Assembly: GCA_019634415.1 (NCBI GenBank)
Contig: JAHQVJ010000044.1
Span: forward strand, 1-64,000
Reading direction: 5' to 3'
Length of the DNA: 64,000 bases
Source of the DNA: Myxococcales bacterium
GTDB taxonomy: Bacteria; Myxococcota_A; UBA796; GCA-2862545
Of the stretch, positions 1 through 64,000 are shown piece after piece (the stretch's first letter is position 1; each line of letters starts with the position of its first letter). A program made the position numbers and the translations under genes. The notes below the pieces were generated by a model. The model searched no databases. It was not told where the DNA came from and worked only from the letters and a program-made list of their open reading frames with translations.

Positions 1-1837
1 AGTGCTGTGCGCCAGCACTCGCCGCGAGCACCTGCCCATCCGTGAACGCGATCCACTCGCCCTCCGGCAGTGCCCGCAGCACCCGCTCCTCGCGCCCGTG
101 GCGATCCAGCTCCAGGATCGCCGCCCCGCGCGCCGGCTGCAGGATGCGACCGCTCTCCGGATCCACCCACGCATAGGGCAGTAGATCCGGCACCTCGCTC
201 ACCACCTCGCAGCTGTCCAGGTCCACGTAGATGATGGTGGCCGTGTTGGCGTCGCGGTTCTGGAAGCGCACCGCCGCCAGGGTGCCGCCCGTGATCCCCC
301 ACAGGCGATCCACCTCCACGTTCAGATCCAGCACGTCGCGACCCTTGGCCGGCATCTGCTCCTTGGCTGACGGCGTGAGGTCGTAGATCGAGAGCACGCC
401 CTCGGCATCCAGCGCCAGCAGATCCGGGCGTCGGTTCACGAAGGACAGCATCCGGACCGGCACGTCCGCCGTGGGCTCGGGAGGCGGCAGCGCGTCCTCC
501 CCGGTGCCGGGATCGAGGATCCGGATCTGGCCCTTCGGCGTGACCACCCCCAGCCACGTGCCCGAGCCCGACAGCGCGAAGGTGGAGACCCAGGGCAGCT
601 CCAGCACGTTGTTGGCGGACAGGTCGTACCAGCGCAGGCCACCCCGACTCATCATGCAGCCCACCACGGAGCCCCCCACCTCCATGCGCGGCGTGTCCGC
701 CGTCTCGGGGCCTGCATCGAAGAGGTGACGGCCCGTGCGAGCGTCGAACACCTGCACGCCCTCCTCCCCGCCTGGAAGGGCGGCCACCACGCGCCCGTCG
801 CGGTCGACGCTCACCTCCACGAAGCGGCGTCCACCGTTGAAGGGGTGCATCTGGCTGCCGTTCGTCCACACGGCCAGGCGATCGCCGTGGGCGGCCACGC
901 GGTGCTCTCCGAACCCTGTGCAGCAGACCACCGGCTCCAGCGAGGGCGGTGCCCCCGGGCGGTGTAGCGAGCCGTCCTTGCTGCCCACGAGCACGCCCTG
1001 GTGGCCCCAGATGGCGGCGTTCGTGGCAGCGGGGGCCCCGTGCTTCTTCGACCCCTCGGGATCGAGCTGTGGCAAGGAGAAGCGATGCACGGACCGACCC
1101 GTGACGGCGGCGATGGCATCGCCTTCTGGCGACATCACCATGCCCAGCATGCCCGAGCTACCGCGGGCCGAGAACGAGTTGAGCACCCGCCCGTCGGGCA
1201 GGGCCATCAGGGTGATGCCCGACTGGCCCATCGCCACGACGTGGCGTCCATCGCGGGTGAAGTGGGCCATGCGCACGCCGCCCGGCACCATGTGCAGATC
1301 GAGCTGCTCCTGCGTCATCAGATCGAGCAGCTTCGGCTGCCCCAGGGTGTCGATGACGAGCAGCCGCTCCCCGCGCGCGTCGAACTGCAGGGTCTCGCCC
1401 GAGTAGCCCTGGTAGTTCGCCAGTCGCTCCCAGCGCTGGATGTCGAAGATCCGGATGATCCCGTCGATGGACAGGCTCGCGAGCACGTTGCCCTGAGGGT
1501 GGAAGGCCAGCGCACGCATGGCTCGCGCCTTGCCCCCCGCCCCCTCCTTGGTGTCCTCGAAGGCACAGCTGCCGTCCCAGGTCTTGTAGACGGCCACCGT
1601 CCCGTCGTCGTCGCCCACCGCCGCCAGCGCCCCGCCGGGGCAGACGGCCGCAGCACCACGCACGGGGCAGCCCATGTCGAACAGGATTCCGGGGTAGGCC
1701 TCGCCAGGCTTCGTGATCGCCACGGTGCCACCTGCATCCGCGGTGATGCGGGCCCCCGAGTCGGGATCCATCGCCGCTGCGGTGAGCGCAGCCGAGTGAG
1801 GAGAAGCGCAGTATCGATCGATGAGGGTGAGTTCCAC
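1..1837 (-). CDS. WD40-repeat beta-propeller protein (C-terminus off the left edge)
   Basis: The frame is open on the minus strand from 1837 to the left edge, about 612 codons, so the C-terminus is missing. The translation shows successive WD40-type blades, for example LAFHPQGNVLASLSIDGIIR followed by IFD near 1440-1510, and GEWIAFTDGQVLAAS near the edge. Such propellers are scaffolds or sensors; no catalytic domain is visible in the part present. The GTG at 1837 is preferred as start because GGAGGGA lies about five bases upstream and the sequence from there reads as natural protein; an internal ATG at 1770 is the alternative. No signal peptide is seen. It is divergent from the ROK kinase, sharing a 68-base intergenic region. 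The specific role is unknown. Confidence 0.8.
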   Translation of the reverse strand, partial: MELTLIDRYCASPHSAALTAAAMDPDSGARITADAGGTVAITKPGEAYPGILFDMGCPVRGAAAVCPGGALAAVGDDDGTVAVYKTWDGSCAFEDTKEGAGGKARAMRALAFHPQGNVLASLSIDGIIRIFDIQRWERLANYQGYSGETLQFDARGERLLVIDTLGQPKLLDLMTQEQLDLHMVPGGVRMAHFTRDGRHVVAMGQSGITLMALPDGRVLNSFSARGSSGMLGMVMSPEGDAIAAVTGRSVHRFSLPQLDPEGSKKHGAPAATNAAIWGHQGVLVGSKDGSLHRPGAPPSLEPVVCCTGFGEHRVAAHGDRLAVWTNGSQMHPFNGGRRFVEVSVDRDGRVVAALPGGEEGVQVFDARTGRHLFDAGPETADTPRMEVGGSVVGCMMSRGGLRWYDLSANNVLELPWVSTFALSGSGTWLGVVTPKGQIRILDPGTGEDALPPPEPTADVPVRMLSFVNRRPDLLALDAEGVLSIYDLTPSAKEQMPAKGRDVLDLNVEVDRLWGITGGTLAAVRFQNRDANTATIIYVDLDSCEVVSEVPDLLPYAWVDPESGRILQPARGAAILELDRHGREERVLRALPEGEWIAFTDGQVLAASAGAQH

Positions 1838-1905
1838 CCGTCCCTCCGTGGAGGCAAACTCTAACAGCCGTCGACGTGGACCCGATCCGGCGCTACCTCC
1901 ACCCC

Positions 1906-2781
1906 ATGCGGGTGCTCGGCGTCGACATCGGTGGCAGTGGCGTGAGAGCAGGGCTGGTGGACGAGGCGCTGCAGATCGAAGACGTGGTCCGTACGTCGCT
2001 CACGGATCGATCCGTGGGCTCGGTGGTGCGGGCCGTGCGAGGCGCGCTGCAGCGGCGGGACGTCGACGCCGTGGGGGTGGGCATGCCCGGCTTCGTCCGC
2101 AGCGGGGTGGTGCTGGCCTCGCCCAACTTCCCCACCTGGTGCGAGGTGGATCTCGCGGGGCAGCTCGCGCAGGAGCTGGGGGTGCCCGTGGCGGTGGAGA
2201 ACGACGCCAACGCGGCCGCCCTGGGGGTCCATGCAGCGCGGCAGGGCCAGGATCTGGTGTTGCTCACCCTGGGCACGGGCGTCGGGGGAGGCGTGATCAG
2301 CGAGGGGCGGTTGCTCCGCGGACTGGCGGGGACGGGTGCGGAGCTCGGGCACATCTACGTCGGCGGAGACCGGCGGTGCGGCTGCGGCGGGGTGGGTTGT
2401 CTGGAGACCTGGGCCTCCACCACGGGGCTGGTGGCCGCGGCGCACGAGATCGGCCAGGCGGTGGACGATGGCCTGGAGGTGGTGACGGCTGCCCGGACCG
2501 GCGCCGTCTGGGCCACGAAGATCCTCGAGGAGGCCGGCCGGCGGCTGGGCATCGGGCTGGTCACCCTCACCAACGTGTTCGCCCCACATCGGGTGGTGCT
2601 GGCGGGTGGGTTGTCGCAAGCGAGCGATCTGCTGGCGCCGCCGATGCTCGCGTGGTGGCGGGGCCACGGCATCGCGGCGAACGTGGCGCTGGCGCGGGTG
2701 GAGTGGGTGGGGCGCGCCGACGAGCTCGCCATGGTGGGCGCTGCGACCGCGGCACGCCGTCTGCTCACAGAGGCGTCGTGA
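1906..2781 (+). CDS. ROK-family sugar kinase (glucokinase-like)
   Basis: A 291-residue protein of the ROK family, cytosolic kinases that phosphorylate glucose or related sugars with ATP. The N-terminus VLGVDIGGSGVRAGLVD is the ATP-binding phosphate-1 motif. VENDANAAALG and TLGTGVGGGVI are the sugar-binding and phosphate-2 motifs, and GAELGHIYV then CGCGGVGCLE contain the ROK ExGH and zinc-binding CxCGxxGC signatures. No N-terminal helix-turn-helix is present, so it is a kinase rather than a ROK repressor. The ATG at 1906 is chosen because the family begins there; an in-frame ATG at 1876 would add ten atypical residues. Its stop overlaps the GTG of the following GH57 gene (GTGA), which suggests translational coupling and a role in using glucose released from glucans. 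Confidence 0.88.
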   Translation: MRVLGVDIGGSGVRAGLVDEALQIEDVVRTSLTDRSVGSVVRAVRGALQRRDVDAVGVGMPGFVRSGVVLASPNFPTWCEVDLAGQLAQELGVPVAVENDANAAALGVHAARQGQDLVLLTLGTGVGGGVISEGRLLRGLAGTGAELGHIYVGGDRRCGCGGVGCLETWASTTGLVAAAHEIGQAVDDGLEVVTAARTGAVWATKILEEAGRRLGIGLVTLTNVFAPHRVVLAGGLSQASDLLAPPMLAWWRGHGIAANVALARVEWVGRADELAMVGAATAARRLLTEAS

Positions 2782-4679
2782 GTCCCCGCTTGGGGATGCT
2801 GTGGCACCTGCACCAGCCCGACTACCGCGATCCGGACTCGGGCCGACCCACCATGCCCTGGGCGCGGCTGCACGCGCTGCGTGGCTACCGTGACCTGTTG
2901 ATCGAGGCCGTGACCCACGAGCTGGCCATGACCGTGAACGTGGTGCCGTCGCTGTGGGATCAGCTGCTGTACTACGCCGCGGGCGGCGGCGACCGTCACC
3001 TGGATCTCACCCGGGCCCCCGCCGCGTCGCTGTCGGCGGTCGAGGCGGCCGAGGCCGTGTCGACGCTGCCTGGCGGGCACCCCGCGATGACCCAGGCGTG
3101 GGGCAGCTATGCGCAGCTTCGACGCCGGCTCGCGGATGGCTCCTCCCCCTCCGTGCAGGACCTGCGCGATCTGCAGGTGTGGGCCACCCTGTCGTGGTTC
3201 GGATCCACCGCCCATGCCGACTTCCCCCAGCTGGGGGCGCTGTGCACCCAGGGGCGCGGGTTCACGGAGGCCGACAAAGCCGCCATGCTGGCCGTGCACG
3301 ACGGCATCCTCGCCGATCTCCCCGACCGGCTGGTGGCGCTGGCGCGGGCCACTGCACCTGCGCTGTCCACCTCCCCCTACTTCCACCCGATCCTGCCGCT
3401 GCTGGTGGACGTCTCGCATGCGCGGCGCTGTATGCCCGAGCTGCCCGACGAGGTGCGGTTCGCCTGGCCCGAGGACGCGCTGCGTCAGCTGGTGGATGCT
3501 CGCGCCCGCGTACGGGAGCTCACCGGCACGGCCCCCGTGGGGCTGTGGCCGTCCGAGGGCTCGGTGTCGCCCGAGGTGGTACAGCTGGCCGGCGAGGCTG
3601 GCTTTCGCTGGTTGCTGTCCGACGTGGGCGTGCTGGCCCGCAGCGAGCGCACCGCCGAGGGGCCCGGCCCTCACGATCTCGGTCACGGCATGGTGGGCTT
3701 CTTCCGCGACACCGAGCTGTCCGATCGCATCGGCTTTCGCTATGCCACCGCCGATCCGGACGAGGCGGTGGCCGACCTGCTGCAGGGCGTGGCCGCGAGG
3801 GACGAACCGCTGGTGGTGGTGGCGCTGGACGGCGAGAACCCCTGGGAGACCTTCGCCGATGCAGGGCGCGCCTTCCGGCATCGGCTCTACGACGCGCTCC
3901 GCACGGGTCCCGTCCGCCCCATCACCTTCGACGAGGCCGCCGCGCAGCCCCCGGTGGGGCGGATCACGCACCTGCACACTGGCTCGTGGATCGGCGCGGA
4001 CTTCCGCATCTGGATCGGTCACCCTGCGGATCGGCAGGCCTACCACGCCATGGCGGCGACGCGTGAGGCTCTGGCCGAGGCGCCTGCCGAGGTGCAAGAA
4101 GCCGCCATGCCCCACATGTTGGCCGCCGAGGGGTCGGACTGGAACTGGTGGTACGGCGACGACTTCCACACGGAGCACGAAGGCGCCTTCGATGCGCTGT
4201 TCCGAGCGCACCTGCGCGCGGTGTGGCGGGCCCTGGGGCGTCGTCCTCCCCAGGCCCTGGCGCACCCCATCGGAGGGGCGGGCGCTCCGGTACGGGTCGA
4301 GCCGTCGGGCTTCCTGCCCGTCGACTGGCGCAATGCCGGGGCCTGGTTGCCCTGGGTACGCGCCGGCCGGCTGCGCGCCTGGGGGGGCTCCATGGCCACG
4401 GGCTCGGCCGTGCTGGAGCTGCGGTATGGCTGGGAGCGAGGGGCGGAAGGCGTGGGTGCGCTGTGGGTACGGGTGGACACCCGCGGGGGAGGCTGGGCCG
4501 TGGCCCAGCCCCGGACCGGCGTGGAGCTGCGGCCGGTGCCGGGGGGCGTGGTGGCGCGGATCGAGGGGCCGGGCCCCGTGAGGTTGCGGCTCGCTTCTCC
4601 CACGGGAACCCAGTGGCCAGCCGAGCCGGTGACGCTGGAGGCGCCGATCGATGCGGCGCTTCGGTGGTGGGACGTGTAG
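2778..4679 (+). CDS. Glycoside hydrolase family 57 protein (alpha-amylase/glucanotransferase type)
   Basis: A 633-residue GH57 enzyme, a family acting on alpha-glucans. Motif 1 is WHLHQP (residues 9-14), motif 3 is GLWPSEGSVSPE with the likely nucleophile Glu near residue 259, motif 4 is DGENPWETF with the likely acid/base Asp near 351, and a late motif EGSDWNWWYGDD lies near 450-461. A C-terminal beta-rich segment of about 130 residues follows. There is no signal peptide, so it should act on cytosolic glycogen or maltodextrin. The GTG start at 2778 overlaps the upstream kinase stop by four bases; an ATG at 2796 would cut into the family N-terminus. Whether it hydrolyses or transfers cannot be told from sequence. 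Confidence 0.85.
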   Translation: MSPRLGMLWHLHQPDYRDPDSGRPTMPWARLHALRGYRDLLIEAVTHELAMTVNVVPSLWDQLLYYAAGGGDRHLDLTRAPAASLSAVEAAEAVSTLPGGHPAMTQAWGSYAQLRRRLADGSSPSVQDLRDLQVWATLSWFGSTAHADFPQLGALCTQGRGFTEADKAAMLAVHDGILADLPDRLVALARATAPALSTSPYFHPILPLLVDVSHARRCMPELPDEVRFAWPEDALRQLVDARARVRELTGTAPVGLWPSEGSVSPEVVQLAGEAGFRWLLSDVGVLARSERTAEGPGPHDLGHGMVGFFRDTELSDRIGFRYATADPDEAVADLLQGVAARDEPLVVVALDGENPWETFADAGRAFRHRLYDALRTGPVRPITFDEAAAQPPVGRITHLHTGSWIGADFRIWIGHPADRQAYHAMAATREALAEAPAEVQEAAMPHMLAAEGSDWNWWYGDDFHTEHEGAFDALFRAHLRAVWRALGRRPPQALAHPIGGAGAPVRVEPSGFLPVDWRNAGAWLPWVRAGRLRAWGGSMATGSAVLELRYGWERGAEGVGALWVRVDTRGGGWAVAQPRTGVELRPVPGGVVARIEGPGPVRLRLASPTGTQWPAEPVTLEAPIDAALRWWDV

Positions 4680-4703
4680 GGTGCGGCAGCACCCCCGGAT
4701 CCC

Positions 4704-6197
4704 ATGCTGATCGATGCCAACGACCTAAGCGACGGTGCCTCGTTGTCCTACGACGTGTGCGTGGTGGGGGCAGGAGCTGCCGGAATCACGCTGGCTCGTG
4801 CACTTCGCGGGAGCGGCCTGACCGTGGGCGTGCTGGAGTCCGGGGGCTTCGAGCTGGAGCGCCGCACCCAGGATCTGTACCAGGGCGTGATGAGCGGGCT
4901 GGGCACCTGGGAGCTGGATGGTCTGCGGTTCCGGCTGTTCGGGGGGAGCACGTCGGCATGGGCGGGATGGTGCAAGCCCCTCGATCCCCACGACTTCGAC
5001 GAGCGGGCCCACATCCCGAACAGCGGCTGGCCCATCTCCTTCGCCGATCTCGAGCCCTACTACGCCCAGGCCAATGCGCTGGTGGAGATCGGCGATGCGG
5101 TGTGGGACGGAGCAGCGCTGGCCAGTGCCCTGTCCCTGCCGCGGGTGCTGTCGGGCAGTGAGCGCGTCAAGACGGCGATGTTCCAGTTCAGCCCACCCAC
5201 CCAGTTCGGCGAGGTGTACCGCGACGATCTCCTGAAGGCCGAGGACGTCGAGGTGGTGCTGCACGCCAACGTGGTGGACGTGGTGCTGGAGTCGGGACTG
5301 GATGCCGTGGACCACCTCGCAGCGGCGACCCTGAGCGGCATCGGGCTCACCGTCGAGGCCAGCGCCTTCGTGCTCGCCACGGGTGGCATCGAGACGCCGC
5401 GCCTCTTGCTCGCCTCCGACGGCCAGCGCTCCGAGGGCGTGGCCAACAGCAGCGGTGCGGTGGGGCGCTACTTCATGGAGCATCCCCACTACCGCGACTC
5501 GGCGCTGTGGGTGATGAACGGGCGCCCCCAGACCGATCTGTACGACACCCGGCGGGTCACCGTCTCGGTGGGCGACCTGTCCCTCGACGACACGCCGGTG
5601 CGCGGCATGCTGGAGCTGCAGCCCGACACGCTGGCCGAGGAGGGGATCGTCTCGTTCACCGCCCGCCTGGTGAACGCCGGCGACGCGGACGTGGAGCCGC
5701 TGACCACGGAGATGGTGACGGCCATGCTGCAGGCCGAGGCCGATCGCCAGTGGCCCATGCGCCTCACGCTGCACACCGAGCAGATCCCACACCCCGACTC
5801 TCGGATCACGCTGCTGCCCGATCAGCGAGACGCACTGGGGGTTCCCCGGGTGGATCTGGACTGGCGGCTCCAGCCCGAGGATCTGCGCGGTGTCGAGCGC
5901 GGTCTGCAGATCCTGGCCGCGGAGATCGGGGCTGCCGGGGAGGGCCGGCTGTGGATCCCAGCTTCGGAGCAGGGCATCGACTGGATCGCCGTGCCCGGTG
6001 GCCATCACATGGGCACCGCCCGCATGAGCGCCGATCCGGCCACGGGGGTGGTGGACGCCGACTGCCGGTGTCACGACGTGGGCAACCTCTACCTTGCGGG
6101 CAGCTCCGTGTTCACCACCGGCGGAAACGCGAACCCCACCCTCACCATCGTGGCCCTGGCGCTGCGGCTGGCGGACCATCTGCGGGAGACGCTGTGA
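4704..6197 (+). CDS. GMC-family FAD-dependent oxidoreductase
   Basis: A 497-residue glucose-methanol-choline oxidoreductase. The dinucleotide-binding motif VCVVGAGAAGITLARAL lies at about residues 17-33, the substrate-side signature GGIETPRLLLAS near 230, and the C-terminal GMC signature (HHMGTARMS, then GNLYLAGSSVFTTGGNANP) near 433-475, including the catalytic His region and the NPT flavin contact. Family members oxidise alcohols or sugars and pass electrons to quinone, cytochrome or oxygen. It has no signal peptide. The next gene overlaps its stop (GTGA) and encodes a Tat lipoprotein resembling small subunits of periplasmic GMC dehydrogenases, so the pair may form one exported complex. The substrate is unknown. 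Confidence 0.88.
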   Translation: MLIDANDLSDGASLSYDVCVVGAGAAGITLARALRGSGLTVGVLESGGFELERRTQDLYQGVMSGLGTWELDGLRFRLFGGSTSAWAGWCKPLDPHDFDERAHIPNSGWPISFADLEPYYAQANALVEIGDAVWDGAALASALSLPRVLSGSERVKTAMFQFSPPTQFGEVYRDDLLKAEDVEVVLHANVVDVVLESGLDAVDHLAAATLSGIGLTVEASAFVLATGGIETPRLLLASDGQRSEGVANSSGAVGRYFMEHPHYRDSALWVMNGRPQTDLYDTRRVTVSVGDLSLDDTPVRGMLELQPDTLAEEGIVSFTARLVNAGDADVEPLTTEMVTAMLQAEADRQWPMRLTLHTEQIPHPDSRITLLPDQRDALGVPRVDLDWRLQPEDLRGVERGLQILAAEIGAAGEGRLWIPASEQGIDWIAVPGGHHMGTARMSADPATGVVDADCRCHDVGNLYLAGSSVFTTGGNANPTLTIVALALRLADHLRETL

Positions 6198-6565
6198 GCG
6201 TTGCGATGCGGCGGCGAACCTTCTTGGCTGGAGCGGTGGCCTCGGTGGCAGGGGCCGCCTGCGGCGATCCGGAGTCCCTGGAGCGCCGGGTGCGTCGGGT
6301 GCGTCGCGTGGTGCGGGCCTACTTCGACGGCGTCGGGCGGAGCGAGCTCGAGGAGATCGCGGGTGTGGTGGCCCAGGCGCTGGGCGACGATCCGCGCTGG
6401 ATCGAGGGGCCGCTGGCCATCATCGAGGCAGCAGGCGGCAAGGCGGAAGCGATCGAGGCACTCGGGCAGGCGATCCGTGCGGAGTTCCGTCGAACGGAGC
6501 TCGTGGCGGTGCACGGGTGGATGCTGGCGCCGACGGAGGCTGGCCTGGTGGCGCTGCTGGCCTGA
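6194..6565 (+). CDS. Small Tat-signal lipoprotein, probable partner subunit of the GMC oxidoreductase
   Basis: A 123-residue protein beginning MSVAMRRRTFLAGAVASVAG. The RRRTFLAG segment fits a twin-arginine signal, and AGAAC followed by GD fits a lipobox, predicting a Tat-exported lipoprotein. The mature part is helical and charged. Its end (TELVAVHGWMLAPTEAGLVA) resembles the VxGWxLxxTExxL ending I associate with small Tat subunits encoded beside GMC dehydrogenases, which carry the signal for the catalytic subunit. The GTG at 6194 overlaps the upstream TGA by four bases; the ATG at 6206 would start directly at the Arg cluster. Subunit status is inferred from position and this terminal motif only. 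Confidence 0.7.
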   Translation: MSVAMRRRTFLAGAVASVAGAACGDPESLERRVRRVRRVVRAYFDGVGRSELEEIAGVVAQALGDDPRWIEGPLAIIEAAGGKAEAIEALGQAIRAEFRRTELVAVHGWMLAPTEAGLVALLA

Positions 6566-6573
6566 CGCTGCTG

Positions 6574-6579
6574 TATAGT
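6574..6579 (+). promoter_or_regulatory. Possible -10 promoter element (TATAGT)
   Basis: TATAGT, directly preceded by TG, stands out in a GC-rich gap 25 bases before the ATG at 6604, where an independent transcript for the following gene could begin. No convincing -35 hexamer is visible at the usual spacing. Confidence 0.3.
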
Positions 6580-6603
6580 CGGCCGTTCCATCGGGGGGCG
6601 GAC

Positions 6604-7545
6604 ATGTGGAGTGTTCTTGCAGCGATGCTCGCAACGCCTGCGCTTGCGCAGGATCGAGGTGCGCGAGGTGACGATGCCAGCTTTGAGGGGGCGCAGGAGG
6701 ACTACAAGCCTGCGCCGAAGAATCGGCTGTACTACAGCAACGCGAGTTTTGCTCGAGTCAATCCACTCGGCTTGATCGACATCGCCCGCGTGGGCTGGCG
6801 GGCTCGGCTGTCCACCAAGGACAGCGTGCTGTTCCAAGACACCTACGCCTTCATCGGGCCGTCCACCCTCATCACGCCCTCCTATGCCCGGCTCGGGGTC
6901 TACGGCGAGGCCCAGCTGCTCGCCATCTTCCGTGTCTTCGGAGAGGTGGACTACGTCGGCTACTACGGCACCTTCGACCAGGTGCTGTCGTTCTCCGACC
7001 CCCTGGCACGCTACAGCGATCTGACGATCGCGGATCTGGGGGACCAGGGCCTGCACTCCTCACGGTCGGGCTGGGTGCTGACGGCAGGGTTCACGCTCCG
7101 AGCGGCCTTGGGACCCATCGCCATCCGGACCACCCCGCAGTTCAGCCGCTACGACCTCGGGCTACCCGACGGAGACGTGGCCTTCTACGATCAGGTCTGG
7201 GACAGGCTCGCGCCCGACGGCGCCTTCATGGCCCTGGTGGACTCCGACATGCTCCTGCTCGCCGGTAAGGCGCGGATCGGGGTGCGCCACACGTTCTCCG
7301 ACAACCTCGACGGATCCGAGGGCGACGGTGGCATGGCCCATCATCGCGTGGGGCCGCTGCTCGCGTGGCAGTTCAAGGATGCACCTCCCGGAGCCTCCGC
7401 CAACCAATGGACCCTGTTCCTGCTGTCGCAGTGGTGGCTGCAGCATCCCTACCGCACGGGGAACGAGCAGAACCAGGCGATGCCTCTCATCGCGCTGGGG
7501 CTTGCCTTCAACGGGGATCTCGCCATCTCGAAGGACGTGCCGTAG
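6604..7545 (+). CDS. Exported protein of unknown function, possible outer-membrane barrel
   Basis: A 313-residue protein with a clear Sec signal peptide (MWSVLAAMLATPALAQ). The mature sequence alternates hydrophobic and polar residues, is rich in Tyr, Phe and Trp, and has many short strand-like segments (for example VLFQDTYAFIGPSTLITPSY and ARLGVYGEAQLLAIF), which suggests a beta-barrel or beta-sandwich envelope protein. I do not recognise the family. The ATG at 6604 follows a G-rich stretch that can act as ribosome binding site and gives the signal peptide directly. It lies between the GMC pair and the kinase/phospho-lyase gene with small gaps on both sides. Confidence 0.72.
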   Translation: MWSVLAAMLATPALAQDRGARGDDASFEGAQEDYKPAPKNRLYYSNASFARVNPLGLIDIARVGWRARLSTKDSVLFQDTYAFIGPSTLITPSYARLGVYGEAQLLAIFRVFGEVDYVGYYGTFDQVLSFSDPLARYSDLTIADLGDQGLHSSRSGWVLTAGFTLRAALGPIAIRTTPQFSRYDLGLPDGDVAFYDQVWDRLAPDGAFMALVDSDMLLLAGKARIGVRHTFSDNLDGSEGDGGMAHHRVGPLLAWQFKDAPPGASANQWTLFLLSQWWLQHPYRTGNEQNQAMPLIALGLAFNGDLAISKDVP

Positions 7546-7571
7546 TCGCCGTCCACAGCTAGACAGCTGGC

Positions 7572-9905
7572 ATGTCCCAGCTCGAGCTGACGCCCAACTT
7601 CGAGCCCGACGAGCTCCTCGCCTTCGTACAGTCCACCTATGGGCTGTCGGGGGCCCTAGAGGCGCTGCCGTCGGAGCGCGACCAGAACTTCCGACTCACC
7701 GTCGACGACGGCCGGCGCTTCGTGCTGAAGGTGGCCCACGGCGGGGAAGCTCCAGGCGTGATCGAGGCCCAGCACCAGGCGTTGGCTCAGATTGCCGAGT
7801 CGACGCGGGTGGTGCCGTCGGTGCTGACCACGGTCGACGGTCGGCCCACGGCCATGCTGACCTCGACCGAGGGCTTGCCGCACCTCGTACGGATCGTGTC
7901 TTGGGTGGAGGGCACTCCGCTGGCGAGTGCCCCCCATGCGGGTCTCGCCCTGGTCAACGATCTGGGTCGCTCGCTGGCGCAGCTCGACGCCGGGCTGGCG
8001 GGCTTCGATCATCCTGCGCTGCGGCGCGGCCTCGATTGGGACCTGACCGTCGGGCTGGAGGTGGTGGATCGCTATGCGCCCGCCATCGCAGACGACGAGC
8101 ACCGCAGCCAGGTGCAGGGCATGGCGCGTCGCGTGAGGCGGCAGACGTGGCCTGGGCTTCAGCGCGCGCGGCGTCAGGTGATCCACGGCGACGCCAACGA
8201 TCACAACGTGATCGTACACCCCACCGAGCCCCGAGTGGTGGGCCTCATCGACTTCGGCGACATGGTGCACAGCTGGCTGGTGGGGGACGTGGCGATCGCT
8301 GCGGCCTATGCGGTGCTCGACGCAAGCGAGCCACTGGACGTCTTGGCTGCCTTGGTGGCCGGCTACCACGAGGAGATGCCGCTGCGGGCCGACGAGCTCG
8401 ATGCCGTGTATGGCTTGATGTGTCTCCGCCTGTGTGTGAGCGCCGTGATGGCCGCCCAGCAAGCCCAGCAGCGTCCCGACGATCCGTATCTGCAGGTGAG
8501 CCAGGCACCGCTGCGCCGCACGCTGCCGAAGCTGCTCGAGCGGCCGGATGGCCTGGGCCGGCAGGCCGTTCGAGACGCAGCCGCGATCCCGTGGTCCGCT
8601 CCCGTGCTCGCAGAGACGTCCCGCGTGGCCCAGCGGCGCGAAGCCCACGTGGGTTCGAGCCTGTCGCTGGGCTACGAGCGGCCGGTGCACCTGCGCCGCG
8701 GCTTCCTTCAGTACCTGTTCGATGCCGACGGCACGCGCCTGCTCGACGCCTACAACAATGTGCCCCACGTGGGCCACTGCCACCCGGCGGTGGTGGATGC
8801 GGCGGTGGCTCAGCAGCGGCGCCTCGCCACGAACACCCGGTACCTTTGCGATGCGTTGCCCGCCTACGCCGAGGCGCTCGCGGCCACCTTCCCCGAGCCC
8901 TTGAGCGTCTGCTTCTTCCTGAACTCCGCCACCGAGGCCAACGAGCTGGCACTCCGCCTGGCCCGCGCCGCCACCGGCCAGCGCGACACCATCGTGCTCG
9001 AGGCGGGCTACCACGGGCACACCACGTCGCTGGTGGACTGCAGCCACTACAAGCACGCGGGGCCAGGGGGCCAGGGGGCCCCGGACTGGGTCGGTGTGGC
9101 CTTGCTGCCGGACCTGTACCGCGGACCGTTTCGCGCCGACGATCCCGCAGCCGCCGATCACTACGCCGCCTCCGTCTCCGACCACGTCGCGCGGATCGAT
9201 GCTGCGGGCCGCGGGGTCTGCGCCTTCCTGGCGGAGACCTGCCCGAGCGTGGGGGGGCAGCACGAGCTGCCCGCCACCTACCTGTCGCAGGTCTACGCCG
9301 CCGTGCGGGCCGCAGGGGGCGTGTGCATCGCCGACGAGGTGCAGACCGGCTTCGGCCGCCTGGGCGACGTCTTCTACGCCTTCGAGCACCACGGCGTGGT
9401 CCCCGACATCGTGGTCCTCGGCAAGCCCATCGGCAACGGCCACCCGCTGGCCGCTGTGGTCACCCGCCCCGAGATCGCGAGGGCCTTCGACAACGGCATG
9501 GAGTTCTTCAGCACCTTCGGGGGCAACACCGTGTCGTGTGAGGTGGGGCTCGCGGTGCTCGAGGTGCTGCGCACAGAGGGGCTACAGGCCCACGCCCAGG
9601 CGGTGGGAGCGCAGCTGCTGGGCGGCTTGGCCGAGCTGGCCGAGCGCTACCCGGCCATCGGAGACGTGCGTGGTCGCGGGCTGTTCCTGGGGGTCGAGCT
9701 CGTCGCTGACCGAGAGGCTCGCACCCCCGACGCGGCCCGAGCGGCGGCGGTGAGCAACGCGCTGCGGCGGGCGCAGATCCTGATCGGCACCGACGGACCG
9801 GATCACAACGTGCTGAAGATCCGGCCCCCCATGCCCTTCGACAAGACGGACGCGGCGCTGCTCCTCACCGCCCTCGACGAAGCGATGGCAGCTACTCGAT
9901 CGTGA
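7572..9905 (+). CDS. Bifunctional APH-type kinase fused to class III aminotransferase-fold PLP enzyme
   Basis: A 777-residue fusion. Residues 1 to about 310 form an aminoglycoside/choline-kinase (APH) fold with the catalytic loop VIHGDANDHNVIV and the metal motif LIDFGDMVH. Residues about 355 to 777 form a class III aminotransferase fold with NNVPHVGHCHPAVV, NSATEANELALR, the PLP aspartate in CIADEVQTGFGR and the PLP lysine in GKPIGNGHP (about Lys618). The GKPxGNGHP form is typical of ethanolamine-phosphate and phosphohydroxylysine phospho-lyases. Hence the kinase half may phosphorylate an amino alcohol and the other half eliminate phosphate and ammonia. Some homologous fusions carry an M23 peptidase domain between the halves; none is visible here. 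The last 14 bases overlap the convergent lipoprotein gene. Confidence 0.87.
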   Translation: MSQLELTPNFEPDELLAFVQSTYGLSGALEALPSERDQNFRLTVDDGRRFVLKVAHGGEAPGVIEAQHQALAQIAESTRVVPSVLTTVDGRPTAMLTSTEGLPHLVRIVSWVEGTPLASAPHAGLALVNDLGRSLAQLDAGLAGFDHPALRRGLDWDLTVGLEVVDRYAPAIADDEHRSQVQGMARRVRRQTWPGLQRARRQVIHGDANDHNVIVHPTEPRVVGLIDFGDMVHSWLVGDVAIAAAYAVLDASEPLDVLAALVAGYHEEMPLRADELDAVYGLMCLRLCVSAVMAAQQAQQRPDDPYLQVSQAPLRRTLPKLLERPDGLGRQAVRDAAAIPWSAPVLAETSRVAQRREAHVGSSLSLGYERPVHLRRGFLQYLFDADGTRLLDAYNNVPHVGHCHPAVVDAAVAQQRRLATNTRYLCDALPAYAEALAATFPEPLSVCFFLNSATEANELALRLARAATGQRDTIVLEAGYHGHTTSLVDCSHYKHAGPGGQGAPDWVGVALLPDLYRGPFRADDPAAADHYAASVSDHVARIDAAGRGVCAFLAETCPSVGGQHELPATYLSQVYAAVRAAGGVCIADEVQTGFGRLGDVFYAFEHHGVVPDIVVLGKPIGNGHPLAAVVTRPEIARAFDNGMEFFSTFGGNTVSCEVGLAVLEVLRTEGLQAHAQAVGAQLLGGLAELAERYPAIGDVRGRGLFLGVELVADREARTPDAARAAAVSNALRRAQILIGTDGPDHNVLKIRPPMPFDKTDAALLLTALDEAMAATRS

Positions 9906-11250
9906 CGGGGTAGGCCCGGGTGGAGCCGTTGAACCCGAAGCCCCCTTGCCCTGGACAGCTGGCCTTCAGGCTGAAGTCCGCCACGTCGGCGCCGTCGCGG
10001 AAGGCATAGACGTCGCGGGTGTTGGCGCAGGTGGCCAGCACTCCTCCCTCGATGGGCATCGCGCCCCCCTGGTTCGGACAGGCCCGGTCCACGGACCAGG
10101 AGTCGTCCTCCGACAGGGTGCCGGTGGACTCGTCGATGGACATCCGCAAGGCACGGGGGTCGCTCTGGCTGCGATTGTCGAACACCCACAGCTGTCCGTC
10201 GTGCAGCGAGGCGTTGTGTTGGCGCTGGAACAGCGTGCCCTGTGCCGGAACGTAGTCGGGATCTGGCAGATCGTTGGCGCCACCAGGATCGCCGGCGGCG
10301 TGCCACAGCAGGTCCAGGAAGGTCGGCGAGTCGGGATCTCCGTCCACCACCACCACGCCGTCGAAGGCGAACACCGACACCACCACCTCGCCCTCCTCCG
10401 ACACGGACAGGCCGTTGACGTGGGCAACGCCCAGGTTGTCGACGGAGTCGAAGTCGTCGCTCAGCAGGTAGGTGCCCCGGTGGGTGGTGCCCTCCCAGAC
10501 CTCGAAGCCGCCGATGCCGCTCGCCTCGCCGAGCAGGTAGGTGTAGGGACCCCAGCGCCCCACGTCGTGGGTCAGGCGCAGCGAGAAGTGGGTGTCGGCC
10601 TCCAAGGTGAGCGCCTCGTTCCCGAGCAGATCGGTCTCCACGAGGGCCGAGGGCCCCGTGCCCATCACCGAGCCGCGAACGGCCAGCACGCTGCGATCGG
10701 CCTGCGACCACATCATGCCGTCGGAGATCCCGTCGTAGACGTCGGTGGGAGCCCCCCACACGATGTCGCCGTCGCCATCCACCATGATGAACCAGCCGCA
10801 GGAGACGTAGACCATCACGGCGTCGGTGCCGAACAGCTCCCCCGAGGTGGTGATCTGCACCGTCTGCAGTACCTGTGGCAGCTCGCCCGTGGTGACCGTG
10901 CCGCTGGCGCCAGCGACCTCCCAGCCGTAGTCGGTGTCGGCCTTCAGCCCCCAGCCCGTCAGCTCGTGCGCCAGGCCCGGGCGGCTGCTGTGGAAGGTTC
11001 GGACGGGAGCTCCCTCGGCCGTCAGCGTCAGCGTGGCGTCGCCCTCGGAGGTCAGCTCCACGTCGCACAGAACCACCAGCGGGTTGCTGCCGCTGCGGCG
11101 GCACGAGGCCGTGCCCTCGGGGAGCGGTGGGGTCTGCCCCGTCTCCTCGGTGGGCGCGGGCGGCGTGGGCGTGTCGATGGCGGGATCGTCTCCGGCGACG
11201 GGCTGTCCGGGCACGCAGGCGGCAAGGGCTAGGAGGAGCGTGCAGCGCAT
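9892..11250 (-). CDS. Arylsulfotransferase (ASST)-like lipoprotein
   Basis: A 452-residue lipoprotein: the signal MRCTLLLALAAC ends in a LAAC lipobox, followed by a Pro/Thr/Glu linker to about residue 45. A fibronectin-like segment (residues about 60-125) precedes a propeller-like domain containing THDVGRWGPYTYLLGE, then AHVNGLSVSEEGEVVVS and QHNASLHDGQLWVFDNR. These His-containing blocks resemble the arylsulfotransferase family, whose propellers use a transient phospho- or sulfo-His. Whether it is an active sulfotransferase cannot be decided here. The N-terminal lipid anchor places it at the envelope. It is convergent with the fusion gene (14-base overlap of stops) and divergent from the M14 carboxypeptidase with a 58-base gap. 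Confidence 0.72.
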   Translation of the reverse strand: MRCTLLLALAACVPGQPVAGDDPAIDTPTPPAPTEETGQTPPLPEGTASCRRSGSNPLVVLCDVELTSEGDATLTLTAEGAPVRTFHSSRPGLAHELTGWGLKADTDYGWEVAGASGTVTTGELPQVLQTVQITTSGELFGTDAVMVYVSCGWFIMVDGDGDIVWGAPTDVYDGISDGMMWSQADRSVLAVRGSVMGTGPSALVETDLLGNEALTLEADTHFSLRLTHDVGRWGPYTYLLGEASGIGGFEVWEGTTHRGTYLLSDDFDSVDNLGVAHVNGLSVSEEGEVVVSVFAFDGVVVVDGDPDSPTFLDLLWHAAGDPGGANDLPDPDYVPAQGTLFQRQHNASLHDGQLWVFDNRSQSDPRALRMSIDESTGTLSEDDSWSVDRACPNQGGAMPIEGGVLATCANTRDVYAFRDGADVADFSLKASCPGQGGFGFNGSTRAYPVTIE

Positions 11251-11308
11251 CGTGGATCCTTGGCTTCGCGTGGAATGCAGGTGTATCTATGCCTTGCATG
11301 GGGCCTGC

Positions 11309-12766
11309 ATGATCGTCTTGGGGATGAACGTCGCGATGGCTTCGACGTCGCAGGTGCGCATCCACACCCCAGGCGCCACCGACCTGGCCCAGGATCTGGC
11401 TCGGCAGGGCTTCGACGTGGTGGAGGGCTCGGAGCAGGGCGACACCGTGGACCTGGTGGTCGGTGCGTCGGAGCGCGAACAGCTGGACCGGATGGGTCTG
11501 GATCTGCGAGACGTGCGGCAGGGTCGCCCCCTCGTGCAGCGCCCGCTCGGCTACCCCTCGGGCGACGCCATCGAGCGACGGCTGCGCGGTGTGGCAGAGG
11601 CGCATCCGCACGTCGTCCGCCTGGTGGACCTCACCCAGGCCTACGGCCCCTCGGCCACCGAGGAGGGCCGGCCGCTGTGGGCCGTGGTGATCTCGGATCG
11701 CGTGGAGCAGGACGAAGGAGAGCCAGCGGTGCAGCTGCTCGGGGGGCTGCACGCGCGGGAGGTCGTCACACCCCTGGTGGTGCTGCACGCCGTCGACCAG
11801 CTGGTGCAGGGCTACGGGCGGGATCCCGAGATCACGCGGCTGGTGGACGACCACGAGCTGTGGGCCGCGCCCGTCTTCAACCCCGATGGCTACGCGTACG
11901 TGTTCGAGCACGACGATCTGTGGCGGAAGAACCGACGGGTCTTCGACGAGGGCGTGGGGGTGGATCTGAACCGCAACTACGACTTCGAGTGGCGCGGTGG
12001 CTGTCCTGGAAGCGGACGGGTGACCGCCAGCACATACCGTGGGCCGCAGGCCGAGTCCGAGCGGGAGACGCAGGTGCAGGTGGCATGGTCCGCCGATCGT
12101 CGCTTCGCCAAGGTGCTGGAGTTCCACTCCTTCGGCGAGAAGGTGCTGTGGGGCTACAGCTGCTCACCGCATCCCTTCGACACCTTCCTGCAGGAGGAGG
12201 CCAGCCGCCTGGCGGTGGCCTTTGGCTGGGAGCAGGACGCCACGCGCCCTCCGAGCGCGGAGGGGGAGCACTACGAGTGGCAGCTCGCGGCGGGGGCGCA
12301 CGCGATGCTGGTGGAGACGGCCTCGCAGTTCCAGCCACCGGCCCACGAGGCGCAGGAGGTGGCGGAGTCCCTTTGGCCGGGGATCCTTGCCTTCTTGCTC
12401 CGTCCCATCTCGGTGCACGGCACGGTGACCGACGCGATCACCGGTGGCCCCGTGGTCGCCCGTGCCGAGCTTCCGAAGGCACTGTTCCTGAGGGGGGAAG
12501 CCCAGCACACCACGGGTCCGTGGGGGCGCTTCCACCACACACTGCCGCCCGGGGAGCACCGGCTGCGCTTCTCTGCACCAGGCTACGTCGAGATCGAGCA
12601 CGAGGTGGAGGTGTCGCTGGGATCGCAGACCGTGCTCGACGTCGTGCTGCATCCCGACACCCGTGGTCTGAGCTGCGCTGTGTCGCCCCTGGGCACCGCC
12701 ATCCCCACGGGTGCGATCGGGGGCATGCTCGGGCTGCTGGTGGGGAGGCGTCGTCGGCGCGGATAG
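11309..12766 (+). CDS. M14 zinc carboxypeptidase with CarboxypepD_reg domain and MYXO-CTERM-like tail
   Basis: A 485-residue secreted metallopeptidase. A short signal (MIVLGMNVAMA) precedes a propeptide-like region. The M14 domain shows the zinc motif GGLHAREVVTP (HxxE), the substrate-binding Arg in VDLNRNYDF, the third zinc His in LEFHSFGE and the catalytic Glu in MLVETASQ. A carboxypeptidase-regulatory beta domain (about 370-450, starting ISVHGTVTDAITGG) follows. The C-terminus has a Cys, a short hydrophobic run and GRRRRRG, matching the MYXO-CTERM sorting pattern of Myxococcota, which implies processing and cell-surface attachment. The start at 11309 is preferred because it makes the signal peptide; 11324 is possible. 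Confidence 0.88.
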   Translation: MIVLGMNVAMASTSQVRIHTPGATDLAQDLARQGFDVVEGSEQGDTVDLVVGASEREQLDRMGLDLRDVRQGRPLVQRPLGYPSGDAIERRLRGVAEAHPHVVRLVDLTQAYGPSATEEGRPLWAVVISDRVEQDEGEPAVQLLGGLHAREVVTPLVVLHAVDQLVQGYGRDPEITRLVDDHELWAAPVFNPDGYAYVFEHDDLWRKNRRVFDEGVGVDLNRNYDFEWRGGCPGSGRVTASTYRGPQAESERETQVQVAWSADRRFAKVLEFHSFGEKVLWGYSCSPHPFDTFLQEEASRLAVAFGWEQDATRPPSAEGEHYEWQLAAGAHAMLVETASQFQPPAHEAQEVAESLWPGILAFLLRPISVHGTVTDAITGGPVVARAELPKALFLRGEAQHTTGPWGRFHHTLPPGEHRLRFSAPGYVEIEHEVEVSLGSQTVLDVVLHPDTRGLSCAVSPLGTAIPTGAIGGMLGLLVGRRRRRG

Positions 12767-12778
12767 GGGGGGCGAACC

Positions 12779-13186
12779 ATGGGCTACCGATTCGACACGA
12801 CCGTGCGGTTCTCGCAGGTGGACGGGGCCTCGATCCTGTACTTCAGCCGCGCACACGAGATCTGCCACGAGGCCTTCGAGGCGTTCCTGGCGCACCTGGG
12901 TCAGCCCCTGCACGACCGCATTTCGACGGGGGAGTGGATGCTGCCCATCGTGCATGCGGAGGTCGACTTCGCCTCGCCCATGCGGCTCGGGGATCGGCTG
13001 ACGGTGGAGGTGGCCGTGCAGCGCTACGGGACCACCTCCGTCACGGTCCGCTTTCGGCTCTTCGGGGAGGACGGGGCGCTTCGTGCCGTCGCCCGCCACG
13101 TACACGTTGCAGTGCGCACGGGCACCATGCAGCCGATTCCGCTGCCACGACCCGTGCGCGAGTGGGGGGTCGCCGATGACGGGTAG
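12779..13186 (+). CDS. Hotdog-fold acyl-CoA thioesterase (4HBT family)
   Basis: A 135-residue single hotdog domain. The N-terminal signature TVRFSQVDGASILYFSRAHE corresponds to the 4-hydroxybenzoyl-CoA/YbgC thioesterase motif, with Asp in VDGAS as the likely catalytic residue and the helix HEICHEAFEAFL behind it. The central strand DFASPMRLGDRLTVEVAVQ is typical. It should hydrolyse an acyl-CoA in the cytosol; the substrate is unknown. The ATG at 12779 lies 12 bases after the upstream stop, and its 3-prime end overlaps the GH57 start by 11 bases. Confidence 0.85.
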   Translation: MGYRFDTTVRFSQVDGASILYFSRAHEICHEAFEAFLAHLGQPLHDRISTGEWMLPIVHAEVDFASPMRLGDRLTVEVAVQRYGTTSVTVRFRLFGEDGALRAVARHVHVAVRTGTMQPIPLPRPVREWGVADDG

Positions 13187-14861
13187 CTTCTGCCTGGTGC
13201 TTCACGGGCACCTTCCCTGGGTGCTGCATCACGGGCGCTGGCCCCATGGCGAGGACTGGCTGTTCGAGGCAGCGGCCGAGACGTGGCTACCACTGCTCGA
13301 GGTGCTCGACGCTTGCCGCGAGGAGGGGCTGCGGCCCGCCTGGACGCTGGGGCTCACCCCGGTGCTCCTCGAGCAGCTGGCGTCGGACCGGTTCCGGCAG
13401 GGTCTGGTGGACTGGCTGCAGATGCAGCGGCGGCGCGGCAAGGACGACGAGGCGCGCTTCCACGGTGAGGGGCAGCTGCACCTGGCGTACCTGGCGTCTC
13501 GCTGGCAGGAGCGGTTCGCTCGGCTGCTGGCGCGCTTCGAGGCAGCCGGCAGGGACCTGGCTACGGCCTTCGTGCAGGCCGAAGACGACGGGCTCGTGGA
13601 GCTCATGACCTCCAATGCCACCCACGGCTACCACCCCCTGCTCTTGAGCGACGCCTGTGCGCGCGCCCAGATGCGAGCGGGCCTGGCCACCTCCGAGCGG
13701 CACCTGGGCCGGCGGCCGCGGGGGATGTGGCTGCCGGAGTGCGCCTATCGGCCCCCGGGGGACTTCTGGCCGCCCGCGCTGCACGGACTGCCCCGATCGG
13801 TGCAGGGCGTGGGCTCCATCGTGGCGGCAGAGGGCATTCGCTACCTGGTGCTCGACGCGGCGCTGCTCGCGGGGAGTCGGCCCATGGCTGCGCTGGCGGA
13901 CGGCCGGGCCCATGCGGTGGGCGACGACCAGACCAGCTGGGATGCGCGTCGAGGGTGGGGGAGCGCGCTGGAGCCCCATCGGGTGGTGGAGGACGGGCGG
14001 TTGCTCGACCTGACGGTGCTGGGGCGCAACCCCGGCGTCAGCGAGCAGGTCTGGAGCGGAGCCGTGGGCTACCCCGGCGACCCCCGCTACCTGGAGTTCC
14101 ACAAACGCCACGGCGTGCGCGGCCTGCAGTATTGGCGCGTGACGGGGGAGGGCGTGGATCTGGGCGACAAGCAGCCCTACCACCCCGACGACGTGGCGGA
14201 GCCGCTGTACCAGCATGCGGCGCACTTCGTGCAGACGGTGGCCGACCAGCTGCAGCACCACGCGGCGCAGACGGGTCGAGCCGGGGTGGTGTGTGCGCCC
14301 TTCGATGCCGAGCTGTTCGGGCACTGGTGGCACGAGGGGCCGACCTTCCTGCTGGAGGTCGCCCGTCGCGTGCATCACGACGATCGTGTGGAGGCGTGCA
14401 CGCTGGGACAGGCCCTCGAGCACACTCCGGCCGACAAGGGCGTGGGGCTGCCCGAGGGCTCGTGGGGCGCGGGAGGCGACCATCGGGTCTGGGTCAACGA
14501 CTCCCTCCGCTTCTACTGGGAGGTGGCCTACCGAGCCGAGGAACGCTTCTTGGATCTGTGGCACCGTGCGGACTGGCAAGGCGACGCCGACGTGCGGGAG
14601 CTGCTGACGGAGGCAGGACGCCAGCTCCTGCTGCTCCAGGCATCGGACTGGCCCTTCGTCATCTCCACCGGTGGCGCCACCGACTACGGGATCCGGCGGA
14701 TCTTCCACCACGCCGCACTGTTCGACGACCTGTGCAATGGCGTGGAGGACGCCGTCGGCGGATCGGACGGTCCGCGGGATCCGGTGGTGGCCGATGCGCT
14801 TCGCACGAGCCGCAGTCGCGATCCGGTGTTCGCCGATCTCGATCTGTCGTGGTGGGCGTGA
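13176..14861 (+). CDS. GH57 1,4-alpha-glucan branching enzyme-like protein
   Basis: A 561-residue GH57 protein of the branching-enzyme type. Motif 1 is LVLHGHLPWV (residues 7-16), the nucleophile motif is GMWLPECAYRP with Glu188, the acid/base motif is PFDAELFGHWWHEG with Asp377, and the C-terminal helical domain contains LQASDWPFVISTG near residue 490, all typical of GH57 branching enzymes with a DUF1957-like module. It would introduce alpha-1,6 branches into glycogen. The ATG at 13176 lies 11 bases inside the thioesterase gene; the GalT-like gene follows with a GTGA overlap. With the first GH57 enzyme and the ROK kinase it suggests glycogen turnover. Confidence 0.87.
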   Translation: MTGSFCLVLHGHLPWVLHHGRWPHGEDWLFEAAAETWLPLLEVLDACREEGLRPAWTLGLTPVLLEQLASDRFRQGLVDWLQMQRRRGKDDEARFHGEGQLHLAYLASRWQERFARLLARFEAAGRDLATAFVQAEDDGLVELMTSNATHGYHPLLLSDACARAQMRAGLATSERHLGRRPRGMWLPECAYRPPGDFWPPALHGLPRSVQGVGSIVAAEGIRYLVLDAALLAGSRPMAALADGRAHAVGDDQTSWDARRGWGSALEPHRVVEDGRLLDLTVLGRNPGVSEQVWSGAVGYPGDPRYLEFHKRHGVRGLQYWRVTGEGVDLGDKQPYHPDDVAEPLYQHAAHFVQTVADQLQHHAAQTGRAGVVCAPFDAELFGHWWHEGPTFLLEVARRVHHDDRVEACTLGQALEHTPADKGVGLPEGSWGAGGDHRVWVNDSLRFYWEVAYRAEERFLDLWHRADWQGDADVRELLTEAGRQLLLLQASDWPFVISTGGATDYGIRRIFHHAALFDDLCNGVEDAVGGSDGPRDPVVADALRTSRSRDPVFADLDLSWWA

Positions 14862-15841
14862 GCCGGGCCGTTCGCCAGGATCCGCTCACGGGCGAGCACG
14901 TGATCCTCGCCTCTGTCCGGGCCACGCCGCGCGGCAGGACGGAGCGGCCGGAGCGTTCCTCCACGGACTGTCCGTTCTGTCCTGGCAACGAGGCGGCCAC
15001 GGCGGCGACCATCCAGCAGGTGGATCGGGACGGCCGCTGGGGCGCCCGCGCCTTCGCGAATCGATCGCCGGGGCTCGTGGTGGAGGAGCCCCACGAGCGC
15101 CACGTGCACGGCATGTTCCACGCCCTGTCGGGCTTCGGCGCCCACGAGGTGCTGGTGGAGTCGCCGGAGCACGACGCGCTGCACCGGCAGCCCGTGCACC
15201 GCATGGCAGCGGCGCTGGAGCTCGCTCGAGCGCGGGTGTCGGATCTGCAGCGCGACGAGCGCCTGCAGGCCCTGTGCTGGTTTCGCAACCACGGGTCGCT
15301 GGCCGGAGCCAGCCAGCCGCATCCCCACGCCCAAGTGATGGGGCTGCCCTTCGTGCCCGAGCGTTGGCAGCGGTACGTTCGGCACAGCCAGGCGCACTGG
15401 CAGCACACGCGCCACACGCTGCTCTCTGCGGTGCGACACGACGAGATCGAGGACGGCAGCCGCGTGGTGGGCGGGCACGGCCCGGTGGTGGCGCTGTGCC
15501 CCTTTGCGTCGTCGCAGCCCTTCGAGGTGTGGCTGCTGGCGGAGGAGCCCGGACCCACGCTGGCGTCCTGGACGGACGCCGAGCTCGACGGTGTGGCACA
15601 CCTGACCACGCGCTGCCTGCGGGCCATCGAGGCCGCCGTGGGGGGCCCCGTGGACTACACCGCCACCGTGCTCGGCGCGCCATCCGTCGGCGACGTGGAG
15701 GGGGTGGGGTGGCACCTTCGCATCGTGCCGCGTCTGGTGCGCTACGGGGGGCTGTTCGTGGGCATGCACGCGCCGATGCACGGGGTGTTCCCGGAGCACG
15801 CCGCGACGGCGCTGCGCGCCGCCCTCGCTGCCGCCGAGTGA
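14858..15841 (+). CDS. Galactose-1-phosphate uridylyltransferase-like (GalT/HIT superfamily) nucleotidyltransferase
   Basis: A 327-residue member of the GalT branch of the HIT superfamily. A zinc-binding motif CPFCPGNE lies at about residues 37-44, the substrate-site stretch FANRSPGLV near 63, and the catalytic triad motif QPHPHAQVMG near 151-160, where the His between Pro residues forms the nucleotidyl intermediate. The start is a GTG overlapping the upstream TGA. Family members move UMP or ADP/AMP between sugar phosphates (GalT, or ADP-glucose phosphorylase type). Coupling to a branching enzyme favours a role at glucose-1-phosphate or ADP-glucose, but substrate choice is inference. Confidence 0.82.
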   Translation: MSRAVRQDPLTGEHVILASVRATPRGRTERPERSSTDCPFCPGNEAATAATIQQVDRDGRWGARAFANRSPGLVVEEPHERHVHGMFHALSGFGAHEVLVESPEHDALHRQPVHRMAAALELARARVSDLQRDERLQALCWFRNHGSLAGASQPHPHAQVMGLPFVPERWQRYVRHSQAHWQHTRHTLLSAVRHDEIEDGSRVVGGHGPVVALCPFASSQPFEVWLLAEEPGPTLASWTDAELDGVAHLTTRCLRAIEAAVGGPVDYTATVLGAPSVGDVEGVGWHLRIVPRLVRYGGLFVGMHAPMHGVFPEHAATALRAALAAAE

Positions 15842-15889
15842 GGGCGTTCCTCCGCAACACGGGCGAATGCTGCTAGAACGCTGCTCGTC

Positions 15890-16771
15890 GTGTTCTGTCC
15901 GTACCATCCAGAGGTGTCCGCCGAGCTCGAGGTCCCCGGCGATCGACGAGACGTGGCGTGGATCGGCTGGCTGCATGCCTGCTGCCACCTGCCGGTGTGG
16001 CGCTGCGGGCAGGGGGTGCTGCACCCCATCGAGGCCCGATTCTGCACGGCCCACGGATGTCGACGGCCAGCGCGCGACCAGGTGGTCCACGAGGCGCTGC
16101 CGTCCCAGGGGGCGCCTGCCGCCGTGGCGCAGGCCCTAGCGCATCCGCCGTCGTCGGACGGCCGCTCCACACCGGCCGTGGCGGGCAACGTGTTGGCCTA
16201 CCTCACCGATGCCGGAGCGGTGGTGGCGGTGGACTTCGGCCGCCGCAGCGACGCCCAGGAGCCCCTCGTGCTGATGTCCGGAGTGCGCGCTGCGTCGCTG
16301 CAGGTGCGGCGTGGCCTGGTGGTGGGGGCCATCCTCACCCACACGGGGTTCCGGTACGTCGGCTACGACATCCGGCAGCTCCGCGACACGCTGCGACGCG
16401 GGCTGTCGGCTCCCGAGCCCTTGGCCGTGGACGAGCGATGGGTGCACCTGCGCACGCTGCCGGAGGGGCGGGCCCGGGTCAGCCACGGGCGGGGCGCTCT
16501 GAGGCTGGTGGTGGAGCACGATCCGGTCCAGGGAAAGGCCGCTCGCATCTATCGTGGGCTGGTGGGCGAAGATCCTGGGCCCTTCCTGGTGCGTCGCTCT
16601 GCAGGGACCCGGGATGCCCAGCGCTTCGTCGCTCATCGCCCGTTGCGATTGCTCCAGGTCCCCGTGCCCGTTCCCGGTGGGACCTTCCTGCTGGGGCGCG
16701 TGAGGTGGTGTGGCGCGGTGTCGCGGGGGGCCGTCCTCCTGCCCACCCTAGGCGAGTCGGCCCGTGGCTGA
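15890..16771 (+). CDS. Protein of unknown function with N-terminal Cys/His cluster; first gene of the Hsp70-like trio
   Basis: A 293-residue protein of unrecognised family. Residues 1-60 carry FCPYHPE, HACCHLPVWRCGQG and ARFCTAHGCRRP, a Cys/His-rich pattern that resembles a degenerate double zinc ribbon (WxCxxG in place of WxCxxC). The rest is beta-rich, with segments such as VLAYLTDAGAVVAVDFGRR and RGLVVGAILTHTGFRYVGYD, and a late strand pair near the C-terminus (LLQVPVPVPGGTFLLGRVRW). No signal or membrane segment is visible. The GTG start at 15890 is preceded by TGCTAGAAC (15871-15879), a possible -10 element so close that the message may be leaderless. Its 3-prime end overlaps the next gene by eight bases. 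Zinc binding is inferred. Confidence 0.72.
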   Translation: MFCPYHPEVSAELEVPGDRRDVAWIGWLHACCHLPVWRCGQGVLHPIEARFCTAHGCRRPARDQVVHEALPSQGAPAAVAQALAHPPSSDGRSTPAVAGNVLAYLTDAGAVVAVDFGRRSDAQEPLVLMSGVRAASLQVRRGLVVGAILTHTGFRYVGYDIRQLRDTLRRGLSAPEPLAVDERWVHLRTLPEGRARVSHGRGALRLVVEHDPVQGKAARIYRGLVGEDPGPFLVRRSAGTRDAQRFVAHRPLRLLQVPVPVPGGTFLLGRVRWCGAVSRGAVLLPTLGESARG

Positions 16772-19100
16772 GCCGGTGTCGGGCGTGCTCGCGGTGGGAC
16801 ACGCGGGAGAGGAGTCCAGCTCCCGCGTGCTGGTACCCCAGCCGTGGCCCCACCGCGTGCCCCTCGTGTGGACCGGGTCTCCCGGAGACGAGCTGCCCCT
16901 CCTGACGGCTGCGCGATGGTCCCATGCGCTGGTGGTGGGGCACGTCGATGATCCGTTGTTGGTGCGGGTCCTCCGGCGGATCAGCGCTCAGGGGACCAGC
17001 GTGTCGGTGTTGCTGGGAGGTGAGCCCCAGCAGGTTCATCCCGGTCATGCACACGCCACCCACGCCGTGGTGGCAGACCTGGTGCGACGAGACGCGGTGC
17101 AGGGCGTGTGGACGCATCCCCGCCCGGGCGAGGTGCTGGAGCTGGTCCTCGAGATCGCGTCTGCGCACCCCGCCCATCGCGTGCCCTCGGCGGATCGGGT
17201 CGATCTGGGGCCGCTCCTGTCGCTGCGGCAGACCTGGTGCAAGCCTGCGGCACCTGTCCACTTTCGCGAGATCGTGGGCGTTCGGCTCGGGCGGGCCGAG
17301 ATGCTGCCCTGGGTGGCTGCCTGGGTGTGCGTCCACGACGTAGTCGGTGCCCTCGTGGCCATGCACTCGGCTCCGCCGTCGTCGGATCCGGGTCCGCCCA
17401 CGCCTCTTCCCGCCCATCGCACCGTGGCGGCCGTGGGGGAGCGGCTGCGTCGCGCGCTGGGTGCCCTGGTGTTGCAGGGCGGCGACCCCCTGGTGGACCA
17501 GATCGCCGAGCTGATTCAGCCCATCCTCGACGAGGTGCAGGCCATGCGGACCACGTGCTCCCAGGTGGAGCGGTCTCGCATGGCGCGCCTGGGCTTGTTC
17601 GACGCCGTGGGGATCACCGGCACCGTGCGACGGCTGCGGCGTCTTCAGGCGGCAGTGGCCGCCGAGACCGGCGCGAGAAGTGCCGGGATCCTCGCGCACC
17701 TGGTGGCGGGCACATCCGAGTCGGATGGCTCCGCGGGCTCGGTGCCCTTCACCGCCTGGCGTCAGGCGTTCGCAGGCCTCGCGAGCGACGGGCGTGCGCT
17801 GGCTGCGGCACGAGATCCGGTGGTGCTCACGGCGCTCACCGAGCAGGTGGCGGTGTTTCGTCGGGACTTCCCGGCGGCGGTGCAGCGCCACCTGGAGGTG
17901 GTGTGGGGGCGTGCCCACGACCCCGACGCCGCGCCCGATCCTGCGCTGGTGGCGTCGCTGGTGTCGCGCGCCGATGCCGTCGAGGTCGCGCTGCGCAGCA
18001 CGCTGGATCGCTGGGCGGAGCACGCGAGGCGGCTGGCCGACGACGTGCTGGGGGAGGACCGGCTGGTGCAGTGGGTGGCCGGTGACGCCCAGACGCTGGT
18101 GGCCTTGCTGAGGCAGGGAATCGCCGCCGATGCCGTTCACGGCGCTCGCGATCGCGCGCTGTCCGCCCTCAAGGAGATCCGAGGCCCGGAGGACGTCGAC
18201 GAAGCCGTCGCCGAGCTGCGGCAGGTCGCCGACGAGCTGGCCCGCGCGTTCGTCCACGATGATCTGCTGGAGGGCCTCGTGCGTGGGTGCGACGCCACCG
18301 GCCTGCGAGATGCGCTGGTGGGCGGAGGAGATGCCGTGGTGCTCCGGGTGGCGCAGCCGCTGTCGCAGCCCCTGGTGGCGTGGCTTCGGGCTGGGGGCAT
18401 CGAGGTTCGCGTGGCGTCGACCCAGTTCACGGCGGCCGAGCAGCTCTCGGATGCGCTTGCCTGGGTGCAGCGGCAAGCCGCGCATGCACCCTCGAGGGCA
18501 GGCCATCGGAATCGATCCGCAGCCACCGAGCATCAGCTGGCCGATCTGGCCCTGCCCGATGCCGCCGGGCAGTCGGCCGACGACCTCGCCGCCGTGGTGC
18601 TGGCCGCGGAGTGCCTGCTGGCGGGGCTGGTGTTGGGGCTCGTGCAGGCTCGTTCAGCCTCGTCCGAGGCATCCCACACGCCCGAGCACGGGGTCTGGGA
18701 GCTGCAGGGTCTCGAGGTGGGGTGGCGAGGAGCTGTCTTGCTCCCCCACGATGGGATCCACCTGCTCGCCACCGAGCCCTCCGTGCGCTCCCGCCTCGAG
18801 CAGCGCGTGTCCACGGCGATCGACGGGCTCTGCAGACACCCTGAGGGTCCGAGGATGGCGGAGCGCCTCGTGGAGCTGGCGGCCCTCGGTCCAGGTCCGC
18901 GCCTGGCAGCCGAGATCGGCCTCGATGCGCCTGTCTACGTGCAGCTCCAGCGCCCGCTGCAGGATCGGCTCAAGACCCTCGCGGACCGGGCTGTGGCGTC
19001 GCTGGTGGACTGTACCCACTCGTCTCGACTGCGTCGGATCAGTCGCGCACCGACCCGCTGGCGCTCCGACTCCCTGGCCGACCTGTGCGAGGCGTCGTGA
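16764..19100 (+). CDS. Large helical protein of unknown function; middle gene of the Hsp70-like trio
   Basis: A 778-residue cytosolic protein that I do not recognise. The N-terminal 150 residues look like a small alpha/beta fold (SHALVVGHVDDPLLVRVLRR then SVSVLLGGE). From about 220 onward it is mainly long amphipathic helices rich in Ala, Leu, Arg and Asp (for example MRTTCSQVERSRMARLGLFD, AVEVALRSTLDRWAEHARRL, AVAELRQVADELARAF), suggesting a helical bundle or scaffold. No Walker A, transmembrane segment or signal peptide is seen. It starts with GTG eight bases before the upstream stop and its TGA overlaps the GTG of the next gene, so three genes are strictly coupled. The size and pairing recall the SrfC/SrfB pairs of other bacteria, but no motif proves this. 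Confidence 0.75.
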   Translation: MAEPVSGVLAVGHAGEESSSRVLVPQPWPHRVPLVWTGSPGDELPLLTAARWSHALVVGHVDDPLLVRVLRRISAQGTSVSVLLGGEPQQVHPGHAHATHAVVADLVRRDAVQGVWTHPRPGEVLELVLEIASAHPAHRVPSADRVDLGPLLSLRQTWCKPAAPVHFREIVGVRLGRAEMLPWVAAWVCVHDVVGALVAMHSAPPSSDPGPPTPLPAHRTVAAVGERLRRALGALVLQGGDPLVDQIAELIQPILDEVQAMRTTCSQVERSRMARLGLFDAVGITGTVRRLRRLQAAVAAETGARSAGILAHLVAGTSESDGSAGSVPFTAWRQAFAGLASDGRALAAARDPVVLTALTEQVAVFRRDFPAAVQRHLEVVWGRAHDPDAAPDPALVASLVSRADAVEVALRSTLDRWAEHARRLADDVLGEDRLVQWVAGDAQTLVALLRQGIAADAVHGARDRALSALKEIRGPEDVDEAVAELRQVADELARAFVHDDLLEGLVRGCDATGLRDALVGGGDAVVLRVAQPLSQPLVAWLRAGGIEVRVASTQFTAAEQLSDALAWVQRQAAHAPSRAGHRNRSAATEHQLADLALPDAAGQSADDLAAVVLAAECLLAGLVLGLVQARSASSEASHTPEHGVWELQGLEVGWRGAVLLPHDGIHLLATEPSVRSRLEQRVSTAIDGLCRHPEGPRMAERLVELAALGPGPRLAAEIGLDAPVYVQLQRPLQDRLKTLADRAVASLVDCTHSSRLRRISRAPTRWRSDSLADLCEAS

Positions 19101-21850
19101 GCGGGCCACGGTGGGCGCGCACCCTGTCGGATCGCTTCGATCCGCAGCAGGGGTGTGCGCTGACGGTGGCGCGGATGTGGCCGCCGCGTCTGATGGTGCA
19201 CGAGGTGCAGGCGCGCACCTCCGACGCCGCTCGCGTATCCGTCTCGGCCTCGGTGTGGATCACCCATCGACTCGACCGTGCCCTCGAGGTCACGCTGTCT
19301 GCGGCGACCGCGGAGCCGGTGGACGCCGAGGGGAAGCCCGTGGAGGGCCTCACCGTGGGCAGGGCCACGGCCGTGGTGGAGGGAGCCGAGACCAGCGAGC
19401 CCTCCGGAGGACGGCTGTCGTTGCCCTTGTCGTGGACGGACGTGGTCGCTGCGCGGCTCCGAGCGCAGCCCTGGGTACGTGCCGGTGTGGACGTGGCGCT
19501 GTTCGACGGTGAGATCCGGCGGGCGTATCGCACGTTTCTGTACCTGACGGCCGGGCCGCCCGCGTTCCCGCAGCGAGGGGTCCGTCGCGGCGAGTGGTCG
19601 GACACGAACCAAGGGTGGCTCTTCTTGCCGGAGGGCTCGGAGCCGGCCTGCTGGCTGCAGCCGTCGGCCGAGGCCAGGGATCTCGTGCTCACTGTGCCCA
19701 CGGAGCCCGACGACACGAGCGCGGTGACGCTGGACGGATGCATGGGCTCTGCCGGCCTGCCCTCGGCGCGGGTGGTGGCGTTGACTACGGAGGGTGAGGT
19801 CGCCCACTGGGATGCGTCGGACGGGCGTCGGGTCACGGCGCCGCCCGACGTCGAGGTGGAGCGGCGTACTGCTCCGGTGCTGCGTCTCGCTGAAGACGTG
19901 TCGGTGGTGCTCCGCCCTGCCGCCGAGGGCAGCCAGGAGGCCGCGCCGCAGTGGGTCGATCTGCCGCTTCGCCTCGAGGCGGCAGAGGAGTCGCTCTGGG
20001 AGGGGGTGGCGTTGGAGGTGCTGCACGCCGAGCTTCGAGGACCTGAGTCGGACGTGCTCGGGACGTTCGAGGGGACCTCCGCTCGGGTGGCCGATTCCGT
20101 GGTGCGGCTGCCGCTGCAGATGCGGTCCGTGGCGGATGGGCAGACTCGAGGATCCGCTCGGCTCCACGTCGTCGCACGACCTGTGGTCTGGGGAGCACAG
20201 CTGTCGTCGGAGCGATCCCTGGAGGTGTCGGACGAGGTGTCCTGGACGACGGGACCGTTGCCTCCCGACGACTCGGCCCTATGGCTCGTGATCGACGTCG
20301 GGGGCCGGTTCTGTCGTGCTGCGGTGGCGTGGCACGGTGAAGAGGGCCCGCACGTCGAGGTGGTGCCCCTCGGAGTGGGGGGCAGCATGTCCGCCGCGCT
20401 GCGGTGGTCCGAGCTGTCCTACGCGTCATCGGACGACGACGTCGAGGTGGAGCGGGTGCTCGAGGGCCTTCGGCTGGGCGACGGAGCGCACCCGGAGTGT
20501 CCAGGCCCCGTGGCTGCGACGGAGGTGGCGCGGGAGCTGTTCAAGCGCGTGCTCCTCACCGTGCGGGAGCGCGCGGCATGGCTTCCCCTGCGTCGAGCGG
20601 ATCTGTTGATCACGGTGCCCGCCAGGCTCACCACGCTGCCGCGCTGCGTTCGCGCGCTGTCCGATCTGTGGGACAGCGTGGCCACCGAGGTGTTGTGGGG
20701 CGGCGCTGTGCGGCGAGTGCGCTTCGTCCAGTCCGGGGTGGCCAATGCCGTCGCCCTACTGCGTCAGCTGGACGAGGCGAGCGGGCCTCGGGAACTCCAC
20801 CTGGTGCACTGCGGTGCGAGCAGCGTGGATGCCTGTCGGTTGTGGGTGCCCACCGGCGAGGCGTCGGCGCGGCCCTCCGCCGAGCTACGGTCCCTGGGCA
20901 GGCTCGCACCCCACGTCAGCGGTGCGGACATCACGGATGTGGTGGAGCACTGGCTGAAGGAGGCATTGCCGGATCACCGGGCGGCGTTGCTGCGGTCGGC
21001 GGCGCGGTCCATCAAGGAGGCGGCCAGCCGTGAGCCGGAGCTGTGTGTGGGGGGCGCGGCGCCGAAGGTGTCCCTGCCCGACGAGCTGGCGCGACGGACC
21101 GTTCAGGAGGCCTTGCAGCTGGCCCTGAGCCTGGAGGTGCCGGCGCCAGCGTCCACCGAGGAGGACCAACGAGAGGACTGGGAGCGCTGGATGTTCCCGC
21201 GGCCCGTGTCGAGACGTTCCGTCCCAGCTGGAGGGGTCGCCGCCCTCCTCCGGCGGATGGGGGAGGAGCTGGGCGCCTGGCTCGCAGGCGGGGACTCGGC
21301 CCACGAGCGCATCGTCGCCTTCGCGGGCGGTGCGCGGGCCCTGCCCCTCGTGGGCGACCACCTCGCGCGATGCAGGCCACGAGGATCACAGCAGGTGCAG
21401 CTCCGGGAGCCGGCGACCGCCACGGTGCGGGGGGCTGCGTGGATGGCGCTCGACGTCGACGAGCCGGGCGTGTTGCCCGCACGGGTGCCCGCGACCGCGC
21501 CCCAGGAGCTCGACGTTCGCGTGGCCACCCGTGGTGGCTCGTTCTCCATCGCGACCCTGCTGGACGGGCGTCCAGGTGCCTCCGTCCCATGCGATGCCGT
21601 GACCGAGGAGCCATCCTGGCGAGGTCCGGTGCGTCTCGTGGTCCCTGGCCTGTCGGAGGACGCTGCGTGGGAGCCGTGGGTCGTGGTGGCCGAGGAGCGT
21701 GGGGGAGGGCGTAAACCCGCGAAGGGGGCTCGGCCCACGCGCCTCGAGACGCAGGCCGATGCCTTCTTGCTTCACCTCGACGGTGGAGACGAGCCGATTC
21801 GATTCGATCGCCTGCTGGCGAGTTTGCCTTGGCTGGGAGAGGAGCGGTGA
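19097..21850 (+). CDS. Diverged Hsp70/actin-fold ATPase-like protein (SrfB-like?)
   Basis: A 917-residue protein. Residues 1 to about 390 are beta-rich and unrecognised. From about 392 an Hsp70/actin-type ATPase core can be followed: phosphate-1-like ALWLVIDVGGRFCRAAVAW, a helical segment with RADLLITVPARL, phosphate-2-like ELHLVHCGASSVDACRLWV near 567-585 in which the usual DxGGGT is eroded to HCGASS, a helical run AALLRSAARSIKEAAS near 633, and the adenosine motif IVAFAGGARALPLVGDHLA near 738 followed by RGAAWMALD. Order and spacing match Hsp70-like proteins. The C-terminal 90 residues are beta-rich and may bind substrate or partner. The GTG start overlaps the upstream stop (GTGA). Chaperone, cytoskeletal and SrfB-type roles are all possible. 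Confidence 0.75.
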   Translation: MSGPRWARTLSDRFDPQQGCALTVARMWPPRLMVHEVQARTSDAARVSVSASVWITHRLDRALEVTLSAATAEPVDAEGKPVEGLTVGRATAVVEGAETSEPSGGRLSLPLSWTDVVAARLRAQPWVRAGVDVALFDGEIRRAYRTFLYLTAGPPAFPQRGVRRGEWSDTNQGWLFLPEGSEPACWLQPSAEARDLVLTVPTEPDDTSAVTLDGCMGSAGLPSARVVALTTEGEVAHWDASDGRRVTAPPDVEVERRTAPVLRLAEDVSVVLRPAAEGSQEAAPQWVDLPLRLEAAEESLWEGVALEVLHAELRGPESDVLGTFEGTSARVADSVVRLPLQMRSVADGQTRGSARLHVVARPVVWGAQLSSERSLEVSDEVSWTTGPLPPDDSALWLVIDVGGRFCRAAVAWHGEEGPHVEVVPLGVGGSMSAALRWSELSYASSDDDVEVERVLEGLRLGDGAHPECPGPVAATEVARELFKRVLLTVRERAAWLPLRRADLLITVPARLTTLPRCVRALSDLWDSVATEVLWGGAVRRVRFVQSGVANAVALLRQLDEASGPRELHLVHCGASSVDACRLWVPTGEASARPSAELRSLGRLAPHVSGADITDVVEHWLKEALPDHRAALLRSAARSIKEAASREPELCVGGAAPKVSLPDELARRTVQEALQLALSLEVPAPASTEEDQREDWERWMFPRPVSRRSVPAGGVAALLRRMGEELGAWLAGGDSAHERIVAFAGGARALPLVGDHLARCRPRGSQQVQLREPATATVRGAAWMALDVDEPGVLPARVPATAPQELDVRVATRGGSFSIATLLDGRPGASVPCDAVTEEPSWRGPVRLVVPGLSEDAAWEPWVVVAEERGGGRKPAKGARPTRLETQADAFLLHLDGGDEPIRFDRLLASLPWLGEER

Positions 21851-21900
21851 AGTAGCTGGGATAAAGTGTTGGTGTGACCGATAGCGGGATTCCCTAATGC

Positions 21901-21923
21901 CCCATTCGGTCGCAACCGATGGG
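21901..21923 (+). terminator. Hairpin downstream of the Hsp70-like operon, possible terminator
   Basis: CCCATTCGGT and ACCGATGGG can pair around a CGCA loop, with one bulged base. It lies 50 bases after the operon end and before the receiver gene. There is no U-tract, so factor-independent termination is doubtful; it may instead be a leader structure of the next gene. Confidence 0.3.
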
Positions 21924-21958
21924 TACCTCGTCGGCATCGGCAACGGTTGAGGAGCAGC

Positions 21959-22324
21959 ATGCCCAAGATTCTCTTGGTGGAAGACAACGAGATGAACCGC
22001 GACATGCTGTCGCGCCGCCTGCGACGACGGGGGTACGAGGTGGACGTGGCCGTGGACGGCGGAGAAGCCGTCGACATGGCCCGCACGATGCCGGATCTGA
22101 TGCTGCTGGACATGAGCCTGCCGGTCATGGACGGATGGGCTGTGGCCACGCGGCTGAAGGGCGACGACGAGACGCGCCGGATCCCCATCATCGCGCTCAC
22201 CGCCCACGCCATGGTGGGCGACAAGGAAAAGGCGCTGGCGGCGGGCTGCGACGACTACGAGACCAAGCCCATCGACTTCCCACGGCTGCTCGACAAGATC
22301 AACGAGCTGATCGCTCCCAACTGA
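21959..22324 (+). CDS. Single-domain response regulator (DivK-like receiver)
   Basis: A 121-residue stand-alone receiver domain. Acidic pocket residues Glu8-Asp9 are in LLVEDNEMNRD, the phosphoacceptor is Asp51 in MLLDMSLPVMDG, the switch Thr is in IIALTAHAM and the conserved Lys is in YETKPIDF. The NEMNRDMLSRRL helix and LTAHAMVGDKEKALAAGCDDY block match DivK-type receivers, which relay phosphate or act by binding partner kinases. The ATG at 21959 is preferred: GAGGAG lies five bases upstream. An in-frame TTG at 21947 is less likely. No kinase gene is adjacent, so its partner must lie elsewhere. Confidence 0.92.
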   Translation: MPKILLVEDNEMNRDMLSRRLRRRGYEVDVAVDGGEAVDMARTMPDLMLLDMSLPVMDGWAVATRLKGDDETRRIPIIALTAHAMVGDKEKALAAGCDDYETKPIDFPRLLDKINELIAPN

Positions 22325-22401
22325 CCGGCGAAGCCGAGGGTCCACGCGAGTCGTCGTGCCCCGGAGGCGGGCGGGATTTCCGGTGCATCCACTGCGGATA
22401 C

Positions 22402-22416
22402 GCCGGTGACACCGGC
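22402..22416 (+). terminator. Short GC-rich hairpin after the receiver gene
   Basis: GCCGGT-GAC-ACCGGC is a perfect six-base-pair stem 78 bases after the receiver stop. It is followed by TTACTGG, not a U-tract. It may end the receiver transcript or be chance in GC-rich DNA. Confidence 0.28.
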
Positions 22417-22473
22417 TTACTGGCGTTCCTCTGGTCTCGCGTGTAGGCTGTCTGGACATCTGGGAGGCCGGGG

Positions 22474-23481
22474 ATGCTAGGAGCCCTTCCGCCTGTGTTC
22501 GCGGGGCTCGAGTCACAAGACACGCAGGAAGCAGCAGGCTTCCTACAGCACGTTGGCCTGGAGCCAGGCGAGCTGGTGATGGAGAAGGGGGAGGAAGACC
22601 TCACCCTGGCCTTCGTGTCGTCTGGCGCGCTCCAGCTGATGGACGGCGACGCCCACATCGGCTCTGTCGGTGCGCGCGAGATGGTGGGTGAGGTGGAGCT
22701 GTTCGGGCAGATGCGTCGCGTCGCCACGGCGGTGGCCTCTGGGGCCGTCCACCTGGCCGTGCTGGACTACGACTCCTACGTCGAGTTGTGCAACCGTGGC
22801 AATCCTGCGGTGTACAACCTGGAGCGCCATGCGCTTCGTCGGCTCGGAGAGCGCCTCCGCTGGATGGACGAAGGCATCATGGAGCGGAGCCGGGGCATCG
22901 AGTTCGAGGTGCCACAGCAGCGCAGCGGCGGGCTGTTGTCTCGACTGTTCAAGGGCGGAGCCCCGAAGGTCGAGGTCGACGACGTGCTGTCGTCGTCTCC
23001 GCTGTTCGACTGGGCCGATCCTGGCGTCGTCTCTGCCATCGCCCAGCACTTCGAGGTGCAGCGGTTCCCCGAGGGACACCTGCTGTGCCAGCAGGGTCAG
23101 GTCGCCGACCGCATGCACATCATCGCATCGGGCCGCGTGGACGTGGTGCTGCTCACCAGCCCTCGAACTGCGGAGATGGTGGCCACGCTCGGGCCTGGGC
23201 AGGCCTGTGGGGAAGCCATGATGGCTCAGCAGACGCCGCGCAGCGCGAGCTACGTGTGCCGCGAGGAGGTCGTGACCGTCAGCCTGGAGCGGGCACCCTT
23301 CACGCACCTGTTCTCCACCAACGACGGCACGGGCTCCACCTTCCGCCAGGGCATCCTGCGCAACGTGATCGCGCTGCTGCTGGCCACCCAGCGTCGCTTC
23401 ACCGAGGTGGAGACCCACTCGTCCGTGCGCACGGAGGACACCCTGCGGGGGACCCCCGTGAACACCGTGTGGCGGGACTAG
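22474..23481 (+). CDS. Protein with two cyclic nucleotide-binding (CAP_ED) domains
   Basis: A 335-residue protein with tandem cNMP-binding-type beta barrels. The first (about 20-120) includes LAFVSSGALQLMDGD and GAREMVGEVELFGQ; the second (about 175-290) includes MHIIASGRVDVVLL and GPGQACGEAMMAQQTPRSAS, where GEAMM and RSA correspond to the phosphate-binding cassette. The first domain lacks a clear cassette Arg-Ser pair and may not bind ligand. No DNA-binding helix-turn-helix follows, so it is not a CRP-type transcription factor; it probably senses a second messenger and acts through protein contacts. GGGAGG lies about seven bases before the ATG. Confidence 0.85.
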   Translation: MLGALPPVFAGLESQDTQEAAGFLQHVGLEPGELVMEKGEEDLTLAFVSSGALQLMDGDAHIGSVGAREMVGEVELFGQMRRVATAVASGAVHLAVLDYDSYVELCNRGNPAVYNLERHALRRLGERLRWMDEGIMERSRGIEFEVPQQRSGGLLSRLFKGGAPKVEVDDVLSSSPLFDWADPGVVSAIAQHFEVQRFPEGHLLCQQGQVADRMHIIASGRVDVVLLTSPRTAEMVATLGPGQACGEAMMAQQTPRSASYVCREEVVTVSLERAPFTHLFSTNDGTGSTFRQGILRNVIALLLATQRRFTEVETHSSVRTEDTLRGTPVNTVWRD

Positions 23482-23538
23482 GCCCCACCCTCCGGTTAGA
23501 CGGCCTCCTTCCACAGGCCACCATTTTCGGGGTACTCA

Positions 23539-24276
23539 ATGCGACTGACTGCTGCGTTGCTATCGCTCTTCCTGGTGTTCTCCTGCACGGGCGCCGAAGA
23601 GGCCACCGCGCCGGAGCCCAAGCCGGAGCAGCCCGCGCCGCCACCCAAGCCCGTGCCGCCCGCCGCGCCCACCGGCGACGTGTGGACGCTGCCCGAGGGG
23701 CACAATCCTGCCCTCCTCGATCCCTCCAAGGCCACCGAGACCGCTCCGGCCACCTTCAAGGCCAAGTTCGAGACGACCCGTGGCGACTTCGTGGTGAAGG
23801 TGCACCGAGACTGGGCACCGAACGGCGCCGACCGGTTCTACAACCTGGTGAAGATCGGCTTCTACGAGAAGGCTGGCTTCTTCCGCACCATCGACGGGTT
23901 CATGGCCCAGTTCGGCATCAGTGCCTACCCCGCCGTCAGCGCCAAGTGGCGCGATGCGCGGATCGAGGACGACCCGGTCAAGGAGTCCAACACCCGCGGC
24001 AAGGTCACCTTCGCCACGGGTGGGCCGAACACGCGCACCACCCAGCTGTTCGTCAACTACTCCGACCGCAACGCGCGCCTCGACAAGAGCGGGTTCTCGC
24101 CCTTCGGTGAGGTCGTCGAGGGGATGGAGGTCGTGGACAGCTTGCACAAGACGGGGGAGGGCAGCCCGCAGGGGCCCGGTCCGAACCAGGGCAAGATGCA
24201 GGCCCGCGGAGGGGCCTACCTGCAGGCCCAGTTCCCCGACGCCGACATGATCGAGAAGGTCACGATCATCGACTGA
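23539..24276 (+). CDS. Cyclophilin-type peptidyl-prolyl isomerase lipoprotein
   Basis: A 245-residue lipoprotein: the signal MRLTAALLSLFLVFSC ends in a lipobox-like VFSC, followed by a Pro/Glu/Lys-rich linker to about residue 55. The cyclophilin domain begins at FETTRGDFVVKVHRDWAPNG and contains NLVKIGFYEKAGFFRTIDGF and TTQLFVNYSDRNARLD, where the catalytic Arg equivalent is the Arg of FFRTIDGFMAQFG. It should act as a prolyl isomerase at the periplasmic face of a membrane. It is convergent with a small gene whose stop lies inside it (11-base overlap). Confidence 0.9.
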   Translation: MRLTAALLSLFLVFSCTGAEEATAPEPKPEQPAPPPKPVPPAAPTGDVWTLPEGHNPALLDPSKATETAPATFKAKFETTRGDFVVKVHRDWAPNGADRFYNLVKIGFYEKAGFFRTIDGFMAQFGISAYPAVSAKWRDARIEDDPVKESNTRGKVTFATGGPNTRTTQLFVNYSDRNARLDKSGFSPFGEVVEGMEVVDSLHKTGEGSPQGPGPNQGKMQARGGAYLQAQFPDADMIEKVTIID

Positions 24277-24541
24277 GCTGTCGTCGCTCGGCCAAGACGG
24301 CCACGATCACGGCGATCGTGGCCTTGTCGTCCAGGCCGCGCAGGTGCTCGAGCTCGTCGCCCAGTCGGAGCAGTCCTGCCTCTCCGAGACCTCGTCGCGT
24401 GATGGGGCAGGTCAGCTCGCCACGGTGGATCGCTCGTAGCAAGTTCACCAGATCGTCGTCGCGCACGGTGCGAAGGCCGTTCGAGCCGAACACGTCGTCC
24501 TCCTCCGGGAAGTTCACCCCGACCGTAAGAGGATCGCGCAC
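24266..24541 (-). CDS. Small conserved-looking protein of unknown function
   Basis: A 91-residue protein beginning MRDPLTVGVNFPEEDDVFG. The composition is that of a genuine soluble helical protein (balanced Leu, Asp, Glu, Arg and low Pro/Ser), unlike the Arg/Pro-rich readings of wrong frames here. It contains VNLLRAIHRGELTCPITRRG and LLRLGDELEHLRGL, and a C-terminal helix KATIAVIVAVLAERR. No known motif is recognised. The GTG start at 24541 lacks a good ribosome binding site; a GTG at 24517 is an alternative. Its 3-prime end overlaps the cyclophilin gene. Confidence 0.55.
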   Translation of the reverse strand: MRDPLTVGVNFPEEDDVFGSNGLRTVRDDDLVNLLRAIHRGELTCPITRRGLGEAGLLRLGDELEHLRGLDDKATIAVIVAVLAERRQLSR

Positions 24542-24710
24542 GATTGCACGGATGTTTGCGTTGTACGTGGGTGTCCTCGTAGATCGGACGGCAGAGGCAT
24601 GAAACTGCCTACGCCGACCGTATGGAGAGCTGGCCGATCCTCAGGTTTCGATCTGGGGCTCGCGCTGCGGTACAACGTGTGCCGCAAGGCCTAGACCACC
24701 TGGAGTCCGC

Positions 24711-26162
24711 ATGGCGAGTCGCCGTCCTCCTTCCCGGAGCGAGCGCTACACCGATGAAGACGAGGAAGACGAGCTCGCGACCAGCGAGTCCACCCTCGGC
24801 TCCGTCACTCGTGGTGGCACGCGACGTCGGTGGAGCCCGATCCTCCCCTTCTTCGGGGTGTTGTTCCGTGGGCTCGATGCACCCTTCGGGAAGCCCCAGA
24901 CCGCACCGACCTACCATCCCAGCGTGGGCTACGCCCGAGACGTCTACGTGGCCATCACGATGAACTGGCTCGTGGACGTGCTGGGCTTCACCTACATGTT
25001 CCACAGCTACCTGCACTCCATCCAGCCGTGGTGGCTGCCGTGGGCGCTGGGCCTGCTGTTGGGCATGGTGTTCTCCACCGCCTTCGCCACCTTCGCCATC
25101 AGCTTGGTGCGCAAGCCCATCCAGGATCCGGAGATCAAGCCCGGACCCTTGACGGTGGCTGTGCTGTTCGCGGTGGCTGCCGTAGCCGGCTTCGTGTCGA
25201 GCATCGTCTACGTGGAGCAGCTCGGGGGCTACGACTGGATCGTCTACCGTCTGTCCATCGCCGCGGTGTTGCTGGGTGGCATGGTGTGGCTGTTCTCCAT
25301 GTTCGGCTTCCAAGACGGTTCGATGGTGTACACCCGCGCCTGCGTGATGTTCGGTGTGGGCTACCTCGTCGCCGCGCCCCTGCACGAGACCATGTTCTAC
25401 AAGGAGATCATGGAGGAGTACCAGGAGCAGCAGGTGGCCGAGGTGCACGCGGAGGAAGCCTCGGTGAAGGACGAGCTGGACGGTGCTCGTGCGGGAGTGT
25501 TCGGCAGCTGCATGCGGCGAAAGTCGATGCCTGCGGACGACACCTGTGCCGAGGCCAAGCAGAATGTGGCCAAGGCCGATCTGATGATCTCGGCCATCGA
25601 GTTCGTCAAGGAAGAGGAGCGACTCGGCGAAGACGCCGTCACCAACCGGACCTTCCTCGTGGACAACGCGAAGGACCTCGGGGCCACGGCCGTCGTGGCG
25701 CTGCTCGGCTCGGGCTCCACGGGGCTGCGCGGCCTGGGGCCGCGCTACCGCCAGGCCGTGAAGATGGAGCCCGAGGCACGTACGGGTCTCGAGCTGGCCC
25801 GGGAGGACGAGAGGGCCTGCCTTCGTGCGGTGAGCCAGTGTGAGGTGGAGGCGTCGGAGGACGGCAAGGTCGCGGAGCTCACGGTGCGCATCGCCGAGCT
25901 GCAGGGCAAGGCAGAGCGGGTGCGGGACGGGAGCGATGCGCCTGGCACCATCGATCGCTCCCTGGCGCTCGAGGCCATCACCAAGGGTCACGGCTCCACC
26001 GAGGACGCGCAGGAGCGCTCCACCGTGCTCACGTCGCGGCTCGCGGCGGCCTGGTTCCTCGCCATGGTCATGCCCCTCATCGTGTTGGTCATGAAGGTGA
26101 CGGCCGGCGACAAGCTCGAGCCCTACCTCCGCAAGCGGTGGGCCGGGCGCCACACCGCCTGA
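24711..26162 (+). CDS. Polytopic membrane protein with cytoplasmic or periplasmic helical domain
   Basis: A 483-residue membrane protein. An acidic, disordered N-terminus (ERYTDEDEEDELATSE) precedes about five membrane segments between residues 80 and 230 (including WALGLLLGMVFSTAFATFAI, LTVAVLFAVAAVAGFVSSIV and LSIAAVLLGGMVWLFSMF). A long charged helical region of about 210 residues follows with Cys residues in GSCMRR, DDTCAEAK and RACLRAVSQC, and one last membrane segment (AAAWFLAMVMPLIVLVMKV, about 444-464). The four-plus-one layout with an intervening coiled coil resembles DUF4407-type proteins, but I see no decisive signature. GGAG lies six bases before the ATG. Function unknown. Confidence 0.78.
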   Translation: MASRRPPSRSERYTDEDEEDELATSESTLGSVTRGGTRRRWSPILPFFGVLFRGLDAPFGKPQTAPTYHPSVGYARDVYVAITMNWLVDVLGFTYMFHSYLHSIQPWWLPWALGLLLGMVFSTAFATFAISLVRKPIQDPEIKPGPLTVAVLFAVAAVAGFVSSIVYVEQLGGYDWIVYRLSIAAVLLGGMVWLFSMFGFQDGSMVYTRACVMFGVGYLVAAPLHETMFYKEIMEEYQEQQVAEVHAEEASVKDELDGARAGVFGSCMRRKSMPADDTCAEAKQNVAKADLMISAIEFVKEEERLGEDAVTNRTFLVDNAKDLGATAVVALLGSGSTGLRGLGPRYRQAVKMEPEARTGLELAREDERACLRAVSQCEVEASEDGKVAELTVRIAELQGKAERVRDGSDAPGTIDRSLALEAITKGHGSTEDAQERSTVLTSRLAAAWFLAMVMPLIVLVMKVTAGDKLEPYLRKRWAGRHTA

Positions 26163-26163
26163 C

Positions 26164-27024
26164 ATGGATGTGTTGTGGATCTTCCTCTCCCTGATCGCCT
26201 GGGGCGATCCGGGGGAGGATCTGGGACAGATCAGTGCCTGCGACGGCGGGTCCGGGGAGGCGTGTCGGCTGCTGGCGGAGGCGCTGCTGGCCGAGGGGGC
26301 ATCCGAGCGGCGCGCGCGAGCCATCGATCTGTTCGGGCGTGCCTGTGAGTACGCGGATGCCGAGAGCTGCCTGTACCTGGCTCAGGGCTACCATCGTGGC
26401 GATGGCTTGCCCCTGGACTTCGCGCGCAGCGCCACCTTCCACTCGAAGGCCTGCGAGCTGGGTGAGTCCGATGCCTGCCGTGAGGTGGCGGATCTACACA
26501 CCAGTGGCAGCCTGGGGTCCCCCGATCCCGTGGCCGCTCAAGTGTGGTACCGACTCGGATGTGATCTCGGGGACCCGCCCAGCTGCACGGCAGCCGCCAT
26601 GGGAATGGAGCGTGGCGACTCGGGCGCCGTGGACCCCCAGGCCACGATGTCTCTGCTCACGCGCGCCTGCGAGGGGGGGCACGCCGAGGGCTGTGTGCGC
26701 CTCGCCGCGCGCGTGCGGGACGTGCAGCGGGACCGACGCGCCGCCGTGCAGTGGTTCCATCGGGGATGCGAGCTCGGCAGCGAGGTGGCCTGCCGCGAGT
26801 CCGGCTTGGCTCTGCTGCGGGGGCGCCTGCGCGACACCGAGGCGGCTGCGCGCGCGTTGTCCACGGCGTGCGCCGGAAACGATCCCGTTGCGTGCGAGGC
26901 GTTGGCGCGCCTGCACCGCAAGACGGACCGAGACGTGGCCCATCACGCAGCGCAGCGAGGGTGTGCGATGGGGCACGACCCCAGCTGCCGCCTCGTGAAG
27001 CGCACCGCGCCTCCGTCGGACTGA
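26164..27024 (+). CDS. Sel1-like repeat protein
   Basis: A 286-residue protein with a short hydrophobic N-terminus (MDVLWIFLSLIAWG) that may be a signal peptide. It then has about six Sel1/TPR-like helical repeats, seen in ARAIDLFGRACEYADAESC, ARSATFHSKACELGESDAC, PQATMSLLTRACEGGHAEGC and AAVQWFHRGCELGSEVAC. Each repeat carries a pair of Cys residues, as in Hcp-type secreted Sel1 proteins where they form disulfides, which supports periplasmic location. Such proteins act as protein-binding scaffolds. The ATG lies two bases after the upstream stop, so it is probably co-transcribed with the membrane protein. Confidence 0.82.
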   Translation: MDVLWIFLSLIAWGDPGEDLGQISACDGGSGEACRLLAEALLAEGASERRARAIDLFGRACEYADAESCLYLAQGYHRGDGLPLDFARSATFHSKACELGESDACREVADLHTSGSLGSPDPVAAQVWYRLGCDLGDPPSCTAAAMGMERGDSGAVDPQATMSLLTRACEGGHAEGCVRLAARVRDVQRDRRAAVQWFHRGCELGSEVACRESGLALLRGRLRDTEAAARALSTACAGNDPVACEALARLHRKTDRDVAHHAAQRGCAMGHDPSCRLVKRTAPPSD

Positions 27025-27093
27025 CGCGCCTGTGCGTCACGTGCCGCGTTACATCTTCGCGGCGAAACCCCGTGACCATCGGTCGGAGGTGTC

Positions 27094-28230
27094 ATGGTCC
27101 TGACGGCACTGCTGGTCGGATGCGGATGGTTCGACATGCCCGGGCGAGCCTCGGCGGGCGTCGAGCCGGGGAAGACCCCCACCATCCACACCCGCACCGT
27201 CGTGAGCGAGCCCTACCACATCGACCGCATGTACGCGTCGATGCGGGGGCCCTACGGCTTCGACGACGTGGCGCTGCACACCTCCGATCCCCCCGAGCTG
27301 CTCTGGATCGTCGGGTACCGCACAACCGTGATCGACGGGGGCAGCGACGACGAGCTGTCGCAGGAGTTCATGTGCCACGCGAACCTCGACTTCGAGGCGA
27401 GCGACTACTACGACCGCTTCCCTGGGGCGCCTCCCATCTCGGGGCGCGTCTTCACGCTGTCCCAGGGGCAGCAGGACATCAGCTTCCCAGAGGGCTTCGG
27501 CATCCCCGTCACCAGCGATCTGCCCATCACCTTGGCCACCCAGGTACTCAACCTCACGCAGCCCGAGGCGGACATGCGGGTCCGCCACCGGGTGGACGTC
27601 CGGTTCGTGCGCGACGTGGAGGTCGAGGGCGAGATGGTCCCGCTGTTCCAGGGGGCCGTGGAGGGCTTCAAGGCGCTGGGCGACGCTCGCTTCTATGGGT
27701 TCTCGGGCGAGGAAGTGGACCACGACGAGCTGGGGCCTGGCTGCAGCTTGGGGCAGGCCGCCATCGCTGGAGACTCCGACGAGGACCGGCTCGGGCAACA
27801 GTTCACCGCCCACTGGGTGGTGCCTCCGGGCCGTGAGGTCAATCGCACCAACGTCACCCGGTTCCTCAACCTGCAGTTCGACACCACCATCCACTACATC
27901 GCCGTGCACCTGCATCCCTTCGCCGAGAGCCTGACGCTGCGCGACATCACCGACGACCGCACGGTGTTCGAGGCCAAGGTCACCCCACGGGCCGACAAGG
28001 TGGGCATCGAGCGCATCGAGCACTACTCCAGCGCCGAGGGCCTGAAGATCCATGCCGATCACCAGTACGAGCTGATCTCGGTGTACGACAACACGAGCGA
28101 CAAAGACGTGGACTCGATGGCGGTGATGTACCTGTACATGCGGAACCCGAACTTCCGCCGGCCCGATCTGTCCTCGCTGAAACCTGCGTCGTCGGATGTT
28201 TCCGATGCGCCCAAGTCCCCGTCGATGTGA
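27094..28230 (+). CDS. Lipoprotein of unknown function with His-containing beta domain
   Basis: A 378-residue lipoprotein: MVLTALLVGC with lipobox LVGC, then GWFDMP. The mature protein is beta-rich. The segment TTIHYIAVHLHPFAESLTLR followed by DITDD and, later, YELISVYDNTSDKD recalls the second domain of type II copper monooxygenase folds, where a His-x-His pair binds metal, but the first-domain His cluster was not identified, so an enzymatic claim would be premature. GGAGGTG lies just before the ATG. The stop overlaps the GTG of the next gene (GTGA), coupling it to an outer-membrane-type protein. Confidence 0.75.
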   Translation: MVLTALLVGCGWFDMPGRASAGVEPGKTPTIHTRTVVSEPYHIDRMYASMRGPYGFDDVALHTSDPPELLWIVGYRTTVIDGGSDDELSQEFMCHANLDFEASDYYDRFPGAPPISGRVFTLSQGQQDISFPEGFGIPVTSDLPITLATQVLNLTQPEADMRVRHRVDVRFVRDVEVEGEMVPLFQGAVEGFKALGDARFYGFSGEEVDHDELGPGCSLGQAAIAGDSDEDRLGQQFTAHWVVPPGREVNRTNVTRFLNLQFDTTIHYIAVHLHPFAESLTLRDITDDRTVFEAKVTPRADKVGIERIEHYSSAEGLKIHADHQYELISVYDNTSDKDVDSMAVMYLYMRNPNFRRPDLSSLKPASSDVSDAPKSPSM

Positions 28231-29381
28231 CCATGATGTGGCTCGTGACCTTGGGCGTGGCCGTGGCCGGCGAGCTGCCGGTGGTGTTGCCTCGCGTGGA
28301 TGGGCAGCTGTACCGACCTCCGGTGGACGGCACACAGCTGATGTGGACCAACTCGGCTGGAACGATCAACGAGGGCTGGGACACGAGCCCCCGTGCGGCG
28401 CTGCACTTCACCAACCGGCCGTATCGGATCGGGCGCAACAACCTGGTGGGGGCGGCGGTCCAGACCAACCTGATCGTCGCCACCTCCTACGATCGCGTTC
28501 AGCTCGCGGCCGACATTCCGGTCACGCTGGGCGCGAGGGGTGCGTTGATCAGCGAGGGGTCCATCGGTGCGGCCGATCTGGGCATCGATCTTCGCACCAC
28601 CTTGCTCGATCCCGCGGTCTCTGCCGTGGGAGTCGCCGTGCGTGGGCGGCTGTCGCTGCCCACGGGCACGCTGCCTGGGCTGTCCACCGAGGCCATCGCG
28701 GGCGAGGTGTCTGCGGATGCGGAGGCGCGCCTGACGGAGCGGCTGCTCGTGGCCGTGAACCTGGGCCATCGCATGGCACCCGAGGTGGACGTGCTCGGCA
28801 CGCCCATCGGCAGCCAGCTGCTGTGGCGCGTCGGTGCTGGTGCACGTGTCCTGGAGGGGCTGGGAGTGTCCGTCGACCTGGGCGGCCGTGCGACCTATGC
28901 AGCACTCGGCGATCCCCGTGGCACGCCGGTAGAGGCGCTCGCGGGCATGTGGGCGCGCCTCGGCGCCGGCTGGCGGCTGCATGCAGCGGCGGGGCGGGGG
29001 CTCACGGAGGGGATCGGAGACTCTCGCGGCCGCGGCGTGTTGATGGTGACGTTCGAGCCGCCTCCAGCTCCCGAGGAGGAGCTGCTGGTGGAGCCCTCGG
29101 TGCCGGCACCCGTGCAGCGCCCGACCCCGGACGAGCCAGCTCCCGTGGCGAGGCTGGTGCCCGGACGGATCCTGCTCGACGGCGCCACCCTGAAGGTCGG
29201 CTTCGCGCCCACCGATGACGTGCTCGGCCAAGTGGTGCAGGAGCTCGAGGGCCGCACCTACATCGACGAGATCCGCTTCATGTCCGACCCGGACGGGCGC
29301 ACCCCGGAGCAGATCCGTGTCGCGCTGACGGAAGCGGGCTGGTCGGGCACCGCAGACGTCGTGATCGAGCCTGCGGAGTAG
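28227..29381 (+). CDS. Outer-membrane beta-barrel protein with C-terminal globular domain
   Basis: A 384-residue exported protein with a short signal (MTMMWLVTLGVAVAG). Residues about 45-275 show the alternating pattern of a beta-barrel (LVGAAVQTNLIVATSYDRVQ, LLVAVNLGHRMAPEVDVLG, LWRVGAGARVLEGLGVSVDL). A Pro/Glu-rich linker (PPPAPEEELLVEPSVPAPVQ) leads to a C-terminal domain of about 75 residues placed like the OmpA peptidoglycan-binding domain, but without a convincing OmpA core motif. The start is GTG overlapping the upstream TGA; ATGs at 28233 and 28236 are alternatives. It is convergent with the sigma factor gene, 16 bases apart. Confidence 0.75.
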   Translation: MTMMWLVTLGVAVAGELPVVLPRVDGQLYRPPVDGTQLMWTNSAGTINEGWDTSPRAALHFTNRPYRIGRNNLVGAAVQTNLIVATSYDRVQLAADIPVTLGARGALISEGSIGAADLGIDLRTTLLDPAVSAVGVAVRGRLSLPTGTLPGLSTEAIAGEVSADAEARLTERLLVAVNLGHRMAPEVDVLGTPIGSQLLWRVGAGARVLEGLGVSVDLGGRATYAALGDPRGTPVEALAGMWARLGAGWRLHAAAGRGLTEGIGDSRGRGVLMVTFEPPPAPEEELLVEPSVPAPVQRPTPDEPAPVARLVPGRILLDGATLKVGFAPTDDVLGQVVQELEGRTYIDEIRFMSDPDGRTPEQIRVALTEAGWSGTADVVIEPAE

Positions 29382-29383
29382 GC

Positions 29384-29403
29384 GCCTAGGGAGAGGCCTA
29401 GGC
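29384..29403. terminator. Perfect hairpin between convergent genes, possible bidirectional terminator
   Basis: GCCTAGG and CCTAGGC form a seven-base-pair stem with a GAGAGG loop in the junction between the barrel gene and the sigma factor gene. The right arm contains the sigma gene stop codon. There is no T-run on either side. Confidence 0.4.
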
Positions 29404-30384
29404 CGCCATCTCGCGGATGTGTCCGCGGGAGCGAAGGAGCTGGAGCGCCTGTCGCTCGATCTGCCGCACGCGCTCGCGGGACAGCTTCATGCCGCGCGCG
29501 ATCTCCGACAGAGAGCGCGGGTTGCCGTCTTCCAGGCCGAATCGACGGGCCACCACCCAGCGCTGACGCTCGTCGAGTACGTCCGTCATCGCCTGCGTCA
29601 TGCGGCGCAGCTCCTCCGTGAGGCCCACCGAGGCCTCCGGATCTTCGCTGCCTTCGTCGGTGAGAAGATCCGACACGCTGCGGGACTTCGCCTCGTTGTC
29701 GAGGGGCTCGTCCAGCGAGAGCGCCCGCTTGCGGCTCAACAGGAACTCCGCCCGCTCGGCTTCGATGCCGGCTTGGGCCGCGATGTCGGTGATGGCCCAG
29801 GGGGCCCCAGCCGTCTCGTATTCCTTGATGGCCTTGCGCAGGTTGCGCAGCTGCTCTACCGCCCCGCCCGGGAGCCGCACCATCCGGCCGTGCTGATCGA
29901 TCGCCCGGGTCATCTGCGCGCGGACCCACCATCGAGCGTAGGTGCCGAAGCGGATCTCCCGGTCCGGATCGAACCGCTTGGCGGCCCGCAGCAGCCCGAC
30001 GTAGCCCTCCTGGGTCAGATCGGCTTGATCGAGGTTGGCCGCCTTGAGCTTGCGGGCCTCCCCGTGTGCGATGCGCCGGCCCGACATGGCCAGCTCCCAG
30101 CGTAGGGTCTCGGCTTCGGCCCAGGCTGCGCGCGCGTGACGGGCAACCTTCCCCAGCTGGGGAGAGGTCTTCCGCTGCTGCCACACGAGCTCGATGGCTT
30201 CGCCCAGCCGGTTGACTTGGCCCGCACGTGTGCGCTCCGACCCCTTCCCCTTGCGGTTGAGTAGGTCTTGTACACAGTCCAGATCCGCGATCAGTGCACG
30301 CGCGCGCTTCTCGGCAGCAACGATCCGGCGCGCCAGCGCCTTCTCTTCGTCTGCACTGAGGTGGGTCCACCCGTCAATCAGCAT
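29398..30384 (-). CDS. Sigma-70 family RNA polymerase sigma factor (RpoD/RpoH-type, no region 1.1)
   Basis: A 328-residue sigma factor. After a variable N-terminal half, region 2 is clear: LTQEGYVGLLRAAKRFDPDR then FGTYARWWVRAQMTRAIDQH (regions 2.2-2.4), followed by MVRLPGGAVEQLRNLRKAIK, which is RpoH-like. Region 3 follows and then region 4 with LDERQRWVVARRFGLEDG and the helix-turn-helix SLSEIARGMKLSRERVRQIE. Size and lack of region 1.1 point to an alternative sigma factor of group 2 or 3. The ATG at 30384 is chosen because AGGAGG lies six bases upstream; upstream in-frame codons belong to the promoter region. The regulon is unknown. Confidence 0.9.
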   Translation of the reverse strand: MLIDGWTHLSADEEKALARRIVAAEKRARALIADLDCVQDLLNRKGKGSERTRAGQVNRLGEAIELVWQQRKTSPQLGKVARHARAAWAEAETLRWELAMSGRRIAHGEARKLKAANLDQADLTQEGYVGLLRAAKRFDPDREIRFGTYARWWVRAQMTRAIDQHGRMVRLPGGAVEQLRNLRKAIKEYETAGAPWAITDIAAQAGIEAERAEFLLSRKRALSLDEPLDNEAKSRSVSDLLTDEGSEDPEASVGLTEELRRMTQAMTDVLDERQRWVVARRFGLEDGNPRSLSEIARGMKLSRERVRQIERQALQLLRSRGHIREMAA

Positions 30385-30404
30385 GGGAAACCTCCTGCAT
30401 CTCC

Positions 30405-30433
30405 TTTGTACATGGTGTGTACACAGTATGCAA
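30405..30433 (-). promoter_or_regulatory. Candidate promoter of the sigma factor gene
   Basis: On the minus strand TTGCAT (30433-30428) and TACAAA (30410-30405) are separated by 17 bases, a plausible -35/-10 pair. It would start transcription about 14 bases before the ATG, just ahead of the AGGAGG ribosome binding site. Confidence 0.42.
30407..30423. repeat. Two TGTACA palindromes one helical turn apart, possible operator
   Basis: TGTACA-TGGTG-TGTACA places two self-complementary hexamers 11 bases apart, one in the spacer of the candidate promoter and one over its -10. The longer TGTACACAGT recurs inside the gene at 30269-30278. This arrangement fits a repressor site, but no binding protein is identified. 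Confidence 0.4.
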
Positions 30434-30470
30434 TGGGTTCCCGATCTCAGAGACATCCCATGACCAGGAC

Positions 30471-30499
30471 GACCGTCGGGCCCGTTTGGCCCGACGGTC
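30471..30499 (-). terminator. Strong hairpin after the RND efflux operon
   Basis: GACCGTCGGGCC and GGCCCGACGGTC form a perfect 12-base-pair stem around a five-base loop, 40 bases downstream of the RND gene stop. It is the strongest hairpin noticed in the window. It lacks a U-tract, so it may be a weak terminator or an RNA-stabilising 3-prime structure. Confidence 0.55.
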
Positions 30500-30538
30500 G
30501 GCGAGGACGTCGGTGAGCCTCGGCTCAGCGCCGTCCGG

Positions 30539-33500
30539 TCAGTGGTTCCCTGGGCTGTCGATGCCGGTGGCACGAGCCACCGACGACGTGAGGTCGTCGA
30601 TGATCATGTACAGGGGTGGGATGAGCAGCAGGATCACCACCGTCGCGAAGAGCACGCCGAACCCGAGGCTCAGCGCCATGGGGATCAGGAAGCGCGCCTG
30701 CACGCTCGTCTCCAGGATCATCGGGGCGAGCCCGAAGAACGTGGTCAGCGACGTGAGCAGGATGGGTCGAAGGCGGCGCATGCCTCCCTTGATGGCGGCC
30801 TCCAGCGCGGTGCTTCCCTGGCGTCGGTACCGATTGGTGGCATCGATGAGCACGAGGCTGTCGTTGACCACGACCCCGGCCAGCGCCACGATCCCGAACA
30901 TGCTGATGATCGACAGCCCGTAGCCCATCAGCAGGTGTCCCCCGACAGCACCCACGAAGCCCATGGGGATGGCACACATCACGATGATGGGCTGTACATA
31001 GCTGCGGAAGGGGATGGCCAGCATCGCGTACATCACGATCATCGCGATGGCGAAGTTCAAGCCCAGCGCGGCGAACACCTCTCCCTGCTCCCGCTGCTCA
31101 CCCGCGAAGTCCACCACCAGCCCGGGGAAGTCTCCGCGGAGCTGCGGGAACACGTCTCGCTCCAGCGACTCCAGCACCTCTCGGCTGCTGTTGGCCGAGG
31201 GCGCCAGCTCCGCCTTCACGTTGACGATGCGTCGCCCGTCCTCTCGGTTGATGGTGGTGGGGGCGCGGCCCCGGTTGAACTCGGCCACGTGGGCCAGGGG
31301 AGTCATGCCTCCGGTGGGGGTGCGCACCAACAGCTGCTCGAGGTGGTACTCGCTGTCCCGCTCGGCCTCGGTGAGCCGCACCATCACGCGCACCTCGTTG
31401 CGGCCTCGCTGCTCGCGAAGCGCCTCGGCGCCGAAGTAGGCGCTCCGGATCTGCCGGGCGACGTCGTTGCCGGTCAGCCCGAGGCTGGCGGCGGACGGCA
31501 GCAGGTGGAAGTCGAGCTGCGGCTTGCCTGCGGCAAAGCTGTTCTCGTGGTCGGTGAGGATGGGGTAGGTCTTCAGCGTCTGCATGACCCGGGCGGAGGC
31601 GGCCTCCAACACGGCGGTGTCGGGATGGCTCAGCAACACGTCCACGGCAGCGCCGGCACCTGGACCCACGGAGGCCTGGATGACCAGCGACTCCAGGCCG
31701 GCGATGGGAGGCATGGCCTGGGCCCATCGGTCGCCGAACTCCTTGGAGGTGAAGTCGCGCTCGTTCGTGGGCACGAGCTGCACCTCCACCGTCACCAGGT
31801 GCGCCCCGTCTTCCCGCAGGCCGTTCCGCGCTGGAGGACCGGAGCCCAGCGAGGTGTACATGCCGCGGAACACGGCGTCTCCGCCGCTCTCCTCCACCGC
31901 CGCTCGGGCAGACTGCTCGAGCATGCGCTGCACGTCTGCGGTGCGGTCCACGGGGGTGCCGTAGGGCAGGCGTGCGGATGCGGTGACCACGTCCCCTTCG
32001 AGCTTCGGGAAGAAGCTGAAGGGCACGATGCCGGCACCCACCACACCCACGGTGAAGATGAAGATCGCCAAGCCGCCGGCGACGGCGGCATAGCGGGCCC
32101 TCACGAGGCGTCGCAGCAAGGGCTCGTAGATCTCGTGCTGGAAGCGCACCAGGCCCCGCTCGATGGGCGCACGCACCCGGTCGGTGGCGGCGTTGAGCCA
32201 GCGAAGGGGTGGCGCGAGCCGCATGATCCAGTCGTAGCGGTGCGCGAGGTGGCTGGGGAGCACGAAGAAGCTCTCGATCCAGCTGAACAACAGCACCAGG
32301 ATGACGAGGGTGGGCAGGATCCTGAAGATCTTGCCCATGACACCCGGCACCACCAGCAGGGGCGAGAAGGCCACGATGGTGGTGAGGATCGCGAACGACA
32401 CGGGCATGATCATCTCTTTGGCGCCCTTCACCGCCGCCTCTGCCCGGGACAGGCCCTCCTTCTCGTGATCGTAGATGTTCTCGCCCACCACGATGGCGTC
32501 GTCCACGACCATCCCGAGGGTGACGATGAAGGCGAACAGGCTGACCATGTTCACCGACACGTCTGCGGCCGGCATGAGGGAGAAGGCACCGAGCACCGAG
32601 ATGGGGATGCCCAGCCCCACCCAGAACGCCAGGCGCAGATCGAGGAAGGCGGTGAGCACGAGCAGCACGAGCAGCATGCCCAGACGTGCGTTGCGCGTGA
32701 GCAGGTCGATGCGGTCGCGCAGGATCTCGGAGTCGTCGTCCCACAGCGCCAGGTTCAGGTTCTCCGGCAGCTCGGAGCGGAGCTCTTCGGTGAGGGCCTT
32801 GACGTCGTCCGCCACCCGCTGGGGCGTCTCGTTCCCGATGCGGTAGGCCACCACGCGGACGGCGGGCTTGCCGTCGTAGAAGTTGAACAGGTCGACGTCT
32901 TCGTAGCCATCGGTGATGGTGGCGATGTCGCCGAGGCGCACGTCGGAGCCGTCAGCGGTGCCGCGGAGCACGATGCTCTCGAACTCGTGCCCCTCGAGGC
33001 GACGGTCCGCCACCCGGACGAGCAAGTCACCGCTCTCGGTCTTCAGCGCGCCACCCGGCAGCTCCAGAGAGCTGGCGCGGATCTGGCCTGCGATCTGTTC
33101 GAGGGTGAGCCCGTAGGCCTCCAGATCCACCTGGGAGACCTCGATGGCGACCTCGAGGGGCCGAACGCCCTCCAGATCCACCTGGGTGATGTTGGGGCGG
33201 GCGAGCATCTGCTCGCGCACTCCCTCGGCCACGTCGTGCAGGGTGCGCGGGTCCTGCTCGCCGCTGATGACCAGCGAGACCACCTGCTGGCGGCCACTCA
33301 GCAGCGCTACGTCGGGCTCCTCGGCGTCCTCGGGCAACGTGGAGACCTGGTCCACCGCCGTCTTGACGTCCGCGAGCATCTTCTCCTTGTCGACGCCGAG
33401 CAGCAGCTCGGCTCTGACCTGGCCGAAGCCCTCGGCCGCGGTGGAGGTGACGCGCTTGACGCCATCGAGCCCTCGCAGCTCCTCTTCCACCGCCAGCACG

Positions 33501-33718
33501 ATGGCTTGCTCCACCTCGGAGGGGCTCGCGCCGGGGTAGGGCACCGTCACGCTGACGATGTCCAGATCGAAGCTGGGAAACACCTCCTGCTTGACGCGCA
33601 GCATGCCGAACAGGCCGGCCACGATGATCACGACCATCAGGAGGTTGGCGGCCACCGAGTTGCGGGACATCCATGCGATCGCGCCGGACTGTGGTGGCGC
33701 ATCTGCGTGCTCGCTCAT
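30539..33718 (-). CDS. RND-family efflux transporter, inner-membrane pump
   Basis: A 1059-residue proton-driven pump of the HAE1/AcrB class. It has a first membrane helix after MSRNSVAANLLMVVIIVAGL, the porter signature VTVPYPGASPSEVEQAIVLA, and the membrane helix 4 motif LGMVVDDAIVVGENIYDHEK with the paired Asp residues used in proton relay. Two large periplasmic loops and the duplicated C-terminal half (ALAGVVVNDSLVLIDATNRY) give the expected 12 helices. It works with the membrane fusion and outer-membrane proteins encoded just upstream. The ATG is three bases after the fusion protein stop. Substrates cannot be predicted; the TetR gene at the head of the operon suggests induction by a small molecule. 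Confidence 0.94.
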   Translation of the reverse strand: MSEHADAPPQSGAIAWMSRNSVAANLLMVVIIVAGLFGMLRVKQEVFPSFDLDIVSVTVPYPGASPSEVEQAIVLAVEEELRGLDGVKRVTSTAAEGFGQVRAELLLGVDKEKMLADVKTAVDQVSTLPEDAEEPDVALLSGRQQVVSLVISGEQDPRTLHDVAEGVREQMLARPNITQVDLEGVRPLEVAIEVSQVDLEAYGLTLEQIAGQIRASSLELPGGALKTESGDLLVRVADRRLEGHEFESIVLRGTADGSDVRLGDIATITDGYEDVDLFNFYDGKPAVRVVAYRIGNETPQRVADDVKALTEELRSELPENLNLALWDDDSEILRDRIDLLTRNARLGMLLVLLVLTAFLDLRLAFWVGLGIPISVLGAFSLMPAADVSVNMVSLFAFIVTLGMVVDDAIVVGENIYDHEKEGLSRAEAAVKGAKEMIMPVSFAILTTIVAFSPLLVVPGVMGKIFRILPTLVILVLLFSWIESFFVLPSHLAHRYDWIMRLAPPLRWLNAATDRVRAPIERGLVRFQHEIYEPLLRRLVRARYAAVAGGLAIFIFTVGVVGAGIVPFSFFPKLEGDVVTASARLPYGTPVDRTADVQRMLEQSARAAVEESGGDAVFRGMYTSLGSGPPARNGLREDGAHLVTVEVQLVPTNERDFTSKEFGDRWAQAMPPIAGLESLVIQASVGPGAGAAVDVLLSHPDTAVLEAASARVMQTLKTYPILTDHENSFAAGKPQLDFHLLPSAASLGLTGNDVARQIRSAYFGAEALREQRGRNEVRVMVRLTEAERDSEYHLEQLLVRTPTGGMTPLAHVAEFNRGRAPTTINREDGRRIVNVKAELAPSANSSREVLESLERDVFPQLRGDFPGLVVDFAGEQREQGEVFAALGLNFAIAMIVMYAMLAIPFRSYVQPIIVMCAIPMGFVGAVGGHLLMGYGLSIISMFGIVALAGVVVNDSLVLIDATNRYRRQGSTALEAAIKGGMRRLRPILLTSLTTFFGLAPMILETSVQARFLIPMALSLGFGVLFATVVILLLIPPLYMIIDDLTSSVARATGIDSPGNH

Positions 33719-33721
33719 GGC

Positions 33722-34888
33722 TTACCTCTCCACGTCGGCGCGCACGACCGCTTCCACGGCCATGCCTTCGATGGGCAGTGCCAGCGGGCTGACGACGACG
33801 CGACTTCCTGCGTCCAGCCCGTCGGTGATCACGACGCTGTCGGCCTCACGCCAGCCGATGGTGACGGTGCGGGAGCCGAGGATCCCCTCTCGCTCCACCA
33901 CCCACACCTTGTCGCCACCGTCGATGGCGGTGCGCGGGACTCGCAGCACCTGCTCGAGCACCCGGCCGTCGATGGTGACGTCGACGTAGGCGCCAGGAAG
34001 CAACGGCAGCTCTCCTTCGGGGGCCTCCATGGGGTCGGGCACGGCCACCAGCAGCTGCGCGGTGCGCGTCTGCGGATCGAGCTGCGCCATGAGCTGCGCC
34101 ACCGAGCCGTCTCGCACCACACTGCTGCCGGCGCCCAGGCGCTGGGCCACCGTGGCTGGCGAACCCTGCCCCTCGCTGGAGGGCAGGGCGATGGCCGGCA
34201 GCCGGTCCACGGGCACGCTCACCTTCACCCAGACCTCGTCGGTGCCCACCAGGGTGGCCACGGTGGTGGCAGGCCCCACCACCTGGCCGCGGTCGACGTT
34301 CTCGTCGAGGACCACCGCGTTGAAGGGAGCGACCAGGTAGGTTCGCTGCAGGTTGAGCTCGGCCTGCTTGAGGCTCGACTGTGCGGCAGCCAGCCCCTGC
34401 TCCGAGGCTCGGAGCTGTGGCTCGCGCAGCGCAAGTGGAGCGTCCGCTTCGGCGCGACCCTTGCCCAGCAGCGCCCACTCCTTGGCGGCCACACGCTTTC
34501 GGCCACGCTCCAGCTCGAGCTCCACCTCGGCCTGGCGCACGCTGCTCTTGGCCTGCTCGACCATGAGCTGGTACTCGGTGGGGTCGATGCGAGCGAGCAG
34601 GTTGCCCTTGGACACGCGGCCGCCCGGCACCAGCTTGTCGCTCTGCCAGACGATGCGCCCCGAGACCTGCGGAGTGAGCACCACCTGCTGGGCCGGCTGC
34701 ACCACGCCGGTGGCTTCGACCTTGGCCACCGCGTCCTCGGGCTGGACCTCGATGACCTCCACGCGGGTCGCGGTGGACTCGGGGGCCACACGCTCTGCCT
34801 CGGGCCGCAGCCGGATCATGACGACGGCTAGCACCACTGCGACCGCCACGATGCCGATGGGGATGAGCACACGAGGAATGCCGTTCAT
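33722..34888 (-). CDS. RND efflux membrane fusion protein (periplasmic adaptor)
   Basis: A 388-residue adaptor anchored by an N-terminal membrane segment (VLIPIGIVAVAVVLAVVMIR). A lipoyl-like domain is split by a helical hairpin: VEATGVVQPAQQVVLTPQVS before it, the coiled coil from about 105 to 195 (VEQAKSSVRQAEVELELERG), and YLVAPFNAVVLDENVDRGQV after it. Beta-barrel and membrane-proximal domains follow (VWVKVSVPVDRLPAIALPSS; RVPRTAIDGGDKVWVVEREG). It links the pump to the outer-membrane channel. The ATG at 34888 overlaps the upstream stop (ATGA). Confidence 0.92.
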   Translation of the reverse strand: MNGIPRVLIPIGIVAVAVVLAVVMIRLRPEAERVAPESTATRVEVIEVQPEDAVAKVEATGVVQPAQQVVLTPQVSGRIVWQSDKLVPGGRVSKGNLLARIDPTEYQLMVEQAKSSVRQAEVELELERGRKRVAAKEWALLGKGRAEADAPLALREPQLRASEQGLAAAQSSLKQAELNLQRTYLVAPFNAVVLDENVDRGQVVGPATTVATLVGTDEVWVKVSVPVDRLPAIALPSSEGQGSPATVAQRLGAGSSVVRDGSVAQLMAQLDPQTRTAQLLVAVPDPMEAPEGELPLLPGAYVDVTIDGRVLEQVLRVPRTAIDGGDKVWVVEREGILGSRTVTIGWREADSVVITDGLDAGSRVVVSPLALPIEGMAVEAVVRADVER

Positions 34889-36333
34889 GGAGACTCTCCG
34901 ATGGCGGTGCTGCCGCCGAGGGCTGTCCAGAGCTGAATTCGGGCGACCAGCCGGTCGCGATGGGCTTGCACCAGAGCGAGCTCGCTGCCTTGCAGCGCTC
35001 CCTGTGCTGCGAGCACGTTGAGGAAGTTGCCGAAGCCGTTGAGGTACTGTGCTGTGGCCTCCTCGAAGGCCTGGCGTGCGGCCAGCTCCTGGGCCTTGGT
35101 GGCCTCGTGGCGTGCGGCCTGCTCCCGTTCCTGGGTGAGCGCGTTGTCGACCTCGACCACGGCGTTGATCAGGGCGTTGTCGTAGGCACGCACCTGCGCC
35201 GTACGCAGTGCTGCCGTCTGGCGCACCGTGCCGTGAACCGCGCCGCCGTTGAAGATGGGAATGCTCACCGAGCCGCCGAAGCCCCAGGTGTCGATGGAGG
35301 ACCACTCGGATGCGACGGCGTAGTTGATGCCTGCGTTCGCCGACACGCCCACGCTCGGCAGGAAGCCGCGCACCGCGCTCTGGTGCTGCGCCTTTGCTTG
35401 CCCCACGCGGTGCAGGGCTGCCTTCAGGTCGGGGCGCCGCTCGAGGAGGTCCGCCGGCGTGCCCACGGAGGGCGTGGAGGTGGGCTCGGGCATTGCCTGG
35501 GCCACCTCCAGGTCGGACTGAGGCCCGAGGCCCAGGGCCGCCCGAATCGCTCGCCCTTGAGCCTCCACGGCGCTGCGCACGGCCGGGATGGAGGCCGTGG
35601 TGGTGGCCACCGTCTGGCGCTGCTGCAGCACGTCGAGTCCCGCAGCTCCCCCTTGGGCGTACCGCAGCTCCAGGATCTCGAGCAGATCGGACTGGGACTG
35701 CAGCTGTGCCGTCAGGATCTGCTCCTGCGTGCGCAGCGACAGGAGATCCACGTAGGCGGTGGCGATGGCCGCGCTCACCGTCAGGCGCGCGCCCTGCACG
35801 TCCTGCTGGGCGGCCTTGGTCGACTGCTGGGCGGCTCGCAGGCCCAGGTAGGAGCGTCCGAACAGGTCGATGTTCCAGCCGACGTTGAGCAGGGCGTTGC
35901 CCGTCCAGCAGAGGCTAGCGGTCTGCGCTGCCGGGGGGGAGCCCGTGCCCGTCGTCGGTCCGCCACCCTGCAGGGCAGCGAACTCGTCCGGATCGATGGG
36001 ACCCACGTTGCAGCGGAACACCACGTCCAGGGGCTGGGCGTTGGTGCCCATGTCGAAGGACACGCCGGGGACCAGAGATGACGCCGATGCCAGCCGCGCC
36101 CCCTTCTCGGCCTCGAGGACCTCCGCTAGCTGGGCGATGGTCAGGTTCTGGTCCAGGCCCCGCTCGACCAACCGGTCGAGGCGCTCGTCGCCGAACCCCA
36201 TCCACCAGGCATCGCTGGAGATCGGAGTGGTGTCGGCGGGTTCCGACCAGCTGGGGGCGACCTGGTCGATCTCCAACGGCGCAGGGCCTGCTGCGGCGGT
36301 GGCGGCCCACCACGTAGCAAGCGCGATTCCCAT
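34885..36333 (-). CDS. TolC-like outer-membrane efflux channel (NodT/OprM type)
   Basis: A 482-residue outer-membrane factor with a signal peptide (MGIALATWWAATAAAG). Two OEP repeats are visible: NLTIAQLAEVLEAEKGARLA starts the first helical pair, and RPDLKAALHRVGQAKAQHQS the second, with DLLERRPDL as the typical NodT/OprM motif between them. SEWSSIDTWGFGGSVSIPIF NGG marks the second barrel strand region. No lipobox Cys is seen at the signal end, unlike many OprM proteins. GAGGAGG lies about seven bases before the ATG at 36333, which overlaps the TetR stop (TGATG). Confidence 0.92.
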   Translation of the reverse strand: MGIALATWWAATAAAGPAPLEIDQVAPSWSEPADTTPISSDAWWMGFGDERLDRLVERGLDQNLTIAQLAEVLEAEKGARLASASSLVPGVSFDMGTNAQPLDVVFRCNVGPIDPDEFAALQGGGPTTGTGSPPAAQTASLCWTGNALLNVGWNIDLFGRSYLGLRAAQQSTKAAQQDVQGARLTVSAAIATAYVDLLSLRTQEQILTAQLQSQSDLLEILELRYAQGGAAGLDVLQQRQTVATTTASIPAVRSAVEAQGRAIRAALGLGPQSDLEVAQAMPEPTSTPSVGTPADLLERRPDLKAALHRVGQAKAQHQSAVRGFLPSVGVSANAGINYAVASEWSSIDTWGFGGSVSIPIFNGGAVHGTVRQTAALRTAQVRAYDNALINAVVEVDNALTQEREQAARHEATKAQELAARQAFEEATAQYLNGFGNFLNVLAAQGALQGSELALVQAHRDRLVARIQLWTALGGSTAIGESP

Positions 36334-36947
36334 CACGGATCCTCCTCGGGAGCGAGTCCTCGCCACACCGTGGCGACGATCTCGGCGACGTACTCGTCTT
36401 GGTCGGTCAGGTTGAAGCCGAACACGTGCGACAGGAATGCACGGCCCTGGAACGAGCCCAGGAACAGCAAGGCCGCCGTGCGTGGCTGGGTGGTTCGGAT
36501 GCGACCCTGCTCGGCAGCGGTGGCCATCCACTTCGACAGGCCCAGGATCCCACGCAGGGGTGGGGGCACGTCGTAGCGAGACATCAACGCCTTGATGTCC
36601 ACGCCACTGGCCTTCAGCGTCGTCAGGCGCGGAGCGAACTCCTCGAAGAAGGAGGCCACCGCCTGTGCGATCTCGGTGAGCTGCACGGGGATGGGGCGCT
36701 CGTCGGGACCCTTCTCCACGAGCTCGATCCAGCCGGGGAGGGGGGGCGGCATCAGGGCGCTACACATGAGCTCCTGCTTGGTGCCGAAGCGCTTGAAGAG
36801 GGCGGCCTGAGACACACCCAAGCGCTCGGCGATCACCGTGGTGGGGCAGGACGGCCCGTGCTCGATGAAGCATGCTCGTGCCGCTTCGAGGATCTCGTCG
36901 TCGGTGACTTGGCGGGGGCGGGCCACGGTGCCTCGTTGGGCGTGCAT
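36333..36947 (-). CDS. TetR/AcrR-family transcriptional regulator of the efflux operon
   Basis: A 204-residue regulator. The N-terminal DNA-binding domain is canonical: ILEAARACFIEHGPSCPTTV then IAERLGVSQAALFKRFGTKQ. The C-terminal helical ligand domain (about 70-200) is variable and includes SFFEEFAPRLTTLKASGVDI. It is the first gene of the efflux operon and probably represses it, with relief by a pump substrate. The ATG at 36947 is chosen; the GTG at 36971 lies inside the palindromic operator. No clear ribosome binding site precedes the ATG, so initiation may be leaderless or weak. Confidence 0.9.
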   Translation of the reverse strand: MHAQRGTVARPRQVTDDEILEAARACFIEHGPSCPTTVIAERLGVSQAALFKRFGTKQELMCSALMPPPLPGWIELVEKGPDERPIPVQLTEIAQAVASFFEEFAPRLTTLKASGVDIKALMSRYDVPPPLRGILGLSKWMATAAEQGRIRTTQPRTAALLFLGSFQGRAFLSHVFGFNLTDQDEYVAEIVATVWRGLAPEEDP

Positions 36948-36956
36948 TGGATGAGG

Positions 36957-37000
36957 TAAGTGAGCGCTCACTAACCAGTAAGTGTCCGCTCACTAACCAA
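36957..37000. promoter_or_regulatory. Tandem palindromic operator of the TetR-efflux operon
   Basis: Two 22-base direct repeats lie back to back (36957-36978 and 36979-37000), differing at three positions. The first contains the perfect 14-base palindrome AGTGAGCGCTCACT (36959-36972), the second the related AGTGTCCGCTCACT (36981-36994). Centres are 22 bases apart, two helical turns, so two dimers could bind the same DNA face. The site begins 10 bases before the tetR ATG, the expected place for an autoregulatory operator. Confidence 0.75.
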
Positions 37001-37040
37001 TGCCGCCTGGGTGACCTGTCACGAAATGTCGTCGGACCGA

Positions 37041-37484
37041 TCAGCGCGGCTCCGAGCGGAACACGTCGGCGTCGTCCCGGAACGCCTTGAACTCCAGCGC
37101 GTTGCCGGCCGGATCGCGGACGAAGAACGTCGCCTGCTCTCCGGGTTGCCCGACGAAGCGGATCTTCGGCTCGAGCACGAAGTCCGCCCGAACGTCTTGC
37201 AGTCGGCTCGCCAGCGCCTCCCAGGCGTCCCACTCCAGGATCACGCCGAAGTGGCGCACGGGCACGTCGTCCTGGTCCACCTCGTTGGTGGCTCCGGCGT
37301 GGGACGTGGCGCACAAGTGAGCGGTGATCTGGTGGTCCCAGAACCGAAAGTCGATCCAGCGGTCGCTCGTCCGACCCACCGTGGCACCCAGCACGCCCTC
37401 GTAGAAGGTGCGAGCCCGCGCCAGGTCGTCCACGGGGAAGGCGAGGTGGAAGCGGGGCCGCGGGGCGGGGGCGGCGTCAGCCAC
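37041..37484 (-). CDS. VOC-family (glyoxalase/dioxygenase fold) protein
   Basis: A 147-residue protein with two beta-alpha-beta modules of the vicinal oxygen chelate fold: FHLAFPVDDLARARTFYEGV with the first metal His, RHFGVILEWDAWEALASRL in the second module, and FFVRDPAGNALEFKAF with the terminal metal Glu. The pattern matches small VOC dioxygenase-like or glyoxalase-like enzymes. Reaction unknown. Its start overlaps the end of the acyl-CoA-binding protein gene by eight bases, indicating an operon that is separate from the TetR-controlled one. Confidence 0.85.
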   Translation of the reverse strand: MADAAPAPRPRFHLAFPVDDLARARTFYEGVLGATVGRTSDRWIDFRFWDHQITAHLCATSHAGATNEVDQDDVPVRHFGVILEWDAWEALASRLQDVRADFVLEPKIRFVGQPGEQATFFVRDPAGNALEFKAFRDDADVFRSEPR

Positions 37485-37740
37485 CGAGGAGCTGGTCCAC
37501 GAGGGCGACGTAGGCTTCCTTGGCCGCCGCCGCGTCGGTGCCCTTCTTGCCTGCCCAGGCGTCGAACTTGGCGCGGCCCTTGAAGTCCATCATCCCGGGC
37601 CGCGAGCCCTGTACGTCGCCCGTCGTGCCTTGCTTGAACAGGGCGTACAGCTCCAGGAGCTGCTCGTTGGAGGGTCGGCTGGTCAGCGTCTTCACCCGCT
37701 CTTGGGCATCGGCGAAACGCTGGTCGAGATCGTCGGACAT
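37477..37740 (-). CDS. Acyl-CoA-binding protein
   Basis: An 87-residue four-helix acyl-CoA-binding protein. Characteristic features are FADAQERVKTLTSRPSNEQL, LLELYALFKQGTTGDVQGSR (the YxLYKQATxGD block) and FKGRAKFDAWAGKKGTDAAA (the KxKWxAW block), which bind the CoA phosphate and the acyl chain. It would buffer and carry long-chain acyl-CoA in the cytosol. Free-standing acyl-CoA-binding proteins are common in eukaryotes but patchy in bacteria, so this is a lineage marker of some value. It leads a two-gene operon with the VOC protein. Confidence 0.93.
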   Translation of the reverse strand: MSDDLDQRFADAQERVKTLTSRPSNEQLLELYALFKQGTTGDVQGSRPGMMDFKGRAKFDAWAGKKGTDAAAAKEAYVALVDQLLGG

Positions 37741-37787
37741 CGCACCCCCTTTGGGGACCCCTCTTATTGATGGGATACACGGCCGCC

Positions 37788-38471
37788 ATGTCGAACCAAG
37801 CCCGCTGGGCGATCGTCGAGCTGCTGTGCACCATCGCGCTCCCAGCGGCAGCGCTGATGCTGCTGACGGACGCGGATCGCCTGGGCCCTGCCTGGGGCCT
37901 GGTGGTGGCGCTGGCCCCGCCGTTGCTCTGGGGCGTGTTCGTGATGGTGCGCGACCGCAGCGTGTCGGCGCTCGCCGTCATCTCGGTGGTGAGCGTGACG
38001 CTGACGGGTGGGGTGGGGCTGCTTCAGCTCGATCCCACCTGGTTCGCAGTGAAGGAGGGAGCGGTCGGCATGCTGCTTGGCGGTCTCGTCATGGCCACGG
38101 CCCCCACCCGCCACGCGATGATCCCGGTGTTGCTCGACAAGCTGGTGGACACGGAGCGACTCCAGGGTGCATTGCGCCAGGCGGGTCAGCCCGACGCCTA
38201 CGTCGAGGCGGGTCGGAGGGCGACGATCCAGGCAGGCCTGCTGATGCTCGCCAGCGGCGTCGCCAGCTTCGGCCTGGCCCGCTGGATCGTTCGGAGTGCA
38301 GCGGGCACCGAGGCCTTCGGCGATGAGCTGGGTCGCTTCACGCTGCTGTCGTTCCCGGTGATCGGGCTGCCCACCACGCTGGCCATGGTGTGGGTGCTGG
38401 AGCGTCTCCTCCGTCGGGTGGAGGATGCCTCGTCTCTCGACCGCGACGACTTCCTGAAGGTCGGCGGCTGA
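37788..38471 (+). CDS. VC0807-family integral membrane protein
   Basis: A 227-residue membrane protein with about five to six membrane segments. The sequence WAIVELLCTIALPAAALMLL, the LGPAWGLVVALAPPLLWGVF segment, and LTGGVGLLQLDPTWFAVKEG match the VC0807/septation-protein-A-like family, in which the xLTGGxGLLxLDPxxFAxKE block is the signature. Function is not established for the family. The start at 37788 aligns with homologues; ATG at 37770 or TTG at 37767 would add a few residues. It is divergent from the acyl-CoA-binding protein gene. Confidence 0.78.
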   Translation: MSNQARWAIVELLCTIALPAAALMLLTDADRLGPAWGLVVALAPPLLWGVFVMVRDRSVSALAVISVVSVTLTGGVGLLQLDPTWFAVKEGAVGMLLGGLVMATAPTRHAMIPVLLDKLVDTERLQGALRQAGQPDAYVEAGRRATIQAGLLMLASGVASFGLARWIVRSAAGTEAFGDELGRFTLLSFPVIGLPTTLAMVWVLERLLRRVEDASSLDRDDFLKVGG

Positions 38472-38492
38472 CAATGCGGTAGACTCCGGCGC

Positions 38493-39440
38493 ATGACTGG
38501 ATTTGTTCTGCTGTCGATGTCGCCCGCCTGTGTGGGCCTGAACCGTCCCCCGATGCTCCGCTCCCCCTTGGTGGACGAGCGCAACACCGATGCGGAGGAA
38601 TCGGATCCCAACACGCCTCCGGCGGACACCGAGACAACCACCGACGACGAGCCGATCGAGCCTCCCGTCGTGGACGGGGTGGTCTGCTACCTGGGACCCG
38701 ACTCCGCCTACGACGTGTGCGCGGACGTCGCGGAGATCCCGGATCTGCCCGCTGAATACGACTACCCCCCTCCGCTGTCGGGCTCGACGCAGTACCTCGC
38801 CCCTGAGCGGTACCTGGTGCTCGGCGAGGTGGACCCGCAGCTTGCGGTGGCGCCCAACTTCGTGCTGGAGGAACTCGCTCAGGAGTACAAGGGCCCCTAT
38901 GGGGTGGTGCAGTCCCACGCAGTGGCCCGTCTGCAGGAGCTGAGGGACGAGCTGGGGGCCCTGGTGATCAACAGTGGCTACCGCAACCCCGACTACAACG
39001 CCGGGGTGGGGGGCGCGTCGTCGTCGCGCCACATGTACGGCGACGCCTTCGACATCGACCCCGTGTCGGCCACGTTGGGCCAGCTGGCCGACGCCTGCGA
39101 GGAGAACGGCGCGGGCTTCGTGGGCGTGTATGCGACCCACATCCACTGCGACTGGCGCGATGATCCGCTGGACGCTTCCTTCTACCCGTCGGGTCGCAGT
39201 GCTGTGACCCAGACGGTGCAGCCCGATCTGGCGGCTGAGATCGGCTGGCGTGGTGCTGTGCTGCAGGCCCCCGCCACGGGCTGGGACGAGGGGGAGCCGC
39301 TGCGGGAGTGGACGGCCTTCGACGCCGACGGCGACGTGATCCACCAGGCCGTCGGCGAGACCTACACCCCTCCAGCCGAGGCTGTGGAGGTGCAGGTGGT
39401 GGTGGGGCGTGCGGTGGAGGTGTCGCTACTGGTTCAGTAG
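38493..39440 (+). CDS. M15-family D-Ala-D-Ala carboxypeptidase-like lipoprotein
   Basis: A 315-residue exported protein. The N-terminus MTGFVLLSMSPAC is a short lipoprotein-type signal, followed by an acidic Pro/Thr linker to about residue 65. The M15 metallopeptidase core shows VINSGYRNPDYNAG, then SSRHMYGDAFDID with zinc His and Asp, and THIHCDW with the catalytic and third zinc residues. It probably trims peptidoglycan peptides in the periplasm. A C-terminal beta domain of about 80 residues follows. The last 15 bases are shared with the convergent Cache-domain gene and form a palindrome carrying both stops. Confidence 0.85.
   Translation: MTGFVLLSMSPACVGLNRPPMLRSPLVDERNTDAEESDPNTPPADTETTTDDEPIEPPVVDGVVCYLGPDSAYDVCADVAEIPDLPAEYDYPPPLSGSTQYLAPERYLVLGEVDPQLAVAPNFVLEELAQEYKGPYGVVQSHAVARLQELRDELGALVINSGYRNPDYNAGVGGASSSRHMYGDAFDIDPVSATLGQLADACEENGAGFVGVYATHIHCDWRDDPLDASFYPSGRSAVTQTVQPDLAAEIGWRGAVLQAPATGWDEGEPLREWTAFDADGDVIHQAVGETYTPPAEAVEVQVVVGRAVEVSLLVQ
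39426..39440. repeat. Inverted repeat carrying the stop codons of two convergent genes
   Basis: CTACTG-GTT-CAGTAG is perfectly self-complementary outside its three-base centre. Read on either strand it ends a protein with Leu-Leu-x-Gln followed by TAG. It may be a small bidirectional terminator or chance. Confidence 0.5.
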
Positions 39441-41048
39441 GAGGTCGGCGGGACCCACCATCACGTAGGTCCAGCCGATCTCAGCGAGGTGGTGGTAGAC
39501 GTGCAGCCGCGTGGCCCGGCTCGCTTCGTCGGCGAAGACGTAGCCGGAGCCCCCGGTCCTCGCGGCGTCGGCCACGGTGCCGTGAAGGGGGATCGTGACG
39601 TCGGGATGGCTCGTGGCCACGATGCTCGCCTCACCGTCCAGGAGCATGCCGTACACGTCGGGAGTGCCGCGGAGCGTGCTCGGCAGCAGCGTGTCCTGCA
39701 GCCAACCGCTGGAGACGTCGACGCCGGCCACTCCGATCAATCGGCGCCCCTTGCCGGGCGCGAGGATCGGTCGGCCGAGGGTGATGGCGCCGCCGGGGCG
39801 CCTGCGCCAGACGGGACGTCCGCGGGTTCGTACCGCTCGGTACACGCTGTCCGTCTGCGGATCGTAGCCCTCGGCGAGGCCGCTGTGGCCGGGTAGCGCG
39901 AGGTACAGGCCATTCTCGAGTCCCACCCACACGACCTCGGCCGCGGGGTGCTCGTCGAGTACGGAGGGAAGGTGCCGAGTGGCCAGAGCGGTGGCGGCCC
40001 GCCAGCTGGGCTTCGGCTCGGAGCCGCTCGCCAGCACCGGGACCGTGGGGGAAACCCAGCCAGGCCCGAGTGGTGTGCCTTCTGGTCGTAGGGTGGCGTC
40101 TGGGTGAGGGCTGGGAGCGTCCGCTCGGAAGTCTGCGGGTGTCCTGAGACGCACGCGCCAGGTGGTGGGTGACGACGCGGCCTCCGCGGTCAGCGCTGCA
40201 GCGGCGACAGCTGGGGTGTGCAGCGCCACCAGGCCGCTCTCCACTCGGTTGGCCTGCGCGGACGACAGCGTGAGCACGGTGACGAGCTGCCGGGTGCGCA
40301 CGTCGGAGGCGTGTCGCTGCCACAGCGCGGCCCCCACGCCAGCGCCCGAGATCACCATCGACAGCGTTCCCAGCAGCACGATGAGGGCAAACGACGTGAT
40401 CCCGCCCGTGGTCACGCTGCGCCACCACTGCGAGTCGGAGGTGCGTGTGCGGGTGAGGCTCGACTCAGACGATGCACTGGACGGCGTCAGCGACAGGGGC
40501 GCGGGGGTAGGGGCGGGCATCGGGGGACGGGGGGCAGGCCGGTGCGCTGCGCGTCTCCCGGAGCTGTGACCGTTGACGTCGATCTCGGTGGGCAACACCT
40601 CTCGCTCGGCGTTCGGCCCCACGACGGTGGGGGTGCGCTGCGGAGGGGCGATCGTGGGTCGGCGGGTGGGGTCCGGGCGGATCACGGTCCGTACGGACAT
40701 GGGCTCCGGCTCTGGGAGCTCGATGGGTGCTTCCTCGTGGCGCACCGTCATGGACTCGATGTCTTCCTCGTCGTCGTCGAGGTAGCCGTAGGCTCCCGAT
40801 GGAAACGCTGCGTCCTCCGTGGGGCCGTGCAGTGGCTCGTCGAGCTCGTCGAGCCAAGGATCCTTGTCGTCGCTGACCAAGGTGGGGCCGTGCACCCCCA
40901 CCAGTCGACCCTGAGCCTGCAGATGCGCGACGAACGCATTGGGGTCGGGGTTGCGGTCGTTGATCTCGAGACACCACGCGTCCCATGCGGCGTCGATGTC
41001 GCCACGGAAGGCCAGTCGGAGTCGTCGTCGGAGTGGTTCGGGTGCCAT
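39426..41048 (-). CDS. Membrane protein with Pro-rich N-terminus and extracytoplasmic Cache-like sensor domain
   Basis: A 540-residue protein. The N-terminal 60 residues form a small helical domain (LRRRLRLAFRGDIDAAWDAW), followed by an acidic and Pro/Thr-rich disordered region to about 205. One membrane segment (GGITSFALIVLLGTLSMVIS, about 215-240) leads to an extracytoplasmic part with a helical start (TLSSAQANRVESGLVAL) and a PAS/Cache-type core: VVWVGLENGLYLALPGHSG, GRPILAPGKGRRLIGVAGVD and IGWTYVMVGP. The order matches dCache sensors, yet no kinase, methyl-accepting or cyclase output follows; the output, if any, must be the N-terminal domain. Function unknown. Confidence 0.75.
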   Translation of the reverse strand: MAPEPLRRRLRLAFRGDIDAAWDAWCLEINDRNPDPNAFVAHLQAQGRLVGVHGPTLVSDDKDPWLDELDEPLHGPTEDAAFPSGAYGYLDDDEEDIESMTVRHEEAPIELPEPEPMSVRTVIRPDPTRRPTIAPPQRTPTVVGPNAEREVLPTEIDVNGHSSGRRAAHRPAPRPPMPAPTPAPLSLTPSSASSESSLTRTRTSDSQWWRSVTTGGITSFALIVLLGTLSMVISGAGVGAALWQRHASDVRTRQLVTVLTLSSAQANRVESGLVALHTPAVAAAALTAEAASSPTTWRVRLRTPADFRADAPSPHPDATLRPEGTPLGPGWVSPTVPVLASGSEPKPSWRAATALATRHLPSVLDEHPAAEVVWVGLENGLYLALPGHSGLAEGYDPQTDSVYRAVRTRGRPVWRRRPGGAITLGRPILAPGKGRRLIGVAGVDVSSGWLQDTLLPSTLRGTPDVYGMLLDGEASIVATSHPDVTIPLHGTVADAARTGGSGYVFADEASRATRLHVYHHLAEIGWTYVMVGPADLLLNQ

Positions 41049-41080
41049 CAGGACCTGGGCTGGGGTCTAGGATACAGGCG

Positions 41081-41995
41081 TCAGTCGGCGGGGGGGAGAC
41101 CCGCGTGCTGAGAGAAGAAGCGCCACAGCTCCTGGGTGGCATCGAGGTCGCGGCTATTGCGCGGATCGAGGTCGTCGGAGCCGGGCCAGTAGTGTCCGCC
41201 GTTGGCGATGCGGAACACCTCGAGGGCGCCAGCCGCGCAGCGTGACCAGGACCGGTGAGTCACCTCGGTGAGGTCGCCCGAGTCGTACAGGAGCTGCTGC
41301 TCACCGCGGCCTTTGCACCCCATCGCCCGCCTCGCGAACCGAACGGTGTCGTCGATGGACAGCGGCGGCTCGTGGGTGGGAGCGTCGTCGACGGTGCCGA
41401 GCACCAGGGCGAGGGGTGGAGGAGCGTCGGGTCGACAGCGGCGCACCACGGAGGGGCTGAAGGGACGGGCGACCACGAAGGCCGCGCGCACCAGCTGGGG
41501 TGCGCGGCACCAGAGCACCTGGGCCATGTACCCGCCGTTGCCCATCCCCGTGACGTAGACCGAGCCTGGCTCCGTGGGCCAGCGCTCGGCCAGCTCCTGC
41601 AGCAGCGCGCGGGTGAAGTCCACGTCGAGATCGGGAGGAAGTGCCCAGCGCTCGAACCCCGGCCCCACCCAGGCCTCGTGGTACGGCTCGGGGTTCGATC
41701 CGTTGGGAAACACCACGAGCACGTCGTCGTCGAACAGCGACTGCAGGTGGGGTGCGAGGCTCAGGCCGGATTGATTGCGCCCGTCGTGGAACGCCAGCAG
41801 CACCGGCCACGGGCCGGCGGTGTCGGGCACGTGGACCCAGGCCGTTCGCTTGCCCCCGAAGGCCTCCCCGAAGACCTCGATCTCCTCGAGGCCGAGCCGC
41901 GCAGGTGCGCTGCGCAGATCGTCCATGGGGGCAGACGTCTGAGGAGGCTCCTGAGCGAGGGCGACGGACAGCGCGAAGAGGAGGGGGCAGGGCAT
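41081..41995 (-). CDS. Exported alpha/beta-hydrolase (esterase/PHB-depolymerase-like) lacking the nucleophile Ser
   Basis: A 304-residue protein with signal peptide MPCPLLFALSVALAQ. The fold follows LpqC/feruloyl-esterase-like enzymes: PWPVLLAFHDGRNQSGLS near the oxyanion site, VLVVFPNGSNPEP, the nucleophile elbow VYVTGMGNGGYMAQ and the late His in IANGGHYWPGSDD. The usual elbow is GMSNGG; here residue 152 is Gly (GGC at 41542-41540) in place of Ser, which should abolish normal catalysis. The rest of the frame is intact and shows no decay, so a non-catalytic role or a relocated nucleophile is possible. Minus-strand neighbour: the Cache protein. Confidence 0.8.
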   Translation of the reverse strand: MPCPLLFALSVALAQEPPQTSAPMDDLRSAPARLGLEEIEVFGEAFGGKRTAWVHVPDTAGPWPVLLAFHDGRNQSGLSLAPHLQSLFDDDVLVVFPNGSNPEPYHEAWVGPGFERWALPPDLDVDFTRALLQELAERWPTEPGSVYVTGMGNGGYMAQVLWCRAPQLVRAAFVVARPFSPSVVRRCRPDAPPPLALVLGTVDDAPTHEPPLSIDDTVRFARRAMGCKGRGEQQLLYDSGDLTEVTHRSWSRCAAGALEVFRIANGGHYWPGSDDLDPRNSRDLDATQELWRFFSQHAGLPPAD

Positions 41996-42053
41996 CGAGA
42001 CAGCTCCGGCGGCAGGTTACCGCGGATGCGTCCACCTCACCGTCCGAGTCGCC

Positions 42054-42344
42054 ATGACCTTCTTCGTCGACAAGGTGTACTACCTGCCGCATCGAGACCT
42101 GCTGGTACTGGCGGGCCGGCCTCAGGGGGATGCGGCGCAGCCCCCGCTTCCCGGGGGGCGCATCGATCTGCCCGAGGAGATCAAGGGACCGGGTTGGGTG
42201 CCCATCGCCGACGTCCAGACGGTCGCCTTCGAGGACGGCACGGACCGCCTGTGCGTGGTGCTCGACTACGAAGTCGTGGTGCCGACGCCCTTGATGGAGT
42301 TCCGCGATCTGGAGGGCCGCGCGCTCGAGGTGCGCCGACCCTGA
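42054..42344 (+). CDS. Small protein of unknown function
   Basis: A 96-residue soluble protein, beta-rich in appearance (VDKVYYLPHRDLLVLAGRPQ, WVPIADVQTVAFEDGTDRLC, VVLDYEVVVPTPLMEFRDLE). No motif is recognised. The composition and lack of Arg/Pro bias support a real gene. It stands alone between the divergent esterase-like gene and the convergent thioredoxin gene, whose stop lies one base after its own. Confidence 0.65.
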   Translation: MTFFVDKVYYLPHRDLLVLAGRPQGDAAQPPLPGGRIDLPEEIKGPGWVPIADVQTVAFEDGTDRLCVVLDYEVVVPTPLMEFRDLEGRALEVRRP

Positions 42345-42345
42345 T

Positions 42346-42672
42346 CTACAGGTGCGGGGAGACCAGGTTGCGCAGACCCTGCAGGCCGCCCTGTGCCCCG
42401 CGCTGGCGACCGACCTCCTGGCCCCCCTTCAGCACGATGAAGGTCGGCATCGAGCTGACCTTGAAGTTCATGGCCGTGCGCATGTTCTCGTGCACGTTCA
42501 TCTTGACGACCTTCAGCCGTCCGGCGTTCTCGTCGGCCAGTGTCTGCACGTGGGGCGCGATGGCGACGCACGGCGCACAGTTGGGACCCCAGAAGTCCAC
42601 CAGCACGGGAACGTCGGACTGGAGCACCTCGGTATCGAATGTGCTTTCGGTGAGCTCGGGTACGTCGGCCAT
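42346..42672 (-). CDS. Thioredoxin with atypical CAPC active site
   Basis: A 108-residue thioredoxin fold: VLVDFWGPNCAPCVAIAPHV carries the redox pair in CAPC rather than the canonical CGPC, with Trp displaced by GPN. The cis-Pro loop is SSMPTFIVLKGG and the VVKMNVHENMRTAMNFKV helix-strand is typical. There is no signal peptide, so it is a cytosolic disulfide reductase or a reductase-like partner. The ATG at 42672 has AGGAG about five bases upstream; the GTG-type start 18 bases earlier is less likely. Confidence 0.9.
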   Translation of the reverse strand: MADVPELTESTFDTEVLQSDVPVLVDFWGPNCAPCVAIAPHVQTLADENAGRLKVVKMNVHENMRTAMNFKVSSMPTFIVLKGGQEVGRQRGAQGGLQGLRNLVSPHL

Positions 42673-42759
42673 GGGGGCTCCTGCAGGCAAGATGTGAGGG
42701 CTGCGGATCTTAGTTCGGTCCGTCGCCGTCGCAAGTCTTCATACCGTCCGGGTGTGGCG

Positions 42760-43590
42760 ATGCCTCCTGGTTATGCTCCCGCCGTGGAGCGACTCCCCTA
42801 CATCCTCGTGCTCGTCGCCTGGGGCTTCATCTCGATGGGGCACCTGCTGCCGGATCTCATCGGCACGCGCATGCGCACCCATGTGCGAGCGGTGGCGTGG
42901 GTGGCGGTGAGCACGCACCTCGCCACGCTGATCGCCGGCCTGTTCCTCTCCGCGTGGCCCACGGGCTTCCCCGAGGCCCTAAGCGGCATGTCGTTGGGCG
43001 TGGGGATCGCGTACCTGTGGGTGGCTCGCCACCAGATGCGGGCGCTGGGCATGTTGCTGGCGCCGCTGTCGTTGGTGGTGCTGGGCACCTCGCTGGTGGT
43101 GCCCCATCGCAGCGTCGCAGCGCTGGCGGAGACCGGGTACTCGGCGTGGCTTCCGATCCACCTGGGCCTGGTGTTCGCCGGGATCGCCGGGTTCGCCTTG
43201 TCGTTCGTGGTGGGCGTGCTGTTCCTGTGGGCGCGGCGGCGCCTCAAGCAGAAGCGCTTCGGCGGAATGTCGCGGCTGCCCTCCCTCGAGGCCCTGGACC
43301 GCATCCAGTTCCGCGCCATGCTCTTCGGCTTCGTCTTCCTCACGCTGGGGATCGGGGCAGGGGGCGCGTGGGCGGCGGCCAGCCTGCAGGAGACCTTCGT
43401 GGTGGACCCCAAGGTCTGGTTCACCGTGCTGATCTGGGCCTGGTATGGCGCGGCCTTACAGGTGCGCCTGGTGGCGGGTCGGCGCGGCCGCTGGACCGCA
43501 CTGTTCTCCATCGTCGGCTTCGGCGGGCTGATCTTCAGCTTGGTGGGGCTGAACTTCTTGTTGGCCGGGTGGCACAGCTATGGCAGCTGA
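42760..43590 (+). CDS. CcsA/HemX-like cytochrome c assembly membrane protein
   Basis: A 276-residue protein with about eight membrane helices, such as LPYILVLVAWGFISMGHLLP, MLLAPLSLVVLGTSLVVPHR and GLVFAGIAGFALSFVVGVLF. A late block GAGGAWAAASLQETFVVDPK then VWFTVLIWAWY corresponds to the WGxxW...WDPKE(T/V)W haem-handling loop of CcsA-type proteins, but several Trp residues are replaced. Genes of this type (HemX) often sit directly before hemA, as here with an 11-base overlap; HemX can modulate HemA or assemble cytochrome c. The ATG at 42760 is chosen; GTG at 42754 is equally close to family length. Confidence 0.78.
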   Translation: MPPGYAPAVERLPYILVLVAWGFISMGHLLPDLIGTRMRTHVRAVAWVAVSTHLATLIAGLFLSAWPTGFPEALSGMSLGVGIAYLWVARHQMRALGMLLAPLSLVVLGTSLVVPHRSVAALAETGYSAWLPIHLGLVFAGIAGFALSFVVGVLFLWARRRLKQKRFGGMSRLPSLEALDRIQFRAMLFGFVFLTLGIGAGGAWAAASLQETFVVDPKVWFTVLIWAWYGAALQVRLVAGRRGRWTALFSIVGFGGLIFSLVGLNFLLAGWHSYGS

Positions 43591-44842
43591 GGGCGATCGG
43601 CTCCTGGCGGTGGGGTTGTCCCATCACACCGCTCCCGTGGAGGTGCGCGAGCGCCTGGCCATGGACGAGGACACCGTCAAGAGCATGCTCGGTAGGCTGC
43701 AGCGAGACGAGGTGGTGGAAGAGGCGCTCATGCTGTCCACCTGCAACCGCGTGGAGCTGTACGCCGTGCCTCGATCCGTGGACGGGCTGCGGGAGTTCTA
43801 CGGCTCCTTCCGCGGTCCGGCGGGCGAGCGGATCGACGACATGCTCTACTGGTACCGGGGCCGGGAGGCGGTGCGTCACTTGTTCCGCGTGGCGTCCTCG
43901 CTGGACTCCCTGGTCCTGGGAGAGCCCCAGATCCTCGGGCAGGTGAAGGAGGCGGTCCGAGTGGCGGGGGAGAGCTCCTCCCTGGGACGTGTGCTGCATC
44001 CCCTCACACAGCGCACGCTGTCCATCGCCAAGCGGGTTCGCAATCAGACCGACATCGGCAAGAGCCGGGTGGGGATCGGCAACGCCGGTGTGGATCTCGC
44101 GCTGCAGATCTTCGGTGGGCTCGAGGGCAAGCGCTGCATGCTCATCGGCGTGGGTGAGATGGGGCGGCAGGTGGCCGTGGCGCTGCTGTCGGCAGGGCTG
44201 GAGGAGCTGCTCGTCGCCAACCGCACCTTCGAGCGGTCCGTGCAGCTCGCGTCGGAGTTCGGCGGCACGCCCGTTCCCTACGAGCGGCTGCAGGACTACC
44301 TGCCTCGAGCCGACATCGTGCTGGCGGCCACCGGCGCCACCAAGCCCATCGTCACCGTGCCGATGGTCCGCACTGCCCTGCGCCATCGCCGCTACCGGAC
44401 CATCTTCCTGGTGGACCTCTCGGTTCCGCGCAACGTGGATCCGGGGGTGGACGAGCTGGAGGACGCCTACCTCTTCAACATCGACGACCTGTCGCGTGTC
44501 GTGGAGGAGGGGCGGGAGGCTCGGGCCCAGGCCGCAGCGGATGCCATGCAGATCGTCGAGGCCGAGGCCGATCGGTTCATCGCGTCGCTCCGGCAGATCG
44601 ACATCAACGACGATCTACGCCAGATGGCGGCCACTGCGGAGGCGCTGCGGCAGGCGGAGGTGGTGCGCTCCCGGAAGCTCGTGGCTGGCCTGGACGATGC
44701 CCAGCTGGCCTCGCTGGACGCGATGACGAAGGCGCTGGTGAAGAAGCTGCTGCATCGCTCCATGACCGCTGTGCGCACGGCGGCGAAGGAGGGCGATGTC
44801 GACAAGGTCCAGATCCTCCTCGAACCCTGGAAAGAGCCATGA
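43580..44842 (+). CDS. hemA: Glutamyl-tRNA reductase
   Basis: A 420-residue enzyme that reduces glutamyl-tRNA to glutamate-1-semialdehyde with NADPH, the first committed step of haem synthesis by the C5 route. The N-terminal signature GLSHHTAPVEVRERLA and the nucleophile Cys55 in MLSTCNRVELYA are intact. The NADPH domain has MLIGVGEMGRQVAVALLSAG and IFLVDLSVPRNVDPGV, and the C-terminal dimerisation helices run from about 315 to the end. The stop overlaps the hemC start by four bases (ATGA), so the two are translationally coupled. Confidence 0.97.
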   Translation: MAAEGDRLLAVGLSHHTAPVEVRERLAMDEDTVKSMLGRLQRDEVVEEALMLSTCNRVELYAVPRSVDGLREFYGSFRGPAGERIDDMLYWYRGREAVRHLFRVASSLDSLVLGEPQILGQVKEAVRVAGESSSLGRVLHPLTQRTLSIAKRVRNQTDIGKSRVGIGNAGVDLALQIFGGLEGKRCMLIGVGEMGRQVAVALLSAGLEELLVANRTFERSVQLASEFGGTPVPYERLQDYLPRADIVLAATGATKPIVTVPMVRTALRHRRYRTIFLVDLSVPRNVDPGVDELEDAYLFNIDDLSRVVEEGREARAQAAADAMQIVEAEADRFIASLRQIDINDDLRQMAATAEALRQAEVVRSRKLVAGLDDAQLASLDAMTKALVKKLLHRSMTAVRTAAKEGDVDKVQILLEPWKEP

Positions 44843-45720
44843 CCACAGGCACGCTGAAGCTGGGCACCCGCGGAAGCCAGCTCGCCATGACCCAGTCGGG
44901 CATCGTCGCCGAGTCGCTGACCGCCGCGACCGGCGTCGCCGTGGAGCTGGTGGTGATCAAGACCACCGGCGACCGCGTCACGGACAGGCCGCTGCAGCAG
45001 GTGGGCGGCAAGGGCCTGTTCACGAAGGAGATCGAGGACGCGCTGCTGGCGGGTGACGTCGACTTCGCCGTGCACTCCATGAAGGACATGCCCACCGACG
45101 CACCCGAGGGCTTGATCATCGCGGCCGTTCCCGAGCGGGTGGATCCGCGTGATGCGCTGGTGGGCGCACGGCTGCAGGACCTCGCAGCGGGTGCGGTGGT
45201 GGGGACGGGCTCGGTGCGCCGCGCCCTGCAGCTGCGCGATCTGCGTCCGGATCTGGAGATCCGCGGGATCCGCGGCAACGTGGACACCCGCATCGCCAAG
45301 CAGCGGGCTGGAGACTACGACGCCATCTTGCTGGCCATGGCCGGGCTGACCCGGCTGGGGCGCGCGGGCGACGTGTCGGAGGCGCTCGAGCCCGAGCAGA
45401 TGATCCCCGCGGTGGGGCAGGGGGCCCTCGCCATTCAGTGCCGCGGGGGCGACGCGCGGGTGATCGAGCTGCTGGAGTCCATCCACCACGAGCGCACGGG
45501 GCTGTGCGTGCAGGCCGAGCGGGCCTTCTTGGCGGCGGTGAGCGGTGGCTGCAGCGCGCCCGCTGCGTGCTACGCGCAGTTCGACGATGGCATGGTGCAC
45601 GCCGACGGAGTGTGGGCGGCCGACGAAGACGGGGAGCCGAAGCGGATGAGGCTGCAGGCCGATCCGCTGCACGTGCACGCCATGGGCACGGAGCTGGCCA
45701 CGCGCCTCATGACGCCCTGA
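44839..45720 (+). CDS. hemC: Porphobilinogen deaminase (hydroxymethylbilane synthase)
   Basis: A 293-residue enzyme that joins four porphobilinogens into hydroxymethylbilane. Seen are LGTRGSQLAMTQSG, the catalytic Asp region HSMKDMPTDAP, the Arg-rich binding block GTGSVRRALQLRDLRPDL, then GNVDTRIAK, and the dipyrromethane cofactor Cys238 in SGGCSAPAAC. Length is slightly short (usual about 310) but the core is complete. The end overlaps the convergent hemD gene by 14 bases. Confidence 0.97.
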   Translation: MTTGTLKLGTRGSQLAMTQSGIVAESLTAATGVAVELVVIKTTGDRVTDRPLQQVGGKGLFTKEIEDALLAGDVDFAVHSMKDMPTDAPEGLIIAAVPERVDPRDALVGARLQDLAAGAVVGTGSVRRALQLRDLRPDLEIRGIRGNVDTRIAKQRAGDYDAILLAMAGLTRLGRAGDVSEALEPEQMIPAVGQGALAIQCRGGDARVIELLESIHHERTGLCVQAERAFLAAVSGGCSAPAACYAQFDDGMVHADGVWAADEDGEPKRMRLQADPLHVHAMGTELATRLMTP

Positions 45721-46446
45721 CGGTTCGCTCCAGCGCGTCCAGCAGTCCCGCCACAGAGTGCGGATCCGCCACCGCATCCACCCGCAGCCCCTCGGCGTGG
45801 GCCGCTCGCGCCGTGGAGGGTCCGATGCACACGACCTGTCCGAGATCGGAACGATCTGCCGTCGGGACCGCCGCGGCCAGCCGACGCGCAGCCGACGCGG
45901 ACAGCAGCGTGGTGGCCCGCACAGGGAGCTCCCTTAGGAGGCGCCGCGCGTGTCCTGGCGGTGCGACGTTGTCGTAGGCCACCACATCCAGGACCTCGGC
46001 GCCCGCCTGGCGCAGCGACGTCGTGGTGGCTGGACTGGCCAGGTCTGCGCGCGGGTAGACGATGCGGAGCCCGGTGACGTCTCCCAGGGCGCGCACCAGA
46101 TCGGCGGCGGTGGCGCGCTCGGGCACCAGATCCACCCGCATCCCGAGCTGCTTGAGGCGATGGGCCGTGGTCTGTCCCACGGCCGCCCAGCGAGCTGTGG
46201 TCCACGCTCCGGGCGCCGCGGTGGCCAGGATCTGGGCGGCCGTGCCACTGGTCACGATCACCCAGCTCGCCTCGGGGTGGGTGGAGGCGGCCTCCATCAC
46301 GGCGTCCACGTGCCAGTGTCGCTCGAGGAGCGGCACCACCACGGGCACGTAGCCCGAGCGGCTGAGCGCACTGGCCAACGATGGAGCGTCCTCCGCTGGG
46401 CGCGTCACCAGCACCCGGGGCGCGTGACCCAGATCGAAGGTGTAGC

Positions 46447-46447
<1 letters not shown>
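45707..46447 (-). CDS. hemD: Uroporphyrinogen-III synthase
   Basis: An approximately 247-residue HemD protein (GTG start at 46450) that cyclises hydroxymethylbilane with ring D inversion. The two-domain layout appears in VLVTRPAEDAPSLASALSRS, WVIVTSGTAAQILATAAPGA, WAAVGQTTAHRLKQLGMRVD, LRIVYPRADLASPATTTSLR and VVCIGPSTARAAHAEGLRVD, which contain the weakly conserved Ser/Thr and Tyr residues of the cleft. Sequence conservation in this family is low, but the position beside hemC supports the call. It runs opposite to hemA-hemC and its GTG overlaps the stop of the acyl-CoA dehydrogenase gene by four bases, so it is translated from that operon. Confidence 0.88.
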
Positions 46448-47598
<1,151 letters not shown>

Positions 47599-47691
47599 GC
47601 GTCTCGCCCCCACACAGCGCCGTAACTAACACCGGCGGACTCTTGCGGGACCCATGACAGGATATGGACCGAGCCCGCTGTGATGGGAGGG

Positions 47692-50343
47692 ATGGTGCCC
47701 AAAAAGCTGTTTCTGGTGGACGGGAGCAACCACGCGTTCCGCGTGCAGTACGCCCTTCCGCCCCAGCACGCCTCGGACGGGTTTCCGACCCGCGTACTGT
47801 ACGGGTTCACCCTTCTTTTCCAGAAGATGATGAACGCCTATCGGCCCGACTACTGCGTCGTGAGCTTCGACTCGGGCAAGTCGTTCCGACACGACACCTA
47901 CGCGGACTACAAGGGTCACCGGCCCGACATGCCCGAGGACATGAAGCGGCAGTGGGAGTGGCTGCCGAAGCTGGTGGAGGGGTTCGGCTACCCGTGCATC
48001 CAGGCCCCCGGCTTCGAGGCGGACGACGTGCTCGGCTCGCTGGCGGTGCAGCTGGCCTCGGACGAGGTCGACGTCTACATCGTCAGCTCCGACAAGGACT
48101 TCGCGCAGCTGATGTCGCCGAACATCCACCTGCTGGACGAGGGCAAGGCGGGCAAGATCTTTCGGGTGGCGGACATTCCGTCGAAGTTCAAGCTCGGCGA
48201 GGGGGTGGAGCTGCCTCCCGAGCGCGTGCTCGATCTGCTGGCGCTGTCCGGAGACACCACCGACAACATCCCCGGCGTCCCGGGCATCGGAGACAAGACC
48301 GCCGCGAAGCTGATCGGACAGCACGGGGACCTGGAGTCGATCCTCTCGGCTGCCGCGGAGGGCAAGATCAAGGGCAAGCGGGGGCAGAACCTCGTGGAGC
48401 ACGCCGACGCGGCTCGTCTCTCCCGTGAGCTGGCCCAGATCAAGACGGATCTCGACCTCGGGGTGACCGTGGCGGACCTGGCGCCCAAGGGGGTGCAGGA
48501 GGCGCCTCTGCGGCGCATGTTCGACGACTGGGAGTTCATGGAGGTCGCGAACAAGCTGCTGCCGCATCGCGTCGCGGTGGACAAGTCCGTGTACGTGGGC
48601 GTGGCGGATCCCGATGGGCTGCAGGCCTTGCTGGGTAGGCTGCGGTCGGCGGGTCGTTTCGGCGTGTCGCTGCGCACCACCGACACCAAGCCGGAGAGCG
48701 CCGTGCTGCTCGGCGTCGGGTTCGCCACCGCCGACGAGGTGTCGTACGTGCCGCTGGTGCCGCGTGGAGACGTCCAGCTCGACGTGGAGAAGGCCACCGA
48801 GCAGGTGCTGGAGTTGCTCGCGGATCCCACCCTGCAGAAGGTGGGCTTCGACCTCAAGCGGCAGCTGCGGATCTGTCGACGACTCGGACACGATCTACCT
48901 GGCGTCACCGGCGACATCGAGCTGCTCGACTACGTGCTGGTGGCCCACCGTCGCACCCACGGCCTCAAGGAGATCGCCAAGCGTCACCTCGGCCACAACC
49001 TCGCCTACGCTCCGTCGTCGGAGCCCCTCATGTTGTCGGACGTGGTGGACTTCGCCGCTGAGCCCGCTCACCTCGCGCTGCTGCTCGAGGAGAGGCTCGA
49101 CCGGCGCCTCGACGAGGGTACGCGCCGCGTCTACGAGGAGATCGAGCTGCCGCTCCTGCCCGTGCTCGCCGACATGGAACAGACGGGCATCGTGCTCGAT
49201 CTGCAGGTGATGGACGAGATCATCGCCGATATCGGCGGCCGCGTGCTGGAGGCGGAGAAGCACTGCCACGAGGTGCTCGGGCGCCCCTTCAAGGTGGGCT
49301 CCCCCAAGGAGGTCCAGGAGATCTTGTTCGACGAGCTCGAGCTGCCGAAGATCAAGCGCACGAAGACCGGCTACTCCACGGACGCCTCGGTGCTGGAGAA
49401 GCTGTCGGATCAGCACCCGCTCCCGCAGGCGATCCTGGACTGGCGGTCGCTACAGAAGCTCGAGAGCACCTACCTTCGAACGCTTCCTGGCTTCGTAGCT
49501 GGCGATGGTCGCATCCACACCACGTTCAACCAGGCCGTGGCCGCCACCGGCCGACTGTCGTCACAGGATCCGAACCTGCAGAACATCCCCGTTCGCACCT
49601 TCGAGGGACGGCGGATCCGGGACGGCTTCGTGGCAGGGGAGGGCTACGTCCTCATGAGCGCGGACTACAGCCAGGTGGAGCTTCGGGTGTTGGCTCACTT
49701 CTGTGGCTCGGGTGCTCTGGTGGACTCCTTCAACAACGGCGAAGACATCCATCGACGCACCGCATCCGAGGTGTTCGACGTGGCCATGGACGAGGTGACG
49801 GCCAGCCAGCGGACCGCGGCCAAGGCCATCAACTTCGGCTTGATGTACGGCATGAGCGCCTTCCGACTGGGGCGCGATCTGGACATCGCTCGCGAGGACG
49901 CGCAGCAGTACATGGACGACTACTTCGGCCGGATCCCGCAGGTGTCGGCCTGGATCGACGCCACGAAGGAAGCGTGTCGCAAGCAGGGCTTCGTGCAGAC
50001 CCTGTTCGGGCGTCGTCGTCTGATCCCGGAGATCTACAGCAAGGACTTCACGGAGCGCATGGCCGGCGAGCGTGAGGCGGTGAACACGGTGGTGCAGGGC
50101 ACGGCGGCCGACCTGATCAAGATCGCCATGATCCGGGTGCATGCGGCCCTGAAGGCCAGCGGGTCGGGCGCGAGGCTGCTGCTGCAGGTCCACGACGAGC
50201 TGTTGTTGGAGGTTCCCGAGGACCAGATCGAGGTCACGCGCGAGCTGCTGGTCACCGAGATGATGGGGGTGGCAGAGCTCGCGGTGCCCTTGGAGGTGGA
50301 CGTGGGCCACGGTCACAACTGGAACCAAGCCCACCTGGGATAA
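47692..50343 (+). CDS. polA: DNA polymerase I with degenerate 3-prime to 5-prime exonuclease site
   Basis: An 883-residue family A polymerase. The 5-prime nuclease domain is intact (FLVDGSNHAFR, SFDSGKSFRHDTYADYKGHR, EADDVLGS, SSDKDFAQL, GDTTDNIPGVPGIGDKTA). The polymerase domain has SADYSQVELRVLAHF (motif A), AKAINFGLMYGMSA (motif B) and LQVHDELLLEVP (motif C). Between them the proofreading domain has lost its metal residues: DTET is replaced by SLRTT, NLKYD by DLKRQ, and the YxxxD motif by FAAEPAH. It should therefore lack proofreading, as in Thermus aquaticus. A GGGAGG ribosome binding site overlaps several starts; GTG at 47695 is also plausible. Confidence 0.95.
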   Translation: MVPKKLFLVDGSNHAFRVQYALPPQHASDGFPTRVLYGFTLLFQKMMNAYRPDYCVVSFDSGKSFRHDTYADYKGHRPDMPEDMKRQWEWLPKLVEGFGYPCIQAPGFEADDVLGSLAVQLASDEVDVYIVSSDKDFAQLMSPNIHLLDEGKAGKIFRVADIPSKFKLGEGVELPPERVLDLLALSGDTTDNIPGVPGIGDKTAAKLIGQHGDLESILSAAAEGKIKGKRGQNLVEHADAARLSRELAQIKTDLDLGVTVADLAPKGVQEAPLRRMFDDWEFMEVANKLLPHRVAVDKSVYVGVADPDGLQALLGRLRSAGRFGVSLRTTDTKPESAVLLGVGFATADEVSYVPLVPRGDVQLDVEKATEQVLELLADPTLQKVGFDLKRQLRICRRLGHDLPGVTGDIELLDYVLVAHRRTHGLKEIAKRHLGHNLAYAPSSEPLMLSDVVDFAAEPAHLALLLEERLDRRLDEGTRRVYEEIELPLLPVLADMEQTGIVLDLQVMDEIIADIGGRVLEAEKHCHEVLGRPFKVGSPKEVQEILFDELELPKIKRTKTGYSTDASVLEKLSDQHPLPQAILDWRSLQKLESTYLRTLPGFVAGDGRIHTTFNQAVAATGRLSSQDPNLQNIPVRTFEGRRIRDGFVAGEGYVLMSADYSQVELRVLAHFCGSGALVDSFNNGEDIHRRTASEVFDVAMDEVTASQRTAAKAINFGLMYGMSAFRLGRDLDIAREDAQQYMDDYFGRIPQVSAWIDATKEACRKQGFVQTLFGRRRLIPEIYSKDFTERMAGEREAVNTVVQGTAADLIKIAMIRVHAALKASGSGARLLLQVHDELLLEVPEDQIEVTRELLVTEMMGVAELAVPLEVDVGHGHNWNQAHLG

Positions 50344-50407
50344 TTGTCTGCAGGATCGAATACGAGACGCGGGCACATCGTCCAGCTCGCTGCAGGAGAC
50401 CGTCTCT

Positions 50408-51028
50408 ATGTCTGCCATCAGTGCTCAAGACCGTGTGGCCAGCCGCGAAGAGGACGTGGAGATGCTCCGCGCCGTGCTGCAGGGCGATGGCACGGCCTAC
50501 CGGGGACTCGTGGAGAAGTACCAGAACCGGGTCTACTCCATGGTGTACGGCATGCTCCGCAACCGGGAGGACGCTCGAGACGTCACGCAGGAGGCCTTCG
50601 TCAAGGCCTACCGCAACCTCGAGTCCTTCCGACTCGAGGCGAGCTTCTACACCTGGCTCTACCGAATCGCCATGAACCTGGCGATCGATCTCACACGCAA
50701 GCGCAAGCGTCGAGAGAACGCTGGCTTCGACGAGGAGATCGCCACACGCGACGAGGACGGTGGGATCGCAGAGGTACACCAGAGTGACAGTCCGAGCCGG
50801 GCGCTGGAGCGCAAGCAGCTGTTCCAGCAGATCATGACGGCCATGGAAGGATTGCCCGATGATCAGCGGCAAGTCATCCTCCTGCGAGAGATGGAGGGGC
50901 TGTCCTACAAGGAGATCGCGGAGGTCATGGAGATCCCGGAGGGAACTGTGATGTCGCGGTTGTTCTATGCGCGGAAGAAGTTGCAGAAGCTGTTGTCGGA
51001 CGATGGCCCCACCACGCAGAGTGAATGA
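50408..51028 (+). CDS. ECF-type RNA polymerase sigma factor
   Basis: A 206-residue extracytoplasmic-function sigma factor. Region 2 contains YQNRVYSMVYGMLRNREDAR then DVTQEAFVKAYRNLESFR (2.2) and FYTWLYRIAMNLAIDLTRKR (2.3-2.4). Region 4 has LPDDQRQVILLREMEGLSYK and the helix-turn-helix EIAEVMEIPEGTVMSRLFYA. The pattern is RpoE/SigW-like. AGGAG lies upstream of the ATG. The next gene starts about 40 bases after its stop (or overlaps it by ATGA if the first ATG is used) and encodes a single-pass membrane protein, the usual place for an anti-sigma factor. Confidence 0.95.
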   Translation: MSAISAQDRVASREEDVEMLRAVLQGDGTAYRGLVEKYQNRVYSMVYGMLRNREDARDVTQEAFVKAYRNLESFRLEASFYTWLYRIAMNLAIDLTRKRKRRENAGFDEEIATRDEDGGIAEVHQSDSPSRALERKQLFQQIMTAMEGLPDDQRQVILLREMEGLSYKEIAEVMEIPEGTVMSRLFYARKKLQKLLSDDGPTTQSE

Positions 51029-51069
51029 ATGTTTGGCGCCCTCGGGCGTCACTCGACTGGAGCGAGACG

Positions 51070-51984
51070 ATGTCAGGCAACCTCGAAATGCTGTTGCGTC
51101 GGATCCGGGACGGGCAGGCCACCTCCGAGGAGGTGAGTGCTGCTCGAGCCCTGGTACGCGCAGATGCTCGGCTGCCAGAGGAGCTTTCGTCGGTGGTGCT
51201 GCTCGACGAGCAGGAAGCCCCGTCGGACGCAGCGGGACTCTTGTCGGTGCTGGGTGCGGACGACCTCGGGGCGTTGCTCGCCCAGGCCGTCCGCGAGGAG
51301 GCAGACGTGGAGCATTCGGCACTCGATCTGGCGAGCCAGGAGCAGGATGACGGCTGGCGGGTCATCGCTGACGTGCTTCGGGAGCATCTGCGCGCCGAAG
51401 CTGGTGCGGTGGACGTCTCCGAGGGCGTGCTGCGCCGACTGTCCATCGCTGGCTGGCCGTGGGGTCCCGTGGTGGCCGAGGCGGTGCGCGCGGAAGCCGG
51501 TGAGGTGGACGTCAGTGCCGAGGTACTGCGGGAGGTGGGATTCCGCCTCGTGCCGGTCGCCGAGGCGGTTCGTGCCGAGTGCGGGATGGTGTCGCTGTCG
51601 AGCGACGTGGCCGGCGCACTCGAGCTGGAGCATGGGGTTCCCGTGGCCGAGGCCGTGCGTGCCTATGCGGGATCGGTGGACGTGGTGGACGCGGTGATGG
51701 ATCGCGTGATGCCTGCGAGGCCGTCGTCGGTGGTGGTGGACGAGCCGCGACCGGTGTTGGCCAACAACCGACGCTTCTGGGGGGCCACCGCGGTGGCTCT
51801 CGCAGCGGCGGCGTTGGCGATGGTGGTGGGGTTGCCCCTGGGGGGCCCTGGCCAGCAGAACATGCTGTTCGCCCATGCGGGTGAGGTCGTGGTGGAAGAC
51901 TTGAGCTTCGGCCAGGACGTGCAGGTGTTGCAGACGGAGGGAGACGAAGGCGCCGTCATCCTCTGGCTAGACGAGGAGGCGTGA
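51070..51984 (+). CDS. Single-pass membrane protein with four internal repeats, probable anti-sigma factor
   Basis: A 304-residue protein. Residues about 95-215 hold four copies of a repeat of about 28-30 residues with the core VAEAVRAEAGEVDVSAEVL: in order VIADVLREHLRAEAGAVDVS, VVAEAVRAEAGEVDVSAEVL, VAEAVRAECGMVSLSSDV and VAEAVRAYAGSVDVVDAVMD. A membrane helix (FWGATAVALAAAALAMVVGL) is near 238, and about 45 residues follow outside. No zinc-finger (HxxxCxxC) anti-sigma motif is present. Position and topology suggest a regulator of the upstream ECF factor. The ATG at 51070 has GGAG seven bases upstream; the ATG at 51025 overlaps the sigma stop. Confidence 0.8.
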   Translation: MSGNLEMLLRRIRDGQATSEEVSAARALVRADARLPEELSSVVLLDEQEAPSDAAGLLSVLGADDLGALLAQAVREEADVEHSALDLASQEQDDGWRVIADVLREHLRAEAGAVDVSEGVLRRLSIAGWPWGPVVAEAVRAEAGEVDVSAEVLREVGFRLVPVAEAVRAECGMVSLSSDVAGALELEHGVPVAEAVRAYAGSVDVVDAVMDRVMPARPSSVVVDEPRPVLANNRRFWGATAVALAAAALAMVVGLPLGGPGQQNMLFAHAGEVVVEDLSFGQDVQVLQTEGDEGAVILWLDEEA

Positions 51985-52505
51985 TGTCAGCGTTTCGGTT
52001 TCGTGCTGGGTGGCGACGCCTTCTACTGAGTGTGGCTGCGTGGCTCGTGGTCGCTGGGCTGGTCTGCTCGGTGCCCTCGGTGGCGTTCGCGCAGGGTGGA
52101 TCGAAGTCCCCCCGGTCGCCGCGGACAGCGGAGAACGCGGGTCGGGTCAAGATCGACGTGATGGTGGTGCATGCCAACAACACGCAGACGGTGGATCCGA
52201 GGCTCAAGGGCCTGCAGCGCCAGCTGTCCCACTTCCGCTACACCGGGTTCTCGGTTCTCTCCACCTCGTCGGAGTCGCTGTCCCAGGGACAGCTGGCCAC
52301 CATCAACGTGGTCGGCGGGCGCCAGATGAAGATCCGGTTCCTGGAGCGCGGTGCCGAGCAGGCACGCGTTCGCATCGAGCTGTTCCGCGACAAGGAGAAG
52401 AAGCTAGACACCACGATCGCCATCCGACGAGGGCGGACCTTCCTGGTCGCTGGGCCCAGATACCGCGACGGGGTGTTGATGTTCCCGATCACGGTATCGT
52501 ACTGA
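51984..52505 (+). CDS. Exported protein of unknown function
   Basis: A 173-residue secreted protein with a long signal peptide (WRRLLLSVAAWLVVAGLVCS ... VAFAQ). The mature part begins with a basic linker and forms a compact beta domain (KIDVMVVHANNTQTVDPRLK, LATINVVGGRQMKIRFLERG, AQARVRIELFRDKEKKLDTT, FLVAGPRYRDGVLMFPITVS). It reads like a small beta-sandwich; no family recognised. The ATG at 51984 overlaps the upstream stop as TGATG with GGAGG five bases before, so it is the third gene of the sigma operon and may belong to the envelope function it controls. Confidence 0.75.
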   Translation: MSAFRFRAGWRRLLLSVAAWLVVAGLVCSVPSVAFAQGGSKSPRSPRTAENAGRVKIDVMVVHANNTQTVDPRLKGLQRQLSHFRYTGFSVLSTSSESLSQGQLATINVVGGRQMKIRFLERGAEQARVRIELFRDKEKKLDTTIAIRRGRTFLVAGPRYRDGVLMFPITVSY

Positions 52506-52550
52506 TAGGCTGAGTCGGGCTCGGATCTTCCTGCACAGGACGAACGCACG

Positions 52551-52889
52551 TTGACCATCTTCCAGAAGATCATCGATCGGGAGATCCCGGCCGACATCGT
52601 CTTCGAGGACGACCGCGTCTTGGCCTTCCGGGACATCGAGCCTCAGGCTCCCGTGCACGTGTTGGTGATTCCGAAGAAGCCACTGGCGAGCGTGGCCTCG
52701 GCGTCTGCCGAGGATCGCGATCTCCTAGGTCATCTGCTCCTCGTCGCGCAGCACGTGGCGACGCGAGAGGGGGTGGCCGATGGCGGCTTCCGCATCGTCA
52801 CCAACATCGGTCAGGACGGGGGCCAAGCCGTGGAACACCTCCACCTTCACGTCCTGGGTGGGCGGGCCATGTCTTGGCCCCCGGGATAG
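52551..52889 (+). CDS. HIT-family (HINT-like) nucleotide hydrolase
   Basis: A 112-residue histidine-triad protein. The start region [20 protein letters not shown], then [20 protein letters not shown], and the catalytic triad [19 protein letters not shown] are typical of HINT proteins, which hydrolyse AMP-lysine or other aminoacyl-AMP adducts in the cytosol. The start is TTG at 52551; no ATG or GTG is available before the conserved N-terminus, and AGGA lies about nine bases upstream. Confidence 0.93.
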
Positions 52890-53016
52890 CGACGGCGCAG
52901 ATCTTGCGGCGTGTTACCCTGCGCCGTCCGGTCCCGAATGGCCCGAGAGCAGCCACTGGGATCGATCACCCATCACCTTCGCCCGCCGGGAGCGGGCTCG
53001 AAGGAGGCGAACCGTA

Positions 53017-53361
53017 ATGGCAACGTTCGAGGCGACGACGCGCCCGCTGGCCTTCGCCCACATGGAGGGGGGCGTCAAGACGGTGTTCGTTGTGCCCTGG
53101 ACCGCCGAGTTCTCGGTCATCTCGTCGGGGGATCGCATCGAATTCGAGGACCTCGGCAGTATCTCCATCGGAAGCATCCGCCGCTACGACACCGTAGAGG
53201 CGCTTCTGGAGGCAGAGGGTTGGGTCAACGTGGTGCCAGAGGCCGAGGGGCCCGAGCAGGCAGCCGAGAGCCTGCGAGGGGCATCGGAGTGGAACGTCCG
53301 GGCCGAGAAGCAGGACGGCGTGCTCGCGCTTCGCGTACGGTGGGCCAAGCGGAAGGCGTGA
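53017..53361 (+). CDS. Small ASCH/PUA-like domain protein
   Basis: A 114-residue protein, probably an ASCH-type beta barrel: FVVPWTAEFSVISSGDRIEF has the GDxIxF motif, followed by ISIGSIRRYDTVEALLEAEG and WVNVVPEAEG, which match the order in ASCH domains proposed to bind RNA. The catalytic-type Lys of ASCH RNases is not evident. AGGAGG lies about ten bases upstream of the ATG at 53017. It is convergent with the HD-domain gene, 13 bases apart. Confidence 0.7.
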   Translation: MATFEATTRPLAFAHMEGGVKTVFVVPWTAEFSVISSGDRIEFEDLGSISIGSIRRYDTVEALLEAEGWVNVVPEAEGPEQAAESLRGASEWNVRAEKQDGVLALRVRWAKRKA

Positions 53362-53374
53362 GCCTCGATCGCCG

Positions 53375-53881
53375 TTAGCGAAGGGACGCCAGGAGCTGCT
53401 CGAGCGTGGGATCGGTGAGGACCGCCTCGGCCGAGTCGAGGAACTCCGCCATCCCCGTGCTTCCTGCATCGGCGTAGGCCCGCGCTTGCAGTGCCATGTC
53501 CAGGCGATCGAGCTGACGCACGAAGCGGGCCTCAGCGTCGATCTGTGCCTCGTAGCGCTCCCAGGCCTCCAGCAGATCGCCCCCTCGCGGAAGCTCGGCC
53601 ATCAGCTCGCGCATGGCGTGGTGCTCGCGTGCGGCCTTGGTGGATGCCGGGATCCCGTCGTGGGGGGTGACGTCGCCAGTGCGGACCTCGGCCAGATCGT
53701 GCAGTACGGCGTAGGTGAGGGCGCGCTGCAGATCCAGCTCCTCGGGCAGGAGCACCAGGGTGAGCCAGGCCACCCCCCAGCTATGGGCCGCGACGCTCTC
53801 GGGTGAGGCCACGCCGGCGCGCAGCCAACCTGCCCGAGGCAGGGCCTTCAGCGCGAGGGCCTCGAGCAGGGTGCGCTTCAT
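53375..53881 (-). CDS. HD-domain hydrolase (YfbR/HDDC2-like)
   Basis: A 168-residue HD phosphohydrolase. The conserved head LKALPRAGWLRAGVASPESV, the first His in AAHSWGVAWL, the HD pair in TYAVLHDLAEVRTGDVTPHD and the last Asp in FVRQLDRLDMALQARAY give the HD metal set. The closest recognisable type is 5-prime-deoxynucleotidase YfbR/HDDC2. Its ATG overlaps the acyltransferase stop (ATGA), so it is the last gene of the E1-acyltransferase operon. Confidence 0.88.
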   Translation of the reverse strand: MKRTLLEALALKALPRAGWLRAGVASPESVAAHSWGVAWLTLVLLPEELDLQRALTYAVLHDLAEVRTGDVTPHDGIPASTKAAREHHAMRELMAELPRGGDLLEAWERYEAQIDAEARFVRQLDRLDMALQARAYADAGSTGMAEFLDSAEAVLTDPTLEQLLASLR

Positions 53882-54930
53882 GCCGCCCCCAGCAGATCCT
53901 CACGTTGGGCTGGGATCCCGAAGGACAGCAACGGTGCCTCCGCTCGCGAGATGGCGTCCAGGCTGCCGCGATCGCCGATGCGGCGGAAGCCCTCCGACAC
54001 CAGGATCCGAGCCACCGGGCCGCCCAGTGGGTTGCCGGGCCCCAGGCAGATCACCACCTCGGGTGCACAATGCCGAAGTGCGGTGATCACCGACAACGTG
54101 AAGTCGTAGGGGCGGACCACCTGGTGCCCGAGGGTGTAGCCAAGCAGCTCTGCGGGATCGCTCCAGCGTGGGCGGAAGATCATGCCGCGGCCATCCACCA
54201 ACGGCACGTGTGGCGGACGCATCGCCAGGTCTCCGAGCTGTTGCTGTGCTCTGTCGGAGGTGGCCTGCATGAGGGAGGTGTGGAACGCCGAGTGCAGCGG
54301 CAGCTGCAGCGGGAACGTGCGCGCACCGCGGTGGTCCGGTGGAAGCGTAGCGAGCAGGTGCTTCACCCCGGCATCGTCTGCGCCGAGCACGGCGAAGCCG
54401 CCCAGGTTGATGGACCACTCCGCGACGTGACCCAAGGCCGTGGCCCCCGCCAGTGCGGCCTCCACGGCGGCCAGCGCTTCGCGAGAGACCCGCCAGCTGT
54501 CGTCGCTGATGGGGTAGAGGACCTGGCCGCCGATGACGTTGCCGGACTGATAGCTGCCCATCGTGTCCACGAGGCGGATGGCCTGCTGCAGCGGCAGGGC
54601 GCCTGCCACCACCAGCGCGGTGTACCAGCCCATGCTGTTGCCCACCACCCCCACCACCTCGTAGCGGTCGCGATCGAGCTCGAGCCAGTCGGCGACAGTG
54701 CCGGCGAAGGTCAGCAACGAGGCGTTCTCGCCGACCACGTGCAGGGCGGAGCGGTAGCGCTCGGCGGCGTCCATCTCCGTGATGGTCGGCCTGCCGTGGC
54801 TCTGCCGCCAGGCATCGCACTGGGCGATGGCCATTGCAGCAGGTTCGCTGCGTTGCTGCAGTCCACCCAAGCTGCGGCGATCGTACGAGCCGCGTCCGGG
54901 ACACACCAACAAGGCCCTGCGTCGGCTCAT
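53878..54930 (-). CDS. FabD-like ACP S-acyltransferase
   Basis: A 350-residue protein of the malonyl-CoA:ACP transacylase fold. The nucleophile elbow is VVGVVGNSMGWYTALVVAGA (Ser99, GNSMG instead of the common GHSxG), and PLQLPLHSAFHTSLM carries the catalytic His. The usual substrate Arg after the elbow is not obvious; the sequence departs from housekeeping FabD, which suggests a different acyl donor. It overlaps both neighbours by four bases and lies between a fused branched-chain-type E1 and an HD hydrolase, hinting at a specialised lipid or polyketide starter pathway. Confidence 0.8.
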   Translation of the reverse strand: MSRRRALLVCPGRGSYDRRSLGGLQQRSEPAAMAIAQCDAWRQSHGRPTITEMDAAERYRSALHVVGENASLLTFAGTVADWLELDRDRYEVVGVVGNSMGWYTALVVAGALPLQQAIRLVDTMGSYQSGNVIGGQVLYPISDDSWRVSREALAAVEAALAGATALGHVAEWSINLGGFAVLGADDAGVKHLLATLPPDHRGARTFPLQLPLHSAFHTSLMQATSDRAQQQLGDLAMRPPHVPLVDGRGMIFRPRWSDPAELLGYTLGHQVVRPYDFTLSVITALRHCAPEVVICLGPGNPLGGPVARILVSEGFRRIGDRGSLDAISRAEAPLLSFGIPAQREDLLGAA

Positions 54931-57191
54931 GGCTCAGCTGCCAGCGGGGCCGGCTTCGGAGCCGTCGGTCGATGCACGTCGGCCACCAGCTTCACCGCCG
55001 CCGAGTGGATGTCGTCCTCGGACACCAGCACCAGATCCGCAGCGGCACCCAGCGGGATGTAGCTGTCGGCTCCGACCACGCGTGCCGTGCGCACCCGTCC
55101 GTCGGTGCCCTCCACGACCTCGGCGACCACCGTGTCGGCGATCCCGCTGGAGCGACGGCACTCGTCCACGACGAGCATGTGCCCGCAGGCCGCCGCATGG
55201 GGCAAGAGGGCGTCGATGGGCAGTGGATGCAGCCACCGCAGATCCACCACCCGGCAGCGGATGTGAGCGGCCTCGAGGCGCTTGGCCACCCGCAGCGACA
55301 TGCGCAGGCCGTTGGCGTAGCTGACGATGCACAGATCCGTACCCGAGCCCGTCACGCCCACCTCGCCCAGGGGCAGGTGCTGGTCGGGGGCGGGGTAGGG
55401 CTCGAGCCATTCGCCGTCGCCGTCCTCGTGTAGGTCCTTGGTCATGTACAGCGCGATGGGCTCGAGGAGCACGCTCACTCGGCCACAGGCCTTGGCGGCG
55501 CCCACCATGGTGCGCAGCATGCGGACGGCGTCTGCTGGGCGCGCAGGGCAGCCCAGCAGGATCCCCGGGATCTCGCGCAGGGCGGCGATGCCGTTGTCGT
55601 TGTGGAAGTGGCCTCCGAAGCCCTTCTGGTAGGCCAGGCCGGCGATGCGCACGACCATGGGGTTGCGGAACTGTCCGTTGGAGAAGAACTGCAGCGACCC
55701 CGCCTCACCGCGGAGCTGGTCGATCGCGTTCATCAGGTAGGCCAGGTACTGGATCTCGGGGATGGGGAGCAAGCCGGCTTGTCCTGCCCCCAAGGCCAAC
55801 CCCAGGATCGACGTCTCGTCGAGCAGGGTGTTGAAGACGCGGCCCACACCGAGCGACTCGGTGAGGCCTGCGGTCACGTGGTACACGCCGCCCTTGCGAG
55901 CGACGTCCTCCCCGAAGAGCAGCGTGTCGTCGTGGGCGAGCATCACGTCGTGCAGGGCTCGGTTGAGCTGCATCGCGAGATGGCGCGGGCGATCCGATTC
56001 TTCGGGTAGCTCGCCTCCGAAGGCGTCGAGTCGGACGCCTCGGGGTGCGGTCGCGGTGGCGGCTGCGGCCACGGCATGCGGGTCGTGGGGGGCGAGGGGA
56101 GCCATCACCTGAGCGCGGGTGGTGAGCTTGGGTCTCCCCACCGCCTCCTCTGCCAGCGCCCGCAGACGCTGCAGCGTGTCGTCGTACAGCGCGAGCGCGT
56201 CGGCGGGCTGCAGCCAGCCACCGTCGATGAGGAGCGCCGCGGTGGTGAGCAGCGGATCGAGGGCCTCGGCCTGCCGGATCTCCGATGGGGTGCGGTACAG
56301 CTGCTCCACGTCGGAGCCTGCGTGGCCGAGCAACCGCACCGTGCGCAGGTGCAAGAAGGCTGGACGCCGCTTGATCCGCACCCAGTGGACCGCGGACCGA
56401 GCCGCTTCCCAGGCATCCACCAGATCCAGGCCGTCGCCAGCGAAGTACTGGATGCCGGGCCGATGGGCGTTGGCTGCCTCCACCCATCCTTCAGGAGTGC
56501 GCACCGAGATCCCGAGCCCGTTGTCTTCGCATACGAACAGGCAGGGCACGGGCACCTGCTGGTGGGTGGCCCACGACGCCGTGTTGAGCGCGGTCTGGGC
56601 GCTCGCGTGGTTCACCGACGCGTCGCCGAAGGTGCACAGCGAGATGGCCGTTTCGCGCCGATCCTCGAGCCGTGCGCGTCGATCCAGGGCGATGGCTGCG
56701 CCCACGGCCTTGGGGAGGTGGCTTGCGATGGTGGAGGTCTGAGGGGGGATGCCGAGTGCGGTGGAGCCGAACACCTTGTGGCGACCACCAGCGATGGGCT
56801 CGTCGGCGCTCGCCACGAGCCCCAGCAACACGTCGAAGGCGCCCTCGGGCCCAGGTCGCTTGTCGGCCAAGGTACAGAAGTAGGCCCCGGACCGGTAGTG
56901 GAGGAAGCTGACGTCGTCGGCTTCGAGCTGATCGGCCACCGCCGCGTTGCCCTCGTGCCCACTGGAGCCGATCGTGTAGAACGACTCACCCGTGGCCTTG
57001 AGCTGTCGCGCCAGCAGGTCCAGGATCCGTGACTGCAGCTGGGCCTCGAAGAGGCGCAGGGCATCCCGGGCCGACAGATCCGTCCCTGCTCGGACCGGGC
57101 CGTCGAGGGCGTGTCTAGCGGGCTGTGGCGGTCGGCTGCTGAGGAACTCGCGTAGCTGCTTGTCGACCGCAGCTGTACGGGAGACGGCCAT
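54927..57191 (-). CDS. Fused alpha-beta E1 component of a 2-oxoacid dehydrogenase (branched-chain type)
   Basis: A 754-residue thiamine-diphosphate enzyme with E1 alpha and E1 beta in one chain. The alpha half (to about 370) has YTIGSSGHEGNAAVADQL, FLHYRSGAYFCTLADKRPG and the ThDP motif FGDASVNHASAQTALN followed by CEDNGLGIS. The beta half (about 405-745) has LNRALHDVMLAHDDTLLFGE, ARKGGVYHVTAGLTESLGVG and WLHPLPIDALLPHAAACGHM. Fusions of this kind act on branched 2-oxoacids or pyruvate. No E2 or E3 gene is nearby, so a shared or distant E2 is expected. The ATG is three bases after the upstream membrane-protein stop; its own stop overlaps the acyltransferase start. Confidence 0.9.
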   Translation of the reverse strand: MAVSRTAAVDKQLREFLSSRPPQPARHALDGPVRAGTDLSARDALRLFEAQLQSRILDLLARQLKATGESFYTIGSSGHEGNAAVADQLEADDVSFLHYRSGAYFCTLADKRPGPEGAFDVLLGLVASADEPIAGGRHKVFGSTALGIPPQTSTIASHLPKAVGAAIALDRRARLEDRRETAISLCTFGDASVNHASAQTALNTASWATHQQVPVPCLFVCEDNGLGISVRTPEGWVEAANAHRPGIQYFAGDGLDLVDAWEAARSAVHWVRIKRRPAFLHLRTVRLLGHAGSDVEQLYRTPSEIRQAEALDPLLTTAALLIDGGWLQPADALALYDDTLQRLRALAEEAVGRPKLTTRAQVMAPLAPHDPHAVAAAATATAPRGVRLDAFGGELPEESDRPRHLAMQLNRALHDVMLAHDDTLLFGEDVARKGGVYHVTAGLTESLGVGRVFNTLLDETSILGLALGAGQAGLLPIPEIQYLAYLMNAIDQLRGEAGSLQFFSNGQFRNPMVVRIAGLAYQKGFGGHFHNDNGIAALREIPGILLGCPARPADAVRMLRTMVGAAKACGRVSVLLEPIALYMTKDLHEDGDGEWLEPYPAPDQHLPLGEVGVTGSGTDLCIVSYANGLRMSLRVAKRLEAAHIRCRVVDLRWLHPLPIDALLPHAAACGHMLVVDECRRSSGIADTVVAEVVEGTDGRVRTARVVGADSYIPLGAAADLVLVSEDDIHSAAVKLVADVHRPTAPKPAPLAAEP

Positions 57192-57194
57192 GGA

Positions 57195-59351
57195 TCATCG
57201 CATGGGAAGCAGGGGGTACTGACCCCAACCCGGGTCCGGGTCGGTGAAGCGGATGTCGACCTTACCCGGATTTGGCTCGACGACCACATTGTTGGAGAAG
57301 TAGGGCTCCAGAGCCGCCTCGACATTGCGGTGGAAGCTGCGATCCAGGTGTGCGACGTCGATCAGCTCGATCCGTGCCCTCGGCGGCGTGTAGATCCCGG
57401 CCAGGAACTCCACGAAGTTCACCATGGCGCGAACGGCCATGGCTGGCGTCGCCTTGGAGATCACGAGGGTGAACGGGAGGTTCGGCTCCTGCGAGTACGC
57501 GATGTGCGCCTGAACGGGGAAGTTGCGGACCAGGTTCTCGGACTTGGTCAGGGCTTCCTGGAGCCACCGATCCGGAATGGCGTCCCAGCTGGGGGGGAGC
57601 CGATCGGAGGTGGGCACCACGTTGGCCAGCACCGTGGGGCTGTCGTCCTCCATGTCGTCGATGCCCACCATCTCGTCCATGGGGATCTCGGTGGGCAGGG
57701 ACTCTGCCGACAGCGGGTCCGCCTCGCGGGTGAGGGGAGGCGGGGTCCCGAAGATGACGCCAGGGGAGGTCTCGGCGACCTGGTGGTCCTGGGCATGGCT
57801 CACGGGGCGGATGCGACCAGCGCTGCCATAGGGGGTCTCGCGACCTCCCTGCACGCCTGCACGGGCCCGCGCGAGGATGCCGGCGCCTCCGAGGAGCTCC
57901 GGTGGCGGACCAGGATTCGACGGGCCGTCCTCGATCATCACCTCGGCCCGGAGCAGCTGCTTGGAGTCGAAGTCCTCGGTGGCGTCGTCTTCCACCAGCT
58001 CACCGACGGGCTCGGGAGGTGGGGGCAGGGCCGAGCGCTGCATGTCCTGCGCGAGGGGAGGCGGAGCCTGCTGACGAAGCGGTGGGGGCAGCGCGCTGCG
58101 CCGCTTCGCTGCTGGAGGTGTGGCCGCTGGCGGCCCCGAGTGTGCCGTACCCAGTCGCACCCCGCCGAGGGAGTCGGCCGAAGGCCGAGGAAGCGGTGCC
58201 ACGGGCGGGATCCGCTGGCTCGGGACCTCGTGAGGCGTGATGGTCGGGCCCGACCGCACGGAAGAGGCTTGCTGCGCTGGCGCGGGGGGCGGACTCGGCG
58301 GAGAGGCCGGCTCCATGTGGGGTGCGCCGGACACGCCGTTCGAGGGGGCCTCGGCGAAGGTGGGGGCAGCAGCCACCACGGGTGCCTGGGCAGCGGGCGC
58401 GGGCTCGGGAGCCGTGGGCTCTTCGGGGGCACGAGGCGCCACGCTGGGCGTGGGGTTGGTGGGCGCCTGGGGCACGGAGGAGAATCGCCCAGCTCCGGGC
58501 GGAGAGGCCCGGTTGGAGGCGCCGAGGTTGGCCAGCACGCTCCCCGTGGGGGGATCGGATGACGGAATAGCCGAGGGCTGACGCATCGTGGGGGCGGGAG
58601 TGCTTCCCAAGGCGGGTGCTGCATAGGTCGCGCGGCCGAAGCCGCCCGGAGTCGCCCCTTGGGACGAGGCGGGTGCGCTTCCAACCCCGTAGGGCGTGCC
58701 TGCCATCGACGGCGTGGCGGCCGTGTTCTCGCTTCGAGGCGCGTAGGAGGGCGTGGGCGTCCGGTTGAAGCCGCCGGTGTAGCCGGTGTAGCCGCTGGCT
58801 CCACTGGGCGAGTGGGACCGCAGCGACACCGGAACGGGTGTGGCGAGGCGAGGGCGGGTGCCGGCGGGGGTGGAGCGGATGCGCTCCAGCACGGCGCGCT
58901 GAGTGGTGAGGCGGGTGACCTCGTTGACCAGCTGTTGGTGCTGCTTCTGCTCCCATGGCAGCATCTGTGCTTCGCGGCCGATGGCGAGGGCGGCGCCCGT
59001 CAGCATGGCCCACCCGACGATCATGCAGGCTGCGAGCACGCCCAGCACGGCTGGGAGCGCTGGCACGCCGTCCGGCACGTACGGGATGACGGACTCGAAC
59101 TTCGCCAGCGTGCGGGCCACGTCGGGGCTCAGGAACGGAACGGCCAGGACCAGCAAGCCTGCCATCAAGCAGATGAGCGCGAGGCCTCCGAACAGGTACC
59201 GCAGCAACAGCACGGGGTGTGCTGGGGAAGAGGTGCGTAGCCGCAGGAGCAATCGGCGGTAGTCCACACGATCCTCGAAGGAACGCAAGGCGTCCTTCGC
59301 CTTCGTGAGGAGGTGATCGATGTCTTCCGCAGTTTCGTACGTCTCGACCAT
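57195..59351 (-). CDS. Membrane protein with long Pro-rich linker and conserved-looking C-terminal domain
   Basis: A 718-residue protein. An N-terminal coiled segment (DIDHLLTKAKDALRSFEDRV) precedes two membrane helices (LFGGLALICLMAGLLVLAVP, about 52-75; AVLGVLAACMIVGWAMLTGA, about 102-125). A short coiled coil (KQHQQLVNEVTRLTTQRAVL) and about 400 disordered Pro/Ala/Ser/Thr-rich residues follow. The last 150 residues are folded (PPSWDAIPDRWLQEALTKSE, FTLVISKATPAMAVRAMVNF, VEFLAGIYTPPRARIELID). Both helices close together place the long tail in the cytoplasm or the periplasm; which is not clear. Family not recognised. The ATG at 59351 follows a GTG at 59354. Confidence 0.78.
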   Translation of the reverse strand: MVETYETAEDIDHLLTKAKDALRSFEDRVDYRRLLLRLRTSSPAHPVLLLRYLFGGLALICLMAGLLVLAVPFLSPDVARTLAKFESVIPYVPDGVPALPAVLGVLAACMIVGWAMLTGAALAIGREAQMLPWEQKQHQQLVNEVTRLTTQRAVLERIRSTPAGTRPRLATPVPVSLRSHSPSGASGYTGYTGGFNRTPTPSYAPRSENTAATPSMAGTPYGVGSAPASSQGATPGGFGRATYAAPALGSTPAPTMRQPSAIPSSDPPTGSVLANLGASNRASPPGAGRFSSVPQAPTNPTPSVAPRAPEEPTAPEPAPAAQAPVVAAAPTFAEAPSNGVSGAPHMEPASPPSPPPAPAQQASSVRSGPTITPHEVPSQRIPPVAPLPRPSADSLGGVRLGTAHSGPPAATPPAAKRRSALPPPLRQQAPPPLAQDMQRSALPPPPEPVGELVEDDATEDFDSKQLLRAEVMIEDGPSNPGPPPELLGGAGILARARAGVQGGRETPYGSAGRIRPVSHAQDHQVAETSPGVIFGTPPPLTREADPLSAESLPTEIPMDEMVGIDDMEDDSPTVLANVVPTSDRLPPSWDAIPDRWLQEALTKSENLVRNFPVQAHIAYSQEPNLPFTLVISKATPAMAVRAMVNFVEFLAGIYTPPRARIELIDVAHLDRSFHRNVEAALEPYFSNNVVVEPNPGKVDIRFTDPDPGWGQYPLLPMR

Positions 59352-59453
59352 CACGCCCCTACGGAAAGCGCCAGGGTGGTAGCGCTGCGGCGCCCACTGT
59401 ACCTGAGTCGCTGCGTGGGGTCGAACCGCCTACGTGGAATGTGCACAGCCTTC

Positions 59454-61022
59454 TCACGAATGGGCCACGGACGCCGTCTCCACCTGGGAGTCCGCCGCCT
59501 CGAGAACAACGGTAACGGGTCGTCCCAGCACGTTCGACAGACGACGGGTGCGTCTATCCGCTGCCCACCGCTCGATGTGGGCGTTGTCCCTGGTTTTCGC
59601 TGTGATGGTTACAGCGGTTCCATCGTCGGCCACCTCGAGTCCCACGACGAACTGATTGTGGGACCGGTCCAGGGAGTCGGCCATGCGGAGGATGGCGGAG
59701 AGCACCTCCACCTTTCTCTGGTCGACCCGCGACAGTGCCTTGAAGTGGCGATGGGAATCCCTGGGACGACCTCGGTGGTACCGCACGATGTTCGCCACGA
59801 CGGCGACCTCGGGAGCGGTGAAGCCGGGCATGCGGCTGTTCAGGATCAGGTACTGCCCGTGCTTGTGGTGGTCGCGGGCAGCGATGTGGTGCCCGATGTC
59901 GTGTAGCAGGGCTGCATACTCGAGGGTGCGGCGTGCGCTCGAGTCCAGTTTGAGGCCCGACAGGCCGTCGAACAAGGAGAGGGCCAGGTCGCGGACGTGG
60001 TTGCAGTGGGGCTCGTCCTCTTCGTACCGCTCCATCATGCGGAGGACCGCTCGCATACGAGGCCACGCAACCGTGCGGGCCAGCGCCAGCTCGGGCTCGT
60101 TGCGGAGGATCCAGTTGGCGAGGAGACCATCACGGAGGGAGCGGTCCGAGGTGACCAGCTCGGGGTAGTCCAGCGTCTTCAGGGCCTGATGCAGCACGGC
60201 AGAGGCCGTGGCCAGGGTGTGGCGTCGCTTGCCGTCCATCCCCGGAATCTCGGACAGCTTGCCCCTCCGAGTCTGCACGAACTGGGCCGTGAGCCGCTTG
60301 AGGTCGCCACGCTGCAGCACGAGGCCGTGGGAGTGCTGGGGCTCGGGATTCCCGTTGGCGATGGTGGCCATGCGTGCGAGGGCTCGTGCGCTTCCTCCCG
60401 TGGCCACCACGGTTCCCGCCACCCCGGGAGGGATGTCCTGGAGCACGCGCCGCAGACCCAGGCGCGTGGCGTCCCGAATGGCGGCGATCTCCTCGACGCG
60501 CACCGGATCGGAGCGCACGTGGGCCTCGGTGAGTCGGATGTGACCCAGCGGAAGGCTGTGGGCGGCCAGGATCCGAGTGGCATCGCACAGGATGAGCTCC
60601 AGCGACCCTCCGCCCAGGTCCAGCAGCAGCGCGTAGCCCTTGGAGAAGTCGAGCTCGGGGCGCATCCCCAGGTAGATGAGTCGACCCTCGTCGACGCCGG
60701 AGATGGTGCGGATGTGGATCCCGGTGGCCTCGCGAACCGCCTTCACGAAATCCGAGCCGTTCTTGGCCTCTCGCACGGCGGAGGTGGCGGCAGCCTCGAT
60801 GGCTTCTACGCCCAGGGAGTCCATGGTCTGCCTGAACGACTCGAGGGCCTCGACGCCGCGGGCCATGGCATCCGCCGTGAGCACGTGTCGGTCGAGGCCG
60901 CCTCGGCCGAGCTCCACCTGCACGCGGTCCTTCTCCACGACGGTGATCTCGCCCTCGACGTCCACATCGGCCACGAGCAGGTGCACGCTGTTCGTGCCCA
61001 CGTCGATGGCGGCGACCCTCAT
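59454..61022 (-). CDS. ppx: Ppx/GppA-family exopolyphosphatase with C-terminal HD domain
   Basis: A 522-residue enzyme of the actin/Hsp70-like Ppx/GppA family. Seen are VAAIDVGTNSVHLLVADVD (phosphate 1), AAATSAVREAKNGSDFVKAV, the LLLDLGGGSLELILCDAT phosphate-2 motif and VATGGSARALARMA. An HD-type C-terminal domain follows from about residue 320 (YAALLHDIGHHIAARDHHKH, AILRMADSLDRSH). The size equals E. coli Ppx; exopolyphosphatase and pppGpp phosphatase activity cannot be separated by sequence, so the symbol is tentative. The ATG at 61022 overlaps the upstream stop (ATGA). Confidence 0.88.
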   Translation of the reverse strand: MRVAAIDVGTNSVHLLVADVDVEGEITVVEKDRVQVELGRGGLDRHVLTADAMARGVEALESFRQTMDSLGVEAIEAAATSAVREAKNGSDFVKAVREATGIHIRTISGVDEGRLIYLGMRPELDFSKGYALLLDLGGGSLELILCDATRILAAHSLPLGHIRLTEAHVRSDPVRVEEIAAIRDATRLGLRRVLQDIPPGVAGTVVATGGSARALARMATIANGNPEPQHSHGLVLQRGDLKRLTAQFVQTRRGKLSEIPGMDGKRRHTLATASAVLHQALKTLDYPELVTSDRSLRDGLLANWILRNEPELALARTVAWPRMRAVLRMMERYEEDEPHCNHVRDLALSLFDGLSGLKLDSSARRTLEYAALLHDIGHHIAARDHHKHGQYLILNSRMPGFTAPEVAVVANIVRYHRGRPRDSHRHFKALSRVDQRKVEVLSAILRMADSLDRSHNQFVVGLEVADDGTAVTITAKTRDNAHIERWAADRRTRRLSNVLGRPVTVVLEAADSQVETASVAHS

Positions 61023-61735
61023 CCGAGCTCCCAGCTGGCGTCGAGCTGCACGCCGTGTGCCTCTGCGGCCTTCGCCACAGCGGTGATCAGGGTGGTCTCG
61101 GAGGCGGCGTCGGCACGACGCCAGGCGCGGTGGAGCTGCTCGTGCGCTTGCTCGGGCGAGGCCCGCGCGATGGAGAGCCGAGCGAGCACCTCGAGGCGGA
61201 GATCGCCCAGGGTGCAGGCCTCGGTGAGGGCCTCCCGGGCCACCAGGAGACCCTCGGCAGGGCGCCCCACGTCCACCTCGGCGTTGGCCTTGCGGATCAT
61301 CACGTCGAGGCGAGCCTCGGGCGTGTGGGAGGGCAGGCGAGCCTCGATCTCCTCCATCGACAGGGCGGCGAGCCGTTCGGATCGGACCTGCTGGTCGCGA
61401 CTCCTCAGGCCATCGGCACGCGCAGCCTCGATCCGATCCCGCAGCGAGGTGAGGATGGGCGTGGCGTCGGGGTCCGCCAGGGTGGCTGCCAGCGCCTCGG
61501 CTGCGTCGAGTGCGGCCAGTGCCTCGTCGTGCGCTCCGCTCTCCGTCAGCGCCTGAGCGAGCAGCGAATGAGCCCGCGCCCGCACGTCCACGAGGTCTTC
61601 GGCCGCTGCCAGATCCGGATCGGCGCACACCGCGCGCAGCATCGCGGCTGCGTCGGACGGCTGCCCCTTGCGCAAGTGCTCCACACCTGCGAGCAGCGAG
61701 GCTGCCAGCGCCTCGGCATGGCCCTCCTCAGGCAC
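61019..61735 (-). CDS. TPR-like helical protein of unknown function
   Basis: A 238-residue all-helical cytosolic protein rich in Ala and Leu, with TPR-like pairs: RARAHSLLAQALTESGAHDE, ALAALDAAEALAATLADPDA, KANAEVDVGRPAEGLLVARE. The spacing is roughly 34-40 residues. Such proteins mediate contacts. The GTG start lies eight bases inside the 3-prime end of the AdoHcyase-like gene and its stop overlaps the ppx start, so the three genes are coupled; a partner role for Ppx is an inference. Confidence 0.72.
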   Translation of the reverse strand: MPEEGHAEALAASLLAGVEHLRKGQPSDAAAMLRAVCADPDLAAAEDLVDVRARAHSLLAQALTESGAHDEALAALDAAEALAATLADPDATPILTSLRDRIEAARADGLRSRDQQVRSERLAALSMEEIEARLPSHTPEARLDVMIRKANAEVDVGRPAEGLLVAREALTEACTLGDLRLEVLARLSIARASPEQAHEQLHRAWRRADAASETTLITAVAKAAEAHGVQLDASWELG

Positions 61736-62882
61736 GGGCCGGATTCAGCGCATCGAGGGCGAACCGAGCCGCCCGGTTCTCGATCTCTTCGGACACGATG
61801 ACCTCTCCCGGTGAAAGGTCGGGCTGGGAGGCCAGCCACTGTAGCGTCAACCCGAGAACTGCGAAATGGAGCAGCACCGGCTCGGGGGAGCCCGAGTTGA
61901 CCACGATGTTCAGCGGGTGGCCGTCGCCGAGCACCGTCAGGGCCGCTCCGCTCTCGAGCTGGTAGCGCGCCACCTGGTCGGCCACGTGATCCCGTCGCTT
62001 GCACACCCGACGGATGCCCTCGACGTCGATCTCGTCGCCACCGTGGCCTGCGTTGACCAAGATCAAGCCGTCTCGTGCGTGCTCGAGGTGCGCCAGGGTG
62101 ACGGCGTCGCGCCGGCCGGTGGCGGTCACGAGGAGTCGGGCGCGCTGTAGCCCTTCCTCCAAGGTGGGGGTCGGGTACCCGTCGTAGTGCGCGAAGAGCT
62201 GCCGGACGGGATCGGTCTCGCAGACCTCCACGGCCATCCCCGCGGCGCTGGCGTAGCGAGCGAGGCCGCGCCCCACCGGTCCGTAGCCCACCACCAGCAC
62301 GCGCCTGCCCGCGAGGTGCATGCCGGTGGACAGGGAGACGGCCTGCCAGATGGACTCGCCAACGCCGTGGCGGTTCTCCACCCGGTCCTTCAGCCGGCCG
62401 TCGTTGATGTTGACGACGGGGAACGGAACGCTGCCTCGGCCGCGCAGCCGGGTGACCCCGTTACGGGTGATCTCGATTCCGGCACGCACCGCGGACAGGT
62501 TCCCGCGCCGCTCCAGCAGCGAGTGGGTCAGCTCGAAGCCCGTGTCCACCACGTAGTTGGGCTCGTGATCGAGCACCTGTGCGTGCCGGTCCTCCATGTC
62601 GCCCCCCGTGTACACCGAGAACCCGAGGTTGCGCAGCAAGTCCACGCTGCTCGCATCGGTGGTGCGGGGGTTGGCGGCGGACAGCACGAAGGTGCCGCCG
62701 CCCAGGGACAGCTCACGCACCAGACACGCCGTGAGCGTGGTGAGGTGCAGGTTGAGGGCGATGGTGGCGTCCTCCCAGGGACGCTCCGCTGCCCAGTGGT
62801 TCCCCAGGTTCGGGAGAATGGGGAAGAAGGCGTTGATGCGGCCGACTTCCTGCTCGGCAGACAACGATCGATCTTCGTTCAT
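61728..62882 (-). CDS. S-adenosylhomocysteine hydrolase-like protein
   Basis: A 384-residue protein of the AdoHcyase family, shorter than typical enzymes (about 430-470). The NAD-binding motif is VLVVGYGPVGRGLARYASAA (about 207-226). The substrate block VVNINDGRLKDRVENRHGVG then ESIWQ aligns with the NDSVTKSKFDN...CRES motif; the catalytic Lys and Asn positions match while the following Asp is Glu. LVNAGHGGDEIDVEGI and the late VLGDGHPLNIV keep the GH and HPxxxM-type regions. Either a divergent AdoHcyase or an enzyme on a related nucleoside is possible. It lies 31 bases downstream of cysC, a sulfur-metabolism neighbour. Confidence 0.8.
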   Translation of the reverse strand: MNEDRSLSAEQEVGRINAFFPILPNLGNHWAAERPWEDATIALNLHLTTLTACLVRELSLGGGTFVLSAANPRTTDASSVDLLRNLGFSVYTGGDMEDRHAQVLDHEPNYVVDTGFELTHSLLERRGNLSAVRAGIEITRNGVTRLRGRGSVPFPVVNINDGRLKDRVENRHGVGESIWQAVSLSTGMHLAGRRVLVVGYGPVGRGLARYASAAGMAVEVCETDPVRQLFAHYDGYPTPTLEEGLQRARLLVTATGRRDAVTLAHLEHARDGLILVNAGHGGDEIDVEGIRRVCKRRDHVADQVARYQLESGAALTVLGDGHPLNIVVNSGSPEPVLLHFAVLGLTLQWLASQPDLSPGEVIVSEEIENRAARFALDALNPARA

Positions 62883-62913
62883 CCCTTCTCCCGCGGACCT
62901 GGTGCCCGACGTA

Positions 62914-63528
62914 TCAGCCCCCGATCAGGCCAGCACTCCTGAGATGGGCCACGACCTGGTCGGCACACTCGTCGATGGTGCGTCCCTCGGTGTCGATCAC
63001 GAGCTCCGGGCTCTCCGGGGCCTCGTAGGGGGCAGACACGCCCGTGAAGCTCGGGATCTCGCCCGAGCGGGCCTTCTTGTACAGCCCCTTCGGGTCGCGG
63101 CGCTCGCACTCCTCGAGGGAGGTGGACACGTGGACCTCGACGAAGCGACCATCGGCGAGCAGCTCGCGCGCGGCGTTGCGGTCCTGGCGGTAGGGCGAGA
63201 TGAAGGCCGTGCAGGTGACCATGCCCGAGTCGGCGAAGAGCTGCGCCACAGCTGCGATGCGGCGGATGTTCTCGGTGCGGTCCGCCGGAGAGAACCCGAG
63301 GTCCTTGTTGAGGTTGTGGCGCACGTTGTCGCCGTCGAGGCAGTACGCGTGCACACCACCGTTGAGCAGCTTCTGCTCCACACGGCGCGTGATGGTGGAC
63401 TTGCCCGACCCCGAAAGCCCCGTGAACCAGATCACGCAGCCCTTCTGACCCAGGGCTGCCTCGCGCTCCTCGGTGGAGACCTCGGCCCCGTGCCACGTGA
63501 TGTTCTTGCTCTTGGGCTCGTCACTCAT
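62914..63528 (-). CDS. cysC: Adenylylsulfate kinase
   Basis: A 204-residue APS kinase that makes 3-prime-phosphoadenylylsulfate. Walker A is [12 protein letters not shown] (residues 37-45 core), the substrate block is [20 protein letters not shown], followed by [37 protein letters not shown] and the lid segment [20 protein letters not shown]. All catalytic residues appear intact. The ATG at 63528 has AGGAGC about six bases upstream. No cysD/N or cysH neighbour is present; it is divergent from plsX. Confidence 0.95.
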
Positions 63529-63603
63529 TGTTGCTCCTGATGGCAGCAGGGGGCCGTATCCGCCAGTGGTACATTCCGCACCCTGCGGGATCTGGGGGAG
63601 GGG

Positions 63604-64000
63604 ATGGGGGACGGCACAGTCACGGTGGCCCTCGATGCGATGGGAGGCGATCACGGGCTGGAGGCCACCGTCGAGGGGGCGGCCGTGCTGTCTCGTGAGG
63701 CGTCCGACCTACACATCCTGCTGGTGGGGGACGCCCCGGCGATCTCGGCCAGGCTCGACGAGATCCCCTACGATCCGTCGAAGCTCCGCGTGGTGTCCGC
63801 CGAGGGCTGCGTGGGGATGGACGCCAAGCCCAGGGAGGCGCTGGACCGCATGCCCCACTGCTCCGTCGCCACGACGGCACGGCTGGTGGCCGAGGGGCAG
63901 GCCGACGCCATGGTGAGCGCGGGCAACACCGGCGCCACCATCCTCGCGGCGTCGGACCACTTCGAGCGCCTGCCTGGCGTGCGTCGGGCGGCGCTGGCGG
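63604..64000 (+). CDS. plsX: Phosphate acyltransferase PlsX (truncated by the window end)
   Basis: The first 132 codons of PlsX, which converts acyl-ACP to acyl-phosphate for phospholipid synthesis. Characteristic features are [20 protein letters not shown] at the N-terminus and [20 protein letters not shown], the SAGNTGA glycine loop. A GGGAGGGG ribosome binding site stands directly before the ATG at 63604. The C-terminal two-thirds lie beyond the right edge. Confidence 0.95.

Follow-up and report, generated by a model that had tools for sequence, protein, structure and literature searches.

A Myxococcales gene trio encoding a degenerate Hsp70-fold protein, a candidate non-hydrolysing scaffold

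The window, a 64,000-nt stretch of a Myxococcales contig, carries three overlapping genes (Table 1), of which the third encodes a protein predicted to consist of a beta-sandwich region, a degenerate Hsp70-fold core and a C-terminal beta region. Hsp70s are nearly always interpreted as chaperones powered by ATP. Protein 3 lacks most of the residues with which Hsp70s split ATP, which points to a scaffold as its likely role and not to a working chaperone motor. Our preferred explanation, held tentatively and with somewhat less than even confidence, is that the trio comprises a catalytically dead Hsp70 fold that would serve as a non-hydrolysing scaffold and hold proteins 1 and 2 in one complex. If true, this would add a rare example from bacteria of an Hsp70 fold serving in such a capacity.

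Table 1. Features of the trio and its flanking genes, in positions of the window.
Feature	Position	Strand	Basis or remark
galT (galactose-1-phosphate uridylyltransferase), upstream flank	14858..15841	+	PF01087 E 6.1e-12
Gene 1	15890..16771	+	293 aa; Cys/His-rich head, then beta-rich body
Gene 1 residues 1-60, degenerate zinc-ribbon-like head	15890..16069	+	by eye
Gene 2	16764..19100	+	778 aa; mostly helical, judged by eye
Gene 2 residues 609-627, strongly hydrophobic stretch	18588..18644	+	Kyte-Doolittle 2.46
Gene 3	19097..21850	+	917 aa; 921 aa if GTG at 19085 is the start
Protein 3 N-terminal region, residues 1-392	19097..20272	+	predicted tandem beta-sandwich (Ig/FNIII/macroglobulin-like), family-specific
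Hsp70-fold nucleotide-binding-domain-like core, residues 393-790	20273..21466	+	
Phosphate-1 motif WLVIDVGGRFCRAAV, residues 396-410	20282..20326	+	Asp400, Gly402 kept; relatives' threonines lost
Relatives' Lys of IKLGLR, K to L at residue 455	20459..20461	+	alignment
Family signature GLRxGDGAHPxCP, residues 457-469	20465..20503	+	alignment with relatives
Relatives' Glu pair of FREEA, EE to QS at residues 545-546	20729..20734	+	alignment
Phosphate-2 motif HCGASSVD, residues 571-578	20807..20830	+	DFGGGTTD in 4/4 relatives
Insert site, residues 625-712	20969..21232	+	88 residues in window vs 279-293 in relatives
Adenosine-type motif region with AFAGGARALPLV (741-752)	21299..21376	+	aligned to DnaK LVGGSTRIPLV
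C-terminal beta region, residues 791-917, with LSEDAAWEPWV (852-862)	21467..21847	+	
CheY-like response regulator, downstream flank	21947..22324, ATG at 21959	+	PF00072 E 2.5e-25

Genes 1 and 2 overlap by 8 bases and genes 2 and 3 by 4 bases, and the encoded proteins measure 293, 778 and 917 aa, in agreement with an earlier note on this DNA; in the ORF listing all three genes start with GTG. Codon-usage scores ranked the trio frames first of six in 19 of 19 sub-windows (three for gene 1, seven of 300 bases each for gene 2 and nine for gene 3), and shadow or spurious ORFs were thereby ruled out as the source of the trio. The trio scored 0.14-0.20, below galT (0.25) and below GH57 (0.26) and cNMP (0.31), of which the latter two form part of the codon-usage training set. 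The share of F, Y, M, I, N and K in the trio was 4.2-6.8%. Among 30 other rows scored in the window it was higher in 29, the sole exception being a wrongly framed ORF, and four relatives of protein 3 also had a higher share (9.2-12.4%). The window also holds a gene at 10934-12766, where the ORF 11260-12766 lies in the wrong frame.

The order of Hsp70 motifs that had been proposed for protein 3 was borne out by five motifs found in the sequence between residues 397 and 785, namely LVIDVGG (397-403), GLRLGDGAHPECP (457-469), HCGASSVD (571-578), AFAGGARALPLV (741-752) and VRGAAWMAL (777-785). Profile comparison with hhalign likewise supported the proposal of an Hsp70/actin-fold core behind about 390 unrelated residues: against Hsp70 profiles the family core reached 98.1% and the window core alone 81.6%, far over the reversed and shuffled control sequences, which reached 1.1% at most. 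Comparison with individual Hsp70 sequences gave at most 6.2% for the window core by itself and 6.2-87.8% for the family core. An Hsp70-type nucleotide-binding fold of residues 393-790 is thus predicted with support from profiles, and with weaker support from single sequences. The Pfam HSP70 model (PF00012) matched neither the whole window protein 3 (E<=1) nor its pieces (E<=10), nor any of the four relatives (E<=10); no PDB sequence matched protein 3, and a profile built from the insert-free alignment of its family matched none. Both AF2 models were poor (pLDDT 42.0 and 35.8), and the best 50 Foldseek rows, mostly beta-sandwich proteins, included none described as Hsp70; VIA Z-values below 8 are common, according to the tool. 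Behind the connect-2 motif, where Hsp70s have their C-terminal peptide-binding domain, protein 3 has only some 127 residues, which are beta-rich in the low-confidence AF2 model.

A protein database search returned four relatives of protein 3 (P0002-P0005; about 30% identity, 1,190-1,246 aa), and a second search with a five-row profile returned the same five proteins, only the 7,992-7,996 candidates sharing most words being scored in the searches with protein 3, gene 2 and the profile. The four relatives are tagged lgn, and were taken to come from metagenome assemblies; the contigs that carry them measure 5.7-36.5 kb. They share with the window protein its architecture save for the insert, as well as the GLRxGDGAHPxCP signature, which offers a concrete handle for finding further family members, but differ in that their catalytic motifs (DFGGGTTD, Lys and Glu) are intact in four of four. 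At the insert site they are longer by 191-205 residues and contain a zinc-ribbon and GYF-like module, whose Pfam matches (Zn_ribbon_4, E 0.0017; GYF_2, E 0.18) were both under the cut-off, and which clearly matches zinc-ribbon and GYF-like proteins of the phylum (listed matches at model positions 758-973). The latter, which we take to be GltJ-type and which include one in the window's own genome (L080:2232-3875), are separate proteins with a hydrophobic segment, read by eye. Protein 3 itself shows an alignment gap in place of the module and no Pfam match to it in pieces. Judged from the alignment, protein 3 has lost both the catalytic motifs and the insert of about 200 residues that its relatives keep. 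It is of some note that one member lacks most of the catalytic residues though its operon is open, and that the intact members hold a zinc-ribbon/GYF module in the nucleotide-binding lobe.

For the catalytic set we assumed the Asp, Lys, Glu, Asp and GGGT loop of Hsc70, residue 455 being equated by eye with what is presumably Lys71 of that protein. The window protein carries K455L, E545Q/E546S, D571H and GASS in place of GGGT, so that Asp400 and the loop's first Gly are all that remains of this set. The erosion of phosphate-2 that had been seen earlier is real (HCGASSVD against DFGGGTTD in all four relatives), while the label "ATPase" had to be corrected: since Lys 455, the Glu-Glu pair at 545-546 and Asp 571 are replaced besides the glycines, protein 3 is unlikely to be an ATPase on sequence grounds. 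That it nonetheless turns over ATP by way of an atypical active site would agree with the retention of Asp400, Gly402, Asp578 and the adenosine-type GG motif, but with the relatives' Lys, Glu and phosphate-2 Asp all replaced we consider this quite improbable. The signature retains 11 of the 12 columns that are invariant in the relatives. Of the invariant columns, the catalytic regions kept 7/30 and the rest of the core 55/129 (Fisher p 0.06). The excess of erosion in the catalytic regions is thus no more than marginal, and general fast divergence could account for the loss.

The same erosion, together with the loss of the insert, could be read as decay, the trio being the remnant of an intact ATPase system whose genes are open, functionless and drifting towards loss. 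The low F/Y/M/I/N/K share relative to window rows and relatives, a codon signal weaker than that of the neighbouring genes and the absence of genes 2 and 3 from the other 57 related genomes are in keeping with this. However, 5.9 kb run without a stop or frameshift through three long frames, the overlaps are preserved, the coding signal holds in every sub-window and the signature is kept in nearly all of its columns, whereas under random decay intact frames, overlaps and signature would probably be lost early. We therefore regard decay as unlikely, if still deserving some weight.

Gene 1 was found in one of 377 genomes, its own, and no copies were found elsewhere; gene 2 was likewise confined to its own genome among the 377, with no relative in the protein database search. 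As two or six candidates per genome were scored, strongly diverged copies of either gene may have gone unnoticed. For gene 3, zinc-ribbon/GYF proteins could mask a core match where two candidates per genome are scored, which is answered by a search with the core alone (seven candidates scored per genome) that again found the own genome only (1/377). A genome of the same genus possesses the flanking genes, with the CheY-like gene directly behind GH57 (L056), and lacks the trio and galT at that site, which is most simply taken to mean a lineage-specific insertion. In the window galT and the GH57 gene have 4 bases in common if galT is taken to start at GTG 14858, and the GH57-galT pair is also present in genome G008. 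A phage or plasmid origin was considered and rejected: P0003 had no match in plasmids or phages, gene 2 had none in plasmids, and the core profile matched none of the viral contigs searched. The 64,000 nt contain no tRNA. A trio-like neighbourhood was also sought by tblastn beside three other Hsp70-type genes of the genome, with no trio gene at E<=0.1.

The zinc-ribbon-like head proposed for protein 1 is visible by eye as a pattern of Cys (3, 31, 32, 39, 52, 57) and His (6, 29, 33, 45, 55), while Pfam gave no match to residues 1-87 at E<=10, and its beta-rich body may be a beta-propeller. By hydropathy the trio has no TM-rich part and a single hydrophobic stretch, that of gene 2, which is possibly a membrane-bound or buried helix. 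Genes 1 and 2 had no Pfam match, whole or in pieces, and Pfam, NCBIfam, PHROGs and PADLOC at E<=1 gave no named family for any trio protein, protein 2 matching one PHROGs family of unknown function (E 0.39). PDB sequences searched with protein 1 and with residues 1-180 of protein 2 gave no match. The idea of protein 2 as a degenerate P-loop GTPase, with GHAGEESSS as a worn Walker A, was rejected, as no G-domain signal was found: against a profile of five E. coli G domains genes 1 and 2 scored 0.1-0.3%, within shuffles, while genuine GTPases withheld from the profile reached 98.8-99.8%. No P-loop is visible by eye in gene 1.

In the scaffold explanation that we prefer, the core of protein 3 would bind nucleotide weakly or not at all and would be held in a single fixed conformation, with the beta-sandwich N-terminus and the GLRxGDGAHPxCP signature as putative docking surfaces. 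Protein 2, helical and with its one strongly hydrophobic stretch, would bind protein 3 and bring it to a membrane or to another partner. Protein 1, with its Cys/His head and beta-rich body, would act as the recognition or adaptor part, and so would do in trans what the zinc-ribbon/GYF module of the relatives does in cis. These roles of proteins 1 and 2 are suggested by weak features judged by eye. A wider and doubtful proposal is that of an undescribed beta-sandwich/Hsp70 fusion system, whose intact form would be an ATP-driven switch with a zinc-ribbon/GYF adaptor inside the nucleotide-binding lobe. The lineage seen here would have turned this motor into a pseudo-ATPase scaffold and moved the adaptor to a protein of its own with a zinc-ribbon head, the third, helical protein being the executor.

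Compared with known systems, protein 3 resembles the DnaK/Hsp70 nucleotide-binding domain (PF00012) in the order of phosphate-1, phosphate-2, an SGxD/GGDD-type segment, adenosine and connect-2. It differs in having about 390 residues of beta-sandwich in front and only about 127 residues behind, in its replaced catalytic residues and, in the relatives, in the zinc-ribbon/GYF-like insert. The earlier note had also been reminded of SrfB/SrfC, and the trio could be taken for a SrfA-SrfB-SrfC-like operon, since among its three genes one encodes an Hsp70-type core and another a large helical protein; as we understand it, the resemblance is that of a large Hsp70-type protein with a large helical partner. 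This kinship was not supported: neither the Pfam model of SrfB (PF07520) nor the SrfC-type model, in our understanding PF10139, matched the complete trio proteins at E<=1, or fragments of them or the four relatives at E<=10, and we consider it very improbable. PF07520 was found in none of 58 genomes, but its 14 controls likewise went undetected.

A closer comparison is with the GAP1-N2 neighbourhoods which, according to Kaur et al. (2020, PMC7159879), centre on a GTPase with N-terminal zinc ribbons, with GAP1 typically downstream, and also contain a fast-evolving FNIII protein, an HSP70 theme in about 14% of cases and, in planctomycetes, paired-GYF proteins. The trio could be a far-diverged variant of such a conflict system, in which gene 1 would supply a zinc-ribbon protein, gene 2 one like GAP1 and gene 3 an FNIII component joined to HSP70, the three forming an assembly against invaders; similar components in a comparable order are suggested here. 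Genes 1 and 2, however, show neither a GTPase, by G-domain profile for both and by the P-loop for gene 1, nor a Pfam match, and hydropathy gives no TM-rich part, so that we hold this variant to be rather improbable. For GAP1 in gene 2, no Pfam match was obtained whole or in pieces, the comparison being with Pfam models. Set against the described type, the trio differs in having no GTPase and no recognisable GAP1, and in the fusion of its beta-sandwich and Hsp70-type parts in one chain, while it would share the gathering in one neighbourhood of a zinc-ribbon protein, a large partner, putative FNIII-type repeats and components of the HSP70 and GYF kinds. The GTPase-centric GAP1-N2 type (PMC7159879) is the nearest described system, of which the trio is a candidate member only.

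The earlier note had claimed three overlapping genes, and all three frames, with their overlaps, were recovered where it had placed them.

Reading frames of the trio, in window positions
Gene	Position	Product	Remarks
Gene 1	15890-16771	293 aa	ORF
Gene 2	16764-19100	778 aa	ORF; overlaps gene 1 by 8 bases
Gene 3	19097-21850	917 aa (921 aa with GTG 19085 as the start)	ORF; overlaps gene 2 by 4 bases

A codon-usage score, trained on 12 window genes and 6 genes from other loci of the same genome, ranked the trio frames first of six in all sub-windows (3 + 7 + 9 windows), with per-codon values of 0.14-0.20 versus 0.25 for galT, which lay outside the training set; GH57 (0.26) and the cNMP gene (0.31) were both inside it. 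The F/Y/M/I/N/K share of the trio proteins (4.2-6.8%) was lower than that of 29 of the 30 other window rows scored, the exception being a wrongly framed ORF, and lower than the 9.2-12.4% of the protein 3 relatives, which points to evolution that is fast or driven by GC.

Protein-database searches covered protein 3, protein 2 and a five-protein profile. Protein 3, compared with 5.8 billion proteins (best 7,995 candidates scored), found itself and four relatives, P0002-P0005 (1,190-1,246 aa, 29-31% identity; tagged lgn and presumably from metagenome assemblies), and the profile built from all five recovered the same five; protein 2 found only itself. Family scans with Pfam and NCBIfam (E<=1) and with PADLOC matched none of the three proteins, and PHROGs gave one match of unknown function to protein 2 (E 0.39) and none to proteins 1 and 3. 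Pieces of the trio proteins matched no Pfam model at E<=10, nor were PDB sequences matched by protein 3 (E<=1), or by protein 1 or residues 1-180 of protein 2 (E<=10). On the family-database scans and literature searches, the family of protein 3 appears to be undescribed. Kinship with SrfABC received no support from Pfam; the earlier note had seen a likeness to SrfB/SrfC pairs.

In the alignment, the relatives retain ID(L/H)GTEGT, the Lys within IKLGLR, the Glu-Glu within FREEA and DFGGGTTD, where protein 3 carries IDVGGRFC, VLEGLR, FVQSG and HCGASSVD, the last being the eroded phosphate-2 motif already suspected. We provisionally take positions 455, 545/546 and 571 (Lys, Glu and Asp in the relatives) to correspond to Hsc70 Lys71, Glu175 and Asp199; the hhalign alignment has a gap near that Lys. 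As the relatives keep the motifs replaced in protein 3, their Hsp70-type active site appears intact, and protein 3 is, judged from sequence, a degenerate member of the family. It retained 166 of the 456 columns invariant in the relatives, including 11 of 12 in the GLRxGDGAHPxCP stretch. Erosion was only marginally specific to catalytic regions, since the Glu and phosphate-2 regions kept 7/30 such columns versus 55/129 in the remaining core (Fisher p 0.06). We tentatively propose, as the simplest account, that protein 3 would be an Hsp70-fold scaffold, not hydrolysing ATP, within a putative complex of the three trio products, because this covers the intact frames, preserved overlaps, kept signature and lost catalytic residues together; that the trio genes are decaying seems unlikely.

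Between residues 624 and 712 the window protein has 88 residues versus 279-293 in the relatives, whose extra part comprises a Cys4 zinc-ribbon-like and a GYF-like segment (Pfam Zn_ribbon_4, E 0.0017, and GYF_2, E 0.18, both under cut-off). It is this part that the full-length family profile picks up in 156 of 377 phylum genomes, the window's own included, and the matches listed outside the window locus all lay at model positions 758-973. In the window's own genome the insert-type module occurs in one of two tandem genes (L080:213-2195 and 2232-3875). Both encode proteins with a zinc ribbon, in which inspection by eye also shows a GYF-like segment, a hydrophobic stretch and linkers rich in proline; Pfam saw both zinc ribbons, one over and one under cut-off, and listed GYF_2 for neither. 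The gliding protein GltJ pairs a zinc ribbon with GYF, a pairing that literature searches on GltJ did not return.

Among the genomes searched, the trio genes were found in the window's own only: 1/58 genomes for proteins 3 and 2, 1/377 for the gene 3 core profile, gene 1 and gene 2, and 1/255 for the gene 3 N-terminal profile. Pattern scans of GTDB contigs (132 and 126 matches) and viral contigs (20 matches) yielded no relative.

In its own genome the trio lies between galT and a response regulator. A same-genus genome (G001, 80% complete) has GH57 (72% identity), about 270 bases, the response regulator (84%) and the cNMP gene (69%), and galT was not found there; G005, a genome of the family, reads GH57, cNMP gene, PPIase, and G008 reads GH57, galT, contig end. 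At these three loci tblastn of genes 1, 2 and 3 gave no match. That GH57 and galT are paired in G008 as well hints at a pairing that predates the trio. The simplest reading is an insertion in the window's lineage, loss of the trio from G001 being possible. GC across the trio is 0.70-0.73 versus about 0.65-0.73 in the surroundings; the 64-kb window held no tRNA, and no sigma-70-like promoter matched at 14600-22600. GH57 and galT adjoin at 13176-15841, overlapping by 4 bases, and also in a family relative (L076:2023-4664). A protein with two cyclic-nucleotide-binding domains (22474-23481) follows the CheY-like regulator and precedes a PPIase, and the cNMP gene recurs with regulator or PPIase in G001, G005 and G012. 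At 7572-9905 an APH-type phosphotransferase domain is fused to a class-III aminotransferase.

It is improbable that the trio is a far variant of the GTPase-centric GAP1-N2 conflict systems, which have a GTPase, as described by Kaur et al. 2020 (PMC7159879), whereas the trio lacks one. One kind of neighbourhood described there combines zinc-ribbon GTPases, GAP1, FNIII proteins, HSP70 and GYF parts, and the GAP1-N2 neighbourhoods are the closest printed likeness to the trio that we found.
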